Part shown: piece after piece, positions 1 through 64,000 of the stretch
Position numbering within the stretch: the stretch's first letter is position 1
Layout of the letters: every line of letters starts with the position of its first letter
NCBI GenBank assembly: GCA_937899645.1
Contig: CALCCD010000010.1
Location: forward strand, 1-64,000
Source: an uncultured cyanobacterium
GTDB lineage: Bacteria > Cyanobacteriota > Cyanobacteriia > Cyanobacteriales > Geitlerinemataceae
Direction of reading: 5' to 3'
DNA length: 64,000 nt
Translations under genes and position numbers: made by a program
The notes under the pieces: model-generated
Seen by the model: the letters and a program-made list of their open reading frames with translations, nothing else
Told to the model about the DNA's origin: nothing
The model's database searches: none

Positions 1-155
1 TCACTGCGTCCCAAACTGCCGAGCGCGACGCCTCGGTTGTACCAAGCTTCGTGTTTGTCGGGTTTGAATTCGAGCGCCTTGTCGTAGCTGGCGATCGCTT
101 CCTCACTGCGTCCCAAACTGCCGAGCGCGACGCCTCGGTTGTACCAAGCTTCGTG
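1..155. repeat. Tandem 102-bp repeat encoding TPR units
   Basis: Bases 1-53 recur at 103-155 without a visible mismatch, and the rest of the unit is very similar. The period is 102 bp, which is 34 codons, exactly one TPR. Such low divergence between TPR units implies recent duplication or ongoing gene conversion. The array continues off the left edge. Confidence 0.85.
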
Positions 156-936
156 GTCGTCGGGTTTGAATTTCAAGACACGATCGAAGCTAGACAAAGC
201 CAGCTCCCAATCTTGATTACTCGCAAATAAATATCCCTGTTCCTGCAAAAAATAAACCCGATCGGCGATCGGGGTATCTGGCGCTTCGATAATCTCCCGC
301 AACTCCAACGCCTTTCGCCATCGCTCGTCCGCGGACAACTTCAAATACTCGTAATATCCCCCTGCTCTTGCCCAAGCTTCGAGCTGCTGCCGCTCCGACT
401 CCGACGCCGGAAGCCGGAATGTCCCAATCCGCCAATCATAAAAATCAGCACACCGCAAAATCAGATACCGCACCACAAACGGCGGCACGACAAACACCAC
501 AGGCCGCAACAACAGATCGCGCCAACACTCCCGCATCTGATTGAAATGATGCAAAATCTGCGGCACATCCCTCGGATCGTAATTGTGCAAATCCGCGTCG
601 TTCCAACCCAACGCCCGCTTCGCATCCTCGTACCCCAACATCGCCGCATCTAGACCCCGCACTACCAACACCTCGAAATCCTCCGTTGCCAACAGCGCCA
701 CCGCCTCCGGATACACCGACACTGAATCCCGCTCCAACACCAACTCCGACACCCGCCCGAACCGCCCCCGCAGCCGCGCCACCACATCCGCCTCCTGCCC
801 ACGCGAACACTGCACGAAAAACCAGCCCGCCCCCTCGTTGTCCGCGATCGCCTTCACGAGCTGCCCGAACACCTCCTCCTCCGTCTCCGGCTCCAGCTCG
901 TCTTCGTCCCAATCGAGAAAATCACTCGCTTTCATA
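1..936 (-). CDS. TPR-repeat protein, 3' end beyond window (partial)
   Basis: The frame opens at an ATG at 936 (MKASDFLDWDEDE...) and stays open to base 1, so the C-terminus is missing; 312 codons are visible. The N-terminal ~170 residues are acidic at first and then contain a stretch ending in VVFVVPPFVVRYL and CADFYDWRIGTF. This resembles the degenerate P-loop-like module that precedes TPRs in many bacterial NTPase/TPR proteins, but I see no Walker A motif. From about residue 235 there are 34-residue TPRs of the form WYNRGVALGSLGR, which probably continue past the edge. The gene lies 124 bp downstream of the P-loop NTPase gene on the same strand, so the two may form one module. A scaffold or signalling partner of that NTPase is my inference. 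The exact function is unknown. Confidence 0.75.
91..98. repeat. HIP1 octamer GCGATCGC (representative copy)
   Basis: This palindromic octamer, or its CGATCG core, recurs very often through the window, mostly inside genes. Its abundance is a known hallmark of many cyanobacterial genomes and is the main base-level evidence for the host assignment. Confidence 0.9.
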
Positions 937-958
937 ACCTAATTCTCCAATGAGCACT

Positions 959-1024
959 GAGCTTGTCGTTCGTGAAGCGTTGGCGAAGCCAATAGTGCGG
1001 GTTTCGCCAAGCGCGACAAAACTC
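959..1024. repeat. Imperfect long inverted repeat between NTPase and TPR genes
   Basis: TTGGCGAA (980-987) pairs with TTCGCCAA (1003-1010). TTGTCG (963-968) pairs with CGACAA (1014-1019) further out, with GCG/CGC matches between. The result is a bulged hairpin filling most of the 124-bp gap. There is no T-run, so it does not look like a classic intrinsic terminator. It may be an mRNA-processing or attenuation structure, or a dispersed cyanobacterial palindromic repeat. Confidence 0.5.
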
Positions 1025-1060
1025 GATCGTTCTTCCCCCTCACCCAGGCTTCGACTCCGC

Positions 1061-2428
1061 TCAGCCTTCATTGCCCTTTTCCTGATGCAGTGCCCACCGC
1101 TCCCGAAATAGCTTCGACCCGCGAATCAGCGGATGCACGTCATACCAAGTCGCCAGCTCCTCCTCGTCCTCATCGAAAAAGCGATACTCCAAAATGCAGC
1201 GCTTCGCCAACAGGTCGCGATACTTCCCCTCCGCGTCGTTCGGCTTGCGCTTCGCCCCGTGAACCTCCAATAGCAGCGGCCACTCCTCCTCATTCAGCGC
1301 AGCCAAATACGCCGGACGAAAATTCGCGATCGCCCGCTTCACCTGCTTCTCCTTTATCGGCAACTCCACCGCCAAATTCACCGCATTCCGCGCCACGTGC
1401 ATCAGATCCCGCAGATGCCCCCCACAGCTAAAACACAGCAAATCCAGCACCCGATCGGACTCGAACACCTCCGGCACTAAATCGCGATCGCAGACCTTCG
1501 CTACCCGTCGCCGCACCGCCTCGCGCAAGAGCTTCATCCCATCAGGCACGAGATCTTCGCTATCGCGCTCCTGCACCATCACCATCGGCAAAATCTGCGG
1601 CTTGCCGTAAATATCCTGCAAATCGCTCGCCGACTTGGAATACAGCAGCGAAATCGGAGCCGTGTAGACCATATGGCAGCGCAGCGATCGCATCAGCTCC
1701 GATCGATTGATGAAAATATCCTCGAGGTTGCTCGACTCACCCTCGGGATACGTCGGCACGATGCGATCGAGATTGTCCGCAATCACCACGATCTTGTTCG
1801 CCGCGCGATCGCCCTGCCGCCGCGCGCTCTCGATAAACTCGTTCAGCGCCTGCACCAACGACTCCGTATCCGCCTCCACCAGCTTGCGGATCTCCTCCCG
1901 CTTCGACGGCTCCGTCCGCACCGCCGCCGTAATTTTCGAGAACATCGGAATGGCCGCGTCCAGCGTCAGCTTTTCCAGCTTCACCTCCGTCAGCGCCAGA
2001 TCGATCAGCTTCTGCCAGCGTTTCTTCAGCCACTCCCGCAGCGGCTTGTCGTCCACGTCGCGCAGCTTCTCGAGCAACTGTCGCGTACAGGACAGCAAAA
2101 TATCCTGATACTGCGTGTCCTGAAAGCTCAAATCTCCCGCATCGTCCGTCGCCGCCGCGAAGTACACCACGATGAAGCCCTCGTCTTCGAGGTATTTCGC
2201 CAGCCGCTTCAGCTCCGTCGATTTGCCGCTGCCCCGATGCCCCGAATAGAGCTGATAGGTGTTGCTCTCGTCGTTGATGATGTAGCCGCCCAGCTCCGTG
2301 CGGATGTCCTCATCGCCCCGCACCTCCTGAAACTCCACGTAGCGCGGATCGCCCGGCTCGAGTGGCGTGTCCGGCTTGAAAGAGTTGAATAGATTTTTGA
2401 GCAGTTCGCGATCGGGATTCGTCGGCAT
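1061..2428 (-). CDS. P-loop NTPase (AAA/KAP-like), conflict- or signalling-type
   Basis: This 455-residue protein has a clear Walker A at residues 63-71 (GHRGSGKST) and a Walker B at about 212-222 ending in ADNLDRI. The preceding strand FIVVYFAAATDD and the later MVYTAPIS segment fit the core of an AAA-like or KAP/STAND-like ATPase. The C-terminal ~100 residues (WYDVHPLIRG) look like a small winged-helix or lid region. There is no signal peptide or TM segment, so it should be cytosolic. It is followed on the same strand by the TPR gene ending at the window edge. Family knowledge: such NTPases often act as switch subunits with repeat-protein partners. The substrate is unknown. The start is the ATG at 2428. 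Confidence 0.8.
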   Translation of the reverse strand: MPTNPDRELLKNLFNSFKPDTPLEPGDPRYVEFQEVRGDEDIRTELGGYIINDESNTYQLYSGHRGSGKSTELKRLAKYLEDEGFIVVYFAAATDDAGDLSFQDTQYQDILLSCTRQLLEKLRDVDDKPLREWLKKRWQKLIDLALTEVKLEKLTLDAAIPMFSKITAAVRTEPSKREEIRKLVEADTESLVQALNEFIESARRQGDRAANKIVVIADNLDRIVPTYPEGESSNLEDIFINRSELMRSLRCHMVYTAPISLLYSKSASDLQDIYGKPQILPMVMVQERDSEDLVPDGMKLLREAVRRRVAKVCDRDLVPEVFESDRVLDLLCFSCGGHLRDLMHVARNAVNLAVELPIKEKQVKRAIANFRPAYLAALNEEEWPLLLEVHGAKRKPNDAEGKYRDLLAKRCILEYRFFDEDEEELATWYDVHPLIRGSKLFRERWALHQEKGNEG

Positions 2429-2626
2429 CAGCTTCCGTGAGGGCGATCGGGGCGTACGTTTATTTTATCCCCCGCTTCTGGGTCGATCGCGACGAAATAC
2501 GAAGATGTCGATTCGAGAGGTGGCTTTGAGAATGTTTGTGCGAGGCGCGATCGCCAATAATGCCCCCGACATCGCACGTGTCGGGGGTCACGAAAGAAGC
2601 GCGCTGATGCTTGCGGCGCTGGGGAT

Positions 2627-3277
2627 TTAGCGAGCGTGAGTGCGATCCCAGACTGAAATCGGCGGCTGCTCGCGCTCGAACGGGACGGCGGTTTTATCCG
2701 AGGCTGGAGCGGGACGGTACGTCCGAGCACTGAGGCGTCGTGCCACGGCTTCGCGGGTGGCGTCCTGGCGGTTCGCGCGGGCGATCGAGCCAGGCTCTTG
2801 CTCGGAGATGCCGCGCCGTTTCACTGCATTCATCACCCAGTTAGCCGCTTCTTCCCAGCTCAAGTCGTCGCGTTGGAACGCTTCGCGGATCTTCGTCAGC
2901 GCCTGTTCCGCGCCCACCAGAACTTCGTCGCGCTCGCTGCACAGCGGCGTGGAGGTTTTCAGCGGGTCGCGCTGGACGGCGGCAAAGGCTTGGTTAACGG
3001 CTTGCTGGATCTCACGAGCGTGCTGGAGACGCGCGCGCTTGCGCTGGCGGGTCACCCCTTCTTCACTCGATGCATACAGTGGCGGCACGCGATTGAGGGC
3101 ATACGTCATCACCTGGACGCGATTAACGTAGCTCGCTTGTCGGGGCGAGAGTTTCGCAAAGCGACGAGCGATCGCCTCTGCCACGAGCTTTTCCATGACG
3201 TTGGTGTAGGTTTCTTCGAGCGTCGGTTCGTCTTCGAGGGTCGAGTTGGCGGTGAGCGTTTGTTCGGTTGCGAGCAT
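2627..3277 (-). CDS. ComFB-domain protein
   Basis: This 216-residue protein has the ComFB signature in its first third: SPRQASYVNRVQVMTYALNR followed by VPPLYASSEEG. ComFB was named from the Bacillus late-competence operon. In cyanobacteria, ComFB-domain proteins have been reported as receptors for cyclic dinucleotides and linked to motility and competence. The remainder is helical and charged (QEIQ/EIQQAVNQAF, WEEAANWVMNAVKRRG), and the C-terminus is basic and proline-containing. It stands alone on the minus strand with 198 bp to the NTPase start. A role in second-messenger signalling is inferred from the family. It could connect to the GGDEF protein and pilus chemotaxis genes in the same window, but nothing here proves that. 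Confidence 0.85.
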   Translation of the reverse strand: MLATEQTLTANSTLEDEPTLEETYTNVMEKLVAEAIARRFAKLSPRQASYVNRVQVMTYALNRVPPLYASSEEGVTRQRKRARLQHAREIQQAVNQAFAAVQRDPLKTSTPLCSERDEVLVGAEQALTKIREAFQRDDLSWEEAANWVMNAVKRRGISEQEPGSIARANRQDATREAVARRLSARTYRPAPASDKTAVPFEREQPPISVWDRTHAR

Positions 3278-4113
3278 CTTTGGAATTCGGTTGTAGAGAT
3301 GACCCTTTGCGTAAAGCTACGAGTTGCGCGCGCAAGTTCGTATGCGGGCGGATGTCGAATTACACAAAGACAAATCCGTAAGTACAGCAAGTGGCAAATA
3401 TTGACCGACCTGTGCCACCGAGTACGCGATAGTACTCAGCTATTCGTCAGCGATACGTCTGTGAACAGCACTTTGCTTGAAATTGGGGAAAGTTTTATAA
3501 GAATTCCCTCCGCGATTTCTTGCAAGTGGGCCTTTGCTGCCTGCGTAAATAAAGGTAGTGATTCGGATAGTTGGCTGTCGAGATGTTTTTCGCGAATTCA
3601 TCGAATCTTTAAAAAAGCGTCCCTAATCGTGAAGTTTGTAATTATGAGGTGAGTCTACTCTGATTGATGTAGTTGCTTGAACTATGTGCTATTACGTATT
3701 CTTCGTGCATAATTCCACGTGTTCGCTCGTGCTTTCCCGTCTTTTTTAGGGCTGGCGACTGTTTACTCCGATTACTTCCGGCGATTGGCTCTACGGCCGC
3801 TATGGTCGTTTGACTTGAGGGTGAGGCGTCTGGTTTGACTTGGCGTTTTCCCAGCCCGCACTGTCTGCTTCGCAGGGGCTGCGCCAACGACGACGCTCAG
3901 TGCTCGTCGAGCTGTTTTACGGTTGGGTCGGGCGGCTCTGCGTTTGCCGCCGCGCTGGTGCGATCGCTCTATCAAAGGGCGAAAGCAAGAGCGCTGGGTG
4001 AAAGCGATCGGCATTCCCCGTGCTCGAATTCTGATGCGATTGCACTCGCGAATGTTGTCTGCGCTTTCTCTGGCTGCACGGTGGGCGGTGGATCTGCTGC
4101 GAGGTGTGCTGCG
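3278..4113. other. Intergenic stretch, no supported gene
   Basis: These 836 bp between comFB and the APH-like gene hold only short basic or low-complexity reading frames that resemble no family. The part from about 3360 to 3760 is visibly richer in A+T than its surroundings and probably contains the comFB promoter on the minus strand. I saw no tRNA, terminator or repeat. Confidence 0.5.
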
Positions 4114-5130
4114 TTAGAACAACTGCCAGTCTTTCGAGCGCAGGCGTTTGATCTGGGCGACGCGGCGCGTGAAGTAGGTGTCGTCAAGGCGGCTGTAGTT
4201 GTGGACGCGGGCGGCGTTGACGGCGATCGCCCACGACCAGAAGTGTGCCGCCAGAGTCAGGGACTGGAGCGCTTCGACTTCAAACGGCTCGATCGGCTCG
4301 ACGGATTGATAGCCGCCCAGGAACGCTTCGCGCACCTTGAGGCTGATGCCCGTCCGCATAGAGACGTTTAAAAATTTCGCCAGATCGAACGCGCGCCAGC
4401 CGTAGCCGCACTGGTCGAAGTCGAACATGGTGACGGTGCCCTCTGGCGTGAAGTGGGCGTTGCCGCTATGAGGGTCGCCCCAGCAGATCGTCCAGTGGGG
4501 GGCCGTCGTCGGCAGTCCTTGGAGGCTGGTGTGGAGTTCGTCGAAGACGCCGCGCACGTAATCGTATTCCTGGGTGCTGTGCTGCAAAAAAGGCGCGATC
4601 GTGCCCATCGAGCGATCGAGCAGGTACTCCAGATTCAGCTCGTCGCGTCCGAACTTAGACGAGAAGTCGTGGGCGTAGCGATGCACCTGTGCCAGCGCCG
4701 TGCCCAGCTGCCAGCTCTGTGTCGTGGATAGATCGCCGAGGGGAATCTCACCGGGCGCGTAGACGAATAGCGCCGCCGCGCGGATGCCTTCCGGCGCTTG
4801 GAGTTCGATCGCCAGCCGCCCGTCGTGCGTCCGTACGGGGTGGGCGATCGGCACGCCGCGATCGTGTAGAAATTCGAGAAGCTCTAGCTCGAACAGTACG
4901 TCTTCGGTGCTGCGCCAGTGCCGGTGCGAGACGCGCAACACGAAGTCTGCTTCAGCGGTGTTGACTAGATATACGTCACTCAAGCCCCGATGCCAGAAGT
5001 GGCAGCGCGTCACTTGCGGGATGTCGTACTGGGTGAGGACGCGATCGACCAGTGCCTCGCTCACGAGCGTCGAATATAGCGTCGGGAACACATCGCCTTG
5101 CAATTCGGCAAGTGGAGAATGTGAGAGCAT
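4114..5130 (-). CDS. Aminoglycoside phosphotransferase-like / SrkA-HomK-type kinase
   Basis: This 338-residue soluble kinase-fold protein belongs to the APH/choline kinase superfamily. The catalytic loop reads ICWGDPHSGN, with Asp and Asn retained. The metal-binding segment is MFDFDQCGYGW followed by RAFDLAKFLN. The N-lobe contains DFVLRVSHR, where the usual invariant Lys position carries Arg. Overall spacing matches the stress-response kinase and homoserine kinase II-like branch rather than true antibiotic-resistance enzymes, and no resistance role should be assumed. The gene is divergent from mutY with 124 bp between the starts. The ATG at 5130 gives a family-typical length. The substrate cannot be told from sequence. 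Confidence 0.85.
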   Translation of the reverse strand: MLSHSPLAELQGDVFPTLYSTLVSEALVDRVLTQYDIPQVTRCHFWHRGLSDVYLVNTAEADFVLRVSHRHWRSTEDVLFELELLEFLHDRGVPIAHPVRTHDGRLAIELQAPEGIRAAALFVYAPGEIPLGDLSTTQSWQLGTALAQVHRYAHDFSSKFGRDELNLEYLLDRSMGTIAPFLQHSTQEYDYVRGVFDELHTSLQGLPTTAPHWTICWGDPHSGNAHFTPEGTVTMFDFDQCGYGWRAFDLAKFLNVSMRTGISLKVREAFLGGYQSVEPIEPFEVEALQSLTLAAHFWSWAIAVNAARVHNYSRLDDTYFTRRVAQIKRLRSKDWQLF

Positions 5131-5254
5131 CGCGAGATTTGTAAGGATGTACTAGCGCAGGCATTCTGGATCAAAATCCCATAGACACTACGATCGAATC
5201 GGTATCATAAGATGCGATCGTCGCGGATTCAGATTTCCTATAGATTTTCGAGTC

Positions 5255-6448
5255 ATGACGCGCTCGCCCGCTCGCTCTCCTGCCGCCGATCGGCCCGAAC
5301 TGAATTCCCTCGCCAGTCCGGCAACGATCGCTCAGTTGCGCCGATCGCTGCTGGACTGGTATTCCCGCCAAGGTCGTGACTTGCCCTGGCGACGCACCCG
5401 CGATCCGTACGCCATCTGGGTCTCGGAGATCATGCTCCAGCAAACCCAGGTAAAGACTGCCGCGCCGTACTTTCAGCGCTGGCTGGTGCGCTTCCCGGAC
5501 GTGCAAACTCTCGCGATCGCCGATCGACAGGACGTTCTCAAGCAGTGGCAAGGTCTGGGGTACTACGCCCGCGCCCGCAACCTGCACCGCGCCGCCCAGC
5601 TCGTCGTCAATCAGCACGGTGGCGAATTTCCCCGAGACTTCGAGGCGACGATCGCGCTACCGGGCATCGGGCGCAGCACGGCGGGCGGCATCCTCAGCCA
5701 CGCGTTCGATTTGCCAGTGGCGATCCTGGATGGCAACGTCAAGCGGGTGCTGGCGCGCTGGACAGCGCTGGACGTGCCGCCAAACAAGGCGCTGAAGCCA
5801 CTCTGGGCGCTGTCTGAAGCAATTCTCGATCCGGGCTCGCCGCGCGACTTCAACCAGGCGCTGATGGATCTCGGCGCGACCTGCTGCACTCCGAAAAATC
5901 CGGCCTGCCTGCTCTGTCCGTGGCAAGATACCTGTCAGTCTCATTCTCTCGGTATTGCCGCCGAGCGTCCCATGCGCGAAACGAAAGCCCCTCTGCCCCA
6001 CAAGCACGTCAGCGTTGCGGTCATCTGGAACGAGACGGGCGATCGCCTGCTGGTCGATCGGCGTCCGGCGGAGGGGCTGTTCGGCGGGATGTGGGAGTTT
6101 CCCGGCGGCAAGATCGAAGCGGGCGAAACGCCGCAAGATTGCGTCAAGCGCGAGGTGCAAGAGGAGCTGGCGATCGAGGTGGAAGTCGGCAAGCAGCTAA
6201 CCACCGTCGATCGCACTTACACGCACTTTAAAGTGACGCTGGAAGTCTTTTACTGCCGCCACGTTTCCGGCGAGCCGCAGACGATCGCCTGCGACGAGAT
6301 TCGCTGGGTGACGCTGGCCGAGCTGGCCGAGCTGCCCTTCCCAGCGGCGAACGTGGAAATTATCGAGGCGATCGCGGCGGAGCGGGGTGAAACAATCTCG
6401 ATCGCGCCCCAGGGCGGTGATGCCGCCAATGCCTCTAGCGGTGGCTGA
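5255..6448 (+). CDS. mutY: A/G-specific adenine glycosylase with a MutT-like Nudix domain
   Basis: This enzyme removes adenine mispaired with 8-oxoguanine in base-excision repair. Visible features are the catalytic Glu58 in SEIMLQQTQV, the helix-hairpin-helix LPGIGRSTAGG (135-145), the catalytic Asp159 in ILDGNVKRV, and the [4Fe-4S] ligands C211-x6-C218-x2-C221-x5-C227. The C-terminus (about 250-380) is a Nudix fold with an almost complete catalytic box at 285-307: G285-x5-E291-x7-RE-V-x-EE, with Ala306 in place of the last Gly. MutY C-terminal domains normally recognise 8-oxoG and lack these acidic residues, so this one may hydrolyse nucleotides. The gene converges on smpB with an 18-bp gap. 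Confidence 0.95.
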   Translation: MTRSPARSPAADRPELNSLASPATIAQLRRSLLDWYSRQGRDLPWRRTRDPYAIWVSEIMLQQTQVKTAAPYFQRWLVRFPDVQTLAIADRQDVLKQWQGLGYYARARNLHRAAQLVVNQHGGEFPRDFEATIALPGIGRSTAGGILSHAFDLPVAILDGNVKRVLARWTALDVPPNKALKPLWALSEAILDPGSPRDFNQALMDLGATCCTPKNPACLLCPWQDTCQSHSLGIAAERPMRETKAPLPHKHVSVAVIWNETGDRLLVDRRPAEGLFGGMWEFPGGKIEAGETPQDCVKREVQEELAIEVEVGKQLTTVDRTYTHFKVTLEVFYCRHVSGEPQTIACDEIRWVTLAELAELPFPAANVEIIEAIAAERGETISIAPQGGDAANASSGG

Positions 6449-6466
6449 ACCGCGCTCCCGGTGCTT

Positions 6467-6964
6467 CTAATAGTTCTTCAGCTCGCGGGCGATATCGCGT
6501 TTCTCTTGCTTTTTCTTGAGCGTTTCGCGCTTGTCGTGGAGGTTTTTGCCACGTCCGAGCCCGATCGACACTTTCACCCAGCCCCGCTTGAGGTAAAGCT
6601 TCAGCGGGACGAGGGTCAGTCCCTTTTCTTCGACTTTGCCGATGAGCTTGCGGATCTCCTCGCGGCGCATCAGTAGCTTGCGCGTGCGGCGCGGCTCGTG
6701 GTTGAAGTACTGACCGGCCATCTGCCAGGGCGAGATATGGACACCCATCAGCCACACTTCGCCGTCGCGCACGAGGGCGTAGCCGTCGCCGAGGTTGACC
6801 TTGCCCTGGCGGATCGACTTAACCTCCGTACCCAATAGCTCGATGCCCGCTTCGTAGGTGTCGAGGATTTCGTACTGGAAGCGCGCTTTGCGGTTGTCGC
6901 CGATTACTTTGTATCCGTCGGCGCTCGGTGCGGGTTTTGCTTTCGATTTTTTGGATTTAGCCAT
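6467..6964 (-). CDS. smpB: SsrA-binding protein SmpB
   Basis: SmpB binds tmRNA and delivers it to stalled ribosomes for trans-translation. The start is set to the ATG at 6964 (MAKSKKSK), giving 165 residues. The reading frame extends 44 codons upstream, but that part is low-complexity and unlike the family. Family features are IGDNRKARFQYEI, LLGTEVKSIRQGK, the conserved LMGVHISPW segment, and the basic tail ending RDIARELKNY. The protein is cytosolic. No tmRNA gene is visible in the window. The gene converges with mutY. Confidence 0.95.
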   Translation of the reverse strand: MAKSKKSKAKPAPSADGYKVIGDNRKARFQYEILDTYEAGIELLGTEVKSIRQGKVNLGDGYALVRDGEVWLMGVHISPWQMAGQYFNHEPRRTRKLLMRREEIRKLIGKVEEKGLTLVPLKLYLKRGWVKVSIGLGRGKNLHDKRETLKKKQEKRDIARELKNY

Positions 6965-8068
6965 CGGCAGAGAGAAATCGGTAACGGTCGGCGGAAAACG
7001 GGCGGGTTTCGATTTTAATCGCTGACTGTCAGGGGGCGGATGGCGTGAATTCCGTCGTGGGGGCGCGATCGCGACAGACGGCGCGCCAAACTGCAACTAG
7101 ACGGCAGCAAATCTGAAGGCTTCTCGGCATCTCCGCGCGGCGATTTATCCATACGCGCAATTCGTACGCGCAAGCAACGCGATCGGGACGCGCGCCAAAC
7201 ATCGATGCTGTCGCGATCGCATGGGATTTGACCGGCAAATGCCGACGACAGAGATCCAACGACTCAAGTCCAGCGCCGTGACGATCCGGCCACCCGTCAG
7301 GTTGCGACGGGAAACTCGCGACGATCGAAAGCCCCATCGCACGTGTCGGCAAACATTAACAAGGACTTTACAATCACGGTGTTCTTGCGTAAAAATACGC
7401 AAGCTACGCACGGACATAATCGCCAGTCTGCGAAAATAGTTTTGCAAAATCCAGTGCGTTTACTGAGGAAAATCTTCACGGCATTGACGACGCTAGCGCT
7501 TTCCAGGCCGTAATTCGCGCGTCCTAGAAAACGCACAGTGAGGTTCGGGGTAGAATCAACGAAAGGTAGCATCTACATTTCTCGTACACATTCCACTCTC
7601 TGCTCTACTGCCTCAGAGTTAACTCTGCTTTTTACGTAATTTCTCGAATGCAACTAGCTTAGCATTCTGTATGACTTTGTCGAAGCGTCTGGACTTCGCG
7701 CGAGCTGGCTTGAAAAAGCCCGAGCGCTGAAGCGAACGCCATGAAGTTTGGATGCAAATGGGGTTTTACAAGACCTCTTGTTTTGCAAGATCTTCTCGCC
7801 ATTCCTCGGCGTGAAGGCTAGTGCTCGCTGATTACTTTCCGGGTTGCCGCTCGCGCCCGGGGGGAAGGGGCAGGCGCTGACCTTGTCGTCGCTATCGAAG
7901 CGGCGCTTTAGGTGTTTTGACAAAAAGTCGGTAGCAGGTTGGTGGTTGCCGCCTGCGAGCTAGCAAGCATGGGAAATTGGTTGGCGTCGTACTTGCTGGG
8001 GCATGCATTTCTCAGGGTGATTTTCGCGTCCGCACTTTGCTTGGAACCGACTACTTAACAGAGCTGTT
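6965..8068. other. Long intergenic stretch, no supported gene
   Basis: This 1.1-kb gap between the smpB start and the pseudokinase-TPR gene holds short frames on both strands without family resemblance. Only a small palindrome (CGGCA-AA-TGCCG, near 7233-7244) stood out. The A+T-richer part from about 7360 to 7660 may hold promoters. I found no tRNA-like or tmRNA-like segment by eye. Confidence 0.45.
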
Positions 8069-10735
8069 ATGGAAGGACTAGAGGCCAGTGGCCGCTACCA
8101 AATCGTTCGTAATATTTCTCCCCCCGATGCACCGCGCCCGCTCTACTACGCCTGCGACTTTCACATGCCGGTCGGTGCGTACTGCGCGATCGAGAAAATC
8201 GATCTGCGCAGTGCTTCGCCGTCCGACTATCTCGACGTCGTGGGCGAGGTCGATCGCGACTTCCAGCGCTGGTTGAACCTGCACTACGAAAACCCCGCGA
8301 TTCCCCGGCCTCTGTCTCGCTTTGACTGCGAGCGGGTTCTTTATCGGGCGATCGCGCTCGACTCGAGAACGTTGCTCTCCGAGCTCGGGATCGCAGAGTT
8401 CGGCGGCGTTTGCGCGTTTCTACAGGCATCGCTGGAAATGCTGGCATGGGTTCACGCTCAGGGTTGCATTCACGGCCACCTGCGCCTCGATACACTCGTT
8501 TGCCAGCCCCGAGATGCGTCAAGCATATCGGGCGAGCGCGCCGGTGCAGCGGGATTCACGCTCGTGCCGCTGGCCTGCGGTCATTTAGTCGGTCTCGACG
8601 GCACGGCGACGGTGCGTGACGATCTGTCGGCGATCGCAGCGATCGCAACGCACGCACTCGCTAAAGCTACGGAGCCTGCTGCAGAAGAAGATGCGGCAGA
8701 AATCTACCGCTTTTTGGAAGACTTGCACGATCCTGGCTCCAAATTGATGTCGGCTCGCCACGCTCTCGAGGCGTTCGGGCGACGTTCTGCGGGTCTGCGC
8801 TTGTCCGCTGCGCCCCCGTCGATCGACGGGCCGGACGACTCGCTTCAAATGTCGAGCGAGCCCTCGTCGGCTACGGTGTGGCCGCGCCATTCGCGTATCT
8901 CGACCCGTCCGGCCCTGCGATCGCGCCAGCTCCTCGCCCCCCACGATTCGGAGCCGAAAGTGACGAGCGCGCCAGTAGATGTGCCGACGGCAGGACTGGC
9001 GTCGCCCGCTTCGGAGGCCGCTTCGAGCGATGGCGCACCACCAAGCGAGAGCGAAGCTCGGTATTCGGTAGAGATGCATCGCTGGTATGTCGAAGGTCTC
9101 GAGGCGCGCGATCGCGGCGATCTGGCGCTGGCCGTGACGGCGCTCGATCGCGCAGTGGCTTTGAATGCTGGAACGCGCGATCGCGATGTCGGCCTTGCCC
9201 GATTGTGTCGCAGCCGCGCGCCCATTTTGCAATGTCTCGGTCGTAACGCTGCCGCTCTGAGCGATTACCGAACGGCTATAGAAGCCGCGCCGGACGACCT
9301 GCGACTGAGTTCGGATTACGGGCGCTTGCTGCTCGAGATGGGGCGAGCGGAAGAAGCCCTGGTAATGTTCGAGCGGCTCCGGACGGCGTTCCCGAATCTG
9401 GCGCAGCCTGCTTATTGGCAAGGGCGCACCCTAGCTAAGCTCGCAGATCGCCAAGGCGCGATGGCGGCGTATCGCACAGCTTGCGAACTCGGCTCCCACA
9501 GCGGCGAGCTATTCCTCTGTTTGGGTCTGGCGCTCGAGGCGCTGGGCTGCAGCGACGAGGCGATCGCGGCCTACGAACGTTCCTCGAGCGAGCCCTGGAA
9601 AGGGGTCAGAAATTCGCCGCTCGCCGACTATCGCCTCGGGCTGTTGCTGCCCGCGCGCGATTCGCAGGGGGCGATCGCCTGTTTCGATCGCGCGATCGCG
9701 GCCCTAGAGCGGCTGACGATTTCCGAGACGCAGCAGCTTCCCGACCTGGCCGACCCGCGCTGGCCGACCTGGACGAGCGACGATCCCTACGCTGACCTCT
9801 GGCAGGCTCGGGCAGCGCGGGCGCTGGAGGCCGGACACGATCGCGAGGCCCTTGCCGATCTCGAGCGTGCCTGCGAGCGCCGCCCCAACGACTCGGAGCT
9901 CTGGCGCGCGAAGGCCCGTGCCTGCTCGAGTTTGGGTCAGCACGAGGAAAGCGCGATCGCCGCGCATCGCGCCGCGTGCCTCCAGCCGAACGACCCCCAA
10001 TACTGGCATGCCATCGCAGCCGCGATCTCGGAGTGCGGCGCGCGCGAGCTGGCCGAACTGTGCCACCGTAAAGCCGGCTTGTTTCTCGACCGCAGCCCGC
10101 TCGATCGCGCGGCTAAAGCGGAGCTGTGGCATGCGCGCTCGCGCAACTTGCTGCAACTCGATCGCCCCGCCGAAGCCCGCACCTACGCACGACGTGCGAT
10201 CGCCTGCGATCCCCAACGCGCCGATCTGCACGCCTGGATGGGCTCGCTCTGCGATCGCGGCGAGTGCGACGAATGCGCCCACCGTCATTACGACCGCTGG
10301 GCGCACCTCGCTCCCCGAGATCCGGAAGCGTGGCTGCATGTCAGCGCCCTCGAGTCCCGACGGAACCGCCCGGAGTCGGCCCTGAAAGCGGCACGGCGCG
10401 CTTTGGACATTGCTCCGCTCGACGCCCGTGCCTGGTATCTGTGCGGCGAGCAATTCCGCCAGCAGTATCGCTACGGCCTCGCGCTCTACCACTTCCAGCA
10501 GGCGATCGCGCGCGATCGCAGCCACGCCCTCTCCCGACAGGCTTGCCACGACCTGCGCTGGTATCGGGCTTGCGATCGTGCGATCGCCCTATTGCCTGCC
10601 CGCTACGAGCGCCGTTTAAAGCAAGCGATCCGTCGCCGCCTGCCGCTGCCCGACCGCCCGCTCGTGCGGTACCTCGAGCTGCTCCAGCACACCTGGCAGC
10701 CGTTTCTGCGCGTGCTGGGCCGGGTGGTTTTCTAG
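8069..10735 (+). CDS. Pseudokinase-TPR protein
   Basis: This 888-residue cytosolic protein has two parts. Residues 1 to about 230 follow the Ser/Thr kinase fold: RYQIVRNISP at the start, a VAIK-like YCAIEKIDL, and GCIHGHLRLDTLVC where the catalytic HRD-K-N loop would be. The glycine loop, the catalytic Asp (His-Gly-His instead of HRD) and a DFG motif are not visible, so it is probably inactive. A Ser/Pro/Ala-rich linker (about 240-340) follows. Residues ~350-860 are about a dozen TPR-like units (for example LALAVTALDRAVALNAG and ARTYARRAIACDPQRADLHAW). Family context suggests a scaffold in kinase signalling. Partners are unknown and the gene is monocistronic. Confidence 0.75.
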   Translation: MEGLEASGRYQIVRNISPPDAPRPLYYACDFHMPVGAYCAIEKIDLRSASPSDYLDVVGEVDRDFQRWLNLHYENPAIPRPLSRFDCERVLYRAIALDSRTLLSELGIAEFGGVCAFLQASLEMLAWVHAQGCIHGHLRLDTLVCQPRDASSISGERAGAAGFTLVPLACGHLVGLDGTATVRDDLSAIAAIATHALAKATEPAAEEDAAEIYRFLEDLHDPGSKLMSARHALEAFGRRSAGLRLSAAPPSIDGPDDSLQMSSEPSSATVWPRHSRISTRPALRSRQLLAPHDSEPKVTSAPVDVPTAGLASPASEAASSDGAPPSESEARYSVEMHRWYVEGLEARDRGDLALAVTALDRAVALNAGTRDRDVGLARLCRSRAPILQCLGRNAAALSDYRTAIEAAPDDLRLSSDYGRLLLEMGRAEEALVMFERLRTAFPNLAQPAYWQGRTLAKLADRQGAMAAYRTACELGSHSGELFLCLGLALEALGCSDEAIAAYERSSSEPWKGVRNSPLADYRLGLLLPARDSQGAIACFDRAIAALERLTISETQQLPDLADPRWPTWTSDDPYADLWQARAARALEAGHDREALADLERACERRPNDSELWRAKARACSSLGQHEESAIAAHRAACLQPNDPQYWHAIAAAISECGARELAELCHRKAGLFLDRSPLDRAAKAELWHARSRNLLQLDRPAEARTYARRAIACDPQRADLHAWMGSLCDRGECDECAHRHYDRWAHLAPRDPEAWLHVSALESRRNRPESALKAARRALDIAPLDARAWYLCGEQFRQQYRYGLALYHFQQAIARDRSHALSRQACHDLRWYRACDRAIALLPARYERRLKQAIRRRLPLPDRPLVRYLELLQHTWQPFLRVLGRVVF

Positions 10736-11141
10736 GTCCGCTCTGGCCCGGTTCCGGGCGAATGTTCGGAAAGCTCGATCGCCCGTCTCCGTAAAAGCAC
10801 GCAAACAGTTAGGGCCGTGCGAACGGATCGTCTGGATATCGTCCAGATTCCTCGCGAGACCGAGCGAAGTGAGAGCCATTCATACCGATGGCGATCGCAT
10901 GCCGATCTCGCCCGAGCTTGGCGTCGGGATTGTGTGGGGAGTGCGCCGGGAGCGAACAGGCGAGACTGAGCCGGGATTGCACTCGGATTTCCAGAGCGCG
11001 CGAGCGCTCCCGGCTTGCAGCCTTGCGGGAGCGCACCGCGAACCGATTTCAGAGTCGAAGCCGCGCCGCATCCCCAGGGCCGCAGGTCGGTGCTATCCTC
11101 CTGAGGTGTGAAATGGAGTGAGACCCACGAGGTTTAACCAT
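10736..11141. other. Intergenic region upstream of glmM
   Basis: These ~400 bp precede glmM. A small stem-loop (TCTGGA-5nt-TCCAGA, 10831-10847) is visible, along with GC-rich sequence and no T-run. A GAGG ribosome-binding element sits at about 11129, nine to ten bases before the chosen glmM ATG. No other gene is supported. Confidence 0.45.
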
Positions 11142-12590
11142 ATGTCTGCTCGAGAGACTGTTCTAGACCGCCAACTGACGGCGATTCGGCCCGCAGGTAC
11201 GCCCTTCGGGCAGTGCGCGATCGCCCTCCCCGAGACCAAACTTTTCGGTACGGATGGGATTCGCGGTCGCGTCGGTGACGTTCTCGGTGCGCCGCTGGCG
11301 TTGCAGGCCGGATTTTGGGCGGGGCGCGTTCTCGACCCTAACGGCCAAGGCGGCACGGTCGTTATCGGCCGCGACTCGCGCAACTCGAGCAGCATGTTGG
11401 CGATGGCGCTGTCGGCGGGGCTGACGGCGGCGGGGCTGGAAGTTTGGGATATTGGCCTCTGTCCGACGCCCTGCGTGGCCTACCTGACCTCAGCGTTTGC
11501 GGACGCGATCGGTGGCGTGATGATCTCCGCCAGCCACAACCCACCGCCGGACAACGGCATTAAATTCTTCGGGGCGGACGGCACGAAGCTCTCGCCCACC
11601 GCCCAGGCGCAAATTGAAGCGGGCGTACGCGGCCAGCTCGATACTCGCGCCACCGATCGTTGGGGAGTCCACCACGATCGTCAGGAGCTGGCGGTTAACT
11701 ACGCTCAATCGCTGACCCAACCGATCGCCGATCGCGGCCTCGATCTGAGCGGTATGACCGTCGTTCTCGACCTGGCTTGGGGCGCGGCTTCTCAGGTTGC
11801 CCCGCATGTATTCCGCGACCTGGGTGCGACGACGATTTGCCTGCACGACACGCCCGACGGCGATCGCATCAACGTCAACTGCGGCTCGACCCACCTCGAT
11901 CTGCTCGCCGAAGCCGTCCGCGATCGTAAAGCCGACCTCGGTTTTGCCTTCGATGGCGACGCCGATCGCGTGCTGGCCGTAGACTGTCGCGGCCGCGAGA
12001 TCGACGGCGACTACATTCTTTATCTCTGGGGCCAGCAGCTCCGCGACGCCGATCGCCTGCCCGACAGCACGATCGTCTCGACGGTGATGGCCAACCTCGG
12101 CTTCGAGCGCGCCTGGCAGGCCCAGGGCGGCACGCTGCTGCGGACTTCCGTCGGCGATCGCTACGTCCATGCCGCAATGGTCGAAACCGGCGCGGCCCTC
12201 GGCGGCGAGCAGTCCGGCCACGTTATTTGCCGCCACTACGGCGTCAGCGGCGACGGCACGATGACGGCGCTGCACATCGCAGCGCTAGTCCGCAGTCGCG
12301 GCGAGCGCCTGTCCGACCTCATCGACGGCAGCTTCCAAACATACCCGCAGCGCCTGGAAAACGTGCGCGTCGAAGATCGCGATCGCCGCGCCAACTGGCA
12401 GAGCTGCGAGTCGCTGCAACGGGCGATCGACTGCGCCGCAGCGGATATGGGCGATCGCGGCCGCGTCCTGGTTCGCGCCTCGGGAACCGAGCCGCTGATT
12501 CGCGTCATGGTCGAAGCCGAGACGGACAGCCTCGTCAACCACTGGACGGACAACCTCGCTACGATCGTCCGCGAGCAGCTCGCAGGCTAG
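11142..12590 (+). CDS. glmM: Phosphoglucosamine mutase
   Basis: GlmM interconverts glucosamine-6-phosphate and glucosamine-1-phosphate for peptidoglycan and lipopolysaccharide precursors in the cytosol. Motifs of the alpha-D-phosphohexomutase family in order are [13 protein letters not shown], the phosphoserine loop [16 protein letters not shown] (Ser131), the metal-binding [10 protein letters not shown], the sugar loop GGEQSGH and the phosphate loop [15 protein letters not shown]. The length of 482 residues is slightly longer than many GlmM because of an N-terminal extension (~25 residues). I chose the ATG at 11142, preceded by GAGG, over an in-frame GTG at 11118. The gene lies 151 bp upstream of gcvP on the same strand. 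Confidence 0.93.
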
Positions 12591-12741
12591 AGCTTCGCCG
12601 ACCGGGCTCGGGCGCGTCGCCTTCGTGAAGCTGGCGCGCAACGCCGAGCTCGGGGGCCATCGCACGCGCTTGAGTTTTGCTCTACGCTAAACAGCAGAAA
12701 CTAATCGCCACGTTAGCTCCCTGCCGATCGCAGCGCCTGCC

Positions 12742-15705
<2,964 letters not shown>

Positions 15706-15711
15706 CGCGCG

Positions 15712-18700
15712 CTACCAGGGCGCACCAATCGTGGTGAACGCCGACCAGAAGTAGGGGTGGCTAAAGTCTCCACTAGCAGCGCGGCTGAGATCGGCAGGCA
15801 GGGGAATCGGCTCCTCCACACCCTCGGCGTAGAGCATTCCACTCTCAATCCGGACGTCGCCGCGAATCATGGCGAGCTGCGCCTCGCGTAGCGCTTCGGC
15901 CTTGACCCGCGCGCTCGCGAGGTGGTCGTATAGCTCGGTCATCAGCATGAACGTTGCCGCGTCGTCCACCGACCACAGGCTGGCGATCGCCGTCTTGACG
16001 CCTGCCGCCACGGCAAAGCCCGCAAAGCCCATCTCTGCAACATCGCTGCCCAGCGCGGTCTGGCAAGCAGACAAAACCAAAAGCTCCACTGCCGGTTCGT
16101 GCCAGCCCAGCTCGCGAATGTCGTCCAAGCCGACCTTTTCGTCCCAAAGCTGAATGTAAGAGTCCTGCGGCCCGCTGGCGCTGAACTCGGCATGGGTGGC
16201 GAGGTGGACGATTGGGTAAGGATTTTGCGCTTGCTCGGTCACGATGTTGTCGCGCGTGAACTTCTCGTTGAGAAATATTTCACCCTCGCGGCGGTGGTTG
16301 ACGAGGACTTCTAGCTCGAAAGGAACGGCAGGCAGCGGGTCGCCATCGGTGAATTCGCTAGCTCCGGCGGCGAGAACCGTCGCGCGCTCGTCGATTGGCC
16401 GATAGCGTGTATCGATTAGGCCGATGCTGGGAATTAGGCTGAGGCTGTAGTCTTCAATCAGGTAACGATCGCCGTCGTAGAGGGCCGCGATCGGCACGCC
16501 GCGCAGTCCCGCATCCATCGAAAACATTAGGGTATCGAGGCCGCGCGCTTCGATCTCGGGCAAAATCGGGCGAATCAGCCAGTCATAGAGCCTCGCGCCG
16601 TATATCTGGTGTACCTGAGTCTGTCGCTCCATCGAGCCGGTCAAGCTGGTTACATATCGACGTACCTCCCGTTCGAGGACACTGCGCTCGACTTTGACAG
16701 TCACAGTGACAGGCGCGTCTTCATTCGAGAGCAGCGCGATATCGAGTGCGCCATCACGCACAGAAACGTAAACGGCTCCCGTACGAACGCCCGTCGCGGC
16801 TTCGACTTGCGACATGGCCTCGCGAGTGGCCTCAATACTGCCGTCAAAGTCGGGATCTTCGCCCAGTTGGCGGGTGTATTCATCGCTGCGCTCCGCGTCG
16901 AGTTCGGCGAGGTCGATGGGATTCGTCTCGACAAACGTCAGCGGACTGGCAAGAAGATTGTTTGGAAGGAACAAGCCAGAGAAACCGGCATCGTTTTGAC
17001 CGCCATCGTCTGCATCCGGACTCGAACTCATGCCGGTGGAACTCGCCGAGTTGCTGTTGGTGTTGATGGTGACGTTGGGATCTAGGCTGCTCGCAAGCTG
17101 CGGAAAGCTATCAGCTTGCCGATTTCCCCGACCTTCGCCAGAATCGGCAGAGCCAGGAGCCGCTGCGTCTTCCGCGCCTAACACTTCGCCATTGAGGAAA
17201 ATGTCGCCGTCCGAGATCAGCTCGCCGGTGGTAATGTCGCGTCCGGCATCGATCGCAATCGTACCGTCTGGGGTCGTGATATTTCCGGTCGTGGCATCGC
17301 GCCCGGCATTGAGGTCGATATCACCGCTGGTTCCTTCCGGCGCGATCGAGGCGATATCTCCAGTGGTGATGTCGCGTCCGGCGTTGAGGCTGAGATCGCC
17401 ACTATTGCCAGTTTGGGCTTGGCTGGTTATGTCACCAGCAGTCACGTCGCGCCCGGCAGAGATATTGACGTCGCCGCTATTTGCCCCGCCGCTCGTGCTA
17501 ACGTCGCCAAGCGCGGCATCGAGCAGCGCAGAGAAATCAACGTTACCGGAACTACCACTTGCAGACTCCGTTGTGACATCGCCGCTGGTGATACTGCCTG
17601 CTTCTGACGCGACGGTCACGTTACCACTATCGCCGTCGCCGTCAGTGCTGCTGACAATGTTTCCGGTCGTAATATTCCCGGTGGCTGTGACAATCGCGCT
17701 GCCAGCATTATTGGTGTTGGTCGCGGTCGTGATGTTTTGTGTGGTGACGCCGCCGTCAGTCGCCGTGATGTCGATATTACCGGAGCCCGTGCTGGCGATC
17801 GAGCTGACGTTACCGGTGGCCACGTTTTGGCCGCCGATCGCGATATTGCCACTAGGGCCGACACCAGATTGGGTCACGACCTGTTGCGTACTGACGTCGC
17901 TGTTGCTGCTGGTGATATTAAGGTTGCCGCTGGCTGTACGTCCATAGGAGCGGATCGTGCCGCTGGTCGTGACGCCACTGTCGCCCGTCAGGTTGATATT
18001 GGAACCGCTTCCGTTGGTGGCGTAGCTATCGGCATCCCCGATGTCGATGTTTCCAGTGGAGGTGATGTCCACTCCGCCCGCGCTGGCCGCTGCTAGCCCA
18101 TCGGCCTGGGTTTGGATAACGTCAATACTGATGTCGCTGACGGCAATGACCTCTAGATTGCCACCATCGCCCGACGTGCTGGATGCATCGATGACGTTCG
18201 CCATCACCATGCCTTCGGTAGCTTCGAGGCGAACTGCGCCGGTCGTGTTGCCACTGCCATTCGTCGAGATAACTTCGTTAAGGACGAGAGCGGAGCCGGT
18301 GAGGTAGATCGTGCCGTTATTCGTGCCGCCTGAGGAAGTCACCGTATTGACGCGGATTATCGAGCCAGCTTCGAGCGTGATGTTTCCCGTTTCTCCCGAT
18401 GTTGCCTCGGTAATCAAGGTGTTGATGTCGATGCTGCCATCGGGCGTTGTAATTTCGATAATGCCCGAGTCCGCTTCTGGAACTTCCACCGGGTCGGAGA
18501 TATCGCGCAGCGCGTTCGCGAGCGAGTTGTAGGAGTAGATTAGTTGATATGTCGATGAGTCATCACCGCCCAGATCGTCGATAACCGATGAGATGTGTTC
18601 GGTGAGTGCCGACTCGACAGCAGAGGAGGGGCGACCCGCCGCCGCTAGCGCCGCGCGCGCCTCGCGATCGTAATGGTCGGCGAGCTGCACGAGGGTTTGC

Positions 18701-21615
18701 GCGCCCACCGCTGTCGAGCGCAGCGCGTTGATGCTCGACGTACCGCGATCGTGCTGGACGCTGATATTACCCCGCGTCGTTCCGAAGAAGGAGCCCGACT
18801 GCAAAACACCGGGAATGGTGATATCGCTCTCCGCGCGCAGGGTGATTCCACCGCGCGTGCTGCCGCGACGGCTGAGGTTATCGATCCCCTGCACGCGTAT
18901 CGTGTCGGGGCGATCGCCATCGTACGCGCCGATCGAAACGGGCTCCGAAGCGCCCACCACTCCAAAGGCGTCGATGCCGCTATCGAGATAGACATCTCCC
19001 GCAGCACGTAGGTCGACGCGACCGCCGTCGTTCACCCCCAGTGCGATGACCGGCCCGGTGATGCGCAGCCCTCCAGCACTGTAGATTGTCACATTGCCTG
19101 CAGAGTTGATTTCTCCGAGGGAGTAGGTGGTGACAAAGCCATTGACTGTTATCCCCTGGCCGTCACTGCTTTCCAAGAAGACGTTACCGCCGTTGCCGTT
19201 CTGCCCCGCGTTCGCGAGCAGGCTGCCCGTCGAGATGCTGCCGCCACCCGTCAGAGAAATCCCCCCGCCCTGCGACACAAAGCCAAAGCGACCTGAGGCA
19301 CCCGCATCGATTTGTTGGGTCTGGATATTGCTGCGACTGTCGAGCGAGACGTTGCCGCCTCGGCTCGCCCCGACCAACGAGTGAGATTCCGCCTCGATGC
19401 GCCCGATGGTCATGCTGCCCTCGCTGTCGAGCGCGATGTCTCCCGCGCGGCTGCCGCCGACGGAATCAGTTTCGATTTTCGCCGTCGTCAGATCGCCATC
19501 ACTGGTGATTTCGACCGAGCCTCCCTCGCCGAACGCGCAGTCTTCGCAGCCGAGATCGCCAGAAGTGTGCGTCTCGATCGAGCCGCCGATCGTCGTCCCC
19601 GCGCCACTCTCAATTTCGAGCGTTCCGCCGTTTCCGGCATTGCACCCAGACCCATCGCATTCAGCATACGTGCGAATCGCGCGAGCGTTTTCATTTCCAT
19701 CAACGAAGATTTCGCCGCCCGCGCTATCTAAGCGAACGTTTCCACCATCCCCCGACGAGCAGCCGTCTTCATCACAGAGGGAAAGCGCCGTGATACTTTC
19801 GATCGAGATGTCACCGCTGCCTTCAATCGTGATGCTGCCGCCGTCCCCTGCGACACATCCATCGCCACGGCAAGCAGCTCTCGTATAGAGCTGCCCCGTC
19901 CGAATCGTGCCATTGCTGGTTAGTCCGATCGAGCCACCGTCCCCTGCCGTGCAGGACGAGAAAAGGCCGAAGCAGTACGTATCCGCGCTAATCGCCCCAG
20001 TCTGGATGCCTCCATCGTGACTAATTATTGAAACATCTCCGGCAGGCCCGGATAGCAGTTGCAGTCGCGCGGTGCGAATATTGCCAACCGTTACGCTCGA
20101 ACCCGAGATCGAAACGTTCCGCCCCGGCGCAACGATGTCGTGAGCCGTTACACCGTCGTAGCCCACAAAACTCCCGCCATCCACGCCGTCTGAATCTGCA
20201 ATAAACTCAATCCGTCCCGTTCCGCGACTGAAATTTAGATCCGTCTCCAATGTGATGTCATTGGTTGCCTCCACCGTGACTTCACCTGTGATGGCTTCCA
20301 GCGAGGCGGCATTTACCGTTTCATTGCCGCCCGATATAGCCGCAGGCGCATCGGAGATCGTGACGTTCTCCGGGTCGAGCAACACCGACCCCGCCCGCCC
20401 GATCGCCGCACCCACGTCAACGCCACCACCAAACGCCAGCGCCCCCCGCCCCGAGGTCTCTACGAGGCCGCCATCGCCACCGAGCGCACCACCACGCGCT
20501 GCGATCTCGCCCAAGAAGACGGCCGTATCTTCTGCCCAAACGATAACTTCGCCGCCATCGCCGGTCTGGAGCGCGCTAGCGTCAAGGGACGAACCCGCGT
20601 CGATCTCCGTAAATTCCGCTGTCGGTAGCGTGCCACCACCACGATATTCTCCTCCAAGGTAAATTGCCCCCCCGCCCGATGCGCCCGACGCATCGATATT
20701 CGCCCCCGCGAGCATCACGCGATCGCCCAGCACTTGCGCTGTACCGCCGCTATCGCCCGACACGTCGAGCGCGCCCGTCACGACGCTGTCGCCTGCTGCC
20801 ACCACCGCGCCCGCGAGCCGCACGACGCCATTGACAATTTCTAGCGAACTGGCCGCCGTCACCTCACCACCCGCAAGCAGTTCCGGCAGTGCGATCGGCT
20901 CGATCCGGCTTTCGCCGATGCGATCTGCCATCACTTCCAGGCTCAGCACGTTTCCCGCCGCCGCGATGTGCAGCGTGCTGCCGCCGTTCGCGGCTGTGAC
21001 ACTCACGCCGCCACCCGATAGCTCGCCCACGTTCAGCACCGTCCCGCCGAACAGGTTCAGATTGGCGTCGCGATCGACCGACAGTTCGCCAAAATTGGCG
21101 ATCGCGCCCGCCGCCGCGCCGGAAAAATCGAGCGCGATTGGAGCGCCGACGAGCGCCGTCCAGTTCGCCACCCCCGCCGAATTAAACCATCCATCCTCAA
21201 ATTCGATGCCGCTTGCCGTCGTCGCCGTGAAATCACCCGCCACGTCCAGCCGCGCGTTCTCGCCGAAGACGATCCCCGCTGGGTTCATCAAAAAGAGGTC
21301 GGCGCTGCTCCCCGTCACCACGATCGAGCCGTCGATGCGCGACGCTCCACCTCCCGTCACCCGACCCAGCACGTTCCGCACGTTCGCTGGCGTGATGAAG
21401 TTTGCAACCTGGTTCGCCTCCAGCCCAAACGCTTCAAAGCTCTGAAATAGGTTCTCCCCGTCGCCAGACAGCTCGCCACCTCGGATGTCAAACTGGCCAT
21501 CGACGCGATCGACCTGCGTCTCGACCGAAGCCTCCGACGTAACGTTCGTCGCTAGCACGTCGGCGGAAAGCAGAGAAAACGCCAGAGTAGAACCGAGCAG
21601 AAGGAGTAGATGCAT
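15712..21615 (-). CDS. Giant TPS/filamentous-haemagglutinin protein with C-terminal CHAT protease domain (copy 1)
   Basis: The 1967-residue protein starts with a signal peptide (MHLLLLLGSTLAFSLL). The two-partner-secretion domain follows at about residues 35-160 (ENLFQSFEAF, NVLGRVTGGGASRIDG, LFLMNPAGIVFGENARL). Then comes a very long Gly/Asp/Thr-rich beta-helix of repeats such as SGDVNISAGRDVTAGDI. At the C-terminus a CHAT domain (about 1690-1967) keeps the caspase-like dyad His1808 (HLATHAEF) and Cys1851 (LSACQTALG). Family knowledge: TPS exoproteins cross the outer membrane through a TpsB pore, and CHAT domains are clan-CD cysteine peptidases. A surface-displayed or released protease is my inference. 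It lies 178 bp downstream of a paralogue. No TpsB gene is in the window. Confidence 0.9.
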   Translation of the reverse strand: MHLLLLLGSTLAFSLLSADVLATNVTSEASVETQVDRVDGQFDIRGGELSGDGENLFQSFEAFGLEANQVANFITPANVRNVLGRVTGGGASRIDGSIVVTGSSADLFLMNPAGIVFGENARLDVAGDFTATTASGIEFEDGWFNSAGVANWTALVGAPIALDFSGAAAGAIANFGELSVDRDANLNLFGGTVLNVGELSGGGVSVTAANGGSTLHIAAAGNVLSLEVMADRIGESRIEPIALPELLAGGEVTAASSLEIVNGVVRLAGAVVAAGDSVVTGALDVSGDSGGTAQVLGDRVMLAGANIDASGASGGGAIYLGGEYRGGGTLPTAEFTEIDAGSSLDASALQTGDGGEVIVWAEDTAVFLGEIAARGGALGGDGGLVETSGRGALAFGGGVDVGAAIGRAGSVLLDPENVTISDAPAAISGGNETVNAASLEAITGEVTVEATNDITLETDLNFSRGTGRIEFIADSDGVDGGSFVGYDGVTAHDIVAPGRNVSISGSSVTVGNIRTARLQLLSGPAGDVSIISHDGGIQTGAISADTYCFGLFSSCTAGDGGSIGLTSNGTIRTGQLYTRAACRGDGCVAGDGGSITIEGSGDISIESITALSLCDEDGCSSGDGGNVRLDSAGGEIFVDGNENARAIRTYAECDGSGCNAGNGGTLEIESGAGTTIGGSIETHTSGDLGCEDCAFGEGGSVEITSDGDLTTAKIETDSVGGSRAGDIALDSEGSMTIGRIEAESHSLVGASRGGNVSLDSRSNIQTQQIDAGASGRFGFVSQGGGISLTGGGSISTGSLLANAGQNGNGGNVFLESSDGQGITVNGFVTTYSLGEINSAGNVTIYSAGGLRITGPVIALGVNDGGRVDLRAAGDVYLDSGIDAFGVVGASEPVSIGAYDGDRPDTIRVQGIDNLSRRGSTRGGITLRAESDITIPGVLQSGSFFGTTRGNISVQHDRGTSSINALRSTAVGAQTLVQLADHYDREARAALAAAGRPSSAVESALTEHISSVIDDLGGDDSSTYQLIYSYNSLANALRDISDPVEVPEADSGIIEITTPDGSIDINTLITEATSGETGNITLEAGSIIRVNTVTSSGGTNNGTIYLTGSALVLNEVISTNGSGNTTGAVRLEATEGMVMANVIDASSTSGDGGNLEVIAVSDISIDVIQTQADGLAAASAGGVDITSTGNIDIGDADSYATNGSGSNINLTGDSGVTTSGTIRSYGRTASGNLNITSSNSDVSTQQVVTQSGVGPSGNIAIGGQNVATGNVSSIASTGSGNIDITATDGGVTTQNITTATNTNNAGSAIVTATGNITTGNIVSSTDGDGDSGNVTVASEAGSITSGDVTTESASGSSGNVDFSALLDAALGDVSTSGGANSGDVNISAGRDVTAGDITSQAQTGNSGDLSLNAGRDITTGDIASIAPEGTSGDIDLNAGRDATTGNITTPDGTIAIDAGRDITTGELISDGDIFLNGEVLGAEDAAAPGSADSGEGRGNRQADSFPQLASSLDPNVTINTNSNSASSTGMSSSPDADDGGQNDAGFSGLFLPNNLLASPLTFVETNPIDLAELDAERSDEYTRQLGEDPDFDGSIEATREAMSQVEAATGVRTGAVYVSVRDGALDIALLSNEDAPVTVTVKVERSVLEREVRRYVTSLTGSMERQTQVHQIYGARLYDWLIRPILPEIEARGLDTLMFSMDAGLRGVPIAALYDGDRYLIEDYSLSLIPSIGLIDTRYRPIDERATVLAAGASEFTDGDPLPAVPFELEVLVNHRREGEIFLNEKFTRDNIVTEQAQNPYPIVHLATHAEFSASGPQDSYIQLWDEKVGLDDIRELGWHEPAVELLVLSACQTALGSDVAEMGFAGFAVAAGVKTAIASLWSVDDAATFMLMTELYDHLASARVKAEALREAQLAMIRGDVRIESGMLYAEGVEEPIPLPADLSRAASGDFSHPYFWSAFTTIGAPW
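17215..17470 (-). repeat. Repeats of type AGRD(I/A/V)T(T/A)G in the TPS-CHAT stalk
   Basis: The motif AGRD followed by ITTG, ATTG or VTAG recurs five times here, at uneven spacing of about 17-24 residues (NAGRDITTGDI, NAGRDATTGNI, DAGRDITTGEL and similar). This is the regular rung pattern of a haemagglutinin beta-helix. The DNA copies are similar but not identical. Confidence 0.75.
19526..19980 (-). repeat. Five cysteine-pair repeats in TPS-CHAT copy 1
   Basis: Five units spaced about 30-45 residues apart each carry two cysteines closely followed by a Gly-Asp-Gly-Gly-like turn: CFGLFSSCTAGDGG, CRGDGCVAGDGG, CDEDGCSSGDGG, CDGSGCNAGNGG and GCEDCAFGEGG. Cysteines are otherwise rare in this protein. 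The pairs could form disulfides on the outer face of the helix or bind a metal. Confidence 0.8.
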
Positions 21616-21793
21616 GGGACAGCTGAATATTTTTTGCTACCACCATATATGTCACCTAGATTTCGATCGGATTTCGCAAATGTAACGATCGGTTTTCTCA
21701 ATCGACTGACATCAACTCCGTTCTTCCCTCCGCGCTGCAAATGATTGGGGGGTCATACTGTCCTTTAAGACAGCCTGAACGCTGGCATCCAAA

Positions 21794-24700
21794 CTACCAG
21801 GGCGAGCCGATCGCCGTGAATGCCGACCAGTAGTACGGGTGCGACAGCTCCGTATCGGGCAGTCCGGCTAGCTCTTCCGGTAATGGCAGCGGCTCGCCGA
21901 GGCCGACGATCGCGCCGTTTTCGATGCGGACTTCGCCGCGCAGCATCGCTACCTGCGCCCGCTGGAGCGCCATCGCCCGCGTCGGCGCATCCTGGAGCTG
22001 TGGGTAAAACTGGCTCATCAGCCCCAGCGTGCCGGTGTCGCTGACGTACCAGAGGCTGGCGATCGCGGTTTTGATTCCGGCCTTGACGGCGATTCCGGCA
22101 AAGCCCAGCTCGGCTTCTTCGTTGCCGACCGCTGTCTGGCAGGCGCTGAGGACGAGCAGCTCCAATGGCGGGTCGTGGAGCCCCAGGTCGCGGATTTCGT
22201 TGAGGAAAATCTTGCCGTCCCAAAGCTGAATGTAGGAGTTGTCGATGCTGCCTTCGAGGAACTGGGCGTGGGTCGCCAGGTGCAGGATCGGCAGCGACGA
22301 TTCGCCCTGGAAGACGGATAGCGGATTGCCGAAGATCGAGGCCGGATTTGCGAGAAGGTCGAGTGGTGACTGCTGGCGCTGCTTGACGAGGCGGTCTTGG
22401 GTGAATTCTTCGTTGAGAAAGCTCGTGCCGCCGCTCAGTTGGCCGACGATATCGACCTCGTAGGGGACGGCGGGGAGCTGGGAGAGTTCGGTGAATTCCG
22501 ACGCGCCCATCGCCAGCGCCGGGAGGCCGCTCAGGTCGCGCGGTCGCAGGTCTACCAGATTAAGGCTGGGCATGAGCCCGATCGCGAAGTCTTCGACGAG
22601 GTAGCGATCGCCGTCGTAGAGTGCCGCCAGAGGCAGGCCGCGCAGGCCGCTGTCGAGGGCGAAAAGCAGGGTGTCGATTCCCTGGGCTTCGAGTTCGTCG
22701 AGCATCGGCGCGATCGCCCAGTCGTAGAGCTGTTTGCCGTAGGTGGTGTGGCGTCCGAGTATGCGCAGGCGGCTGACGATCAGGTTGCTGCGGAGGTTAT
22801 CGACGGCACGCAGCAGCTCGCCGCGCGGGACGCGAGTGCTGCGGTAGATGGGCTTTTCGCCCGGTGTCGTGAGGATAGTTTCGAGGCGATCTTCGCGTGC
22901 GAAAACGTAGACGATCGCCGGTCTCGTCCCCGTGGCAGCTTCCACTTCGCTCAGGATTTCGCTGGCATTTTGAGAGACGTTGGTGTCTTCGAGGCTTTCG
23001 GCACTGGGAGCCTCTGACTCCAGCTCGAGGTGGGAAATAAACTCTTCGGTCATTGCAATATCGAGGTTCGCCATCGCCGCCTCGACATCACCGCGATCGA
23101 GGGCGGCGGCGGCGCGGGCGCGGGCGATATCGGAGGTCGATCGCGACAGTTTTTGGCTGCTGGAGGAGAGGGGGTCGAGCGCCAGTGTCGCCTCGGCGTT
23201 CGTGTCGATCGTCTCGGCTAGCAGATCGGCGGCGATCGCGGGCTCGGCCTCTGCCGGTATTTCGGTCTCTTCCGCAGAATCGTCGCCCGTATCTGTATTC
23301 GTGGGGGGAGATGGGGTCTCGGCCTCCTCAGCGGCATCGTCTGCGGGGCTCGTATCTTCGGGGGTAACCGGAGTCTCGGTCTCTTCTGGTATTTCGGGCT
23401 CTTCAGCGGGCTCGTCTTCGGGCTCTGTCGGATCGGCCACGGGGATGGGATCGATCGCGGTGGCGATGTTGACATCGAGCGTGTCGCTGTCGAATGGCTC
23501 GGTGAGCGTCGTGCCCGGCGGCAGCGCGTCGGCTCCGGTGGTTAGCGCCGCGATCGCACCGTTTTCGGTGGCGCGACCGATCTCGAACGTTATCCCAGCG
23601 GCCAGCGCGTTGTTCGTAATGGTTATCGTTCCCGGTGTCGCGCCCGTGGCGAGGATGCTGGCGATCGTGCCGCCCGTGCCGTTGACCGAGCGCGATAGCT
23701 GTAGCGCGAACGAGTCGATGATTACCGCCCCACCGGTGGCGCTGCCGGATACGTCGATCGCACCCAATTCGGCATCGCCTTGGCTCTGGAGCGCGACGCT
23801 GCCGCCGTCGGCGGTGCCGCTGGCGAGTAGGTCGCGGGCTTCGATGCCGCCTAGGCCATCGAGTTCGATCGCGCCGCCAGTGGTTCCCGTGGCGGTGATG
23901 TCGCCTTCGAGTTCGATCGCGAAGTTGCTGTCGATCGCAACTGCTCCCGCCGTACCCGCCGCCGCACTCGTGACGATCGTCTCGCCCTCGTATCTCCCTG
24001 TCACGTCCACTGTCACCGCGCCGCCGCCCGTTTGGCCGCTCGTGTCGATCGCGTCGATGTCGATATTGCCGCTGGCGACGAGGCTGACCGCGCCGCCGAT
24101 CGCGCTGCCAGAGGCACTGGATAGCGCTACGCGATCGGTCGCCGAATTCGGGCGAATATCGCCGCTCGTTGCCGAGACCGAGATTGCGCCGCCGCCCTGG
24201 GCTCCGTTTGCGGTCAGCGTCTCGAGGATGATGTCGTCGAAGCCGTTAGAGATCGCGATCGTGCCGCCCTCCCCGCTGCTGGAGCTGCTGTCGAGCTGAA
24301 TATCGGCGAGATCGACGCCGCGTGCCGCCGTTATCGCAATGCCGCCGCTGGTGGTGGCTCCGGTGGTGGTAAATGGCGTGCCGATGCCGGTTGCAAACGT
24401 GTCGATAACCACGGCATCGTTTTGGCTGACGAGCGCGATCGAGCCGCCCTCCCCGCTGCTGGCGCTGGTGTTGACATCACCATCGTTCGCGACTAGGCGC
24501 AGCGTGCCGTTGGCGGAAATCGTCACGTTTCCGCCGCGATCGGGGCCGCGCGTGTCGATTCCCAGTGCTGCGTTGTCGATGCCTGCATTGGTGGCCTGGA
24601 TCGATACGTCGCCGCCGGTTTGCGTCCCACTGGTGTCGATCGTGATGAAGCTGAGTTCGCTGCCGCCTGCCGAGAGGGTGACGTTGCCACCGGTGACTCC

Positions 24701-26290
24701 TGAGGTGTCGAGATCGAGTATCAGCAGCTCCTGTCCGGCGGTGGCGGTAATCGCGCCGCCTTGGGTCGCGATCGTGTTGCCGTCGATGCTGTCGGGCGAG
24801 TCGAGGATAACGCGGCCACCGGCGGTGGTGATGGTGTTGAAGTCGATATCGCGGTTGGCGAAGCGATCGAGCGTGGCGTCCGAGGTCAGAAAGAAGTCGG
24901 TTCCGTTGATGCTGACGATCGGTGGCGGATCGTCCGCGCCCGATCGCGACGATAGCCCCGCCCGGAAAATCAGTGACGGCTCGCCCGTCAAGATCGCCAC
25001 GTCGGGGTCGTCGGCATTGGCTGCCAGCAGCGTATCGGCCTGGGTAATTGAGATGTTGGACGCGACGATCGTGCCGCCCGCTTCCACTTTCAGCGACGCG
25101 CCGGTGTAGTCTCCAATAAAGACGTTGCCCGAAGAGCGGACGATCGGGTCGAAAAAGCTAACGAAAGTTCCCGGCTGGCCGGTGGTGTCCGCGACCAAGA
25201 AGCTGCCGCCATTTTGGAAGTTCGCATCGCCGGAAATGATGCCGTCGCTAACCAGCCAAAGGTTACCGCCACTGACAAAGGCCGGTTCGGCGCTGCCCAA
25301 GGCCAGGATATCCACCTCGCGATCGCCCCATACCACCAGGTCGCCGCCCGTAACGATCTGCGTCGGTCGGTCGGTGGCGTCGCGGACGATCGCGCGATTT
25401 CCCGCCCGGACGATCGCGCTGTCGGTGGTGTCGAGCTGCACGCCGTCGATCGCCACGTCTCCGGCGGCTTCGATCCGCAGGCGATCGCCAACCACCGTTC
25501 CGGAGAGCGCCACTTCGCCGCTCAGCAGACTTGGTAAATCGATTGGTCGGATCGGCTCGCGGTTATCGGACAGGCGATCGCGATCGATCTCCAAGCTCAG
25601 CACGCTGCCCGGAGCGCTCAGCCGCAGGTAGCCGCCTGGCGTAGCTGCAATGGCGATCTCGCCCGCGCTGAGGTTGCCGGAGCTGGAGACCGCACCGCCG
25701 AGCAGCCCGATCGCCGCGCTGGAACCGACGGCCAGCTCGCCACGATTGACGATCGCGCCGACCCCGCTCAATTCAAAGCCCACCGGGTCGCCGACGAACT
25801 GGCCGTAGTCGATCGCGCCGCGCCCAACGTCGAGCCAGCCCCCGCCAAATTCAACGCCACTCGCCGCCACCGCAAAAAAGTCGCCCGCTACATCCAGCCG
25901 CGCGGTCTCGCCGAAGATGACGCCTGCCGGGTCGATCAGGTACAGGTCGGCGCTGCTGCCGACGACTTGCAGGAGGCCGTCGATCGTCGTCGGGCCATTC
26001 AGCGTGCGGGTGAGGATGTTCTCGACGCTGGGGTCGGTGAGAAAGCGGGCGACGTCGTCGGCGCTGAGGCTGAGACGATCGAACTCGTGAAATAGGTTTG
26101 CCCCATCGCTGGAGCGCGCGCCGCCGTCGATTTGATAGACCGTGCCGCCTGTCGGGTCGATCGCAGTTTGCGGCTGGGTTTGCACCTGAGTTGCGCCGTC
26201 CGGTACGACTTGGCCGATCGCGGCGTTGGAGCCGAGCGCGATCGTCGAGCAACAGACCCAGGGCAGGAAGCGATGTTGAAAAGAGGCCAT
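21794..26290 (-). CDS. Giant TPS/filamentous-haemagglutinin protein with C-terminal CHAT protease domain (copy 2)
   Basis: This 1498-residue protein is a paralogue of the downstream gene. It has a signal peptide (MASFQHRFLPWVCC...AAIG), a TPS domain (ANLFHEFDRLSL, LQVVGSSADLYLIDPAGVIFGE) and a beta-helical stalk. Next is an acidic Pro/Glu/Thr linker of ~80 residues (about 940-1030, PEDEPAEEPEIPEETETP). A CHAT domain with His1341 (HLATHAQF) and Cys1384 (LSACQTAVG) ends the protein, so the proposed dyad is intact. It starts 59 bp downstream of the DUF4347-RTX gene and ends 178 bp before copy 1, all on the minus strand. Secretion and a proteolytic role are inferred from the families. The flexible linker may let the protease swing away from the stalk. 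Confidence 0.9.
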   Translation of the reverse strand: MASFQHRFLPWVCCSTIALGSNAAIGQVVPDGATQVQTQPQTAIDPTGGTVYQIDGGARSSDGANLFHEFDRLSLSADDVARFLTDPSVENILTRTLNGPTTIDGLLQVVGSSADLYLIDPAGVIFGETARLDVAGDFFAVAASGVEFGGGWLDVGRGAIDYGQFVGDPVGFELSGVGAIVNRGELAVGSSAAIGLLGGAVSSSGNLSAGEIAIAATPGGYLRLSAPGSVLSLEIDRDRLSDNREPIRPIDLPSLLSGEVALSGTVVGDRLRIEAAGDVAIDGVQLDTTDSAIVRAGNRAIVRDATDRPTQIVTGGDLVVWGDREVDILALGSAEPAFVSGGNLWLVSDGIISGDANFQNGGSFLVADTTGQPGTFVSFFDPIVRSSGNVFIGDYTGASLKVEAGGTIVASNISITQADTLLAANADDPDVAILTGEPSLIFRAGLSSRSGADDPPPIVSINGTDFFLTSDATLDRFANRDIDFNTITTAGGRVILDSPDSIDGNTIATQGGAITATAGQELLILDLDTSGVTGGNVTLSAGGSELSFITIDTSGTQTGGDVSIQATNAGIDNAALGIDTRGPDRGGNVTISANGTLRLVANDGDVNTSASSGEGGSIALVSQNDAVVIDTFATGIGTPFTTTGATTSGGIAITAARGVDLADIQLDSSSSSGEGGTIAISNGFDDIILETLTANGAQGGGAISVSATSGDIRPNSATDRVALSSASGSAIGGAVSLVASGNIDIDAIDTSGQTGGGAVTVDVTGRYEGETIVTSAAAGTAGAVAIDSNFAIELEGDITATGTTGGAIELDGLGGIEARDLLASGTADGGSVALQSQGDAELGAIDVSGSATGGAVIIDSFALQLSRSVNGTGGTIASILATGATPGTITITNNALAAGITFEIGRATENGAIAALTTGADALPPGTTLTEPFDSDTLDVNIATAIDPIPVADPTEPEDEPAEEPEIPEETETPVTPEDTSPADDAAEEAETPSPPTNTDTGDDSAEETEIPAEAEPAIAADLLAETIDTNAEATLALDPLSSSSQKLSRSTSDIARARAAAALDRGDVEAAMANLDIAMTEEFISHLELESEAPSAESLEDTNVSQNASEILSEVEAATGTRPAIVYVFAREDRLETILTTPGEKPIYRSTRVPRGELLRAVDNLRSNLIVSRLRILGRHTTYGKQLYDWAIAPMLDELEAQGIDTLLFALDSGLRGLPLAALYDGDRYLVEDFAIGLMPSLNLVDLRPRDLSGLPALAMGASEFTELSQLPAVPYEVDIVGQLSGGTSFLNEEFTQDRLVKQRQQSPLDLLANPASIFGNPLSVFQGESSLPILHLATHAQFLEGSIDNSYIQLWDGKIFLNEIRDLGLHDPPLELLVLSACQTAVGNEEAELGFAGIAVKAGIKTAIASLWYVSDTGTLGLMSQFYPQLQDAPTRAMALQRAQVAMLRGEVRIENGAIVGLGEPLPLPEELAGLPDTELSHPYYWSAFTAIGSPW

Positions 26291-26349
26291 GTTTCCTCGG
26301 TCAAATCTTCAGGGATGAGTGGGCGCGTGCCGCGAGGGCGATCGGGGAG

Positions 26350-28992
26350 CTATTCCAGCAAAATGACGTTGCCACCCGTCAGGTCGAGCGTTCGGCTGGT
26401 GATGTCACCGTCGATAAACGAGCTTTCCGCGAGATTGGTGGTCGAGACGCCGTTGAGGACGGCGATCGTCTGACCCGTGGCCGTGTGGGTCACGCGCGCC
26501 GCGCCATCTGCGTCCGTTAACGTGAGTTCGTCAAAGGAAATGCCGACCAGGCTGATGCGATCGCTGACGGGGCCAAAGCCTTCGATCGTGTCAGTTCCCG
26601 AGTCGAGGCCGACGACCGCCACATCGTTGCCGCCAGCGCCGAGGCTGAGGAAATCGTTGCCCGGGCCACCGTCGAGGATATCGTCGCCCGCGCCGCCGCT
26701 GAGCAGATCGTCGCCATCTTCGCCGTAGAGTTCGTCGTTGCCCTGCTGCCCGAACAGCGCATCCTGCCCTGCGCCGCCGAATAGCGCGTCGTCGTCCGCG
26801 CCGCCGTAGAGCACGTCGTTCGCGCCGTCTTCCGCATCCGCCGTCGCGTCGAAGGTGTTGCCGTAGATGATGTCTTTGCCCGTCCCGCCGAAGACGCGAT
26901 CCGCGCCGGTTCCGCCAACGAACGTTTGATCGACATCATCGTCGAGATCGACGCTGCCATTGTCTGGCGCATCGGCGGCGAGCTGGCTGCCCAGGAAATT
27001 ACCGAGAACGGTGGCGGTGAGCGGCGCGATCGTAATGTCGTTGAAGCCAGAATCAAAGCTGCTGACAGTGTGCGAAATCGTCGCGGTCTGCGTCTGGGCT
27101 GTCCCGGCAGTTGCGCCGTCGAAAGCCCCGCTGGTGGTGTCGAAGTTCACGGCAACGGTCTGTGGCACGTTCCAATCCAGCGGTGTGAAGGTCAGAGTGT
27201 TGGGCTCGACGGTAATCGACGGGCTGTCGTCGGTAATCGAGATAACGACATCGTCACTGGGCGGGGTGGCGAGGCTCAGCTCGTAGATATCGCCGGTAAA
27301 TTCGGTCGCGACCAGGCTGTTGCCGATGTTGTTGAGGGAGATGGCGATATCTTGGGTGAGGTCGCCGATATCGAAAACGGCCAACGCATTATCGTTGGAG
27401 CCCGCAACAAAGACCTGTTTGCCGTCCGGACTGAACGCCACATCGCTGGCAACGAGCAGACCATCCACTCCGACGCCGTCGCGAAACTCACCTAACGGGG
27501 TGAGGTTTCCCGTTCCCGGATCGCGCCGAAAGACCGAAAGCGCATTGTCGTTCTCTGCGGCAGTCAGCACGAGCGTCCCGTCTGGACTAACGACGACGGA
27601 TGCCACACCATCCAGACCCTCAATACCGACGCTGCCGTCTATAAGTCTCGGCGGGATAGGAAAGGGGATCGCACTCGGATCGACGATCGCTAGCGCATCA
27701 GCCGCCGGAGCGGCGACCAACACCTGCGAGCCATCGGGACTGACCGCAACGCCAGACGCTCCATCTAGCTCTCCAACTGCGCTCACGAAGCTGCTGGAGA
27801 AAGTGAGGTTGCCTGTTGACGCATTGCGATCGAATGCCGCAATCGAGCCGGGCGTTTGTCCCGCAACGAACACTTGGGTTCCATCCGGGCTGGCAGCAAC
27901 GTCGTCGGCTGCGGCAATCCCCGTGATAGTCACGCCATCATTCACAAGAGATGTGGAGAAAGCGATCGCGCCGGTGGTCGGGTCGCGATCGAAGACGACG
28001 AGCGAATTTGCGTTTTGACCCGTGACGAAGACTTGTCCACCATCGGGTGCAACAGCAACTCCTGCTGGAAAAACGAGATCCGTAATGCCACCAAATGTGT
28101 TCCGAAGCACATCCGAGAAGGCAACATTGCCGGTGGCCGCGTCGCGACCGAACACGGCCAGCGCGTCGTCGTCAGCCCCGGTGACAAAGACCTGAGTGCC
28201 ATCCGGGCTCACGGCAACATCCGTCGCGCTGTCCAGACCATCGACACCGCCCAGACCATCTGTAAACGACGTTCTGAACGAGAGAGTTCCGGTAGTCGTG
28301 TCGCGATCGAAAACACTCAGGGTACTACTGACTAAACTGGCGACAAAGACTTGCGTGCCATCGGGACTCACCGCCACGCTATCTGGGGAAGACAAGCCCG
28401 CCACGCCATCGACACCGTTGACGAGCGCTTGTCGGAAGGCGATCGCGCGAACCAGGGTCGATCGATACGCAACCCGAGCCCGACGATTCAGCACCCGCTC
28501 CGCTCCGCGCGGCCACCAGCCCGCCCCCACATCGCGATCGCTCGCCGCCACCGCCGCACCCGTCAGCTCCGAAATTTTCTCAACAAATTCCGCCCCCGCA
28601 TCGCCCGCCGCCACCCGACAGCTCAGCAGCGACAGCCGCGCCCCTGGCTGCATTCCGCCCGCAAACCAGCTTGCTAGTTCGTCCTCATAGCGATCGAGGT
28701 TGCCCAGCTCCAGCGTCCCCGCTCCGAGCTGCATCCCGCCCGGAAAGCCGTGGGCGACGATCGTCAGCGATCGCAGCGCTCCAAATTCCGTCCGCGCCCG
28801 CCGCAAAATCTCCGACACCTGAGCGATTCCGTCGCGCCCCGAATCCAGCACGTACGCCGCGACTCCCGGCTGCAAACCCGACAGCAGCAGATCGAGGTCG
28901 CCGACCCGCGCGTCGAAGATCGCAACATCTCGCGCGGTCGGGAGGGCAGAGATCGCCGCGCTGCTAAATGATTTCGAGCCGAAGGTATTCAT
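26350..28992 (-). CDS. DUF4347 / beta-propeller / RTX calcium-binding surface protein
   Basis: The start is set at the ATG at 28992 (MNTFGSKSFSS), giving 880 residues; a longer frame reaches 29091. Residues ~20-150 are a DUF4347 domain with His81 (IVAHGFPGG) and Cys125 (SLLSCRVAAGDAG). About 170-480 are propeller blades with VAVSPDGTQVFVA repeated about seven times. About 690-800 are RTX nonapeptides (GGAGDDILDGGPGND) that bind Ca2+. RTX proteins are usually exported by type I secretion with an uncleaved C-terminal signal, and no classical signal peptide is visible here. DUF4347 commonly heads large cyanobacterial surface proteins. The His/Cys arrangement recalls clan-CD peptidases, but activity is speculative. 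It is the first of the three giant genes. Confidence 0.85.
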   Translation of the reverse strand: MNTFGSKSFSSAAISALPTARDVAIFDARVGDLDLLLSGLQPGVAAYVLDSGRDGIAQVSEILRRARTEFGALRSLTIVAHGFPGGMQLGAGTLELGNLDRYEDELASWFAGGMQPGARLSLLSCRVAAGDAGAEFVEKISELTGAAVAASDRDVGAGWWPRGAERVLNRRARVAYRSTLVRAIAFRQALVNGVDGVAGLSSPDSVAVSPDGTQVFVASLVSSTLSVFDRDTTTGTLSFRTSFTDGLGGVDGLDSATDVAVSPDGTQVFVTGADDDALAVFGRDAATGNVAFSDVLRNTFGGITDLVFPAGVAVAPDGGQVFVTGQNANSLVVFDRDPTTGAIAFSTSLVNDGVTITGIAAADDVAASPDGTQVFVAGQTPGSIAAFDRNASTGNLTFSSSFVSAVGELDGASGVAVSPDGSQVLVAAPAADALAIVDPSAIPFPIPPRLIDGSVGIEGLDGVASVVVSPDGTLVLTAAENDNALSVFRRDPGTGNLTPLGEFRDGVGVDGLLVASDVAFSPDGKQVFVAGSNDNALAVFDIGDLTQDIAISLNNIGNSLVATEFTGDIYELSLATPPSDDVVISITDDSPSITVEPNTLTFTPLDWNVPQTVAVNFDTTSGAFDGATAGTAQTQTATISHTVSSFDSGFNDITIAPLTATVLGNFLGSQLAADAPDNGSVDLDDDVDQTFVGGTGADRVFGGTGKDIIYGNTFDATADAEDGANDVLYGGADDDALFGGAGQDALFGQQGNDELYGEDGDDLLSGGAGDDILDGGPGNDFLSLGAGGNDVAVVGLDSGTDTIEGFGPVSDRISLVGISFDELTLTDADGAARVTHTATGQTIAVLNGVSTTNLAESSFIDGDITSRTLDLTGGNVILLE
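26640..26930 (-). repeat. RTX nonapeptide repeat block
   Basis: About nine GGxGxDxxx-type units (for example GGADDDALF, GGAGQDALF, GEDGDDLLS, GGAGDDILD) are encoded here. They form the parallel beta-roll that binds calcium in secreted proteins. An insertion (TFDATADAEDGAND) interrupts the register once. Confidence 0.85.
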
Positions 28993-29194
28993 AACGGTTG
29001 GGCGATCGGGAAATCGCGAATCTGGGCGATCGCGCGGATTGGTGGAAGCTACCGCGATTATATTCGCCAGGCCCGAGGCCGATCGTCGCAAGCCTCACTC
29101 TCCGCAAAAAGACCTCTATCCATACGGCGATCGCCAGACTTGTCCAGACGAGTCCGGGTTGAGCCTTCGCAAGACGCCGTGGCCGCGATCGCCT

Positions 29195-29767
29195 TTAGCG
29201 CACAAACCCTAGGAGGTAAGACAACACCGACTCGCGGTTGCGCGAACGGGCCATCGCCTCATCGTCCACGGCGGCGAGGCCATCGAGGTACTCGCGATCG
29301 CTGTTTTGGCGCTCGGCGACTAGGTTCGCCAGCACTTCAGCGAAATCCGGGCGGCGCGACAGAAACACCGACAGCGCCTCACGGGGGATTTCGAGCAGGT
29401 GCGTCGGCGATAGCGTCTCGACCGTTGCCGTGCGTGGCACGCCCGCCAGTAGGCTAATCTCGCCGACCATGTCCCCGACGCCGAGCGTAAAGGTCTTGAC
29501 CTCGTCGCGTTTGCGAAAAGTCACCGTCCCGCCGAGGCGACCCGAGGCGACGATATAGGCCGAGTCGCCCGTATCTCCCTGCTTGAAGATTGCATACCCC
29601 GTCGGTAGCCGCCGCAGTTCGGTCGCGGCAAATAGCTGCCAGAAGTCGCGACTCTCGACAGTCGGCGTGGTCGAGGGCAGCAGGTCGAGCATCGCCGATT
29701 TAAGCGTGCGGAACAGGTTGCCCGGAGCGGTGGAATCGAGATGGTCGAGCTGAGTAAATGCAGGCAT
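29195..29767 (-). CDS. Cyclic nucleotide-binding domain protein
   Basis: This is a 190-residue single-domain protein. Residues ~40-155 fit the cNMP-binding fold: LPTGYAIFKQGDTGDSAYIVASGRL, then the phosphate-binding-cassette region GEISLLAGVPRTATVETL, then LLEIPREALSVFL. There is no DNA-binding helix-turn-helix after it; the C-terminus is a short helical tail (ESVLSYLLGFVR). It therefore looks like a stand-alone sensor or regulatory subunit rather than a Crp-type transcription factor. It sits 202 bp upstream of the DUF4347-RTX start on the same strand, so it might be co-regulated with the surface-protein block, though the gap leaves this open. Confidence 0.85.
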   Translation of the reverse strand: MPAFTQLDHLDSTAPGNLFRTLKSAMLDLLPSTTPTVESRDFWQLFAATELRRLPTGYAIFKQGDTGDSAYIVASGRLGGTVTFRKRDEVKTFTLGVGDMVGEISLLAGVPRTATVETLSPTHLLEIPREALSVFLSRRPDFAEVLANLVAERQNSDREYLDGLAAVDDEAMARSRNRESVLSYLLGFVR

Positions 29768-29931
29768 GGGACTGAATGTCTAGACTCCGCATCCCATCTT
29801 CACGCGATCTCCCGAGATCTCCGGCAGTTGAAACAACGCTTCACGATTCGGTCGATCGCCCGCTGCCGCCGAAAATCGGGGCGTTGCCCGCGCCGCCAAA
29901 CAGGGTGTCCTACGAACTGCAACATCGCGTA

Positions 29932-30468
29932 TCACTCGGCCGCCTCGTCGCCTTCCTCCTCCAAGCCGATCGCCCCTTCAAAGTCCGTCTCGGTCGTATT
30001 CGCCCCGTCCAGCTTCGCGTCGGTCAGGTCGGTCTCCGAAAAATCCGCCTCCGTCAGGTTGGCATTCGACAAATTCGCTTCCGACAGGTCGGCCTCCGCT
30101 AGGTCGGCTTCGGTCAGATTTGCCGCGAATAAATCCGCCGTCGAGAGGTCGGCCTCCGACAGATCCGCCTCCGTCAAATTCGTCTCCGTCAGCGTTGCCC
30201 CCGACAGGTCAGCCCCGGACAAATCTGCTTCTGTCAGGTCGGCCTTGGCAAAATTCCCGTCGCTCAGGTCGCAGTCGCTCAGGTCGATGTAGCGCAGGTC
30301 GGCTCCAGCCAAGTTCACCCCGCTGAGGTCAAAGCCACTCAGATCGAGGCCGCTCAGGTCGGCTCCCTCAAAGCTCTGCCAATCGAACTTTTGGATGCAC
30401 TCGCGCAGGTAGTCCTGAAAACGCAGGTACTCGGATTTGAATTGTTCGATCGCGCGATCGTCGGCCAT
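29932..30468 (-). CDS. Pentapeptide-repeat protein
   Basis: The start is the ATG at 30468, preceded by a perfect AGGAGG on the minus strand; a longer frame to 30549 lacks support. The 178-residue protein begins with a short charged helix (EQFKSEYLRFQDYLREC) and then has about 25 A(D/N)LxX repeats (ADLSGADLSG, NLTEADLSEADLS) that build a right-handed quadrilateral beta-helix. A few units carry Cys or Phe in place of the usual central residue. Pentapeptide proteins in cyanobacteria have varied roles, including DNA mimicry and scaffolding, and nothing here selects one. No signal peptide is seen. Confidence 0.88.
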   Translation of the reverse strand: MADDRAIEQFKSEYLRFQDYLRECIQKFDWQSFEGADLSGLDLSGFDLSGVNLAGADLRYIDLSDCDLSDGNFAKADLTEADLSGADLSGATLTETNLTEADLSEADLSTADLFAANLTEADLAEADLSEANLSNANLTEADFSETDLTDAKLDGANTTETDFEGAIGLEEEGDEAAE

Positions 30469-30663
30469 GAGTCGCCTCCTGAGGGGGTCAAAACAAACAC
30501 GAAGCCCGAAATGGCGGAATTTCACCGTGCCGAATGGTGACGAAAACAACCATCCAGTCGCTAAAGTGTAACCTGCATCGACTGTCTGGCTGCCCTGTTC
30601 GCAGCTTCGGAATTGTCTAGCTTCAGCCCCGTTTTAGCAATTAATCGCAGGTCTCGACAGCAC

Positions 30664-32121
30664 GTGTCCGCCACACCCGATCGTCGCGTCAACCCCATCC
30701 TCGAACTCGCCTACGAGCCGAACATCGCCGACCTCGGCGATGAATACTACGATCCCGTCCCGGCGGCGGACTTCCCGAAGCATCTGCTGCGCTTCCGCAA
30801 CGACGAGGTGCTAGCCAAGCTCGGCCTCGACCCCACCAAAGTCAGCGACGAGCAGTTTGTCGATGCCTTCGGCCGCTTTGCCGGATTCGGTCACCCCTTT
30901 TTGGCGATGCGCTACCACGGCTACCAGTTCGGTAGCTACAACAATATGCTCGGAGACGGGCGCGGCTTCCTGGCGGGGCAGGTGCGTGGCACGGACGGCG
31001 AGCTGTACGACTTCGGCACTAAAGGCAGCGGCAAAACACCCCACTCGCGCGGCGGCGACGGGCGGCTGACGCTCAAGGGCGGCGTCCGCGAGATCCTGGC
31101 GTCGGAGACGCTGCACCGTATGGGTGTTCGCACTTCGCGCACGCTGAGCATTATTGAAACCGGCGAAGAGCTATGGCGCGGTGACGAACCTTCCCCAACA
31201 CGATCGAGCGTGATGGTGCGCTTTAGCCGATCGCACGTCCGCTTCGGCACCTTCGAGCGCTTGCACTACCTGAAGATGACCGGTCGGGACACGACGCCCC
31301 TGGTCGCCCGCCTGCTCGATCGCGTTATCTCCACCTACTACCCCGAAATCGAACTCAGCCCCGACCCCCAGGCCAACGCCGACACCGCCTACGTCGAGTT
31401 CTACACCGATCTGGTCAAGCGCACCGCCGCACTAGCCGCACAGTGGATGGCCGCAGGCTTCTGCCACGCAGTGCTGAATACGGACAATATGTCGATTACC
31501 GGCGAGAGCTTCGACTACGGCCCGTTCGCCTTTATCGAGACCTACGATCGCCAGTTCACTGCTGCCTACTTCGACTACTCCGGGCGCTACAGCTACGGCA
31601 ACCAGCCGGGAATCTGCAAGCTAAATCTAGAGATGCTGCAAACGCCGCTAGGTATGGTTGTCGATCGCGAGGCGATGAAGTCGGCGATGGAGAGCTACGA
31701 CGAAGCGTTCTTCGCCGCCTACGAGTTCGAGATGGCGCGCAAGCTGGGCTTTACCGACTTGGATGCCGAAACTCGCCGTAACCTGGTTAAAACCACCGTC
31801 TCGCTGTTTGAGACCTACGAGCTGCGCTACCCGGACTTTTTCGCGCAGCTTCGCCGCGAGTTTTCGTCCGCGTGGCGCGACGATGCCGCTCGGATCTTCC
31901 CCGATGCGGAGCCGCCCGAGGTGCTGAATGAGTGGCGCGAAGTTTATCACCACCTGCTGCAAACGCGATCGGATGAGGAGCTGGGCGCGATCGCCGAGAC
32001 GCTTAACATCAATCCGCTCGTCGTGCCGATCCGCCCGGAGATCGAGGCGATTTGGGAGCCGATTACGGAGCGTGACGACTGGGAGCCGTTTTACGAGTTG
32101 CTCGATCGCATTCGCGCTTGA
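30664..32121 (+). CDS. selO: Protein adenylyltransferase SelO (YdiU/UPF0061)
   Basis: SelO is a kinase-fold pseudokinase that transfers AMP to protein hydroxyls, with a role in redox stress. Hallmarks are NPILELAYEPNIADLGDEYYD near the N-terminus, GTKGSGKTPHSRGGDGRLTLKGGVREI, and the catalytic-site GFCHAVLNTDNMSITGESFD. I chose the GTG at 30664, which gives 485 residues and starts just before the first conserved motif. A TTG at 30613 would add 17 unlike residues. Bacterial members commonly have no selenocysteine, and none is encoded at the C-terminus here. The gene stands alone, 52 bp before a Uma2 gene. Confidence 0.9.
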   Translation: MSATPDRRVNPILELAYEPNIADLGDEYYDPVPAADFPKHLLRFRNDEVLAKLGLDPTKVSDEQFVDAFGRFAGFGHPFLAMRYHGYQFGSYNNMLGDGRGFLAGQVRGTDGELYDFGTKGSGKTPHSRGGDGRLTLKGGVREILASETLHRMGVRTSRTLSIIETGEELWRGDEPSPTRSSVMVRFSRSHVRFGTFERLHYLKMTGRDTTPLVARLLDRVISTYYPEIELSPDPQANADTAYVEFYTDLVKRTAALAAQWMAAGFCHAVLNTDNMSITGESFDYGPFAFIETYDRQFTAAYFDYSGRYSYGNQPGICKLNLEMLQTPLGMVVDREAMKSAMESYDEAFFAAYEFEMARKLGFTDLDAETRRNLVKTTVSLFETYELRYPDFFAQLRREFSSAWRDDAARIFPDAEPPEVLNEWREVYHHLLQTRSDEELGAIAETLNINPLVVPIRPEIEAIWEPITERDDWEPFYELLDRIRA

Positions 32122-32173
32122 GCGACAACAGTGACAGGATCGTTTAGCCCGATCGAATCTGCGGGAGCGCGTC

Positions 32174-32758
32174 ATGACAGTAGCGACGACTGGGCGAACT
32201 TACGCGCCAGAAGAGTATCTCAAACTCGATATCCACTCCGAGATACGCAACGAATATCGCGATGGTGAAATCGTCCCGGTCGCGAGCAGTACGCCAGCAC
32301 ACAACAAAACCGTGGGTGCGATTTTTGCATTGCTGATGTCAGCACTGCGAAAACAGCCCTACGATATTTTTGTGCTCAGTCAAAGGCTTTGGATTCCAGG
32401 GCGCAACGCCTACAGATATCCAGACGTGATGGTCGCGGCGAAACCTGTGGAACTGATGCCCAACCGCAAAGATACGGTGATGAATCCGATCTTGCTGGTG
32501 GAAGTTTTGTCTCCTTCGACTCAGTCGGTCGATCGCGGTGAGAAATTCAACGACTACCGAACGATCCCGACGTTGCAGGAATACGTTTTGATTTCGCAAG
32601 AGGAGCCGATGGTGGAGCGTTATGCGAGGCAGTCGAAGTCAGAGTGGCTGTTTACGGAGTGCCGAGGCCTGGAGTCGAGTGTGGCGCTGCGATCGGTGGA
32701 AGTGGAGGTAGCATTGGCGGATCTGTACGGGGCGATCGAGTTTGAGGCGCAGCGGTAG
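32174..32758 (+). CDS. Uma2-family (DUF820) restriction-endonuclease-fold protein
   Basis: This 194-residue protein belongs to the PD-(D/E)xK superfamily family that is hugely expanded in cyanobacteria. Visible core elements are YAPEEYLKLD at the start, the metal-binding Asp in YRYPDVMVA, and Glu in ILLVEVLSPSTQSVDRGEKFNDY, followed by LQEYVLISQEE. The catalytic acid residues are retained, so it is a plausible nuclease. Physiological targets of the family are unknown. Its TAG stop abuts the ATG of the following decayed gene (32756-32761), which suggests the two were once translationally coupled. Confidence 0.88.
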   Translation: MTVATTGRTYAPEEYLKLDIHSEIRNEYRDGEIVPVASSTPAHNKTVGAIFALLMSALRKQPYDIFVLSQRLWIPGRNAYRYPDVMVAAKPVELMPNRKDTVMNPILLVEVLSPSTQSVDRGEKFNDYRTIPTLQEYVLISQEEPMVERYARQSKSEWLFTECRGLESSVALRSVEVEVALADLYGAIEFEAQR

Positions 32759-33361
32759 ATGTCAAAGCTCAACCTGCTGCAAGAAGGCAGGTCTTACACG
32801 TTTCGATCGTATTTCGAGCTGCCCTACGAGGCGGATGAAATACTGGCGGAGTTCGGCTATGCGCTTAAAAAATCGCGCCTGACGCTGCCGCAGGATTCAC
32901 AGCCCTTGGAATTCTTGCCAGATTTGCAGCAGCGCATTGAAGAGACGCTGCCGTGTATCAGCCTGAGCGACGAAGCGGCGCGGCGGGGACGCTGGTTTCA
33001 CCGGTGATGTTGGAGGTGGTGCGCTGCTGTCAGTGTCAGATGCGGATCGAGTATTCGCTGGTGGTAGCTGAAGGTGGATTTTGACTACCTGTTGCGATCT
33101 GCGAGCAGTCTGCTGGTGGTTGAGGCGAAGAATGACGATCTGACGCGGGGATTTACGTAGCTGGCCGTGGAGTTAATTGCGCTATCGCACGTAGAGGCGC
33201 GATCGGTGTTGTATGGGGCGGTGACGATGGGGGACGTGTGGCGGTTCGGTCGGTTGGATCGCGATCGGTGCGAGATTACGCAGGACTTGAGCTTGTTCAA
33301 GGTTCTGGATGACTTGGAGCCGTTAATCCAAGGAATTTTGGGAATTCTCCACGGAAAATAG
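32759..33361 (+). pseudogene. Decayed conserved cyanobacterial gene with two frameshifts and an in-frame stop
   Basis: The first 82 codons read MSKLNLLQEGRSYTFRSYF...ETLPCISLSDEAARRG. The text then continues in another frame as TLVSPVMLEVVRCCQCQMRIEYSLVVAEG, and returns to the original frame as DFDYLLRSASSLLVVEAKNDDLTRG. A TAG at 33158-33160 replaces an expected codon (FT*LAVELIALSH), and the rest reads cleanly to HGK-stop at 33361. The compensating 1-nt shifts lie near 32985-32995 and 33068-33080. The LLVVEAKNDD element suggests a PD-(D/E)xK nuclease-like fold. I recognise the overall pattern as a conserved cyanobacterial hypothetical family. Three lesions argue for a pseudogene over sequencing error. 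Confidence 0.75.
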
Positions 33362-33665
33362 CATTGCCGCCACGATTTGGGGGAAACAGCGTATCCCGAG
33401 AGAAATTCACCCGATGCAGGGTCACGGTCTTCGTCGATTCACGTCCACTGTGAAGCGCTTCCGCTCGATGCAATGCACGACAGTCGGCGAGCAATTGCAT
33501 CGCACCACAACAAAGCGCGCTGCATCCCCGGAAAAGCACTCGAATTTGCAGTATCAGGTCAGAGATTCCTCGCCAATCGCACGTGTCTCGTATGCGATAC
33601 TCACGTGCAGAATTAACGATTGAGATATCGGCTAAACCAACGCGCTTGCGAGACCCGCTAGAACA
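33362..33665. other. Intergenic region before the hydrolase-kinase pair
   Basis: About 300 bp with no supported gene. Short frames exist on both strands but have no family signature. It should contain the promoter for the isochorismatase-like gene and its coupled kinase. Confidence 0.4.
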
Positions 33666-34262
33666 ATGCCCGACCTTCAGAAAACAGCTCTAGTTCTGAT
33701 TGGATTCCAAAACGACTACTTTGCGGATGACGGTGTGCTGCACGGTGTCATTGAAGATTCGAGCCAGTATGCCGACGTTTTGGATAATACGATCGCGCTC
33801 GTGGAGCGCTGGGTCGAGACGCCTGCGACGGTCATTGCCACGCCGATCGTCTTCACGCCCAGCTACGAAGAGCTGGTCGATCCGGTTGGAATTCTCAAGC
33901 TGGTGGCCGATAGGCAGGCTTTTCAGGAAGGTACGCGCGGCGTCGCCACGATCGATCGGCTCGCGGCGTTCGTCGATCGCCAGCAAGTCCGAGAAGTCTA
34001 CGGCAAGCGTGGCCTGAATGCCTTCGCCAATACCGGCCTCGATGAAGTGCTGAAGAAAGCCGGTATTGAGTCGATCGTTTTGGCGGGGGCAGTGACGTCG
34101 GTGTGCATCGACTCGACTGGGCGATCGGCACACGAACGCGGCTACCAGGTCAGCATTTTGTCGGACTGCATCGTCTCGCGTACGACGCTGGAGCAGGAGT
34201 TTTACGTCGAGAACGTCTTCCCGCTCTATGCCAATGTTTTGACGTCGTCCGAACTGCTCTGA
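33666..34262 (+). CDS. Isochorismatase-like cysteine hydrolase
   Basis: This 198-residue soluble protein has the fold of nicotinamidases and isochorismatases: ALVLIGFQNDYFADDGVLH, Lys114 in YGKRGLNAF, and the nucleophile Cys147 in GAVTSVCIDSTGRSAHERGY. The catalytic triad of the family is Asp-Lys-Cys; the Asp that normally precedes the MQ-like turn is Gly13 here (LIGFQND), while Lys and Cys are kept. It may therefore have altered or weak chemistry, or use another acid. The substrate is unknown. Its TGA stop (34260-34262) overlaps the ATG of the histidine kinase, so the two are translationally coupled. Functional coupling is inferred from that alone. Confidence 0.88.
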   Translation: MPDLQKTALVLIGFQNDYFADDGVLHGVIEDSSQYADVLDNTIALVERWVETPATVIATPIVFTPSYEELVDPVGILKLVADRQAFQEGTRGVATIDRLAAFVDRQQVREVYGKRGLNAFANTGLDEVLKKAGIESIVLAGAVTSVCIDSTGRSAHERGYQVSILSDCIVSRTTLEQEFYVENVFPLYANVLTSSELL

Positions 34263-35689
34263 TGGCTTATCCCAGCGAAGACAAGCCCGACCCCGAGCGG
34301 CGGCAGGCCAGTGCTGACGCGCAAAACGAGCTGCACACGCAGATTCAGTATCGCCTGATCGAGAAGATTTCGGCGTCGGAGCGGCGCTATCGCGGCCTCA
34401 TTGAAAATCTGCGGGAAATTGTTTTTGAGTGCGATCCGAGCGGAATTTTGACTTTTCTCAATCGCGCTTGGAAGGTGACGCTGGGCTATGACGTGAAGCC
34501 GACGATCGGACGATCGCTAGAGGAGTTTTTAGTCCTCGAAGATCGCGAGCTGTGGTCGGAGGCTCGAAGCGCTGCGATCGAGTCGAGCAGTTACGCTGAG
34601 GAGCTGCGCTTCCAGGATTCAGATGGCAATCTCGTTTGGCTGGAGCTGTCGCTCGTCGCGCAATCGGGTGATGATGGCGTGAGTTTTTCGGGCTCGCTCG
34701 TGGACGTCACCGGGCGAAAAAAGTCGGCGGAGATGCTGCGATCGCTGAATGCGACTCTCGAAGAACGGGTCGATCGGCGCACTCACGATCTGACCCGCGC
34801 CAACCAAGAGCTAAAGACGACGCTGAGCAATCTTAAAATCGCCCAGACGCAGCTTTTGCAATCGGAAAAAATGTCGGGATTGGGGCAACTCGTGGCCGGA
34901 ATTGCCCATGAAATCAATAATCCCACGAATTTTATTTATGGGAATATCAGCTACCTCGAACAGTATTTTGCCGAGCTGTCCGGTCTCGTTCGGCTCTATC
35001 AAGAGAACTACCCAAAACCCGCGCCAGATATCGCCTGCGCGCTCGATTCTACTGACTTGGAGTTTCTTTATAAAGATTGCCCGGAAGTTCTGAGATCGGT
35101 CCAAGCTGGCGCACGTCGAATTCGTACGATCGTGCGATCGTTGCAGCAGTTTGCGCGGCGGGATACAGAAGGTTTTTCGTCTGTAAGCGTCCGTGACGAA
35201 ATTGAGAACGTGCTGCAAATTCTCAGCCATCGCCTCCGCGCGATAAATAACGACAGCCGGAAACCGAAGCTGAAGGTTCGGCGCACGTATGGAAACCTGC
35301 CGAAGATCGATGCCAATGCGGGGCAGCTCAATCAGGCGTTAATGAATGTTTTAATCAACGCGATCGACGCCGTGGAAGCTCGCGGGCGATCGCAAATTGA
35401 GAGCGCGGAGCGGATTTCGGGCTGCATTGGGATTGCAACGCAAGCGCTGGACGATCGCCAGGTGGAAATCGCAATTTCAGACAACGGCGTGGGGATTCCA
35501 GTCGAGATTCAGTCGCGGATTTTCGACCCGTTTTTTACGACGAAACCGGTCGGGAAGGGCACGGGGATGGGCATGTCGATCGCCTATCAAATCGTGACCG
35601 AGCGCCACAACGGCAGCCTGAACTGTCGCTCGGAAGAGGGATGCGGCACGACGTTCGCAATCCGTCTGCCAATCCGCCAGCGCCATTAG
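34262..35689 (+). CDS. PAS-domain sensor histidine kinase
   Basis: The ATG at 34262 overlaps the upstream stop. The 475-residue protein has no TM segments, so it senses in the cytosol. Order: a PAS domain (about 35-155, GLIENLREIVFECDPSGILTF, ending SLVDVTGRKK), a coiled-coil (about 160-205), an H-box with His216 in GIAHEINNPTNFIYGN, an N-box (NQALMNVLINAIDAVE), and G boxes DNGVGIP and GKGTGMGMSIAYQIV. The H-box is of the HEINNP class common in cyanobacteria. No response regulator is adjacent; the next gene is on the opposite strand. The coupled hydrolase is the only clue to its signal or output. Confidence 0.93.
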   Translation: MAYPSEDKPDPERRQASADAQNELHTQIQYRLIEKISASERRYRGLIENLREIVFECDPSGILTFLNRAWKVTLGYDVKPTIGRSLEEFLVLEDRELWSEARSAAIESSSYAEELRFQDSDGNLVWLELSLVAQSGDDGVSFSGSLVDVTGRKKSAEMLRSLNATLEERVDRRTHDLTRANQELKTTLSNLKIAQTQLLQSEKMSGLGQLVAGIAHEINNPTNFIYGNISYLEQYFAELSGLVRLYQENYPKPAPDIACALDSTDLEFLYKDCPEVLRSVQAGARRIRTIVRSLQQFARRDTEGFSSVSVRDEIENVLQILSHRLRAINNDSRKPKLKVRRTYGNLPKIDANAGQLNQALMNVLINAIDAVEARGRSQIESAERISGCIGIATQALDDRQVEIAISDNGVGIPVEIQSRIFDPFFTTKPVGKGTGMGMSIAYQIVTERHNGSLNCRSEEGCGTTFAIRLPIRQRH

Positions 35690-35762
35690 CGGCCTCAGCG
35701 CCGCGAGCGAGCATGTGGGGATGTGGGCGCACTCTCAGCTCGCCGTCGCATTGCCCACGAAC

Positions 35763-36647
35763 CTATAGCCGCAGGGTCAACTGGCGCGAGAGGGCAAACC
35801 GCAACATTCGGCCCGGCGTACTCGAGCCGCGCAGCACGTTGCGACGCACGTAGCGATTGAGCAGCAGCCGACCGAGACCTTTGATGCGCCCGATCGCGCG
35901 GGTCAGGAAAATCTTCAGGCCGGGATTGCCATCGGCTTCGGCGTAGGGCGGACGGAAAGCCATCGCGCCGTAGAGCACGTCGGCGCGGTGCTCGCTGCTG
36001 AGGTTGGCGAGGCGATGTTCTGCGTTGGGCTTGCCGCCATGTTCGCCGTAGTTACGGAACGGCAGGTAACATTCCAGGCCCGAGGCCCGCAGCTTGCTTT
36101 CCATCTCCGAGTCCCAGCTCGAGTAGCTGGTGGGGCCAGGGTTTTGGCGGATGCTTTCGGCGTGTTCGAGCAGCACTTCGGCGGCTTTGGGGCTGACCAG
36201 GTAGGCGACGGTAGAGGCCGAGTAGCCGATCGCCTTGCCCGCCGCCGAGACCGAATAAACCTGGGGCGCGCAGGTGTAGAGCCACGCCACGCCGAGGGTG
36301 TCGATCGGCTGCGGTGTCTCAGATTCCGCGCCCGCGCCCGGTCTCGATGGCTTGAGGTCGCAGGGAACGGGCAATCGCCCCATCCGCTTCACCGGCACGA
36401 AGTCCGCCTCGAAGATCGCGGCGGTCTGCTGGCGATCGATGATGTCGCGCCACGCTCGCGTGTGATTGAGCAGGCACAGGTAGCTGGGCGAGTAGCCGCG
36501 ATAGTCCGGGTTGGGCGCTTGGCGCAGAAGCTGGCAGTCAAAGCCCTGGTCGGTCAGCGTGCCGCATAGCGTGTCGGTGTCTTCCTTGTAGGCAATGACG
36601 TAGGCGCGGGGAGCGAAGTCGCACAGTCTGGGATCGGATGGGCGCAT
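35763..36647 (-). CDS. Glycosyltransferase family 25-like protein
   Basis: The start is set at the ATG at 36647 (MRPSDPRLCDFAPRAYVIAYKED), giving 294 residues; an upstream frame adds 23 Pro/Ser-rich residues. The order of elements fits LPS-type GT25 enzymes: an N-terminal strand RAYVIAYKED, the segment GYSPSYLCLLNHTRAWRDI (the family usually has G..GC..SH), the DxD-like FEADFVPV, and AYLVSPKAAEVLLEHAE. It would transfer sugars to a surface glycan in the cytosol or at the membrane. The C-terminus is basic. It runs convergently to the kinase (73-bp gap) and is divergent from the next membrane-protein gene. Confidence 0.7.
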   Translation of the reverse strand: MRPSDPRLCDFAPRAYVIAYKEDTDTLCGTLTDQGFDCQLLRQAPNPDYRGYSPSYLCLLNHTRAWRDIIDRQQTAAIFEADFVPVKRMGRLPVPCDLKPSRPGAGAESETPQPIDTLGVAWLYTCAPQVYSVSAAGKAIGYSASTVAYLVSPKAAEVLLEHAESIRQNPGPTSYSSWDSEMESKLRASGLECYLPFRNYGEHGGKPNAEHRLANLSSEHRADVLYGAMAFRPPYAEADGNPGLKIFLTRAIGRIKGLGRLLLNRYVRRNVLRGSSTPGRMLRFALSRQLTLRL

Positions 36648-37038
36648 GGGGTCGGACGGAGATTCGGGCAGGGGTTGGGGTGAGGCGCGACCCGGATTTG
36701 CCGACGCGCTCACCACAGTTCTACAGGAAGGTGCGCGCGAAGTCTGGTGAAGTCCGGGATATTTTCGTCGATATTTTGCCGAGATGTTGTCGGTGCTTCG
36801 TCATTCTTGGAGCGCCATCCGTCGGCGGGCGCGGGCGATCGACGGCATTTTCGCCCGCGCCAGTTTAAGAATCGGCGCGATTTCCCAACATTCCCGTGGC
36901 GGTTGTCTACACTGAGGGTCGAGCTGCGCGAGCCGCATCGCCGGGATTGCGGCTGCGATCGCCCGTTTCTCGAACTCTCGCGTCTCGCTTTTCCGAGACT
37001 CGCCTTCCCGAGACCCGACCTCCGCGACAAAAAATCCC
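36648..37038. other. Divergent intergenic region
   Basis: This gap of 391 bp lies between the GT25-like gene (minus) and the 531-residue membrane-protein gene (plus) and should carry both promoters. The only clear structure is the 11-bp inverted repeat listed separately. No small gene is supported. Confidence 0.45.
36828..36861. repeat. Perfect 11-bp inverted repeat, 12-nt loop
   Basis: GGCGCGGGCGA (36828-36838) is exactly complementary to TCGCCCGCGCC (36851-36861). It is very GC-rich, has no flanking T-run and lies between divergent genes. A terminator is unlikely given the arrangement; an operator or RNA hairpin in a leader is possible. Confidence 0.7.
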
Positions 37039-38634
37039 ATGAGCCTACCGCTAGTTATCGATCTCGCGCTCGGCATCGTCTTCATCTACCTGATTCTGAG
37101 CCTGCTCGCTTCGGAGATCCACGAGCTGCTGACGACGCTCATGCAGTGGCGCGCCGACCACCTGAAGCGATCGATTCGCCTGATGATCGATGGCGGCGGT
37201 AAGGTTGAAGCCGATCGCACCCTCCGCGAAGCCGACACCGAACGTCTCGCCGAAGCCACCGACACCCTGACCGATCGCCTCTACGCCCACCCGCTGATCA
37301 ACACGCTCAACCACGAGGCCACCGGCCATATCGCCGTGCTGATGCGCAAGCTCGGGGGCGGCGTCGTCCAGGCGTCGTACAAGTTCGCCGAAACGCTCTA
37401 CGGGATCTTCGGGCGCTTCTTCTCCAAAGACGGCACGCCGCCGCGCAATCCCTTCGCCCGTCAGACCAGCGCGCCGTCGTATATCCCTGCCGACACCTTT
37501 GCTCAAACGGTGGTCGAAACCTTCGAGCTGTCGAAGGTCGGGCGGCTGATTTCCCTCTCGCGTCTGCAAGAGCTCAAGCGCCAGCAGCTCAAGGACGTGC
37601 TGCGCCAGGTCAAAAATCTGGCAATGGACGAGTCGCAGGAGCTGGCCACCGATCGCCTGCGTCAGGTCGCGCGCGACTACGAGCAGATCGCGCTGAGCTT
37701 CGCCGATGGCGATACGCCGCTCTACGTCGCGATCGATCGCATGGGCCACGGCCTCTCGGGCTTTATCGACTTCTGCAACGACTTTATCGACGCCAGCGAT
37801 CCGGCGCGACCGTACTTTCTGTATCAGCTTCAGTACGTCTACGAGAAGTACTACAGCGACGCCGAGAAACCGGCGCTGATTGCCTCGCTCAAGCCCGACC
37901 TGGAGGAAGTGCTGGCGATGGTGCGCGACAAGCGCGAGATGTTCCACGAGCTACGCAGCACCGTCACGGACACCGACAGCCAAATTTATAAGAGCCTCAG
38001 CAACGTTATCCGCAACCTGCCCGAGATGCCGCCGCAGCTCCAGAAGAGCCTGAGTTCGATCGCCACGAACGTCGAGCAGCGCGCCGGAGACCTCGAAGAA
38101 GACCTGCGATCGCTCCAGGGCCAAATTGAAGGCTGGTTCGATAAGTCGATGACGCGAGCGTCCGGCGTTTACAAGCGCAACTCGCGCGGTGTGGCAATTC
38201 TGATTGGCTTCCTGGTGGCAGTGGCGACCAACGCCGACACGCTATTTATCGTCGATACCCTCTCTAACGACAGCGTACTGCGGACGACGGTGTCCGAGTT
38301 TGCCGTCACCCAAGTGGAGGTGCAGTCGCTCGACTCGATCGCGGAAGCCACGCCCGAACAGCTCGATGCCGAAATCGACGCCATCAAAGAAAGCGTTCGC
38401 GAATCACTCGACGACGTGTCGCTGCCGCTGGGTTGGGACGAAGCGACCCTGACGCTCCAGGCTGAAGAAAACTGGAAAGTGCCGCTGACCGAGACGCCGA
38501 TGCCCGGCGTGAAGCGCATCGTGGGCTGGGCGATCAGTGCGATCGCCATTTCGATGGGCGCGTCGTTCTGGTACGACCTGCTGCGTAAACTGCTGGGCGT
38601 CAAAGCGGGCAATACCGGCGGCACGGGCAAGTAG
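37039..38634 (+). CDS. Uncharacterised three-TM membrane protein
   Basis: I cannot assign a function to this 531-residue protein. A hydrophobic segment at 4-25 is followed by an E-rich amphipathic stretch (ASEIHELLTTLMQWRADHLKRS). A soluble, helical, charged region (~40-380) ends with a coiled-coil-like part (ATNVEQRAGDLEEDLRSLQGQIEG). TM segments at 383-406 and 493-513 enclose an acidic loop with many Asp/Glu. The C-terminal ASFWYDLLRKLLGVKAG is a recurrent ending of a widespread uncharacterised family whose members anchor in the inner membrane. The next gene (NADAR) is convergent, 73 bp away. Confidence 0.7.
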   Translation: MSLPLVIDLALGIVFIYLILSLLASEIHELLTTLMQWRADHLKRSIRLMIDGGGKVEADRTLREADTERLAEATDTLTDRLYAHPLINTLNHEATGHIAVLMRKLGGGVVQASYKFAETLYGIFGRFFSKDGTPPRNPFARQTSAPSYIPADTFAQTVVETFELSKVGRLISLSRLQELKRQQLKDVLRQVKNLAMDESQELATDRLRQVARDYEQIALSFADGDTPLYVAIDRMGHGLSGFIDFCNDFIDASDPARPYFLYQLQYVYEKYYSDAEKPALIASLKPDLEEVLAMVRDKREMFHELRSTVTDTDSQIYKSLSNVIRNLPEMPPQLQKSLSSIATNVEQRAGDLEEDLRSLQGQIEGWFDKSMTRASGVYKRNSRGVAILIGFLVAVATNADTLFIVDTLSNDSVLRTTVSEFAVTQVEVQSLDSIAEATPEQLDAEIDAIKESVRESLDDVSLPLGWDEATLTLQAEENWKVPLTETPMPGVKRIVGWAISAIAISMGASFWYDLLRKLLGVKAGNTGGTGK

Positions 38635-38707
38635 CCGCAGGAGGGGCAGAGATGCAGGTTGAGGTCGTGGGCAAATCAGGCCGAACGACCGGGCGCGATC
38701 GAAACCC

Positions 38708-39187
38708 CTAGGGCGAGACGCGATCGGCGAGAGGCCGGATCGGACTCGTCTGGCGCAACTCCTCGCGCACCTGCATCAGCAACAGCCCCAGGTGGTTCGC
38801 GCCCGTGCCGTCCGCGCCACAGCCCCAAAAGTAGTCCACCGGCGAGTCTTCGATTAGCGGGCGATCGCCCGTTCCCAGCAGCACCTCGCGCGCGTCGCGG
38901 TGACGCTGAAACTTATCGCGCAGTACGGTATACATCACGTCGATTTTGGCCTGAGCCCAGTCCGCGCGGACGGCGTCGGGGTTGGCTCTGCCGATCGCGG
39001 CGGCGCGCTCCGGGGTCGGCGCGGCGTGGATGCGATCGAACAGGGCGCGATCGCTGCCAAAGAACTTATGCGCCTGATAGTAGTGTTCGGCGGTTTGCCA
39101 CGATCGCCCCGCGAGCTGGACGCAGTGGGGCGAGAAGTTGGAAAAGCAGCCGTAGGGGCGATCGGCTTTATAGAAATGGATGGTCAT
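38708..39187 (-). CDS. NADAR-family (YbiA/DUF1768) protein
   Basis: This 159-residue protein shows the full signature: FYKADRPYGCFSNFSPHCV, WQTAEHYYQAHKFFG, FDRIHAAPTPERAAAIGR, MYTVLRDKFQRHRDAREVLLGTGDRPLIEDSPVDYFWGCGADGTGANHLGLLLMQVRE. NADAR proteins act on ADP-ribose or riboflavin-pathway N-glycosides; YbiA-type members cleave N-glycosidic bonds of reactive intermediates, and some reverse guanine ADP-ribosylation of DNA. The conserved acidic and aromatic residues are all present, so it should be active. Which substrate it uses cannot be read from the sequence. It stands alone on the minus strand. Confidence 0.92.
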   Translation of the reverse strand: MTIHFYKADRPYGCFSNFSPHCVQLAGRSWQTAEHYYQAHKFFGSDRALFDRIHAAPTPERAAAIGRANPDAVRADWAQAKIDVMYTVLRDKFQRHRDAREVLLGTGDRPLIEDSPVDYFWGCGADGTGANHLGLLLMQVREELRQTSPIRPLADRVSP

Positions 39188-39371
39188 GCTGAGCGGCGCA
39201 GGCTAAACGGCGTACCTCAGAAGCGCAACGGGCACGCAACAGGCCGCAGAAAGCAGCCACATACCTAGGCTCGGTTGGCAGGGCGACCTCGCGCCGGATG
39301 AGGCATCCCCTCGATCCTAGTCGATCGATCCCGGCCTCACAATTCCGCGAGGTGCGGCGGATGTCAGGGAT

Positions 39372-40175
39372 TCAGAGTGCAATAAAGCCCGCGCGCAACT
39401 GCTCGATCGCGCCGAGGTAGTCCGGCATCGGCTCGTCGCACCCGACGCAGGCCGCGCGATCGACCGCCAGTAGGTCGTCGCCCCAGAAGACGCGATCGGT
39501 GGCGATCGCCTTGCCCTTGTTGGGTTTCCAGTCCTTGCTGAAATATTTCTGCGTCGCGTCCACCACCGCGCCGTCGAACAAGTGGCCGACGCAGCCGTAC
39601 ACGTCGCGCAGCACGCCGGGAACCGAGGGGCGGTGGAGCTGGCCACGCGAGTTGGCGCTGCGGGCTTTGTATTTGGCGCGGGGAAACAGGCCGTAAAGGT
39701 TTTTCAGCGAGGCGGAGATCAGCGGCTCGCCTTTTAGATGCGTGCGCTTGAGCGTGCCGACGCTGATGCGGCAATCGACTTCCTGCAAAATTTTTGGCGC
39801 GAGCATGGTTTTAAAGCGGACGGGCTCGGGCGATCGATTGGGATACTCGATCGCATCTAGCTCGTCGGCATTCAGCAGCCGCATCCCCTCGTCGAGCAGG
39901 CGGGCGATATCGTGGCCCGCCATAATTTCAGCGAACGAGACCTTAGAGCAGACACCTTCGACGATCGCGATTTCAGCATCGGGCGCGACGCGGCGCAAAC
40001 CCGCGAGAATTTCAACGAGTACAGGGCGTGAAACGGTGACAGGGTGCGCTTCGGGGTAGCCGAGGTTGGGTTTGACGAGGATGCGTTTGGCGTCGCGGGC
40101 GCTGGCGGGCGGCGTGTAGCTGAGGGCGGTGAAATCTGCGGATGGGCTCGATCGAATTTCGGCAACTGCGGGCAT
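39372..40175 (-). CDS. DUF362-domain protein
   Basis: This 267-residue protein has the core of DUF362: RILVKPNLGYPEAHPVTVSRPVLVEIL, AEIAIVEGVCSKVSF, VDCRISVGTLKRTHL, and the hallmark SASLKNLYGLFPRAKY. Many DUF362 proteins carry a ferredoxin-like domain, but here only two cysteines (CVGCD) remain near the C-terminus, so no iron-sulfur cluster is evident. The function of the family is poorly defined, with proposals in redox and cofactor chemistry. The neighbours downstream and upstream on the same strand (NADAR and Uma2) are separated by short gaps without overlap. Confidence 0.8.
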   Translation of the reverse strand: MPAVAEIRSSPSADFTALSYTPPASARDAKRILVKPNLGYPEAHPVTVSRPVLVEILAGLRRVAPDAEIAIVEGVCSKVSFAEIMAGHDIARLLDEGMRLLNADELDAIEYPNRSPEPVRFKTMLAPKILQEVDCRISVGTLKRTHLKGEPLISASLKNLYGLFPRAKYKARSANSRGQLHRPSVPGVLRDVYGCVGHLFDGAVVDATQKYFSKDWKPNKGKAIATDRVFWGDDLLAVDRAACVGCDEPMPDYLGAIEQLRAGFIAL

Positions 40176-40238
40176 GGTCTACATCGCGAGAGGTCGCGCC
40201 AGATGGGCAAGGGCAGTGTAGCCCGAGAGTCCTTCGAC

Positions 40239-40874
40239 TCAGCCCCAAATTCTGACGAGTTCCAGCGTGAATCCAGACAGCACGTCTTCGCCAGACAAGG
40301 TTTTCGGATCTGTGAGGACTTCTACCGCTCGATCGGGTCGGTAAATCTCGACCTTGCGGGTTTTCGGGTCGAGCAACCAGCCCAGGCGCGCAGCGTTTTC
40401 CACGTACTCGCGCATCTTGGCCTGCGTTGCTTCCAGCGAGTCCGACTTCGATCGCAGCTCGGCAACGAAGTCCGGACAGATCGGTGCAAATGCTTCCTGC
40501 TCTTCGGGGGTCAAGGAGTCCCAACGATCGGCACTTGCCCAAGAGGCGTCGGGAGAGAGTATCGCGCCGTTGGGCAGCCTGAATCCAGGCGATGAGTCAA
40601 ACGCCTGTCCGGGCTGACCGGCCCCACGCCACCAAACGTACAGCTCGCCGGAAATGCTCCAGTTGCGCGCGCCGGTTCCGGCTCCGGTTGGGGAATTCAC
40701 GATGAGTTCTCCTGTGGCGGTCAGCTCGAGGCGGAGGTCGCGATTGTTCGCCGCCAGCGCCTCGAACTGCTCGGGCGTCACCTGAAGCCGAACGTCTTTC
40801 GGGAGATTCAGCGTCAGGGCGACGGGCTCGCTGGCGACGGCAGTGGCAGCAATGGTGGGAGCGGCTGCCGGCAT
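40239..40874 (-). CDS. Uma2-family (DUF820) restriction-endonuclease-fold protein, second copy
   Basis: This 211-residue member of the same superfamily as the gene at 32.2 kb has a different, longer branch pattern: VTPEQFEALAANNRDLRLELTATGEL, FDSSPGFRLPNGAILSPDASW, FVAELRSKSDSLEATQAKMREY, GWLLDPKTRKVEIYRP. The Asp in SPDASW and Glu in FVAELRSKSD are the putative metal ligands and are retained. The N-terminus has a short Ala/Thr-rich tail. The two Uma2 proteins in this window are divergent, so they are not a recent duplication. Physiological role unknown. Confidence 0.9.
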   Translation of the reverse strand: MPAAAPTIAATAVASEPVALTLNLPKDVRLQVTPEQFEALAANNRDLRLELTATGELIVNSPTGAGTGARNWSISGELYVWWRGAGQPGQAFDSSPGFRLPNGAILSPDASWASADRWDSLTPEEQEAFAPICPDFVAELRSKSDSLEATQAKMREYVENAARLGWLLDPKTRKVEIYRPDRAVEVLTDPKTLSGEDVLSGFTLELVRIWG

Positions 40875-40933
40875 CTCGACCTCGGGGCGTCCGGTGTTGG
40901 TCTCATTTTCCGACCCAGCCTACCAACCCAGCT

Positions 40934-41614
40934 CTACGCCGGTCGGTAGCCGATCGTGGCGTAGAACGGGTCGCTCGAACCGAAGCCCAGCATCTGCAAC
41001 ACTGGCGGCTGCGACGAGACGTGCGCGACGGTTTCGATGCGCTCGAATCCGGCGTTGGCGAAGTAGCGCTCGACGAGGGCGACGCGGCTCTTTTCTGAAG
41101 TGTCGCGCCATGCCTGGATCGCCTTCTGGTAGAACATGCGGTTCGAGTAGCTGATAATTGCAACGCCGCCCGGCTTCAGGATGCGAAAAATCTCACTAAA
41201 GATCGCTTCGGGCTGCTCGAGGTACTGCACCGAAACGGTGTTCAGCACTGCGTCGAACTCGGTGTCTGCTTTCGGGAGCGTCTGGTTTTGGTTGAGGTTT
41301 TGGACGAAGTAGCGATCGAAGCGCGGATTTTTAGCCAGCTCTTCGGCGTTCATACCGTGGCCTTCGACGCGGGCAAACTTGACGTCGCTCGGCAGGTGCG
41401 AGACCCAACTGCTCATCATGTCGAAGACGTGCATCTCCGGCGTCAGGCGATCGCGGTAGAGCTGCGTCAGGCGATCGATAAAGCCCTCATCGACGTGGGT
41501 GACGAAGCGGGGCTGATCGTAAAAAAGGGCGTCGTCGGCGAGGTCGAATTTGGCGCGTTGGGCGGTCTTGAGTAAAAGCACGATCGCAGAGTGGAGTACG
41601 GATAATCTGTCCAC
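40934..41614 (-). CDS. Class I SAM-dependent methyltransferase
   Basis: A GTG at 41614 begins VDRLSVLHSAIVLLL, just ahead of the conserved FDLADDALFYDQPRFVTHVDEGFIDRL, giving 226 residues; the frame continues to 41725 with a less convincing extension. The Rossmann motif I region is atypical (HVFDMMSSWVSHLP). Motif II is VEGHGMNAEEL, and post-motif strands are FDAVLNTVSVQYLEQP and GGVAIISYSNRMFYQKA, as in a conserved cyanobacterial methyltransferase group. It is soluble and likely acts on a small molecule, but the acceptor is unknown. The adjacent Uma2 gene is on the same strand, 59 bp downstream. Confidence 0.8.
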   Translation of the reverse strand: MDRLSVLHSAIVLLLKTAQRAKFDLADDALFYDQPRFVTHVDEGFIDRLTQLYRDRLTPEMHVFDMMSSWVSHLPSDVKFARVEGHGMNAEELAKNPRFDRYFVQNLNQNQTLPKADTEFDAVLNTVSVQYLEQPEAIFSEIFRILKPGGVAIISYSNRMFYQKAIQAWRDTSEKSRVALVERYFANAGFERIETVAHVSSQPPVLQMLGFGSSDPFYATIGYRPA

Positions 41615-41832
41615 GGTGGCTTCGCGGTGACACGCGATCGGGTGCAGCAGAAACCTTGTTTTGCGCCCGAACGTCTTGGGTCGCGCCCGATCTGTCAGAA
41701 TCGAGAAACCACTCGCGGGAAACACTGACTAGACTGTAGCCAACTTCGCTTTTCCGTGCCGCGATTGCGGTTCCGTTCTGTCAATTCCGTTCTGTCATTC
41801 GATCGCCCACTTCGGCCTCTCTCGGTATCCCT

Positions 41833-43551
41833 ATGCGCCCGCTGCTTCCCAAACATTTTCTGCGTCGATTTCCGAAGCGATCGGTGCTGACGGGCACGCA
41901 GCGCGCGGTGAAGGCGATCGCCAAGCAGCCGACCCTGATTGCTACGGCGATCTCCCTGGGCCTGCACGCGGGTCTGGCGGCGTCGATCCCGCAGTTGCTG
42001 CCCGACGCGAGCGCTGAGGCCGAGACCGAGGCGATCGAGACCGACGTGATCGCCCTCTCGCCGGAGGATCTGGCGGCGTTTTCCGATCGCGCTACGGCTC
42101 CGGCGCAACCCTCGCGATCGAGCCGGGATTTCACCGACCTGAACGGGCGATCGCTGCCGAACCTCTCGCGCGAAGACGACGACGAGCCAAAAGCGCGCAC
42201 CTCGGGGGCCAGCAGCTTCGGCTGGGGTTCGGCCAGCTCCTACTACGACTGGGACAGCCGCGACACTGACGACGACACGCAGTATTACGACGCCACCCGC
42301 GAGGACGACTTTTATCGCTACTGGGAGCAGATCGAAGCGGTGCGCGATCGGCTCGACAGTAGCGACGCCACAGTTGGCCAAGGCGTGGAAGGCGGCGAGG
42401 GTGGTGAAGAAGGCGGCGAAGGCGAAGGCGGCGGCGATAAGGGACTCGATGACGGGCCGAGCGGCGGCGGCGGTGAAGGCGACGGCGGCGATGCGGGCTT
42501 TAACTCCGGTGAAGGCTACCGAGCGGGAATTGACTCACGGCTGCGCTATGCCGAGTGGGCGCTGGCCGTCCGGGAGTCGAAGGGGTTGCCGGAAGAGGCG
42601 ATCGAGCCGACGTTTATCCCGATCGAAATTCCCGTACCCAACGACGACGGCTTTCAGAATTTAATCGGGCAGCAGGGCGTGGCCGGTTTGCTCGTCGCTC
42701 CCACGGGCCGCATCGACTCGCTATTCCCGATTACGGAATTCTCGGCGAACGAGCTAGCGCGGTTGCTGCTGCGCGACTTCGTGTTGAGCGGGTTCGACGG
42801 CTGCAATCTCGGGGTGTCCCGCGACACCTGGACGGCGTGCGGCCTGGATATCACGTTCGTGGGCGGCGGCGCACGGCCTCCGGAAGGTGGCCAGCCGGAT
42901 ATCGACCCCGATGGCGAGCAATCGGGAAGCGAACCGGACGACGTGCCAAACCCGAGCCCGAGCGGCGCACCCGACCCGAACGGCGACGCGCCAGACCCCG
43001 GCTCTAACCCCAGCCCCAACTCGCCGCCCGAGGCCGTTCCCCACCCTCTGCTCGCTCTGGCGCGCAACTTCGAGCCGGAGACGCCGGTCGCCGTGGCGCT
43101 GACCGAGGCGGCTCCGAGCTACGACATCTGGCGCGCGGAGGTTGCCGATCGGCTTGGGGCAGCACGCAGCGAAAACCTCGACTTCCGGGTCGCGCCCAGC
43201 GTCCTGGCCTATCCCGACGACCTCGAGCCGGACTTCGATCGCACGGCGGCAACGACGGCGATCGTCGCACTGGCGATCGACCCCGCCGCGAATCCAATTC
43301 CCGGAACGCTGCGGCTCCTGCGCTCGACGGGTCGCGATCGCCTTGACGGGCTGGCAATCCAGTACGCCGAAACGACGCCGCAAAGCTGGTACGTCGAAAG
43401 ATTCGAGCTAGCGGGCGATCGCGACACGATCGTCACCTTCGCCGTTTCCTTCGAGGAGCCCGCTAACGATCCCGACGTGCCCGACTCAGACGGCGCGCCC
43501 GAAAACGAGGCCCCCAGCGACGATACGGCCGGCGGCGGGCCGGAGCCGTAA
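41833..43551 (+). CDS. TonB-like membrane-anchored protein
   Basis: This 572-residue protein has one N-terminal TM anchor (about 36-57, TLIATAISLGLHAGLAASI), as in TonB. A highly acidic and Gly/Glu-rich linker (about 175-215) follows, then a region with FIPIEIPVPNDDG and a Pro/Asn/Asp-rich spacer (about 350-405). At the C-terminus GTLRLLRSTGRDRLDGLAIQYAETTPQSW and ERFELAGDRDTIVTF resemble the TonB C-terminal fold. TonB transmits proton-motive energy from ExbB/ExbD to outer-membrane receptors, but no exbBD or receptor gene is in this window. The central domain is unlike classic TonB, so the call is TonB-like only. Confidence 0.65.
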   Translation: MRPLLPKHFLRRFPKRSVLTGTQRAVKAIAKQPTLIATAISLGLHAGLAASIPQLLPDASAEAETEAIETDVIALSPEDLAAFSDRATAPAQPSRSSRDFTDLNGRSLPNLSREDDDEPKARTSGASSFGWGSASSYYDWDSRDTDDDTQYYDATREDDFYRYWEQIEAVRDRLDSSDATVGQGVEGGEGGEEGGEGEGGGDKGLDDGPSGGGGEGDGGDAGFNSGEGYRAGIDSRLRYAEWALAVRESKGLPEEAIEPTFIPIEIPVPNDDGFQNLIGQQGVAGLLVAPTGRIDSLFPITEFSANELARLLLRDFVLSGFDGCNLGVSRDTWTACGLDITFVGGGARPPEGGQPDIDPDGEQSGSEPDDVPNPSPSGAPDPNGDAPDPGSNPSPNSPPEAVPHPLLALARNFEPETPVAVALTEAAPSYDIWRAEVADRLGAARSENLDFRVAPSVLAYPDDLEPDFDRTAATTAIVALAIDPAANPIPGTLRLLRSTGRDRLDGLAIQYAETTPQSWYVERFELAGDRDTIVTFAVSFEEPANDPDVPDSDGAPENEAPSDDTAGGGPEP

Positions 43552-43560
43552 CGCGCGGGC

Positions 43561-43579
43561 CGACTCGTGCCACGAGTCG
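43561..43579. repeat. 19-bp palindrome after the TonB-like gene
   Basis: CGACTCGTG and CACGAGTCG are perfect complements separated by one C, nine bases after the stop. As a hairpin it would be a strong stem with a tight loop. There is no T-run, so it could instead be a binding site. Confidence 0.7.
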
Positions 43580-43658
43580 TAGCGAAGCTCGCGGAGAAGT
43601 CCCTGGAGAAGTTCTTGGAGAAACTCACCGGCCACAAAATTTGCGGTTTGCGCGATCG

Positions 43659-43674
43659 ATACGGAAATCCGTAT
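43659..43674. promoter_or_regulatory. Palindrome upstream of the HAD gene (candidate operator)
   Basis: ATACGGA-AA-TCCGTAT is a perfect dyad with a 2-base spacer, ending 41 bases before the HAD start codon, with TTT directly after it. It could be an operator near the promoter or a short terminator-like hairpin for the upstream gene. Confidence 0.5.
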
Positions 43675-43715
43675 TTTCATGGAGTATAAAAGGGCCATGT
43701 CAGCTGGATTTTGTT

Positions 43716-44387
43716 ATGACCGAGCGCTCGCCCGTTGTGTCTCCTACCCCGCCGAAAGCGATCTTTCTCGATGCCGTCGGTACGCTGTTTGGCGTGCGGG
43801 GCAGCGTCGGGGAGATTTACGGTCTCTTTGCGCGGCAGTTCGGCGTCGAGGCGGAGGACGCGGCGATCGATCGCGCCTTTTATGAGGTGTTTAGCGCGAC
43901 GCCGGAGGCTGCCTTTCCCGGCGCGAGTCGCGAGGCGTTGCCGGAGCTGGAGTTCGACTGGTGGCGCGGCATCGCCGCGCGGACATTTAAAGCGGTGGGC
44001 GCGTTCGGGCAGTTCGATGCCTTCGATGATTTTTTCGACGTGGCCTTTGAGTATTTCGCCACCGCCGACGCCTGGGAGATTTATCCCGATACGGTGCCGA
44101 GCCTGGCGGCATGGCAAGCCCAGGGCATCCCCCTCGGCATTATTTCCAACTTCGATTCTCGGCTGTATTCCGTGCTCGACGTTCTCGAGCTGACGGACTA
44201 TTTCGAGACGGTGACGCTCTCGACGGAGGTGGGCGCGGCCAAGCCCGATCGCGCGGTATTTGAAGCGGCGCTCCACCGCCAGGGCGTGGCCCCCGCCGAC
44301 GCCTGGCATATCGGCGATAGCCAGCGGGCGGACATCGAAGGAGCGCGCGCCGTCGGGATGCAGGCGATCCACATCGAGCGGACGTAG
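43716..44387 (+). CDS. HAD-superfamily hydrolase (subfamily IA, REG-2-like)
   Basis: The start is set to the ATG at 43716 (MTERSPVVS), giving 223 residues; the frame extends 25 codons upstream without family support. Motif I is FLDAVGTLFG, the D-x-V-G-T variant typical of REG-2-like HADs rather than DxDGT. Motif II is IISNFDSR, the motif III lysine is in AKPDRAVFE, and motif IV is GDSQRADIEGARAVG. The cap domain lies between motifs I and II. It is a likely phosphatase of a small metabolite in the cytosol. It ends 11 bp before the TPS gene, so the two may share a transcript. Confidence 0.9.
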   Translation: MTERSPVVSPTPPKAIFLDAVGTLFGVRGSVGEIYGLFARQFGVEAEDAAIDRAFYEVFSATPEAAFPGASREALPELEFDWWRGIAARTFKAVGAFGQFDAFDDFFDVAFEYFATADAWEIYPDTVPSLAAWQAQGIPLGIISNFDSRLYSVLDVLELTDYFETVTLSTEVGAAKPDRAVFEAALHRQGVAPADAWHIGDSQRADIEGARAVGMQAIHIERT

Positions 44388-44398
44388 GACGAGCGGAC

Positions 44399-47300
44399 AT
44401 GCACAGCGATCGCAGAAAATTCGGGTGGGCGATCGTGCTGGCAGCGTCGAGCGTCGGAGCCGCACCCGCCTGGGGTCAAATCGTCCCCGACGCCACCCTG
44501 TCGATCCCCTCCGTCGTCACCGACCTCGGCGATGGCCAAACGCTGCAAATCGATGGCGGCACGGTGGCGGGGCCGAACCTATTTCACAGCTTCGATCGCT
44601 TCGAGCAAACGGGCGCGCTGTCGGGCAGCACGGTACGTTTCGAGGCGGGCGCGGCGATCGCCAATATCTTGGCCCGCGTCACCGGCGGCGACGGCACGAC
44701 GATCGACGGGCTGCTGCAAGTGGCGGGCGAAACGAACCTGTACCTCCTCGATCCGCGCGGCATCTCCTTCGGGGAAAACGCCCGCCTCGAGGTCGGTGGT
44801 GCGTTTGTGGCGACCACTGCCGATCGCCTGGAATTTGCCGACGGGACGCAGTGGCCGGGGGCGGCGGCGGCAAACGCGAGCCTGCTGACGATTTCCACGC
44901 CGATCGGCCTCCAATTCGACCCGCTTACAGACCCTCGTGCCCACGATCTCGCCGACGACACCGGGCGGATCGAGATTTCCGGTGCGGGCAACCGCCAGCG
45001 CTTCTTTTCCGCCGACGATCCGGCCTCGCTAGCGATCCTCGACGACCTGACCGCCGCCGATCCGAGCATCGATCGCGACCTGCTGCTGGCGCTGTCCGCA
45101 ACGATCGATATCGTCAGCGACTCGGCGGGACTGGCTGCGCCCCAGGATAGCCAAATCGCGCTGGTCGGGCGCGAGATCGCGATTGTCGGGGGCCGTATCG
45201 ACGCGCCCAGCAGCGTCGTGGATTTGGCGGCGATCGCGTCTGGAACCGTGCCGCTGAGTGATGGGCACGTCGCGATCGGCGACATCGCATCGGGCGGGCT
45301 AGAGCTAGGCGACATCGCCCTGACCGGGGCAGCGGCGATCGACACCAGCGGCACCGGCAGCGAAACCCTGCGGTTCTGGGGACGCGACATCACCTTCGGC
45401 GACGGCTCGGTGGCCTTTGTGCGTCCGCTGGGCTCGGAGGCCGGTGGGCTGGTGGAGCTAAACGCCAGCGGCGATATTACTTTCCAGGGCGTCAACCCGA
45501 TCGATGGGCAGGGCAGCGGCATTATCGGCGGCACGCTTGGGCGCGGGCGCGGCACAGACCTGGTGCTGAGCGGCGAAAACGTGACGATCCGCGACGGGGG
45601 CTTTTTGTCTTCCACCACCTTTGCTTCCGGGGCGGGGGGCCGAACGACGATCGCGGCGCGCGATCGCGTCGAGGTCGTCGGCAGCAACGGCGGTGAGGCG
45701 CTATCGGTGATTTTCTCCGACTCGGCGGGCACGGGCACGGCGGGCGATATCGAGATTTCGGCCAGACTCCTGCGCGTGGCGGACGGAGCCCAGCTCACGG
45801 CGCGATCGCAGCGCTCCGGACAGGGCGGCAATATCCGCGTTGTCGCCACCGATCGCGTCGAGCTGTCGGGCTTCAGCGATCGCGGTGGCGCGCCCTTCGT
45901 CGCCAATATTTCCCGCGATAGCTTCCCGAGTGGGCTATTCGCACTGGTGGATAGCGGCGCGACGGGCGACGGCGGCAGTATCTCGATCGACACACGGGCG
46001 ATCGAGATACTGCGCGGTGCCCAGCTCCTGGCCTATACCGACGGCGAAGGCAACGCTGGGGACGTAGCCCTGCGGGCAACCGACAGCGTGCGGGTGGTCG
46101 GCGCGTCGGAAAACGGCCTGACGCGCAGCAATATTTCCGCCATCATCCGCCCGCTCGCCAACGGGGATGGCGGCCAACTAACGGTCGAGACGAGCCTGCT
46201 CGAGGTGCTCGACACCGCCTTCGTGTCCGTGACTAGCTTCGGTAACGGGCGCGGCGGTAGCCTCAGCGTCTCGGCGGATAACGTCACCGTCCGGGGCGCG
46301 TCGGCCACCAACGAGCTGATTTTCGGCGGGATTTTCGCGGAGGTTCGCAGCCCCGATCGCATCTCCGGCCTGGGACTGACGGGCGAGGCTACCGGCAACG
46401 GCGGCAGCGTCACCCTGGAGGCGAGCGATCGCGTCGCGATTCTCGACGGCGGCGCGATTTCGGTACTCACCGACACCACCGGCAACGGCGGCGACTTGAC
46501 GCTGCGGGCGGACGTGGTCGAGATCGGTGGCGTCGTCGAAATTCCCGACGCCGACCCGAGCAACCTGCCCTACAATCGCGCCAATATCTCCGCTGGGGCA
46601 GAAGAACTGGGGCGGGGTGGCACGCTGACGATCGAAGCTAACGAGCTGATCGTCCGCGATGGTGGCCTGGTGTCTGTGGGAACCCAAGGCAGCGGCAATG
46701 CTGGAAATCTGACCGTCATCGCCCGCGAATCCGCCACCGTCGAGGGCGTCCGCACCGTCACCACCAACGGCCTGACGCTGCTGCCTTCCAGCATCACTGC
46801 CAGCTCGGAGAACACCGTTATCGGCCCCGCTTCGGGCAATGCCGGATCGCTCGAACTCACCGTCGGCGATCTGGTCGTGCGCGACGGCGGTCGGATTTCC
46901 GTTAGCAGCGATAACCAAGGCTCCACGGGCGATCTGCAAATTCAGGCTGAGACGATCGTCCTGCTCGACAGCGGGCGCATCACCGCCGAATCCGTCCTCG
47001 GCGATCGCGGCAATATCCGCATCAATAGCGAGACACTCCAGCTCCGCAGCGGCAGCCGCATCGACGCCAACGCCACCCGCGACGCCACCGGCGGTAATGT
47101 CTCCATCAGCGCCGACACCGTCGCCGCCCTGGAGCAGAGCAACATCAGCGCCAGCGCCGTGGCCGGGAGCGGTGGCCGCATCGATATCGAAACTTCGGGC
47201 CTGTTTCTGTCGCCGGGAAGCGCGATCGACGCCAGCTCCCAGTTTGGCGTCAACGGCATCGTCGCGATCGAAACGCCCGACCTGCAAAGCGGCGAAGGGC

Positions 47301-47674
47301 TGGTCGAACTCGACAGCGAGCCCCTCGATCCCGATCGGACGATCGCCAGCGCCTGCGCCGCCACCACCCGCAGCGGCTCGTTTACCAATGTCGGGCACAA
47401 CGGCCTACCCGCAGATTTCACCACCAACCAGCTCGAGTTCGGCGGCCTGGTTCGCCCTCGGGCGATCGGAACGCACGGACGCGAAGCAACAGCGCAAGCG
47501 CTCGACCTATCCGCAGAGACGCGCGACGGGATCGCTGAAGCGCGTGACTGGAGGCGCGATCGTCAAGGCCGTCCCGTTCTCGACGCCAGCGCGACCGTTG
47601 TTGCAATAGCCGACAATACGGGCTGCGCGGCCTACCCGTCCGCCGACTCCGACAGCTCCACCTCACGCAGATAG
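44399..47674 (+). CDS. TPS/filamentous-haemagglutinin family surface protein
   Basis: This 1091-residue protein has a signal peptide (WAIVLAASSVGAAPAWG then QIV) and a TPS domain (GPNLFHSFDRFEQT, ILARVTGGDGTTIDGLLQV, LYLLDPRGISFGENARLEV). It continues as a beta-helix of units such as GNGGSVTLEASDRVAI and NAGNLTVIARESATV to the C-terminus. It has no CHAT domain, unlike the two giants at 15.7-26.3 kb, so this is the passenger-only form. TPS proteins are exported through a TpsB pore to act as adhesins or toxins; no TpsB lies nearby. The C-terminus (SADSDSSTSRR) overlaps the convergent endolysin gene by 43 bp. Confidence 0.88.
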   Translation: MHSDRRKFGWAIVLAASSVGAAPAWGQIVPDATLSIPSVVTDLGDGQTLQIDGGTVAGPNLFHSFDRFEQTGALSGSTVRFEAGAAIANILARVTGGDGTTIDGLLQVAGETNLYLLDPRGISFGENARLEVGGAFVATTADRLEFADGTQWPGAAAANASLLTISTPIGLQFDPLTDPRAHDLADDTGRIEISGAGNRQRFFSADDPASLAILDDLTAADPSIDRDLLLALSATIDIVSDSAGLAAPQDSQIALVGREIAIVGGRIDAPSSVVDLAAIASGTVPLSDGHVAIGDIASGGLELGDIALTGAAAIDTSGTGSETLRFWGRDITFGDGSVAFVRPLGSEAGGLVELNASGDITFQGVNPIDGQGSGIIGGTLGRGRGTDLVLSGENVTIRDGGFLSSTTFASGAGGRTTIAARDRVEVVGSNGGEALSVIFSDSAGTGTAGDIEISARLLRVADGAQLTARSQRSGQGGNIRVVATDRVELSGFSDRGGAPFVANISRDSFPSGLFALVDSGATGDGGSISIDTRAIEILRGAQLLAYTDGEGNAGDVALRATDSVRVVGASENGLTRSNISAIIRPLANGDGGQLTVETSLLEVLDTAFVSVTSFGNGRGGSLSVSADNVTVRGASATNELIFGGIFAEVRSPDRISGLGLTGEATGNGGSVTLEASDRVAILDGGAISVLTDTTGNGGDLTLRADVVEIGGVVEIPDADPSNLPYNRANISAGAEELGRGGTLTIEANELIVRDGGLVSVGTQGSGNAGNLTVIARESATVEGVRTVTTNGLTLLPSSITASSENTVIGPASGNAGSLELTVGDLVVRDGGRISVSSDNQGSTGDLQIQAETIVLLDSGRITAESVLGDRGNIRINSETLQLRSGSRIDANATRDATGGNVSISADTVAALEQSNISASAVAGSGGRIDIETSGLFLSPGSAIDASSQFGVNGIVAIETPDLQSGEGLVELDSEPLDPDRTIASACAATTRSGSFTNVGHNGLPADFTTNQLEFGGLVRPRAIGTHGREATAQALDLSAETRDGIAEARDWRRDRQGRPVLDASATVVAIADNTGCAAYPSADSDSSTSRR

Positions 47675-48360
47675 AACGCCAAGCGCCGCTCGTAAACCGA
47701 TCGCAGCTCCTCCAGGTCGCGCTCCGGCTGGCCGTACCCCGCTCCCGGCAGGCTGGCCCACTCGGCCCGAATCGCAAACAGCGTGCGATCGAACTCGCCG
47801 CGCTGGATCGCCTCTAGGACGCCGTAGCGCCGAATCAGCTCCACCGCCGCCAGATCCTGCGATGCGGGCGAAAAGTCCCGCAGCCCCAGCGGCTCGGCCA
47901 CGTAGTCGAAGGTCGTGCTCAGCATCTGATAGCGCCCCGCTGCATCCGAACACAGCCAGCCGCCGCCAGACCAGGCGCACTCGATCCGGCGCGGGTGGTC
48001 GGCGAAGCTGCTGAAGTAGCGGTAGCTGTAAATCGTGCGGTAGCCGCCCTCGCCCGCTGTTCCCTCGGCGTAGGCGATCGTATCGAGCAGGGCGCGCACC
48101 TCCGGCGTTAGGTCGGCAGCGGTGGCGACGATATCCTGAGGCCGCAGAATATGCAGGGCTCGAATCACCGTGCCGCGCACTGCCGACACGGACACGCGGC
48201 GCACCTCAGGGTAAGCCGACATCACCGCCATCACCCCCAGCCCCAACAGCAACTGCAATGGAAAGAAGCGCGGCGCAGCGAGCCGTTGACGGGCGGGCTG
48301 TCGGGTGGTGGGCCGCTCGGCGGCGCGGGGCTCGAACAAACTTTTCAAAGTCACAAACAC
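47632..48360 (-). CDS. Membrane-anchored lambda-type endolysin (GH104-like)
   Basis: This 242-residue protein opens at a GTG at 48360. A basic N-terminus and a hydrophobic segment (about 34-50, PLQLLLGLGVMAVMSAY) look like a signal-anchor. Residues ~85-225 match phage lambda R transglycosylase: LLDTIAYAEGT with putative catalytic Glu99, YSYRYFSSFADHPRR, DAAGRYQMLSTTFDYVAEPLGLRDFSPASQD, WASLPGAGYGQPERDLEEL. It would cleave the glycan strand of peptidoglycan in the periplasm. Lambda R has no such anchor, so this is a domesticated chromosomal form rather than a prophage lysis gene; no other phage genes are near. Its 3' end overlaps the TPS gene. Confidence 0.88.
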   Translation of the reverse strand: MFVTLKSLFEPRAAERPTTRQPARQRLAAPRFFPLQLLLGLGVMAVMSAYPEVRRVSVSAVRGTVIRALHILRPQDIVATAADLTPEVRALLDTIAYAEGTAGEGGYRTIYSYRYFSSFADHPRRIECAWSGGGWLCSDAAGRYQMLSTTFDYVAEPLGLRDFSPASQDLAAVELIRRYGVLEAIQRGEFDRTLFAIRAEWASLPGAGYGQPERDLEELRSVYERRLAFYLREVELSESADG

Positions 48361-49015
48361 GCAGCACGATGGGCTGTCGTTAGTTAGTTAATGAGTCGGT
48401 TAACGAAACTGGCAGTCCTGGCTCAACGAGGGCTCCAGCCTCTGTCGTTTGCCGGGAGATCGAAAGCTCGAACCGCAAGGGGCCCGGCATGTCGGTGCCA
48501 GGGGTCGGGATCTGCTACCACTCTAAAGCGCCCAACCGGAAAGAGCCCGCAGCGCTCGGGTCGGGCTTGCCCGAGGCCCGAGCCGAACGTGCCCCAGGAA
48601 GCCGCCCCACCAAGCCCAGCGACATTACACCCCCTGAATTGAAACACGTTTCGCTCATCGCCTACCCGGATGCTAACGCGATCGCCAGACCGGCGACTCG
48701 AGCCCCAGCGCGATCGATGCTTGGCGAGCGATCCCTATCTCGACCGCGACCGCGTAACACCTCAGAGCGATCCCTCGATTCAAATGCTTAAGTTAAGGAA
48801 CCGTGAAGATTGTTCGATCCCTCTGCGGAAACGTTGACGTTATACCGCAAAAAGGTAACAATCGATACAGAAAGGCGGATTGATGGATTTGAGCTGAGCA
48901 TTAAGCTTTCGTCAGCTTCTTTCGCGAGGTTACTCAGTCAATTGGGCCCACGACGCTCTGCGGTCGGAAGATCCACCGCATTCGTTCTGTCATCGTTTGA
49001 GGAAAGGTTGAAATC
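48361..49015. other. Intergenic region upstream of the DUF4278 gene
   Basis: About 650 bp without a supported gene. It holds a strong hairpin at 48554-48583 and a good ribosome-binding site (GAGGAAAGG) just before the DUF4278 ATG. I considered a structured RNA here but could not match one. Confidence 0.45.
48554..48583. repeat. Strong GC-rich hairpin
   Basis: GCTCGGG-TCGGG pairs with CCCGA-GG-CCCGAGC, giving a 12-bp stem with a 2-nt bulge and a very short loop (CTTG). There is no T-tract after it. It is in the long intergenic region and may belong to an untranslated leader or a small RNA. Confidence 0.55.
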
Positions 49016-49408
49016 ATGGAATTTTGCTATCGCGGTGTACGCTACAACCGCCCCGCCCAAACCCTAGAAACCACCGAGTCGGAGATCCTGGCGCGCTATC
49101 GCGGCAACGCCTACCGCGTCCGCTATTCCGAGCGTGTCGAGATCTCCCAGCCTTCGCCGCTGTGCAAATATCGCGGCGTCCCTTACCGAACGCTGGCCGA
49201 CGGCTCGATCGGCACCGTTTCCCCCGAAGAGCGCCGCTCTCTCGTCCCTCTGGCTGCGAAGGTCGCCCTGACCGAAGCCCAGCGAATCCACACTCGCCAT
49301 CTCTGCTACCGACTCAACGAGCGCATTACCACCGCGCGCGCTTCCGGTGACGAGCGATTGGTTGCCATGCTCGAGCGCGAAGGCCGCGAGCTGCTGGGCA
49401 GCCGCTAG
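49016..49408 (+). CDS. DUF4278-domain protein
   Basis: This 130-residue small soluble protein has the short tyrosine-rich DUF4278 element twice: near the N-terminus (MEFCYRGVRYNRPAQTLETTE...YRGNAYRVRYSE) and again in CKYRGVPYRTLADG. The C-terminal half is a helical region (ERRSLVPLAAKVALTEAQRIHTRHLCYRLNERI). DUF4278 is a cyanobacterial family of unknown function, often in very small proteins. The ATG at 49016 follows a GAGGAAAGG ribosome-binding site closely, so the start is secure. It is monocistronic with long gaps on both sides. Confidence 0.85.
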   Translation: MEFCYRGVRYNRPAQTLETTESEILARYRGNAYRVRYSERVEISQPSPLCKYRGVPYRTLADGSIGTVSPEERRSLVPLAAKVALTEAQRIHTRHLCYRLNERITTARASGDERLVAMLEREGRELLGSR

Positions 49409-50056
49409 GGTTTACTTCGGGGCGTCTGGAGCGTCTGTTTTCGATCGCGCCCGCGTCGGCATTTGCGATTTGGATTCGCGCTTGCGCCCGAGAGCGGGCT
49501 TCAGATTGCGATCGACTCAACCTCCCGTATCAGTTCTTCGACGGCTGGTTCGGGAGGTTGAGCTATGTCAGGGGAAGTCTCGGGGAAATATCGGGGAAAG
49601 CCGAACTAGAAACGCTGAACTGAAAAGTCGGATCGCGGATACGGGCGAAATTCGTCCGGCAGCGCCCCGATCGCAAGCTTGCCGAAAATTGAGCCGAAAC
49701 GGCTGTAGTTAGAGCGACCGCAGGCCGAATCTTTGTTGGGAGATGCCATCTCGGCGCAGGCTTGCGGGATCGCGCGACCCGGATTGACGCTGGGACGTAC
49801 CGATATATAGATGTAGTCTGACTCGCGTTCGACGGGTGGGCATCGCGCCCGGGCTTTCTTCGATTGGAAAGTGAGCGCACGCTCACACGATGTTGTCGAT
49901 TCAAGTCCGATCTCGAACGCATTTGTCGAATGTCTTGAAAGATTAAGATTTAGGACTCGGGTATTAAGACCAAAGCGATGGGTATAACGTGTACTCAACG
50001 TCGGCGCGCCCGCCGTTCGCGTCTGGATATTCGCCCCTTTTACCCTGCTCGATCGT
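49409..50056. other. Intergenic region with a long inverted repeat
   Basis: These 648 bp separate the DUF4278 gene from the CHASE2-GGDEF gene. The only structure seen is the 12-bp inverted repeat listed separately. Short frames on the minus strand have no family signature. Confidence 0.45.
49516..49562. repeat. Perfect 12-bp inverted repeat, 23-nt loop
   Basis: CTCAACCTCCCG (49516-49527) is exactly complementary to CGGGAGGTTGAG (49551-49562). It begins 107 bases after the DUF4278 stop. A hairpin this long is unlikely by chance. It has no T-run, so it may terminate by another mechanism, stabilise the mRNA end, or be part of a small RNA. Confidence 0.75.
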
Positions 50057-52084
50057 ATGTACTTCTCCACACTCTCGCGTCACGTGCGGCGCGTGGGGAC
50101 AGCTCTTAAGTCGCGGCGTCTCCAACAACTCGGAATGACGACGATCGTGATGGTTGCCGCTTGGTCGATCTCCGCGATCGGCTCGCGAGTCGGTGCGTTG
50201 GAGTTTTGGGAATATATCGTTTTCGATGCCTACATGCGCTACCGTCCCGCGCGAGCGCCCGACCCGCGAATTGCGATCGTCACGATCGATGAAGAAGATT
50301 TATTCGACGCAGAAAACGATCGCGTTCTAACAGAATGGCCGCTGCCAGATGAGGTGGTTCTCGAAACCCTTAAAGCGATCTCGCGCCACGAGCCTAGGGC
50401 GATCGGCTTACACCTGTATCTTCCCCCCAGCGAAGAGCCAGAACGCGCCCGCTTGCAGCAGGCAATTGCCACAACAGAGCATCTAATTGGCATGGAAAAA
50501 GTGGTCGGCTCGGGTCGCCAAGCGCCGTCGCTGTTCCCGCGCGAGCAGTTGGGGATGTCGGATATGGTGCTCGATGGAGACGGGACGGTACGGCGCGGCC
50601 TAATTGCTATCTACGACAGCCGCGAGAAAAGCTACCTGAGCTGGGGGGCGCAGTTGGCCGTGGAATATCTGGCAGAAGACGGTATCACGCCCGAGCGCCA
50701 GGAAACCGGCGACGTTCGCTTCGGTCGCGGGCTCGTCCGTCGCCTCGAAGCCGGGGAAGGCGGCTACTCGCCCCAGCTCGACACCGGTGGCTTCCAGGTG
50801 ATGATGGATTTTCGCGGCGGCTTGGACGCGTTTGAGACGGTCTCGCTCCGGGACGTACGGTCGGGAAACTTCGATCCCGAGCTGTTTCGCGATCGCATCG
50901 TCGCGATCGGTCCGGTCTCATCGCAGCTCAAGCGCGCCTACCGCACCCCCGTTGCGCCTGGGCGCAACGGGGCCTCGATCGCGTCGCTGGGCCAGCCGGA
51001 GTCGTTCCTAACGCCCGACTTCGGCAGCAACTCCAACAGCGGCGACCCGGAAACGGCCAAGCTGCGCGCGATCGAGCCGCTGATGTCGAGCCTGACGATC
51101 CATCTCAATCTCACCAGCCAACTGCTCGATCGCGCCTTGCTCGGGCGTCCGGGGCTCGGAGCGATGCCCGATTGGGTGAAGTGGGGCTGGATGGCGATCG
51201 GGGCATGGCTCGGCACGCGCAACTGCTTGATTCCCGGACGCTCTCAGGCGTGGCGTCCCGGCGCGACGGTGCAGGCTTGGTTCGTGCGCGGCGGACAGGC
51301 GGTCGGGGTGGTGTCGGCAATCCTGGGGGTTGGCTTCGTGTCGCTGTGGCTGGGCTGGTGGCTACCGACGGTCGCGCCGATCCTGGCATTCGCGATCGCG
51401 CTGGGCTTGCAGTCGATGTACCGCAGCTATCGGCTTTATCGCTGGGCATCCTACGACGCGCTGACGGGAGTGGGCAACCGGCGACTTTTCGACGCGACAC
51501 TGCGCGACTTCCAACAATCCAGCCAGATTTCGCAGCAGCCCCTGGCCGCAATTTTATGTGACGTGGACTGGTTTAAATCCTATAACGACACCTACGGCCA
51601 CCAGCGCGGCGATCGCTGTCTGGAGCGGGTCGCGCGGGCTATCTCCAGCGTGACGCGTCCCAGCGATATCGTGGCGCGCTACGGCGGCGAGGAGTTCGTC
51701 GTGCTGCTGCCGAACACTGCCGTAGAGGGGGCGACGGCGCTGGCCGATCGGCTCTGTAACACGGTGCGCGATTTGCAGATCGAGCATCGTCAGTCGCCCC
51801 TCTCCGCCTGCCTGACTCTGAGCTGCGGGGTCGCCGTTTGGTATCCGAAGCGCAAGGGAAATCGAGATCTCATCGCAGCCGCCGATCGAGCGCTATATCG
51901 CGCTAAGGACAGCGGGCGCAACACCTGGAAGCTAGAGACGCCTTCCTCCCGAGTCAAGACGCGCTCCGATCGCACGATCGCCCCTAAAGAGCTGCGAGAC
52001 GCGACGCCGCTGGATACCGCCAGTGAGACAGACGCGATCGAGTCGCCGACCCGCCACGACCTCGGCTCGCCCCAGCAGGACTAA
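50057..52084 (+). CDS. CHASE2-GGDEF diguanylate cyclase
   Basis: This 675-residue membrane protein makes c-di-GMP from two GTP. An N-terminal TM segment (about 24-46) leads into an extracytoplasmic CHASE2 sensor (about 60-360: FDAYMRYRPARAPDPRIAIVTIDEEDL, WPLPDEVVLETLKAI, PREQLGMSDMVLDGDGTVRR). Three more TM segments (about 375-455, for example AVGVVSAILGVGFVSLWLGWW) follow. The cytosolic GGDEF domain (~470-640) carries DALTGVGNRR and an active-site GGEEF at 543-547. An RxxD product-inhibition site (RPSD, 534-537) sits five residues before it. The signal is unknown. tilS starts 32 bp downstream on the same strand. Its c-di-GMP could feed the ComFB protein or pilus regulators here, by inference. 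Confidence 0.93.
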   Translation: MYFSTLSRHVRRVGTALKSRRLQQLGMTTIVMVAAWSISAIGSRVGALEFWEYIVFDAYMRYRPARAPDPRIAIVTIDEEDLFDAENDRVLTEWPLPDEVVLETLKAISRHEPRAIGLHLYLPPSEEPERARLQQAIATTEHLIGMEKVVGSGRQAPSLFPREQLGMSDMVLDGDGTVRRGLIAIYDSREKSYLSWGAQLAVEYLAEDGITPERQETGDVRFGRGLVRRLEAGEGGYSPQLDTGGFQVMMDFRGGLDAFETVSLRDVRSGNFDPELFRDRIVAIGPVSSQLKRAYRTPVAPGRNGASIASLGQPESFLTPDFGSNSNSGDPETAKLRAIEPLMSSLTIHLNLTSQLLDRALLGRPGLGAMPDWVKWGWMAIGAWLGTRNCLIPGRSQAWRPGATVQAWFVRGGQAVGVVSAILGVGFVSLWLGWWLPTVAPILAFAIALGLQSMYRSYRLYRWASYDALTGVGNRRLFDATLRDFQQSSQISQQPLAAILCDVDWFKSYNDTYGHQRGDRCLERVARAISSVTRPSDIVARYGGEEFVVLLPNTAVEGATALADRLCNTVRDLQIEHRQSPLSACLTLSCGVAVWYPKRKGNRDLIAAADRALYRAKDSGRNTWKLETPSSRVKTRSDRTIAPKELRDATPLDTASETDAIESPTRHDLGSPQQD

Positions 52085-52115
52085 ATCTCTGGAAAGGGTC
52101 TCCAAATTTCCAGCG

Positions 52116-53207
52116 ATGACGCCAGGGGCCTACGAACTCCACAAACGCGCGATGTCCCAGGCTGGCGAAAACCAAGATCGAAATCGAGCCCAACACCAGG
52201 CCCAAAGTCAAGCCTGGTCGGACTTACATGCGCGGGTACACGCTCAACTCAAGCGCCATCAGCTTCTGCCGCGATCGGCGCGGATCGTTCTTGCCGTTTC
52301 GGGGGGACAGGACTCGGTGTGCTTGGCGGGGCTGTGCGTCGATTTGGCCGAACGCTGGGACTGGACGCTGACGATCGGCCACTGCGACCACGGCTGGCGC
52401 GACGACTCGGCAGATAATGCCCGCTTTGTCGGCGAGCTGGCCGAGCGCTGGGGATTGCCCTTTTTACTGAGGGTGGCCTCGACGTCACCGGTCGGTGAAG
52501 CCAGCGCGCGGGAATGGCGCTACCGTCAGCTCGTCGCGATCGCTGCTGAATTCGGCGCGACCCATATCGCCACGGGCCACACCGCCAGCGATCGCGCTGA
52601 AACTTTTTTGCACCACTTGCTGCGTGGCACGGGAACCGACGGCCTGAGCGCGATCGCCCGCTCGCGCGATTTGGCAGAATTTTGCGACGGGCCGCGATCG
52701 CCACAGCTGGTACGCCCGCTATTCGAGATCTTTCGCCAGGAGACCGCCGACTTCTGCCGCGATCGGCAGCTCGCCATCTGGGAAGACGCCACCAACAACG
52801 ACGAGCGCTACACCCGCAACCGTATCCGCCACAGCCTGCTGCCGCTGCTATCCGAGCGCTTTAACCCGCGCGCCGAAGCCGCGATCGTCCGGGCGTCGGC
52901 CTCCCTGGCGCGCGATCGCGACTGCCTCGAGGCCCTGGCGGCGGACTGGGGGCAACGCGTGCGCGATCGCGAGCGGCCCGATCGCCTCTATCGCCCGACC
53001 CTACGCCGAGCCCACCCGGCTTTGCAGCGCCGCATCCTGCGCGACTGGCTGCGCGAGCGGTTGGGCAATGCGGTCGGCTTCGAGCGCATCGAAGCAGTTG
53101 CGGCCCTGATCGACGCGCCACAAAAAACGCGCACCGACCCGGTCGCCGACGCGCGTATCGTTGAGGTCTGCGGTGACTGGCTGGCGATCGTGACGCTAGA
53201 GCGATAG
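52116..53207 (+). CDS. tilS: tRNA(Ile)-lysidine synthase
   Basis: TilS joins lysine to the wobble C of tRNA-Ile(CAU), an essential ATP-dependent step. Family features are the PP-loop RIVLAVSGGQDSVCLA, IGHCDHGWRDDSADNARFVGEL, the signature GATHIATGHTASDRAETFLHHLLRGTGTDGLSAI, VRPLFEIFRQETADFCRDR, and EDATNNDERYTRNRIRHSLLPLL. I set the start at the ATG at 52116, giving 363 residues; another ATG lies at 52152, and the frame upstream overlaps the cyclase gene. The N-terminal ~35 residues before the PP-loop are Gln-rich and poorly conserved. It converges on hmpF with a 27-bp gap. Confidence 0.95.
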   Translation: MTPGAYELHKRAMSQAGENQDRNRAQHQAQSQAWSDLHARVHAQLKRHQLLPRSARIVLAVSGGQDSVCLAGLCVDLAERWDWTLTIGHCDHGWRDDSADNARFVGELAERWGLPFLLRVASTSPVGEASAREWRYRQLVAIAAEFGATHIATGHTASDRAETFLHHLLRGTGTDGLSAIARSRDLAEFCDGPRSPQLVRPLFEIFRQETADFCRDRQLAIWEDATNNDERYTRNRIRHSLLPLLSERFNPRAEAAIVRASASLARDRDCLEALAADWGQRVRDRERPDRLYRPTLRRAHPALQRRILRDWLRERLGNAVGFERIEAVAALIDAPQKTRTDPVADARIVEVCGDWLAIVTLER

Positions 53208-53234
53208 CGAAGCGCGACTCTCTCACCAGAGCGG

Positions 53235-54962
53235 CTAGCCAATCAAGCCATCGACCACTTCTTGAAGCTGGGCGATCGCGTTTTCTTCGGAGGCTTTCGC
53301 TTCGCCGATTGCGGCCACGCTTTCCTTAAGCCGAGCGCAACCGGAACCCAGCTCGGACAGCGGCGCTTCGATCGCTTCGAGCAGCGCACTGCCGGACTCG
53401 ACGCGAGCCTGGGCGCGATCGACTTCCGCGCGGGCCGTCTCAAACGCGCCGGACTGCTCCTCGAGTTTGGCGGCTTGTGCGTCGAACTCTTGCTGCTTGG
53501 CGGCCAGGACACCTTCAGCCTCGGAGAGAGCCCTTTGCAGCTCGGCGATCTCCGCCTCCAGGGCCGTCAGGGCATTAGTTTGCTCGTCTTTTTTCTGACG
53601 GAGCTGCGCTTCGATCGCGCTGGTGTTTACCGTGCCGCCGCCGGACGCAGCCGCTTCGGGCGGGTTGCCCAGCCGCCGCCAGAGAGTGTTTTGGTGGACG
53701 TTGAGCACGCGCTCCTGCTTTCGCAGGTTGCGCCGCTGGCCGACCAGGGTTTGATTGAGGAACTTGAAGCCCTCCTGGTTGTCGGCGAGTTCTTGCTGGA
53801 GCGTGTTTTGCTCGTCGCCGCTGGCGCGGGCGAGTTTGGCCTCGATCTCGTTCATGTCCATGCGCTGCATGGTCAGCTCCTCTTCTTGGTCGCTGACGAA
53901 GCGGAAGCCTTTTTCGAGTTCTTCTTGAAGCTCGCGGGCTTTCTGCTGGAGCACGTTGAGGGGCATCTGCTCGAGAGCGCTGCGATCGACGTCGAGTTCG
54001 CTGTCGTCATCGCCGCCGCCGCTCACCGAAAGCTGCGACAGGCTCGCGGCGATCGCGTCAGCCTCGGCAATGCGCTCGCCGATCGCGGCGGCGAGCTGCT
54101 GCTTGGCCTCGACGATTGACTGCTGGCCGTCGCGTCCTGCCTGAAGTCCAGCCAGCTCGCTTTGCAAACCGGCGATCGCCTCGCGCAGGCCCTGAAGCTC
54201 GCCCTGCTGGCGATCGCGTTCGGCCTCTAGGCTGGCGAGCTGCTCGCGCTCGGCTTCGATAGCAGCTCTGCGCTCGTTGCAGAGGGTCTGCTGCGCTTCG
54301 ATTTGAGCTTCGATCGCCGCGATCGCCTCGCTCGGATCGTCAGTGGTCGCCACCACTTCCGAGAGGTAAGTCAGCCACTCCTTAAGGCTATTGGCCTGGT
54401 TCTCGTCGAGACTGGCGGCCTGGGCGGCGAAGTTTTCGCGCTCGCCTTGGAACTGCGCCCAGGCGGCTTCGAGTTCCTGTTTGCGGCTCTCGACCTCGGC
54501 ACGCGACGACTCCAGCTCGCCGTTCTCCGCATCGATTTCGACCTTGCGGGCTTCGAGGGCTTCGAGCTGCTCTTGGATTTGCTCGACCTCTTCCTCGCGG
54601 CCCTGAATCTCGCTTTCGCGGCGGTTGAGTTCTTCGGCCTGGTAGGTCAGCGACGCCTTCCACTGGTCGATTTCCTCTTCCTGAGTCTTTGTCTTCTCTT
54701 GGAAGCGCGAGAAGTTTTGCAGGATCTTGACGAGTTGGGAGCCTGCTTCCCTGGGCGAGCCCTGCACCTGCTTGTTCGCGCCGACCTCGACCATCACCAG
54801 GACGCCTGCGCCGTAGCTGTTTTTAGCGTCGTCGAAGGGAATTTCGTCGCCGGAGGCGGGGCTCCAGCTTTGCTCGCTGCGTTGCTGAGCCAGGAGCTTG
54901 AGTCCGGCTTTTCCGCTACCGAAAACGCCGCTTTTCTTTTGAACTTCCGCTAGATACAGCAC
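53235..54962 (-). CDS. hmpF: HmpF-like coiled-coil pilus-motility protein
   Basis: The protein starts at the GTG at 54962 (read as MLYLAEVQKKSGVFGSGK), supported by an AGGAAG ribosome-binding site; the longer frame to 55058 is unlike the family. Its 575 residues have a compact N-terminal domain (about 1-85, LKLLAQQRSEQSWSPASGDEIPFDDAKNSYGAGVLVMVEV). Long coiled-coils fill residues ~95-340 and ~380-560, with Glu/Gln-rich heptads throughout. Known role: HmpF of filamentous cyanobacteria is needed for type IV pilus motility of hormogonia and interacts with the Hmp chemotaxis system. It is divergent from the pilG-like operon here, as expected for a partner. It contains no TM segment. Confidence 0.88.
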   Translation of the reverse strand: MLYLAEVQKKSGVFGSGKAGLKLLAQQRSEQSWSPASGDEIPFDDAKNSYGAGVLVMVEVGANKQVQGSPREAGSQLVKILQNFSRFQEKTKTQEEEIDQWKASLTYQAEELNRRESEIQGREEEVEQIQEQLEALEARKVEIDAENGELESSRAEVESRKQELEAAWAQFQGERENFAAQAASLDENQANSLKEWLTYLSEVVATTDDPSEAIAAIEAQIEAQQTLCNERRAAIEAEREQLASLEAERDRQQGELQGLREAIAGLQSELAGLQAGRDGQQSIVEAKQQLAAAIGERIAEADAIAASLSQLSVSGGGDDDSELDVDRSALEQMPLNVLQQKARELQEELEKGFRFVSDQEEELTMQRMDMNEIEAKLARASGDEQNTLQQELADNQEGFKFLNQTLVGQRRNLRKQERVLNVHQNTLWRRLGNPPEAAASGGGTVNTSAIEAQLRQKKDEQTNALTALEAEIAELQRALSEAEGVLAAKQQEFDAQAAKLEEQSGAFETARAEVDRAQARVESGSALLEAIEAPLSELGSGCARLKESVAAIGEAKASEENAIAQLQEVVDGLIG

Positions 54963-55530
54963 GCTAGTCTTCCTATTTTTAGACCGGTTTAGAAGTGCGA
55001 CTCGCTCGCGTCGAGCGGCATTTGTGCGAGTTCCCGAGGCTGTGGGCTCGGGAACCATCTGCGATCGCTTTCGTACAGCTTATGCTGCAAAAACGTCTCA
55101 GTCCACTGACGCGTCTCGCGACCGACGGCGCGACGAGCGAACGGTTTCTGCGAGCGTACTCGATCCCGGCAGTGAAATCTTGACTGACACCCCACTTTAG
55201 CGAATTTACGGACGCGAGAACGACTTCGAGTGGCGCGATCGCCTGGGGCGAAAGCACGCGACAAATTTTCTGTCTTAGATGGGCGATCGGGTCGGCGATC
55301 TCCAGCATCTAGACAACCCCAAAAGCCAGTACCCAGGGTGCTCGCCCCGTCGCTCGCGCAGCATTGGCTTGCCGATGGCCGAGAACCGCCGCATTCGTTT
55401 ACAGAGATTTAAGCGCGGATGCCATTATCGTCAGGGGAATGTCAAACTTGAACCATACCGGCGCTGCCGCGAGCTGCGCTCTCGATTGACGCCAACACTT
55501 TCCGCCGGAAGCCGCACGCTGAGTCTCGCC
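54963..55530. other. Divergent regulatory region of hmpF and the pil chemotaxis operon
   Basis: These 568 bp separate the two divergent motility units and should contain both promoters. A frame in phase with pilG extends upstream to 55279, but it lacks the PATAN pattern. A 9-bp inverted repeat is listed separately. No small gene is supported. Confidence 0.5.
55030..55055. promoter_or_regulatory. 9-bp inverted repeat upstream of hmpF
   Basis: GTTCCCGAG (55030-55038) and CTCGGGAAC (55047-55055) are perfect complements around an 8-base loop. It lies about 68 bases upstream of the hmpF start. It could be an operator or a hairpin in the 5' leader. Confidence 0.55.
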
Positions 55531-56760
55531 ATGCAGGGAAATCTCAACGAAATCGACATTCGCAGCATCCTGCAACTGATCGCCCTCGGCCAGCGCACGG
55601 GCGAGCTGTTTATCGAGACCTACCGCCCCAGCTCCGGACGTGGCGATCGCCCCAGCCACGACGCCCTCGACCGCTCCTGGTTCGTCTTCTTCGCCAACGG
55701 CCAAATCGTCTACGCCGCCGAAGTCCAAAGCCAGCACGAGCGCCTGCGCGACTGCCTGCGTTTCTACCAGCTCGATCGCCTGATGGACGAGGTGGAGTTC
55801 CCCAATCTGGCGGCGACCAACACCCCAGAGTACGCCTGCCTCTGGTACTTGCTTGAAAACCACCACCTGACGCCGGTGCAGGGCAGAACGATTTTGTGCC
55901 GGATGGTGCGAGAGACGCTATTCGAGCTGCTAGAGCTGCATCAGGGCTCGTTTATTTTCGACATGGGGCCCGCGCTCGCGCCGCAGTTAATGACGCTGCC
56001 CGTCGCCTCGCTGGTGACGAAGATCGTCCAGCAAACCCAAGACTGGAAGCGGTTTTATCCCCACGTGCAGTCGGTCGATCAATGCCCGACGATCGTCAAC
56101 CTCGAAGCGCTCCAGGAAAAGATGCCCGAGAAGGCGTTCGAGACGCTGCGCCATTTTGCCGACGGCAACACCTCGCTGCGGCGGATGGCGCGGGCGCTCA
56201 ACCGCGATATCGCCCCGATCGCCAAGGCCCTCTACCCCTACGTGCAAGCGGGCTCGATCCAGCTCCAGTGGTCGCTCAAAGCCGAGCGCAACCGGACGCT
56301 GCGGCTGCGCCAGTTTGAAGACAGCGTCCCCCGCGTGGTCTGCATTGACGACGAGCGTACGATCCGCAAGGCCGTCGAGGTGATGCTCGAGCCCCACGGC
56401 TACGAAATTTCGACGATCGGCTCCTCGCTCAAAGCGCTCTCGCTGCTGTTCCCGCTGCAGCCCGATCTGATCCTCTGCGACATCACGATGCCCGAACCGG
56501 ATGGCTACGAACTGTGCGCCATGCTGCGCCGATCGCGCGTCTTCCGCGAGATGCCGATTATTATGCTCACCGGTCGCGACGGCTTTACCGATCGCGTCAA
56601 AGCCCGCATGGTCGGTGCGACAGACTACCTGACCAAGCCGTTTTCCGAGCAGGAGCTACTGATGCTGCTCGAGCAGTACATCGGCCCCGGCGTCGCCCAT
56701 GCCAACGATCGCGCCAGCGACCTCGAGGCGGCCTTCCGCGATGCGCTCGACTCCGAGTAG
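55531..56760 (+). CDS. pilG: PATAN-domain response regulator (PilG-type)
   Basis: I set the start at the ATG at 55531 (MQGNLNEIDIRSIL), where PATAN domains typically begin, giving 409 residues; the frame extends to 55279 without support. Residues 1 to ~120 are a PATAN (DUF4388-type) domain (LQLIALGQRTGELFIE, SWFVFFANGQIVYA). A helical middle follows (about 120-265). A C-terminal receiver spans ~268-390 with phospho-acceptor Asp317 (LILCDITMPEPDGYEL), CIDDE and a conserved Lys in DYLTKPF. In cyanobacteria such PATAN-REC proteins are outputs of the pilus and phototaxis chemosensory systems and interact with pilus motor ATPases. It is the first gene of the operon with pilH, pilI, pilJ and pilL. 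Confidence 0.9.
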   Translation: MQGNLNEIDIRSILQLIALGQRTGELFIETYRPSSGRGDRPSHDALDRSWFVFFANGQIVYAAEVQSQHERLRDCLRFYQLDRLMDEVEFPNLAATNTPEYACLWYLLENHHLTPVQGRTILCRMVRETLFELLELHQGSFIFDMGPALAPQLMTLPVASLVTKIVQQTQDWKRFYPHVQSVDQCPTIVNLEALQEKMPEKAFETLRHFADGNTSLRRMARALNRDIAPIAKALYPYVQAGSIQLQWSLKAERNRTLRLRQFEDSVPRVVCIDDERTIRKAVEVMLEPHGYEISTIGSSLKALSLLFPLQPDLILCDITMPEPDGYELCAMLRRSRVFREMPIIMLTGRDGFTDRVKARMVGATDYLTKPFSEQELLMLLEQYIGPGVAHANDRASDLEAAFRDALDSE

Positions 56761-56999
56761 CGCTCCGCACGGCAGAGTTCTCGAATGCGGGCCGATCGCA
56801 CTAAGATTAGAGCAAGACGATCGACAGCCTTAAAGAGCGGAGATGACCGATAGGTCGTACTCGGTCGCCTCCCCTCGACTCGGCGATCGCAACCGGCGAT
56901 GGCCAAATCAAGGGGGTCGCTCGACGCTATTGAGCCGTCCCGTCCACTCGACAACGCGACAGTGGCCTCCAACCGCGACACACAGTCAGGAAAAAAGTA

Positions 57000-57365
57000 A
57001 TGAGCAAGGTTCTGGTTATCGAAGATAGTGCGACGCAGCGGGAGATGATTGCTGACCTTCTCAGGAAGAACGGCCTCACCGTCATCGAGGCGACGGACGG
57101 AATCGAAGCCTTAGACAAAATCCAGATCTCGCCCCCCGATTTGGTCATACTCGATATCGTCATGCCGAAGATGAACGGCTACGAAGTTTGCCGCCGCCTT
57201 AAGGCCGACCCCAGCATGCAGGGCGTGCCGGTGGTGATGTGCTCCTCGAAGGGCGAAGAATTCGATCGCTACTGGGGCATGAAACAAGGCGCAGATGCCT
57301 ACGTCGCCAAGCCCTTTCAGCCCAACGAGCTGGTCGGCACCGTCAAGCAAATGCTCAGAGGCTAG
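57000..57365 (+). CDS. pilH: CheY-like response regulator (PilH-type)
   Basis: This 121-residue stand-alone receiver domain has acidic pair IEDS, phospho-acceptor Asp52 (VILDIVMPKMNGYEV), Ser in VVMCSSKGEE and Lys in AYVAKPFQPNE. There is no output domain. In the cyanobacterial pil and tax operons the second regulator is a stand-alone CheY-like protein between pilG and cheW, exactly the position here. Such proteins can act as a phosphate sink or as a second output on the pilus motor. An AGGAAA-type ribosome-binding site precedes the ATG. It is 239 bp downstream of pilG and 4 bp upstream of the CheW gene. Confidence 0.93.
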   Translation: MSKVLVIEDSATQREMIADLLRKNGLTVIEATDGIEALDKIQISPPDLVILDIVMPKMNGYEVCRRLKADPSMQGVPVVMCSSKGEEFDRYWGMKQGADAYVAKPFQPNELVGTVKQMLRG

Positions 57366-57369
57366 GGCG

Positions 57370-57909
57370 ATGATCGGCAACCCCGACTTTTTAATGGGCG
57401 GCGCGGCGGACTCGAATCAAGCGTCGGAATTTCAGCAGCTCGAAACCCCCGAAGGCGAGCTACACCTGCGTTTTGCCCTCGCTTCCGGCCAGCAGCTCGT
57501 CTTGCCCGCCGTGGGGATTAACGAAGTTTTCGACCCCTCGCCGGACGAGATCACGCCAATGCCCAACGTCTCGCCGCTGCTGCTCGGAACGTTTAACGTG
57601 CGCGGTCGCGTCGTCTGGGTCGCTGACCTCGGCCAGTTCCTCGGCGACCCCAAACCGCTCAACGCCGAGCGCACCCAGCTGTTCGTGATTGCCGTCGAAG
57701 ATCAGGACACTATACTGGGGCTAGCCGTCGATCGAATCGTCAAAATGCAGTGGCTCGATATCGACAACCTGCAAGCATCGACGAGCACCCTCGATGGCAT
57801 GGCTCCGTTCCTAAAGGGAGAGTGGGTCTTTGAGGAAGAAGATCAGGTCGTAACGCTCAGTCTGCTCGATCGAGTCTCCGTGCTTCGATCGGCGCGCTGG
57901 GCTGCGTAG
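57370..57909 (+). CDS. pilI: CheW-like coupling protein (PilI-type)
   Basis: I set the start at the ATG at 57370 (MIGNPDFLMGGAADS), four bases after the pilH stop, which gives 179 residues. The CheW fold is visible: LRFALASGQQLVLPAVGINEVF, ITPMPNVSPLLLGTFNVRGRVVWVADLGQFLG, LFVIAVEDQDTILGLAVDRI. It bridges receptor and CheA in the chemosensory array. The N-terminal ~35 residues are a flexible extension. An upstream frame overlapping pilH is less likely. The gene is 159 bp upstream of pilJ, and that gap holds a triple 13-bp repeat. Confidence 0.93.
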   Translation: MIGNPDFLMGGAADSNQASEFQQLETPEGELHLRFALASGQQLVLPAVGINEVFDPSPDEITPMPNVSPLLLGTFNVRGRVVWVADLGQFLGDPKPLNAERTQLFVIAVEDQDTILGLAVDRIVKMQWLDIDNLQASTSTLDGMAPFLKGEWVFEEEDQVVTLSLLDRVSVLRSARWAA

Positions 57910-57989
57910 GTGCATCTGCGGCGGTATCGTCACTCGGGATAGAAATGCCGCCTTCAAGGTGCGGTACATTGAGACCGAGCGATCGAAGC

Positions 57990-58028
57990 GCATTTGCCTG
58001 ACGCATTTGCCTAATGCATCTGCCCGAC
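57990..58028 (+). repeat. Three tandem 13-bp repeats before pilJ
   Basis: GCATTTGCCTGAC, GCATTTGCCTAAT and GCATCTGCCCGAC lie head to tail at 57990-58002, 58003-58015 and 58016-58028. The array ends 40 bases before the pilJ ATG. It could be a regulator-binding array or part of the leader of pilJ. Confidence 0.8.
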
Positions 58029-58068
58029 AAGCTGCCAACATTCGAGACTGTGACGCTGGGGAAATTTG

Positions 58069-61000
58069 ATGGCACCAAGCACCGACGACTTCATCCAGGA
58101 GTACGAACGGGCCGAGCAGGCATACATGGATGGCAGCTACGAAGAGGCTGCCGACATTGCCTGTGACCTGATCGAGCGCGAGCCCAACGACCCCAGCACG
58201 CGACTGCTTCTCGGGCACGTCTACTGCGGAATGCAGGACTACCCGAACGCCCGATCGCAGTACGAATTCGTACTAGAACTGTCGGACGAGCCAGAATTTA
58301 TCGAGTACGCTGAAAGCGGCATCGCTTACGTCGATCGCCTCAGCGAAGCAACCGGCGGCCCCGCCTTCGCCACGGTTAACGGCGAGACCAACGGTGCGCC
58401 CGCCCTTGACACCGAAGAAGCGTTCGATATCGGCCTCGGGATCGGCGGCGAGGCAGACGGTGAGGTGGCGGAGGACAGTCCCTTTGGGCTCGACAACGGA
58501 GGCGGCAACTTTGAAGACTTCGACGAGCTAGAGGACGAATCCCAGTTTGCCGAGACCTTGGTGGACGAGAGTGACGAAGCCGGGGACGACGACCCCTTCG
58601 AGAACTTCGCCTTTAGCACCGATGCCGAGAGCCCGATGAAAGCCTGGGCGGGAGAAGTGTCGGAAGACGCCGCCCTTTCCGACGACGATCGAGCCTCGCC
58701 CTTTGGCGAATCGCCTTTCGGAGAGCTGGTCACTGAGGCTGAACCCGAAGATGACGAAACCCATTTCGATCTGGATGCGGGTGAGGCCGCGAACGGCGCT
58801 CGCGCCACCCTGTCCGAGTTTGCCGAAGAGGAGACGCTGCTCAACGACGACAGCGTCGATTATGGAAACGTCGATTACGGAAACGACGATGGCGAGGACG
58901 TCTTCGATGCTGCGGCCTTTGGTGCGGACTTCGGCACGGACGGCGACGATCCGTTAAGCGACGACCTCGAACCGGCGGCCTATCGCGGTGAGGGCGACCC
59001 GTTCCCGATCGCCGAGCGCACCGGTCAGCCCGAGCCCGAACTGCCCCACAGTACCTTTGTCGCCGAACTGCCCGACCTGCTCGGCGACGACGATCGCTCC
59101 CGCGATCCGTTCCCCACCTCCGGCCTCGGCTCCGATATCGACTCGATCGACCTGCCACAACCCTTTTCGGAGTTTGAGGGCTTCGACGAAGCGCCTTTTC
59201 AGACCGGCGAGCCCAACGAATTTAACGGCGCGGACTCTACCGATCTGGCCTTTCCCGAATGGACGCCTCAGAGTAACGCCCCCGAGCTCGGAGCCCAGAG
59301 TTTCGATACCGCCGATACCGATCTGGCCTTCGGGCAGTTTGAAGCCGACAGCGGCACGACGGAAACTTACGTGATGGATCCGCCGCCCGCGCCCAGCGAC
59401 TTTCAGGGCGGCGATCTTCGGAGCGATCTCCAGGACTGGGACGACGATCTACCCGACGGCCAGACGATCTCCGCCCAGGCCCCAAACTCTAGTCTGCCCT
59501 TCGCCGCCAGCGCGGCCCAGGACGCTGAAGACGACGATCGCACCTATATCGCCCCGGGCTCCGAGGAGAACGGATTCGACTTCGATGAGGGCGCCTTCGG
59601 CACCGAAGCCTTCGAGGCCGAAGGCAATGAAGACGGGTTCGGCTTCGATGCTTTCGATGAAGAGTTCGACAGCTCTAGCTTTGTTGGCGAAGAGTCCACC
59701 GGCAACGGCTTCACCCAAAGCAACACCAACAGCGTCGATTTTCTCGACGAAGACGACTTTGGCAGCTTCGGCGATATGGACGCCGTACCCCGCTTCGATG
59801 AGGCAACGAGTGCCAACTTTGGAGCCGATGAGTTTCTCGACGAGGTCAGCGATTTCGAGAGCGGCGGCGGCAACGTCCCCTTCTCCGATATGACCGACGG
59901 CTCGGTGATCCAGGACGAAGAGCTATTTAGCATCGGCACTCAGTCCGAAGCCCTGCCCTCCTTTGCCTCCACCGATAGCGGCATCGCCGAGTCGTCGTCC
60001 GCCGGACCAGAGCAACAGGGTCCGATCGCGTTCTTTGAAAACGCACCGCTACGCACCAAATCCTGGATTGCGGCGCTGGTGGTCGGCGTGCTCTCGGCCT
60101 CGACCGTCGCGGGCATCAGCCACTACTCCAGCCGTCGCTTCGTCGACGATCGGAACGTGGCGATCGAAGTGCGCCGCCAGCTCCTGCCGAAAATCCAGCT
60201 CATCGGCCTAGCGATGTCCGTGGCCTCGGGCGTAGCTGGGGGCGGTATCACCTGGATACTCGGTCGCATCAGCGCCGCCCAGGTGCGCCGTACGACGATC
60301 GGCCTGACCGGCGCGTTCGAGTCGATTTCCCAAGGCGATCTCAACGCCCGCGCCGCCGTAATGTCCGAAGACGAGTTCGGCCAGCTTTCGATCAAGTTCA
60401 ACCAAATGGCGCGGGTGGTCTTTACGACGACCAACGAAGCCCAGCGCCGCGCCGAAGAGATGGAGCAGGCCAAAGAAGACTTGCAGCGCCAGGTGATTCG
60501 TCTCCTGGACGACGTGGAAGGCGCGGCTCGCGGTGACTTGACCGTGACCGCCGAAGTGACCGCCGACGTGCTGGGCGCGGTCGCCGACTCGTTTAACTTG
60601 ACGATTCAAAACCTGCGCGAGATCGTCCAACAGGTGAAGCAGGCTGCCCGTCAGGTGAGTAAGGGCGCGACAGACAGTGAATCGTTCGCGCGATCGCTAG
60701 CCTCTGACGCCCTCAGACAAGCCGAAGAGCTAGCGGCGACCCTGAACTCGGTGCAGGTGATGACTAACTCGATTCAGCAGGTGGCCAAGAGCGCCCGCGA
60801 AGCCGAGGAGGTGGCACGCTCCGCGTCGGTTACCGCACTCAAGGGCGGCGAGGCCGTGGAACGCACCGTGGCCAGCATCCTAGAGATTCGCGAAACGGTC
60901 GCCGAAACCACTCGCAAGGTGAAGCGTCTGGCGGAATCGTCCCAGGAGATTTCCAAGATCGTCGCGCTGATCAGTGGTATTGCTTCGCGGACGAACCTGC

Positions 61001-61476
61001 TGGCACTCAATGCCAGTATCGAGGCGGCACGAGCGGGCGAAGCCGGTCGGGGTTTCGCGATCGTTGCTGACGAAGTCCGCCAGCTCGCCGACCGTTCGGC
61101 GAAAGCGCTGAAGGAAATCGAGCAGATCGTGATGCAAATTCAAAGCGAAACGGGCTCGGTGATGATGGCCATGGAAGAAGGCCAGCAGCAGGTTATCGGC
61201 GGCACGAAGCTGGCCGAACAGGCCAAGCGCTCGCTCGAGGACATCATTCAGGTGGCGAACCGCATCGACGTCCTGGTGCGATCGATTCGCGCCGACACCG
61301 TCGAGCAAACCGAAACCTCCCGCGCGGTGGCGCAGGTCATGCAGGCCGTCGAGCTGACGGCCCAGGAAACCTCCCAGGAAGCGCACCGCGTGTCGGGCTC
61401 GCTGCAAAACCTGGTGGGCGTCTCGCGCGACCTGCTGACCTCGGTGGAACGTTTCCGCGTCGAGGCCACCGACTAA
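58069..61476 (+). CDS. pilJ: Methyl-accepting chemotaxis protein (PilJ-type) with long acidic N-terminus
   Basis: This is a 1135-residue receptor starting at the ATG at 58069 (an upstream TTG is in frame). Residues ~5-95 are TPR-like ([24 protein letters not shown]). About 100-650 is a strongly acidic Phe/Gly/Asp-rich probably disordered segment. Two TM helices (about 664-686 and 708-730) enclose only about 20 residues, so there is no real periplasmic sensor. HAMP spans about 730-785 and the MCP signalling domain ~830-1135, with the conserved tip [32 protein letters not shown]. The TPR and acidic part must face the cytosol if the N-terminus is inside. It is the receptor of the pilus chemosensory array. 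Confidence 0.92.
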
Positions 61477-61522
61477 CGGCGATCGCGCCGCCAACACTCT
61501 CAACCGTGACGAAGGGGCAGTC

Positions 61523-64000
61523 ATGCAACCCGAACAGCAGCGAATTTTGGGCTACTTCATCGAAGAAGCTGCCGACCACCTCCAGACGATCGAGCGCGGT
61601 TTGCTCAACCTGCAGGCGACGATCGACGATGCCGAATTCGCCAACGAAATTTTTCGGGCGGCGCACTCGGTCAAAGGTGGCGCTGCGATGCTGGGGCTGA
61701 GCAGCATTCAGACCATGTCCCACCGCCTCGAGGACTATTTCAAAATCCTCAAAGATCGCCCGATCGTCGTCGATCGCGAGGTGGAATCGAACTTTCTGCG
61801 CGTGTTCGACGCGCTCCAAGGCCAGGTGGGCGAGCTGCAGCGCACCGGCGATCCCGGCAGCCTTGATGAAGGCAGCGTCGCCGAACTCGACCCCGTTTTT
61901 GCCGAGCTGAAGTCCCAACTCGATCGCCTCGCCCAGCAGCCAGAACAGCAACTCGAGGAGGACACCGATCGCACCGACGCCACCTTTATGGTCGCGCCGG
62001 AAGTGCCCAGCGTCCGCCCCACGACCCTGCCTCTGTCCCAGCCCTCCGAAGAACAAAGCGCCCTCCAGCTAATTTTTCACACCGACGTGCTAGCGCGCCT
62101 GCGAGAGATCTTGCAGCTCTTCCAACAGCCTGAGACTCTGGAAACTCGCAAGCAAATCTGCGAAATTTGCCGCGTGCTGGCCAAAGTCGGCATTCAGTTC
62201 GAGCTGCCCCAGTGGCGGCACTTACTCGACGTCACCCATGAGGCAGTCTCCCAAGAGAGCAACAGCTTTGGCGAGCTGGCGACGGTGGCGATTAAAGAGC
62301 TCAAGCAGGCCCAGGAGCTGGTGCTGGCCGGACGCGAATCGGAAATCGCGGTCAGCGAGTCGCTCCAGGCGCTGCTGCCTCTAGAGCCCGTGCGCGACGA
62401 TGCGACGGATGGAGCCTTTGACGATCTGTTCGGTGACGCCGACGGGCTGGACGATTTGGGCGACCTGGGCGGTGCGGGCGATGCGGGCGATGCGATTGGC
62501 GCGGGCGAAGACGACGATCTGGGCGGGGACGACCTCTTCGGCGATCTCGACCTCGACGGTGGCGAAGCTGCCGCGCTCGAAACTGCGCCCTCCGACAGTG
62601 ACAAGTCGCGCAACGGCCCGGAAGTAGGGGCGGTGGAACTCAACAGCCTCGCGGATCTGTTCGAGGCGGATCTGAGTGACCTCGACAGTTGGGACAATTT
62701 GGAGGGCAATCCGACAGCGGCGGACAATCCCCTGGGCGATCCCGACGCGGACGATTTAGGCAGCGAGTTTGCCGACCTGTTCGCCAGCGATGACGCGCCC
62801 GCAGAGCCTGTATCTGAAAGCGATGGTGACGATCTCGACAGCCTCTTCGACGGCATTTCCGATGGCGATGGCGACGAAAACGGGTTCGATCTGGCTCAGT
62901 TTACCGAGGCGCAGCAGTCGATCGAGACCGACGACGGAGCTGAGGCGAATGGCGAACTCGACGGCGACTTTGACGATTTGTTCGATCTCGACGGGCCTGC
63001 TGAGGCTGCTTTGGGTCGCGACTCGGGAGGCGGCGCGGGCGACGCCCCCGAAAACGGCAGCGGCGACGAGCTGGACTTTTTGCTAGAGGAAAATAGCCCC
63101 GACGCGCCCGCCGATCGTGCGATCGACCCCGCGATCGACGGGATTGACTTGAGCCTGGAAGGCGAGCTGCTCGGCCTCGACCCCGACCTGCCCGCCGATC
63201 CGCTGGCTGAAGAACTAGCCGCCGACGGGCTGGGCGACCTCGAAGCACTGTTCGGCGGCGCGGGAATAGACGCGAGCCCCGCAGCCCGCCCCGCGCCGGG
63301 GCCCGCCCCGAAGGACGGTTTCGACGACCTGTTCGCGATGGACGACGCACCGGGCCTCACGCCCGCAGCCATCCCGAGCGAGCCGGACTTCGACGACCTC
63401 GATCTATTCGATCGCGATATCGGCGAGGCCGAAACCTTCGCGCCGCCCCAAACGACGCCGCCGATCGAGTCGGGCGACGATCTCTCCCTAGACGGGCTGT
63501 TTGACGATCTAGACGGCGGCGCGGCTAACGGTGCGGCTGACGGCGCGGTTAGCGATGCCGATGGCGATTTTGGTGATTTGTTTGGCGATGCTGGCGGCGG
63601 CTCGGAGAACGGGCTGGGCGCTGGTTTGGACGAGTTGGATGCCGAGCTAGATTTGGGCCTGGGCGACGGCCTGGGCGCAGGATTCGACTCGGTGGGCGAG
63701 CTGCCGGACGAGCCCGACGTATTAGACTTCGATGCGGCCTTTGGTGACGACCTCGATCTTTCGGAAGCGCTGGCGGACGTGTCGCTAGAGGGCGAAGCGC
63801 TGGCCGACCTGGCGAGCTTCGACAACGCCCCGATCGAGGTTGTCGATCCCGACGTAGATCTGAGCTTGTTTCCCCATTTGGGCATTTTGCTCAATTCACC
63901 GGAACCGGAGGCGGGGACAGCGGTGTTCGACGCCCTCGCTCGCTATCTCGATCGCGAGCCCGTGGTGTCCGCGCCTGCCCCCACAGCGAGCGCGGCGAGC
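61523..64000 (+). CDS. pilL: CheA-type hybrid histidine kinase (PilL-type), 5' part
   Basis: The ATG at 61523 follows an AAGGGG element by six bases. The frame is open to the window end, 826 codons, so the catalytic domains are not visible. Residues ~1-110 are an Hpt domain with phospho-acceptor His48 (FRAAHSVKGGAAMLG). About 180-275 is a second helical module. From about residue 290 to the edge the protein is acidic low-complexity sequence rich in DDLF-type motifs (FDDLFGDAD, FADLFASDD, FDDLFAMDD, at least ten). CheA homologues normally continue with dimerisation, HATPase and CheW domains, and PilL-type ones end in a receiver. The gene follows pilJ by 46 bp. Confidence 0.88.
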   Translation, partial: MQPEQQRILGYFIEEAADHLQTIERGLLNLQATIDDAEFANEIFRAAHSVKGGAAMLGLSSIQTMSHRLEDYFKILKDRPIVVDREVESNFLRVFDALQGQVGELQRTGDPGSLDEGSVAELDPVFAELKSQLDRLAQQPEQQLEEDTDRTDATFMVAPEVPSVRPTTLPLSQPSEEQSALQLIFHTDVLARLREILQLFQQPETLETRKQICEICRVLAKVGIQFELPQWRHLLDVTHEAVSQESNSFGELATVAIKELKQAQELVLAGRESEIAVSESLQALLPLEPVRDDATDGAFDDLFGDADGLDDLGDLGGAGDAGDAIGAGEDDDLGGDDLFGDLDLDGGEAAALETAPSDSDKSRNGPEVGAVELNSLADLFEADLSDLDSWDNLEGNPTAADNPLGDPDADDLGSEFADLFASDDAPAEPVSESDGDDLDSLFDGISDGDGDENGFDLAQFTEAQQSIETDDGAEANGELDGDFDDLFDLDGPAEAALGRDSGGGAGDAPENGSGDELDFLLEENSPDAPADRAIDPAIDGIDLSLEGELLGLDPDLPADPLAEELAADGLGDLEALFGGAGIDASPAARPAPGPAPKDGFDDLFAMDDAPGLTPAAIPSEPDFDDLDLFDRDIGEAETFAPPQTTPPIESGDDLSLDGLFDDLDGGAANGAADGAVSDADGDFGDLFGDAGGGSENGLGAGLDELDAELDLGLGDGLGAGFDSVGELPDEPDVLDFDAAFGDDLDLSEALADVSLEGEALADLASFDNAPIEVVDPDVDLSLFPHLGILLNSPEPEAGTAVFDALARYLDREPVVSAPAPTASAAS

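What the first reader, a model, noticed from the sequence alone, without database searches (positions are those of the whole stretch)
15712..28992. Cell-surface protease island: three giant exported proteins with His/Cys dyads
Three consecutive minus-strand genes encode exported proteins of 1967, 1498 and 880 residues. Two fuse a TPS secretion domain and beta-helix to a CHAT domain with an intact His/Cys dyad (His1808/Cys1851 and His1341/Cys1384). The third has a DUF4347 domain with a similarly spaced His81/Cys125, then a propeller and RTX repeats. CHAT is an established clan-CD peptidase domain; DUF4347 as a caspase-like relative is my inference. Secreted caspase-like proteases on long stalks could act in self/non-self recognition, matrix processing or contact-dependent killing. 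The 59- and 178-bp spacing suggests one regulated unit.
Basis: partly seen in the sequence, partly recalled or inferred. Interest (0 to 1): 0.8.

Follow-up and report, generated by a model that had tools for sequence, protein, structure and literature searches.

The report
Exported caspase-like domains in a cyanobacterium
Three neighbouring genes of a cyanobacterium encode very large, probably exported proteins, each ending or beginning in a caspase-like domain; the parts are common in cyanobacteria and their neighbourhood is mostly accidental, but the two kinds of domain are now and then fused into one exported protein, which hints that they work together.

Summary
Two are TPS-CHAT exoproteins; the third is DUF4347-propeller-RTX, without a clear signal peptide, so probably type I secreted. 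The inference about DUF4347 holds: a confident model (pLDDT 91.8) matches a solved DUF4347 protein, Tce1 (Z 12.7), then SAVED-CHAT (8.8); TPR-CHAT, a C11 protease and caspases score about 6-7. Tce1's published His186/Cys240 pair aligns with this pair, and that paper already proposes protease activity. The 'island' as a unit is weakly supported: 1 of 77 named DUF4347 loci has a TPS-CHAT gene on the flanks held. Yet three other loci have the two as co-directional neighbours (about 0.2-0.5 expected), and TPS-DUF4347-CHAT fusions exist. Best reading: two common cyanobacterial families of exported, probably proteolytic proteins, adjacent here and loosely linked elsewhere. No activity, localisation or co-transcription was shown.

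The parts
15712..21615 (-). P0001, 1967-aa TPS-CHAT exoprotein
15724..16605 (-). CHAT domain of P0001, His1808/Cys1851
   Evidence: Pfam PF12770 E 1.5e-65; coordinates; dyad
20950..21528 (-). TPS secretion domain of P0001
   Evidence: Pfam PF05860 E 2e-33, coordinates
21794..26290 (-). P0002, 1498-aa TPS-CHAT exoprotein
21803..22741 (-). CHAT domain of P0002, His1341/Cys1384
   Evidence: Pfam PF12770 E 7.8e-61, coordinates
25649..26212 (-). TPS secretion domain of P0002
   Evidence: Pfam PF05860 E 3.2e-23, residues 27-214
26350..28992 (-). P0003, DUF4347-propeller-RTX protein, 880 aa from ATG (frame open to TTG at 29091, 913 aa)
28522..28926 (-). DUF4347 domain, His114/Cys158 of the 913-aa frame (81/125 of 880)
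   Evidence: Pfam PF14252 E 6.7e-32; model; fold search
27367..28431 (-). beta-propeller repeats (Lactonase-like); approximate limits
   Evidence: Pfam PF10282 E 1.9e-26, three stretches
26647..26913 (-). main cluster of RTX nonapeptides; approximate limits
   Evidence: Pfam PF00353; a regular expression finds motifs at residues 539, 727, 736, 773, 800, 809
29195..29767 (-). cyclic-nucleotide-binding (CRP-like) protein directly upstream of P0003, same strand; possible regulator, untested
   Evidence: Pfam PF00027; gap 202 bp to the ATG

Best explanation
P0001 and P0002 are orphan TpsA-type exoproteins: an N-terminal signal and TPS domain take them through a TpsB pore encoded elsewhere, a repeat stalk extends, and a C-terminal CHAT cysteine-protease domain is displayed. 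P0003 is an RTX protein that probably leaves by type I secretion and carries an N-terminal DUF4347 domain, itself a caspase/CHAT-fold putative cysteine protease, ahead of a propeller and Ca-binding RTX repeats. Both kinds most likely cleave proteins at or outside the cell surface (their own chains, matrix proteins or neighbours' surface proteins). They belong to large cyanobacterial families and lie together here mostly by chance; the two domains do share a task in some lineages, as fusions suggest. Shown: domains, dyads, predicted fold, paralogue numbers, gene neighbourhoods, one fusion read whole. Inferred: export, catalysis, substrates.
For: Pfam domains. CHAT His and Cys are the only invariant columns of 18 CHAT domains, 16-65% identical to P0001's. 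Own genome: 24 CHAT, 17 TPS, 7 DUF4347 and 2 ShlB matches; six ORFs carry TPS and CHAT together. DUF4347 in 44 of 59 genomes of the relatives set and P0002-like matches, mostly to the CHAT part, in 53 of 59, the own genome included in both; TPS and CHAT seen in one ORF in 11 of 13 genus and family relatives. DUF4347 model pLDDT 91.8: Z 12.7 to Tce1 (9QPE chain G), 8.8 to SAVED-CHAT, 7.2 to TPR-CHAT, 7.1 to a C11 protease, about 6-7 to caspases. DUF4347 His and Cys both present in 102 of 110 distinct domains from family searches. Tce1 His186/Cys240 align with this pair. HlyD-family protein over cut-off in the genome. Neighbourhood mostly not conserved.
Against: No activity or localisation data. 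Only 2 ShlB-type TpsB matches for 17 TPS matches, neither on this contig. The DUF4347 of the one fusion that I could read has Glu for His, so catalysis by it is dispensable there. P0003's Cys motif reads LLSC where 159 of 208 aligned rows read LYGC. Fold matches listed below Tce1 and SAVED-CHAT all have Z under 8, which the tool warns may reflect a common arrangement, and a dehydroquinate dehydratase scores 7.0 among them; Foldseek gives only one match at E <= 0.001, with dehydrogenases next. By sequence the DUF4347 profile meets Tce1 only at E 0.024, below a human protein at 0.0051 that seems to lack the dyad. Profile comparison of DUF4347 and CHAT is weak (E 0.024, probability 2%), though it pairs His with His and Cys with Cys.
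Confidence: 0.6

Rival explanations
1. A true protease island: P0003, P0002 and P0001 are one transcription unit whose two protease types act in series on the cell surface (for example DUF4347 cleaves and activates or releases the CHAT protein).
For: Same strand, 59 and 178 bp gaps. Co-directional DUF4347/TPS-CHAT neighbours in L302 (DUF4347 upstream, as here), L353 and L133 (TPS-CHAT upstream in both): 3 among about 205 distinct DUF4347 domains, where 0.22-0.50 are expected (counted after the fact, on assumed gene numbers). Of 97 order-level regions chosen for DUF4347, five hold a TPS-CHAT gene if those cut by the region's edge are completed (L289, L295, L302, L353 and the fusion L359), where 1.8-2.8 are expected. 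TPS-DUF4347-CHAT fusion G040:C6, read whole, and three more by equal open frame: G040:C39, G040:C283, G308:C22.
Against: 1 of 77 named loci with a TPS-CHAT ORF on the flanks held, up to 10 kb. In same-genus G002 the P0001 relative has no DUF4347 on its 18.8-kb contig and is not beside gcvP; in G001 the contigs held are too short to tell. Promoter- and terminator-like sites at chance level. Order differs between genomes.
Confidence: 0.2
2. Contact-dependent inhibition: a CdiA-like stalk delivers CHAT as a toxin into neighbours.
For: TPS N-terminus, long middle part and C-terminal enzymatic domain resemble CdiA in plan (CdiA plan recalled).
Against: No immunity-gene candidate after either CHAT end: P0002 is followed by P0001, and P0001 by convergent gcvP. 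No TpsB on this contig. The C-terminal domain is one conserved family in the paralogues aligned rather than varied toxins.
Confidence: 0.08
3. The CHAT and DUF4347 domains act as binding or structural modules, not enzymes.
For: His replaced in a few DUF4347 domains (Phe in L291 and L167, Glu in L359); divergent Cys motif in P0003.
Against: Both residues kept in 102 of 110 distinct domains from family searches, several exceptions being gaps in short fragments, and in all 18 CHAT domains aligned.
Confidence: 0.15

Closest known systems
Tce1 (PA0256) and Tce2 (PA2372), H3-T6SS putative cysteine protease effectors of Pseudomonas aeruginosa; Tce1 solved as 9QPE chain G (PMC13323088, passages and outline seen)
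   Same: Tce1 is DUF4347 (PMC8262886, passage seen; the PDB chain bears that name), same fold (Z 12.7), aligned His/Cys pair
   Different: Loaded into a T6SS Hcp ring and much smaller; here DUF4347 heads a propeller-RTX protein of a cyanobacterium. The paper compares it with TcdB; the words DUF4347 and caspase do not occur in its main text.
CHAT proteases TPR-CHAT/Csx29 (Craspase) and SAVED-CHAT
   Same: CHAT domain with His/Cys dyad; profile hits; the DUF4347 model also resembles them
   Different: Parts of defence systems with RNA- or nucleotide-sensing partners (recalled); here CHAT ends a TPS exoprotein, with no such partner among the neighbours scanned.
TpsA exoproteins such as FHA and CdiA
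   Same: N-terminal TPS domain, TIGR01901
   Different: C-terminal CHAT, no TpsB on this contig, no immunity-like gene.
Cyanobacterial orthocaspases (PMC8283722, passages seen)
   Same: Clan-CD type domains in cyanobacteria
   Different: In that survey CHAT accompanies one of 473 orthocaspases; hemagglutinin, secretion and DUF4347 do not occur in its text.

Membership tests
CHAT (PF12770) | Pfam profile over the curated cut-off | tested here: met
   221.9 and 206.5 bits against 24
CHAT (PF12770) | His/Cys dyad | tested here: met
   His1808/Cys1851, His1341/Cys1384; the only invariant columns of 18 domains
CHAT (PF12770) | proteolytic activity | not testable with these tools
   needs an assay; my structure model of this CHAT failed (pLDDT 43)
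TpsA of two-partner secretion | TPS secretion domain near the N-terminus | tested here: met
   116.8 and 83.4 bits against 33.5; TIGR01901
TpsA of two-partner secretion | Sec signal peptide | tested here: inconclusive
   hydrophobic N-terminus by hydropathy only
Complete two-partner locus (TpsA with adjacent TpsB) | adjacent TpsB gene | tested here: not met
   the only ShlB matches lie on other contigs, C37 and C108; hence orphan TpsA-like proteins, not a complete locus
DUF4347 (PF14252) | Pfam profile over the curated cut-off | tested here: met
   110.9 bits against 24.6
Caspase-like (clan CD) fold for DUF4347 | fold match to known members | tested here: met
   SAVED-CHAT Z 8.8, rmsd 3.5, 127 aligned; TPR-CHAT 7.2; C11 7.1; caspases about 6-7; a solved DUF4347 protein Z 12.7
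Caspase-like (clan CD) fold for DUF4347 | catalytic His and Cys close together in space | tested here: inconclusive
RTX / type I secreted protein | RTX nonapeptides in the C-terminal part | tested here: met
   PF00353 E 1.6e-18
RTX / type I secreted protein | type I exporter available | tested here: inconclusive
   one HlyD-family protein over cut-off, G000:C13; link to P0003 not testable
Contact-dependent inhibition (CdiA) | immunity gene after the C-terminal domain | tested here: not met
   P0002 is followed by P0001, P0001 by convergent gcvP

The most novel reading that the evidence does not exclude
Cyanobacteria run an extracellular proteolytic system in which two different caspase-fold modules, DUF4347 and CHAT, act together on exported proteins, encoded apart, side by side (as here), or fused in one TPS-DUF4347-CHAT exoprotein, with DUF4347 as regulator or activator of CHAT (its His lost in the one fusion read).
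Probability: 0.15. Interest if true: 0.85.

Novelty: new variant of a known kind. Interest (0 to 1): 0.5.

Why it matters
CHAT proteases are studied mainly as intracellular defence enzymes (recalled). Here a type that is common in the cyanobacteria searched is built for export, and a 'domain of unknown function' found in 44 of the 59 genomes searched (own included) turns out to have the same broad fold and dyad. If active, it makes surface proteolysis by caspase-like enzymes a testable cyanobacterial trait, and gives DUF4347 a biochemical hypothesis outside type VI secretion.

Tried and rejected
Structure of the P0001 CHAT region (3-sequence alignment): pLDDT 43, unusable, not searched. phmmer of the P0001 CHAT region against PDB gave only repeat-driven Tako8 matches, rejected. 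Ortholog search with whole P0003 in 148 genomes of the order (own included, at most 6 candidates scored in each): no other match covers the whole length; the longest, G125:C376, covers residues 16-632 at 28% identity, that is DUF4347 and propeller. Padloc: weak BovA match to the CHAT part of P0001 and P0004, taken as CHAT homology only. Plasmids: partial matches, all under 60% identity. Viral contigs: 1 DUF4347 locus. Literature: DUF4347 in 4 papers, of which one was opened; CHAT domain with hemagglutinin and cyanobacteria 0; in the other searches I recognised, from the listed titles and abstract starts, nothing describing TPS-CHAT proteins; one search listed 15 of 240, and the three papers were not opened. 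Flanks of the other P0002 relatives (L253-L261) show no DUF4347, but reach only 1.5 kb beyond the match; in the window the DUF4347 domain lies 2.2 kb from the P0002 start, so this tests nothing. That holds also for the P0002 relative of the same genus (G001:C338, L255). Families not listed by the fold search are not excluded.

Limits of counts: the 77 named loci were found with two peptide patterns that contain the His or the Cys, so their dyad count (92 of 95 distinct domains) is biased and the family-search count (102 of 110) is the fairer one. Many of the 77 loci have flanks shorter than 10 kb. One search used 18 of the 24 CHAT matches; L007 (close to L003 and L006) and the partial or weak matches L018 and L021-L024 were left out. 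One search used 55 of the 77 named loci, the viral one and the window (57 rows). Named loci and order-level regions overlap in places (for example L112 and L281, L176 and L277); the 205 domains are distinct sequences. Neighbour gaps in other genomes are between stop-to-stop frames, not annotated starts. Expected neighbour numbers rest on assumed 6-11 TPS-CHAT genes per 4500-5500 genes.

Full report
Observation. The three frames lie where stated. P0001 (15712-21615, 1967 aa) and P0002 (21794-26290, 1498 aa) each have an N-terminal TPS domain and a C-terminal CHAT domain; P0003 (26350-28992, 880 aa from ATG; open to a TTG at 29091) has DUF4347, a lactonase-like propeller and RTX repeats. Gaps (59 and 178 bp) and the named His and Cys residues are exact. 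Downstream is convergent gcvP, upstream a CRP-like gene, then on the other strand a 183-aa frame without a Pfam match and a SelO gene.

Setting. The genome has 4.55 Mb in 134 contigs. Its order is that of Kastovskya adunca: relative G026, 'same order', has a contig of 240141 bases with a DUF4347 match at the coordinates of the named locus L112. Relative G005, 'same family', is Geitlerinema sp. BBD 1991-9 by the same token: contig G005:C43 and the contig of L176 both have 27048 bases, and loci L277 and L176 show the same series of frame lengths. So the window is cyanobacterial; this is inference from matching contigs, not a label given by a tool.

CHAT. The genome has 24 CHAT matches, one place (C22) broken into pieces, and 17 TPS matches; six ORFs carry both: two here and one each on C5, C25, C99 and C103. 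In 18 aligned CHAT domains, 16-65% identical to P0001's, only the His and the Cys are invariant. P0002-like matches, mostly to the CHAT part, occur in 53 of 59 genomes, own included, and TPS and CHAT were seen in one ORF in 11 of 13 genus and family relatives; in the other two (G002, G006) frames are split or cut by contig ends. Only two ShlB-type TpsB matches exist and neither is on this contig, so P0001 and P0002 are orphan TpsA-like proteins.

DUF4347. A 57-sequence alignment headed by P0003 gave a confident model (pLDDT 91.8, pTM 0.88): an alternating alpha/beta fold in which the conserved His (model 61) and Cys (model 105) follow strands 53-59 and 94-103. Foldseek's first match is 9QPE chain G (E 1.7e-4); dehydrogenases and caspases follow at E above 0.001. 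VIA-align ranks 9QPE first (Z 12.7, 142 aligned, rmsd 2.7), then SAVED-CHAT (8.8), TPR-CHAT (7.2), a C11 protease (7.1), a dehydroquinate dehydratase (7.0) and many caspases (about 6-7). 9QPE chain G is named a DUF4347 protein in the PDB; by sequence alone the profile meets it only at E 0.024. It is Tce1 (PA0256), for which a 2026 paper proposes a His186/Cys240 cysteine-protease pair by comparison with TcdB; the related Tce2 impairs yeast growth unless its predicted active site is mutated, while Tce1 showed no such effect (PMC13323088, passages). That PA0256 holds DUF4347 is in PMC8262886 (passage). Counting by hand along the printed profile alignment, with the chain starting at residue 110 as the paper states, puts the DUF4347 His and Cys on Tce1 186 and 240. 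Family searches give both residues in 102 of 110 distinct domains. A direct profile comparison of DUF4347 with CHAT is weak (E 0.024, probability 2%) but pairs the catalytic positions.

Neighbourhood. Among 77 named DUF4347 loci with up to 10 kb flanks, one (L133) has a TPS-CHAT ORF; L138 has a CHAT and L176 a TPS without the other. In the same genus, the P0001 relative of G002 (C162, 18.8 kb, in three frames) has no DUF4347 on its contig and gcvP lies elsewhere, on C284, with no TPS-CHAT on the 20 kb held; in G001 the P0001 relative sits on a 3.8-kb contig (C485), too short to tell. In the family, G004 and G005 have TPS-CHAT and DUF4347 ORFs 6.4 and 10.4 kb apart on one strand. Of 99 order-level regions (97 chosen for DUF4347, 2 for TPS-CHAT), 14 hold some CHAT or TPS and 4 hold both in one ORF: L353, L359, and the two chosen ones. 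In three more (L289, L295, L302) the TPS end is inside the region and the CHAT end of the same open frame is given. So 5 of 97 DUF4347 regions have a TPS-CHAT gene, one of them fused, against 1.8-2.8 expected. The island is thus not a conserved unit, though the two gene kinds may be somewhat drawn to each other.

Signs of a real link. Co-directional immediate neighbours occur in L302 (111 bp, DUF4347 first as in the window), L353 (169 bp) and L133 (739 bp); 0.22-0.50 would be expected among about 205 domains, P 0.0016-0.014 (after the fact and on assumed gene numbers). More telling, G040:C6 encodes one protein with TPS, DUF4347, beta-helix and CHAT. Equal open-frame lengths and matching segments indicate the same in G040:C39, G040:C283 and G308:C22. 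Matches that run from TPS through DUF4347 without a stop occur in all 17 of 17 genomes that I chose for this from the best rows of a 388-genome search. In the one fusion whose letters I hold, DUF4347 has Glu for His but keeps Cys.

Mechanism. The most likely picture is display of caspase-like cysteine proteases outside the cell by two routes: CHAT on TPS stalks, and DUF4347 either on RTX proteins, probably by type I secretion (a HlyD-family gene over cut-off exists), or on TPS proteins. Substrates are unknown; processing of exported or matrix proteins, including their own chains, is my preferred guess because both families have several paralogues in this genome and no immunity-like gene follows the CHAT ends here. 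Killing is not excluded.

Novelty. In the searches for DUF4347 and for CHAT with secretion or hemagglutinin terms I recognised nothing that describes TPS-CHAT or TPS-DUF4347-CHAT proteins, going by titles and abstract starts; the library lacks most subscription papers and holds no preprints. The parts are known kinds; the exported combination is a variant.

Noticed in passing
   Followed up: partly
PDB 11xu_A1: Human ECT2L residues 291-458 match the DUF4347 profile weakly (E 0.0051), apparently without the His or Cys: a possible eukaryotic pseudo-enzyme relative.
   Followed up: no
own genome: 17 TPS-domain matches but only 2 ShlB-type TpsB matches: either promiscuous pores or exporters of another family.
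   Followed up: no
window 44399-47674 (+): A further TPS-domain protein (1091 aa) on the same contig with no CHAT.
   Followed up: no
G000:C22:8656-9381: A CHAT match split over several frames with a stop, probably a pseudogene.
   Followed up: no
G000:C43:36303-36635 (L048): A degenerate DUF4347 (E 1.4e-6) without the His and Cys motifs.
   Followed up: no
L133, L302, L353 and P0003: Propeller-type repeats (lactonase, FG-GAP or SBBP) follow DUF4347 in three of these four proteins, a lectin-like domain (under its cut-off) in the fourth.
   Followed up: partly
window 37039-38634 (+) and 41833-43551 (+): Two frames of 531 and 572 aa without any Pfam match at E 0.001.
   Followed up: no

Follow-up and report, generated by a model that had tools for sequence, protein, structure and literature searches.

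The window, the whole 64,000-nucleotide stretch of cyanobacterial DNA analyzed here, contains a complete hmp locus, in which hmpF is divergent and is followed by hmpA-B-C-D-E, as assigned with Pfam and NCBIfam (Table 1). The CheA gene is hmpE, the last gene of this locus. It encodes a hybrid CheA of the PilL/Tfp class of 1,529 residues, and its full open reading frame (L009:4624-9213) runs beyond the window end. HmpE orthologues share 54-89% identity in the core. HmpF, a PATAN/DUF4388-REC protein, a CheY, a CheW, and an MCP surround hmpE, the neighborhood of an Hmp system. The true start of hmpA is likely near 55531. Downstream of hmpE on the same strand lies a gene for a BY-kinase/Wzc-like chain-length protein, judged by its translation (L009:9376-11580). 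Short proteins of ~150-190 residues that match just the N-terminal ~150 positions of HmpF were also encountered (G000:C128:59419-59970 and ~40 relatives); the corresponding frame in the window's genome has one internal TAG.

Table 1 Features of the hmp locus, in window positions
Feature	Positions	Strand	Description and evidence
hmpF	53235..55058	-	Coiled-coil T4P regulator, 607 aa, divergent from hmpA; NCBIfam NF038350 taxis_HmpF E=6.9e-138
hmpA	55279..56760	+	DUF4388 + REC; Pfam DUF4388 6.3e-31, Response_reg
hmpB	57000..57365	+	CheY-like; Pfam Response_reg E=2.2e-29
hmpC	57370..57909	+	CheW; Pfam CheW E=6.7e-24
hmpD	58069..61476	+	MCP: N-terminal TPR-like cytoplasmic domain, acidic Phe-rich region, TM, HAMP, MA domain
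HmpD acidic Phe-rich region	58354..60033	+	No [FL]xxLF; PF enriched
HmpD conserved block	59734..59802	+	Consensus FLDEFDEFDDLGxIPxFDL; diverged in the window's genus
hmpE	61523..64000 (extends to contig 66112)	+	PilL-type hybrid CheA, aa 1-826 of 1529; ORF, Pfam, orthologues
P1/Hpt domain	61523..61936	+	HmpE aa 1-138; Pfam Hpt E=1e-14; AlphaFold2 pLDDT >90; VIA-align Z 17.9 vs CheA P1 1i5n
Second helical bundle	62048..62335	+	HmpE aa 176-271, Hpt-like fold; AlphaFold2 pLDDT ~95; VIA-align Z ~11 vs Hpt structures, near background for helical bundles
Acidic disordered motif linker	62393..64000 (ends past window)	+	HmpE aa 291 to ~860; composition; AlphaFold2 pLDDT
Motif 1	62417..62431	+	FDDLF
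Motif 2	62528..62539	+	DDLF
Conserved anchor	62615..62704	+	GPEVGAVELNSLADLFEADLSDLDSWDNLE, contains motif 3; PSSM, genome search, AlphaFold2 helix
Motif 3	inside anchor	+	LADLF, HmpE aa 376-380
Motif 4	62768..62782	+	FADLF; orthologues DFSDLL/F
Motif 5	62834..62848	+	LDSLF
Motif 6	62969..62983	+	FDDLF
Motif 7	63239..63253	+	LEALF
Motif 8	63320..63334	+	FDDLF
Motif 9	63389..63409	+	FDDLDLF
Motif 10	63488..63502	+	LDGLF
Motif 11	63569..63583	+	FGDLF
Motif 12 region	63866..63952	+	LFPHLGILLN...VFDALARYLD; sister genera FPELEILLS...FDALEAYLD

Pfam placed the HmpE domains at residues 8-89 (Hpt), 875-932 (H-kinase_dim), 1080-1218 (HATPase), 1229-1365 (CheW), and 1397-1509 (REC), that is, the full set of a Tfp-class hybrid CheA, with its C-terminal REC, on one polypeptide. 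The acidic region that the initial annotation described as the tail of CheA is an internal linker, with H-kinase_dim to REC lying C-terminal to it. This linker of ~570 residues (20% D, 8% E) separates two N-terminal Hpt-fold domains from the dimerization domain and occupies the place where other CheAs have P2. Pfam returned no P2/CheY-binding domain between P1 and P3, an interval filled by the Hpt-like bundle and then the low-confidence linker, and neither Pfam nor NCBIfam had a match within the linker. AlphaFold2 modeling of residues 1-430 with 22 sequences folded the Hpt domain (1-138) and a second four-helix bundle (176-268) with pLDDT >90, and left the linker mostly below 50. The second bundle has no Hpt match in Pfam and, judged by its predicted fold, is probably a degenerate Hpt. 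Elsewhere, a stand-alone 310-residue PilL-N-like paralogue (G000:C49:29836-30132; L001:1483-2415) has an Hpt 59% identical to HmpE P1 and a region resembling the second bundle, without an acidic linker; HmpE is unsplit in that genome.

Short Leu-Phe motifs recur in the linker far beyond its composition. Between residues ~291 and 836 there were 12 LF (3.45 expected), 8 DLF (0.70 expected), 4 DDLF (0.15 expected), and 9 strict [FL]xxLF (0.58 expected), counts that none of 2,000 composition-preserving shuffles reached. The earlier count of at least ten DDLF-like motifs is therefore right if loose matches are included (11-12 copies) but not for the strict or literal form. The copies encode the same residues by different codons, and repeat finding on the linker DNA gave weak, dispersed similarity among them. 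Tandem Repeats Finder reported no tandem array of motifs, just one 12-base array of 2.7 copies in the linker, and recent tandem duplication as the origin of the motifs in this genome is thus unsupported.

Conservation was examined within the genus and across orthologues. Aligned among three species only, and with the motifs themselves helping to guide the alignment, 31 of 33 motif residues (PHI, L, and F; 94%) were identical in all three, compared with 32 of 70 other linker L/F (46%; Fisher p ~1e-6) and with 163 of 547 linker positions outside the motifs (30%, with many indels). Motifs preserved while the surrounding linker is scrambled are, at the sequence level, a sign of purifying selection on the motifs. 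The wider set comprised 52 related-genome loci plus additional named genomes, among them Nostoc, Calothrix, Trichodesmium, and Pseudanabaena. Two amphipathic motifs were 5-6-fold enriched over 67 HmpE orthologue linkers (41,797 residues): [FLIVM]xxLF (PHIxxLF), with 263 occurrences for 50 expected, and the FxxLxx[LM][LF] type (FxxLxxLL), with 293 for 48. Hydrophobic residues spaced i+3, i+4, and i+7 were over-represented in HmpE linkers (z 10.0, 3.6, and 2.5), and not in HmpD; such spacings are the signature of amphipathic helices, here predicted ones. Eight cyanobacterial CheA paralogues had an excess of neither motif type, and 38 outgroup (proteobacterial) PilL sequence windows, which include folded Hpt sequence, had no PHIxxLF excess and were mildly enriched, two-fold, in the FxxLxxLL type.

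Motif copy number and the literal motif vary widely among orthologues, as does linker length (about 120 to 1650 residues). Among 68 orthologue linkers of at least 200 residues, 62 were individually enriched (p<0.05) in PHIxxLF/PHIxxLxxLL, whereas 13 had at most one strict [FL]xxLF, indicating that the literal DDLF is dispensable and that the amphipathic class persists. Orthologues that keep the acidic region without the motif, named in the initial annotation as evidence against its reading, thus exist as a minority for the strict form, but the broader class is enriched in most. Sister genera (e.g., L043-L047) keep an acidic linker with few LF motifs, and some linkers (L087, L057, L099, L077, and L082) had no motif enrichment. 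Literal DDLF thus stands out in some genera, the window's among them, whereas the motif class is general. Tandem protein repeats (LEAMFGEE...SDLFGS; NMFGEDLSATP) were seen in the HmpE linkers of L052, L053, and L114, with proteins of up to 2582 residues.

HmpE/PilL is apparently split in several lineages, either between Hpt and the second bundle or between the bundle and the linker (L059, L060, L067, L072, L074, L076-L078, L080, L084-L089, L101, L113, L116, L121, and L126). Some of these splits may be assembly or sequencing breaks; a split pilL-N/pilL-C is known from Synechocystis (PMC7656254). Where the gene is split, as in ~20 genomes, it is the kinase polypeptide that carries the acidic linker.

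One copy of the motif, motif 3, is embedded in a 30-residue element with the consensus GPEVGxAELN[ST]LADLFEGxxPxLDxxW, here called the anchor, which scored +62.4 with a PSSM against a shuffle maximum of -16. It is the first conserved element past the pseudo-Hpt, and its position is roughly constant, in most cases 30-170 residues from the start of the linker. Residues V368, G369, E372, L376, L379, and F380 were invariant in the 22-sequence alignment, in which the surroundings are poorly alignable. AlphaFold2 predicted a helix at 373-381 that coincides with the anchor (local pLDDT about 55-61), and a model of a relative's anchor-to-REC segment (mean pLDDT 51) again had the anchor helix, at its residues 10-20 (pLDDT ~55). 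In whole-genome searches, 36 of 59 relatives and 36 of the 156 genomes sampled from the phylum carried the anchor, each a single time and invariably in a frame compatible with HmpE; none was found outside HmpE in these searches. Its absence falls mostly in lineages with split genes.

The MCP of the same locus, HmpD, had been credited with a comparable acidic Phe-rich segment. Size and composition are indeed alike (~560 residues, acidic, Phe-rich, cytoplasmic), but the motif is not: the HmpD segment contains neither [FL]xxLF nor DLF, has a single LF where 2.9 are expected, and avoids adjacent hydrophobics. Over 27 HmpD orthologues the broad motif was depleted (2 occurrences, 14.7 expected) and PF was enriched (119, with 64 expected), and a motif shared with the MCP was rejected on this depletion. 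Besides the block listed in Table 1, the region holds further conserved blocks, namely, PF sites and a DDEIFSI-type block (D.E.F.I) before the membrane. The conserved blocks are likely docking sites of their own, going by sequence conservation. The earlier idea of a common factor docked by both CheA and MCP through a comparable motif is unsupported, given this depletion and HmpD's own blocks. The HmpE anchor and the HmpD block were both present in 38 genomes, both absent in 13, and found singly in 12 and 3, an association with Fisher p 7e-5 when relatedness is ignored; on the tree it comes down to only ~3 phylogenetically independent comparisons and is not significant. This co-occurrence is suggestive, and a common partner of HmpE and HmpD is possible.

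The initial proposal that the repeated short linear motifs serve as docking sites fits these results well, in that the motifs behave as selected SLiMs both in orthologue enrichment and in within-genus conservation. Since they are preserved inside a scrambled linker, they are probably docking sites, and the linker, with selected repeated short motifs in a region whose disorder is taken from low pLDDT only, has the makeup of a multivalent SLiM scaffold. We consider it very likely that it is a docking scaffold of some kind.

More specifically, we favor a multivalent disordered scaffold that replaces P2 and has an HmpA/PilG-type regulator as its most likely client, a reading to which we assign a probability of roughly 0.45. 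Each copy (PHIxxLF or PHIxxLxxLL) would be able to form a short amphipathic helix, and the Asp and Glu residues around it would keep it exposed to solvent. The motifs would bind one hydrophobic groove on the partner, weakly when single and avidly together. The anchor would probably be the specific high-affinity site, with the other copies raising local concentration, and the regulator would be held beside the kinase for fast phosphotransfer despite the apparent lack of P2. Binding, helix formation on binding, and avidity are steps that we infer, and the client is weakly indicated; for an HmpA-type regulator as the main client we see somewhat less than even odds.

Besides the motif excess, the motif conservation, the HmpE-specific anchor, and the lack of a P2 match in Pfam described above, three lines of evidence lead us to favor this reading. 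More than half of CheAs have unstructured sequence in place of P2 (PMC10782961). In Synechocystis two-hybrid assays, Hik43 (PilL-C) bound Rre6 (PilG) and Hik36 (PilL-N) and not Rre7, and both interactions were kept by C-terminally truncated Hik43 and lost on N-terminal deletion (PMC7656254). Third, the linker stays with the kinase half in split genes. Counting against this reading are the parting of linker and Hpt domain in split genes, unexpected for a role purely in P1 proximity, the wide variation in copy number and literal motif, and the linkers without enrichment. Against HmpA as the client, the N-terminal Hik43 fragment also holds the dimerization domain, which alone could explain the two-hybrid result, and the Synechocystis protein is of the split-gene type, whose sampled relatives mostly lack the anchor. 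Co-evolution was rejected as a way to pick the partner: conservation of HmpA, HmpC, and HmpF all falls with overall divergence, and none is clearly singled out. With kinase-core divergence removed, divergence against anchor state gave residual p values of 0.086 for HmpA, 0.086 for HmpC, and 0.019 for HmpF, so that HmpA divergence follows anchor state no more closely than that of the other two. The TPR-like HmpD N terminus (in 58 of 59 related genomes) and HmpF (in 59 of 59) are near-universal among relatives and uninformative on the anchor's partner.

The main rival client is HmpF, the cyanobacterial coiled-coil activator of the pilus motors, which the kinase array would directly capture or release at the pole. 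HmpF, like the motif linker, is a cyanobacterial speciality, its gene is encoded beside hmpA here, localization of HmpF depends on the Hmp system (PMC11407516), and HmpF alone had a residual divergence nominally associated with anchor state, at a p value uncorrected for phylogeny. In Synechocystis, PilJ and McpA were also recovered with HmpF by co-precipitation (PMC7002697), but this points to the MCP, which is without the [FL]xxLF motif; genomes without the anchor still have HmpF, and we found no direct HmpE-HmpF contact in the literature searched. We regard HmpF as an unlikely main client. Slightly less likely still is a stickers-and-spacers arrangement, in which the linker builds or clusters the array by self-association, by co-condensation with the acidic region of HmpD, or by binding to the TPR-like domain of HmpD. 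One operon does encode two long acidic aromatic/Leu-rich regions, the TPR-like domain is nearly always there, and anchor and HmpD block co-occur, but both regions are strongly acidic, which makes simple mutual attraction unlikely, their motif grammars differ, and the co-occurrence loses significance on the tree.

Intramolecular regulation, with the motifs folding back on the Hpt, pseudo-Hpt, kinase, or CheW domain and inhibiting or ordering the kinase, would suit a linker that joins P1 to the kinase and an anchor that comes first among the conserved elements after the pseudo-Hpt. We judge it improbable: neither AlphaFold2 model placed the anchor helix confidently in cis, a weak argument because the quality of the second model is too low for docking to be assessed. 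Finally, a featureless acidic spacer, its LF motifs compositional noise or by-products of repeat expansion, would agree with the variable linker length and the protein repeats in three loci but is strongly disfavored by the shuffle tests, the motif conservation inside a diverging linker, the lineage-specific anchor, and the different codons with no DNA tandem array within the window.

If the P2-replacing scaffold is real, capture of a regulator by a chain of motifs would be a docking mode undescribed for chemosensory kinases in the literature searched, and it would suggest how P2-less CheAs might recruit their regulators. It also bears on how Hmp/Tax3, the most widespread cyanobacterial chemosensory system, signals to the type IV pilus motors at a single pole. 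More broadly, and as a rather doubtful generalization, a selected motif chain may have replaced the folded P2 in cyanobacterial pilus arrays, where it would capture a regulator (HmpA or HmpF) and tune its polar dwell time with a lineage-variable copy number. For partner finding, the anchor and the repeated motifs provide a defined 30-residue bait and LF-to-AA mutants.

The family and architecture of HmpE are known: the described cyanobacterial HmpE/PilL (Tax3) hybrid CheA has the same gene order (hmpF, hmpA-E) and the same domains (Hpt, kinase core, CheW, and REC). Absent from the literature searched (mostly papers available without subscription) are the selected multi-motif linker and the anchor. 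Eukaryotic acidic activation domains, in which acidic neighbors expose aromatic and Leu motifs in a disordered chain (the acidic exposure model; PMC10550315), offer an analogy only, as domain of life, function, and partner differ. The alpha-carboxysome scaffold CsoS2 is likewise disordered with repeated short motifs, and its helical N-terminal repeats make multivalent, low-affinity contacts with Rubisco (PMC11365436), but it is a structural scaffold of unrelated sequence with a known client. Among chemosensory kinases, the text consulted in PMC10782961 does not mention conserved repeated motifs in CheAs with an unstructured region in place of P2. The CheA P2/CheY-binding domain itself has the same position between P1 and P3 and the same proposed job of bringing the regulator to the kinase, but P2 is a folded domain, whereas HmpE has a disordered multi-motif linker.
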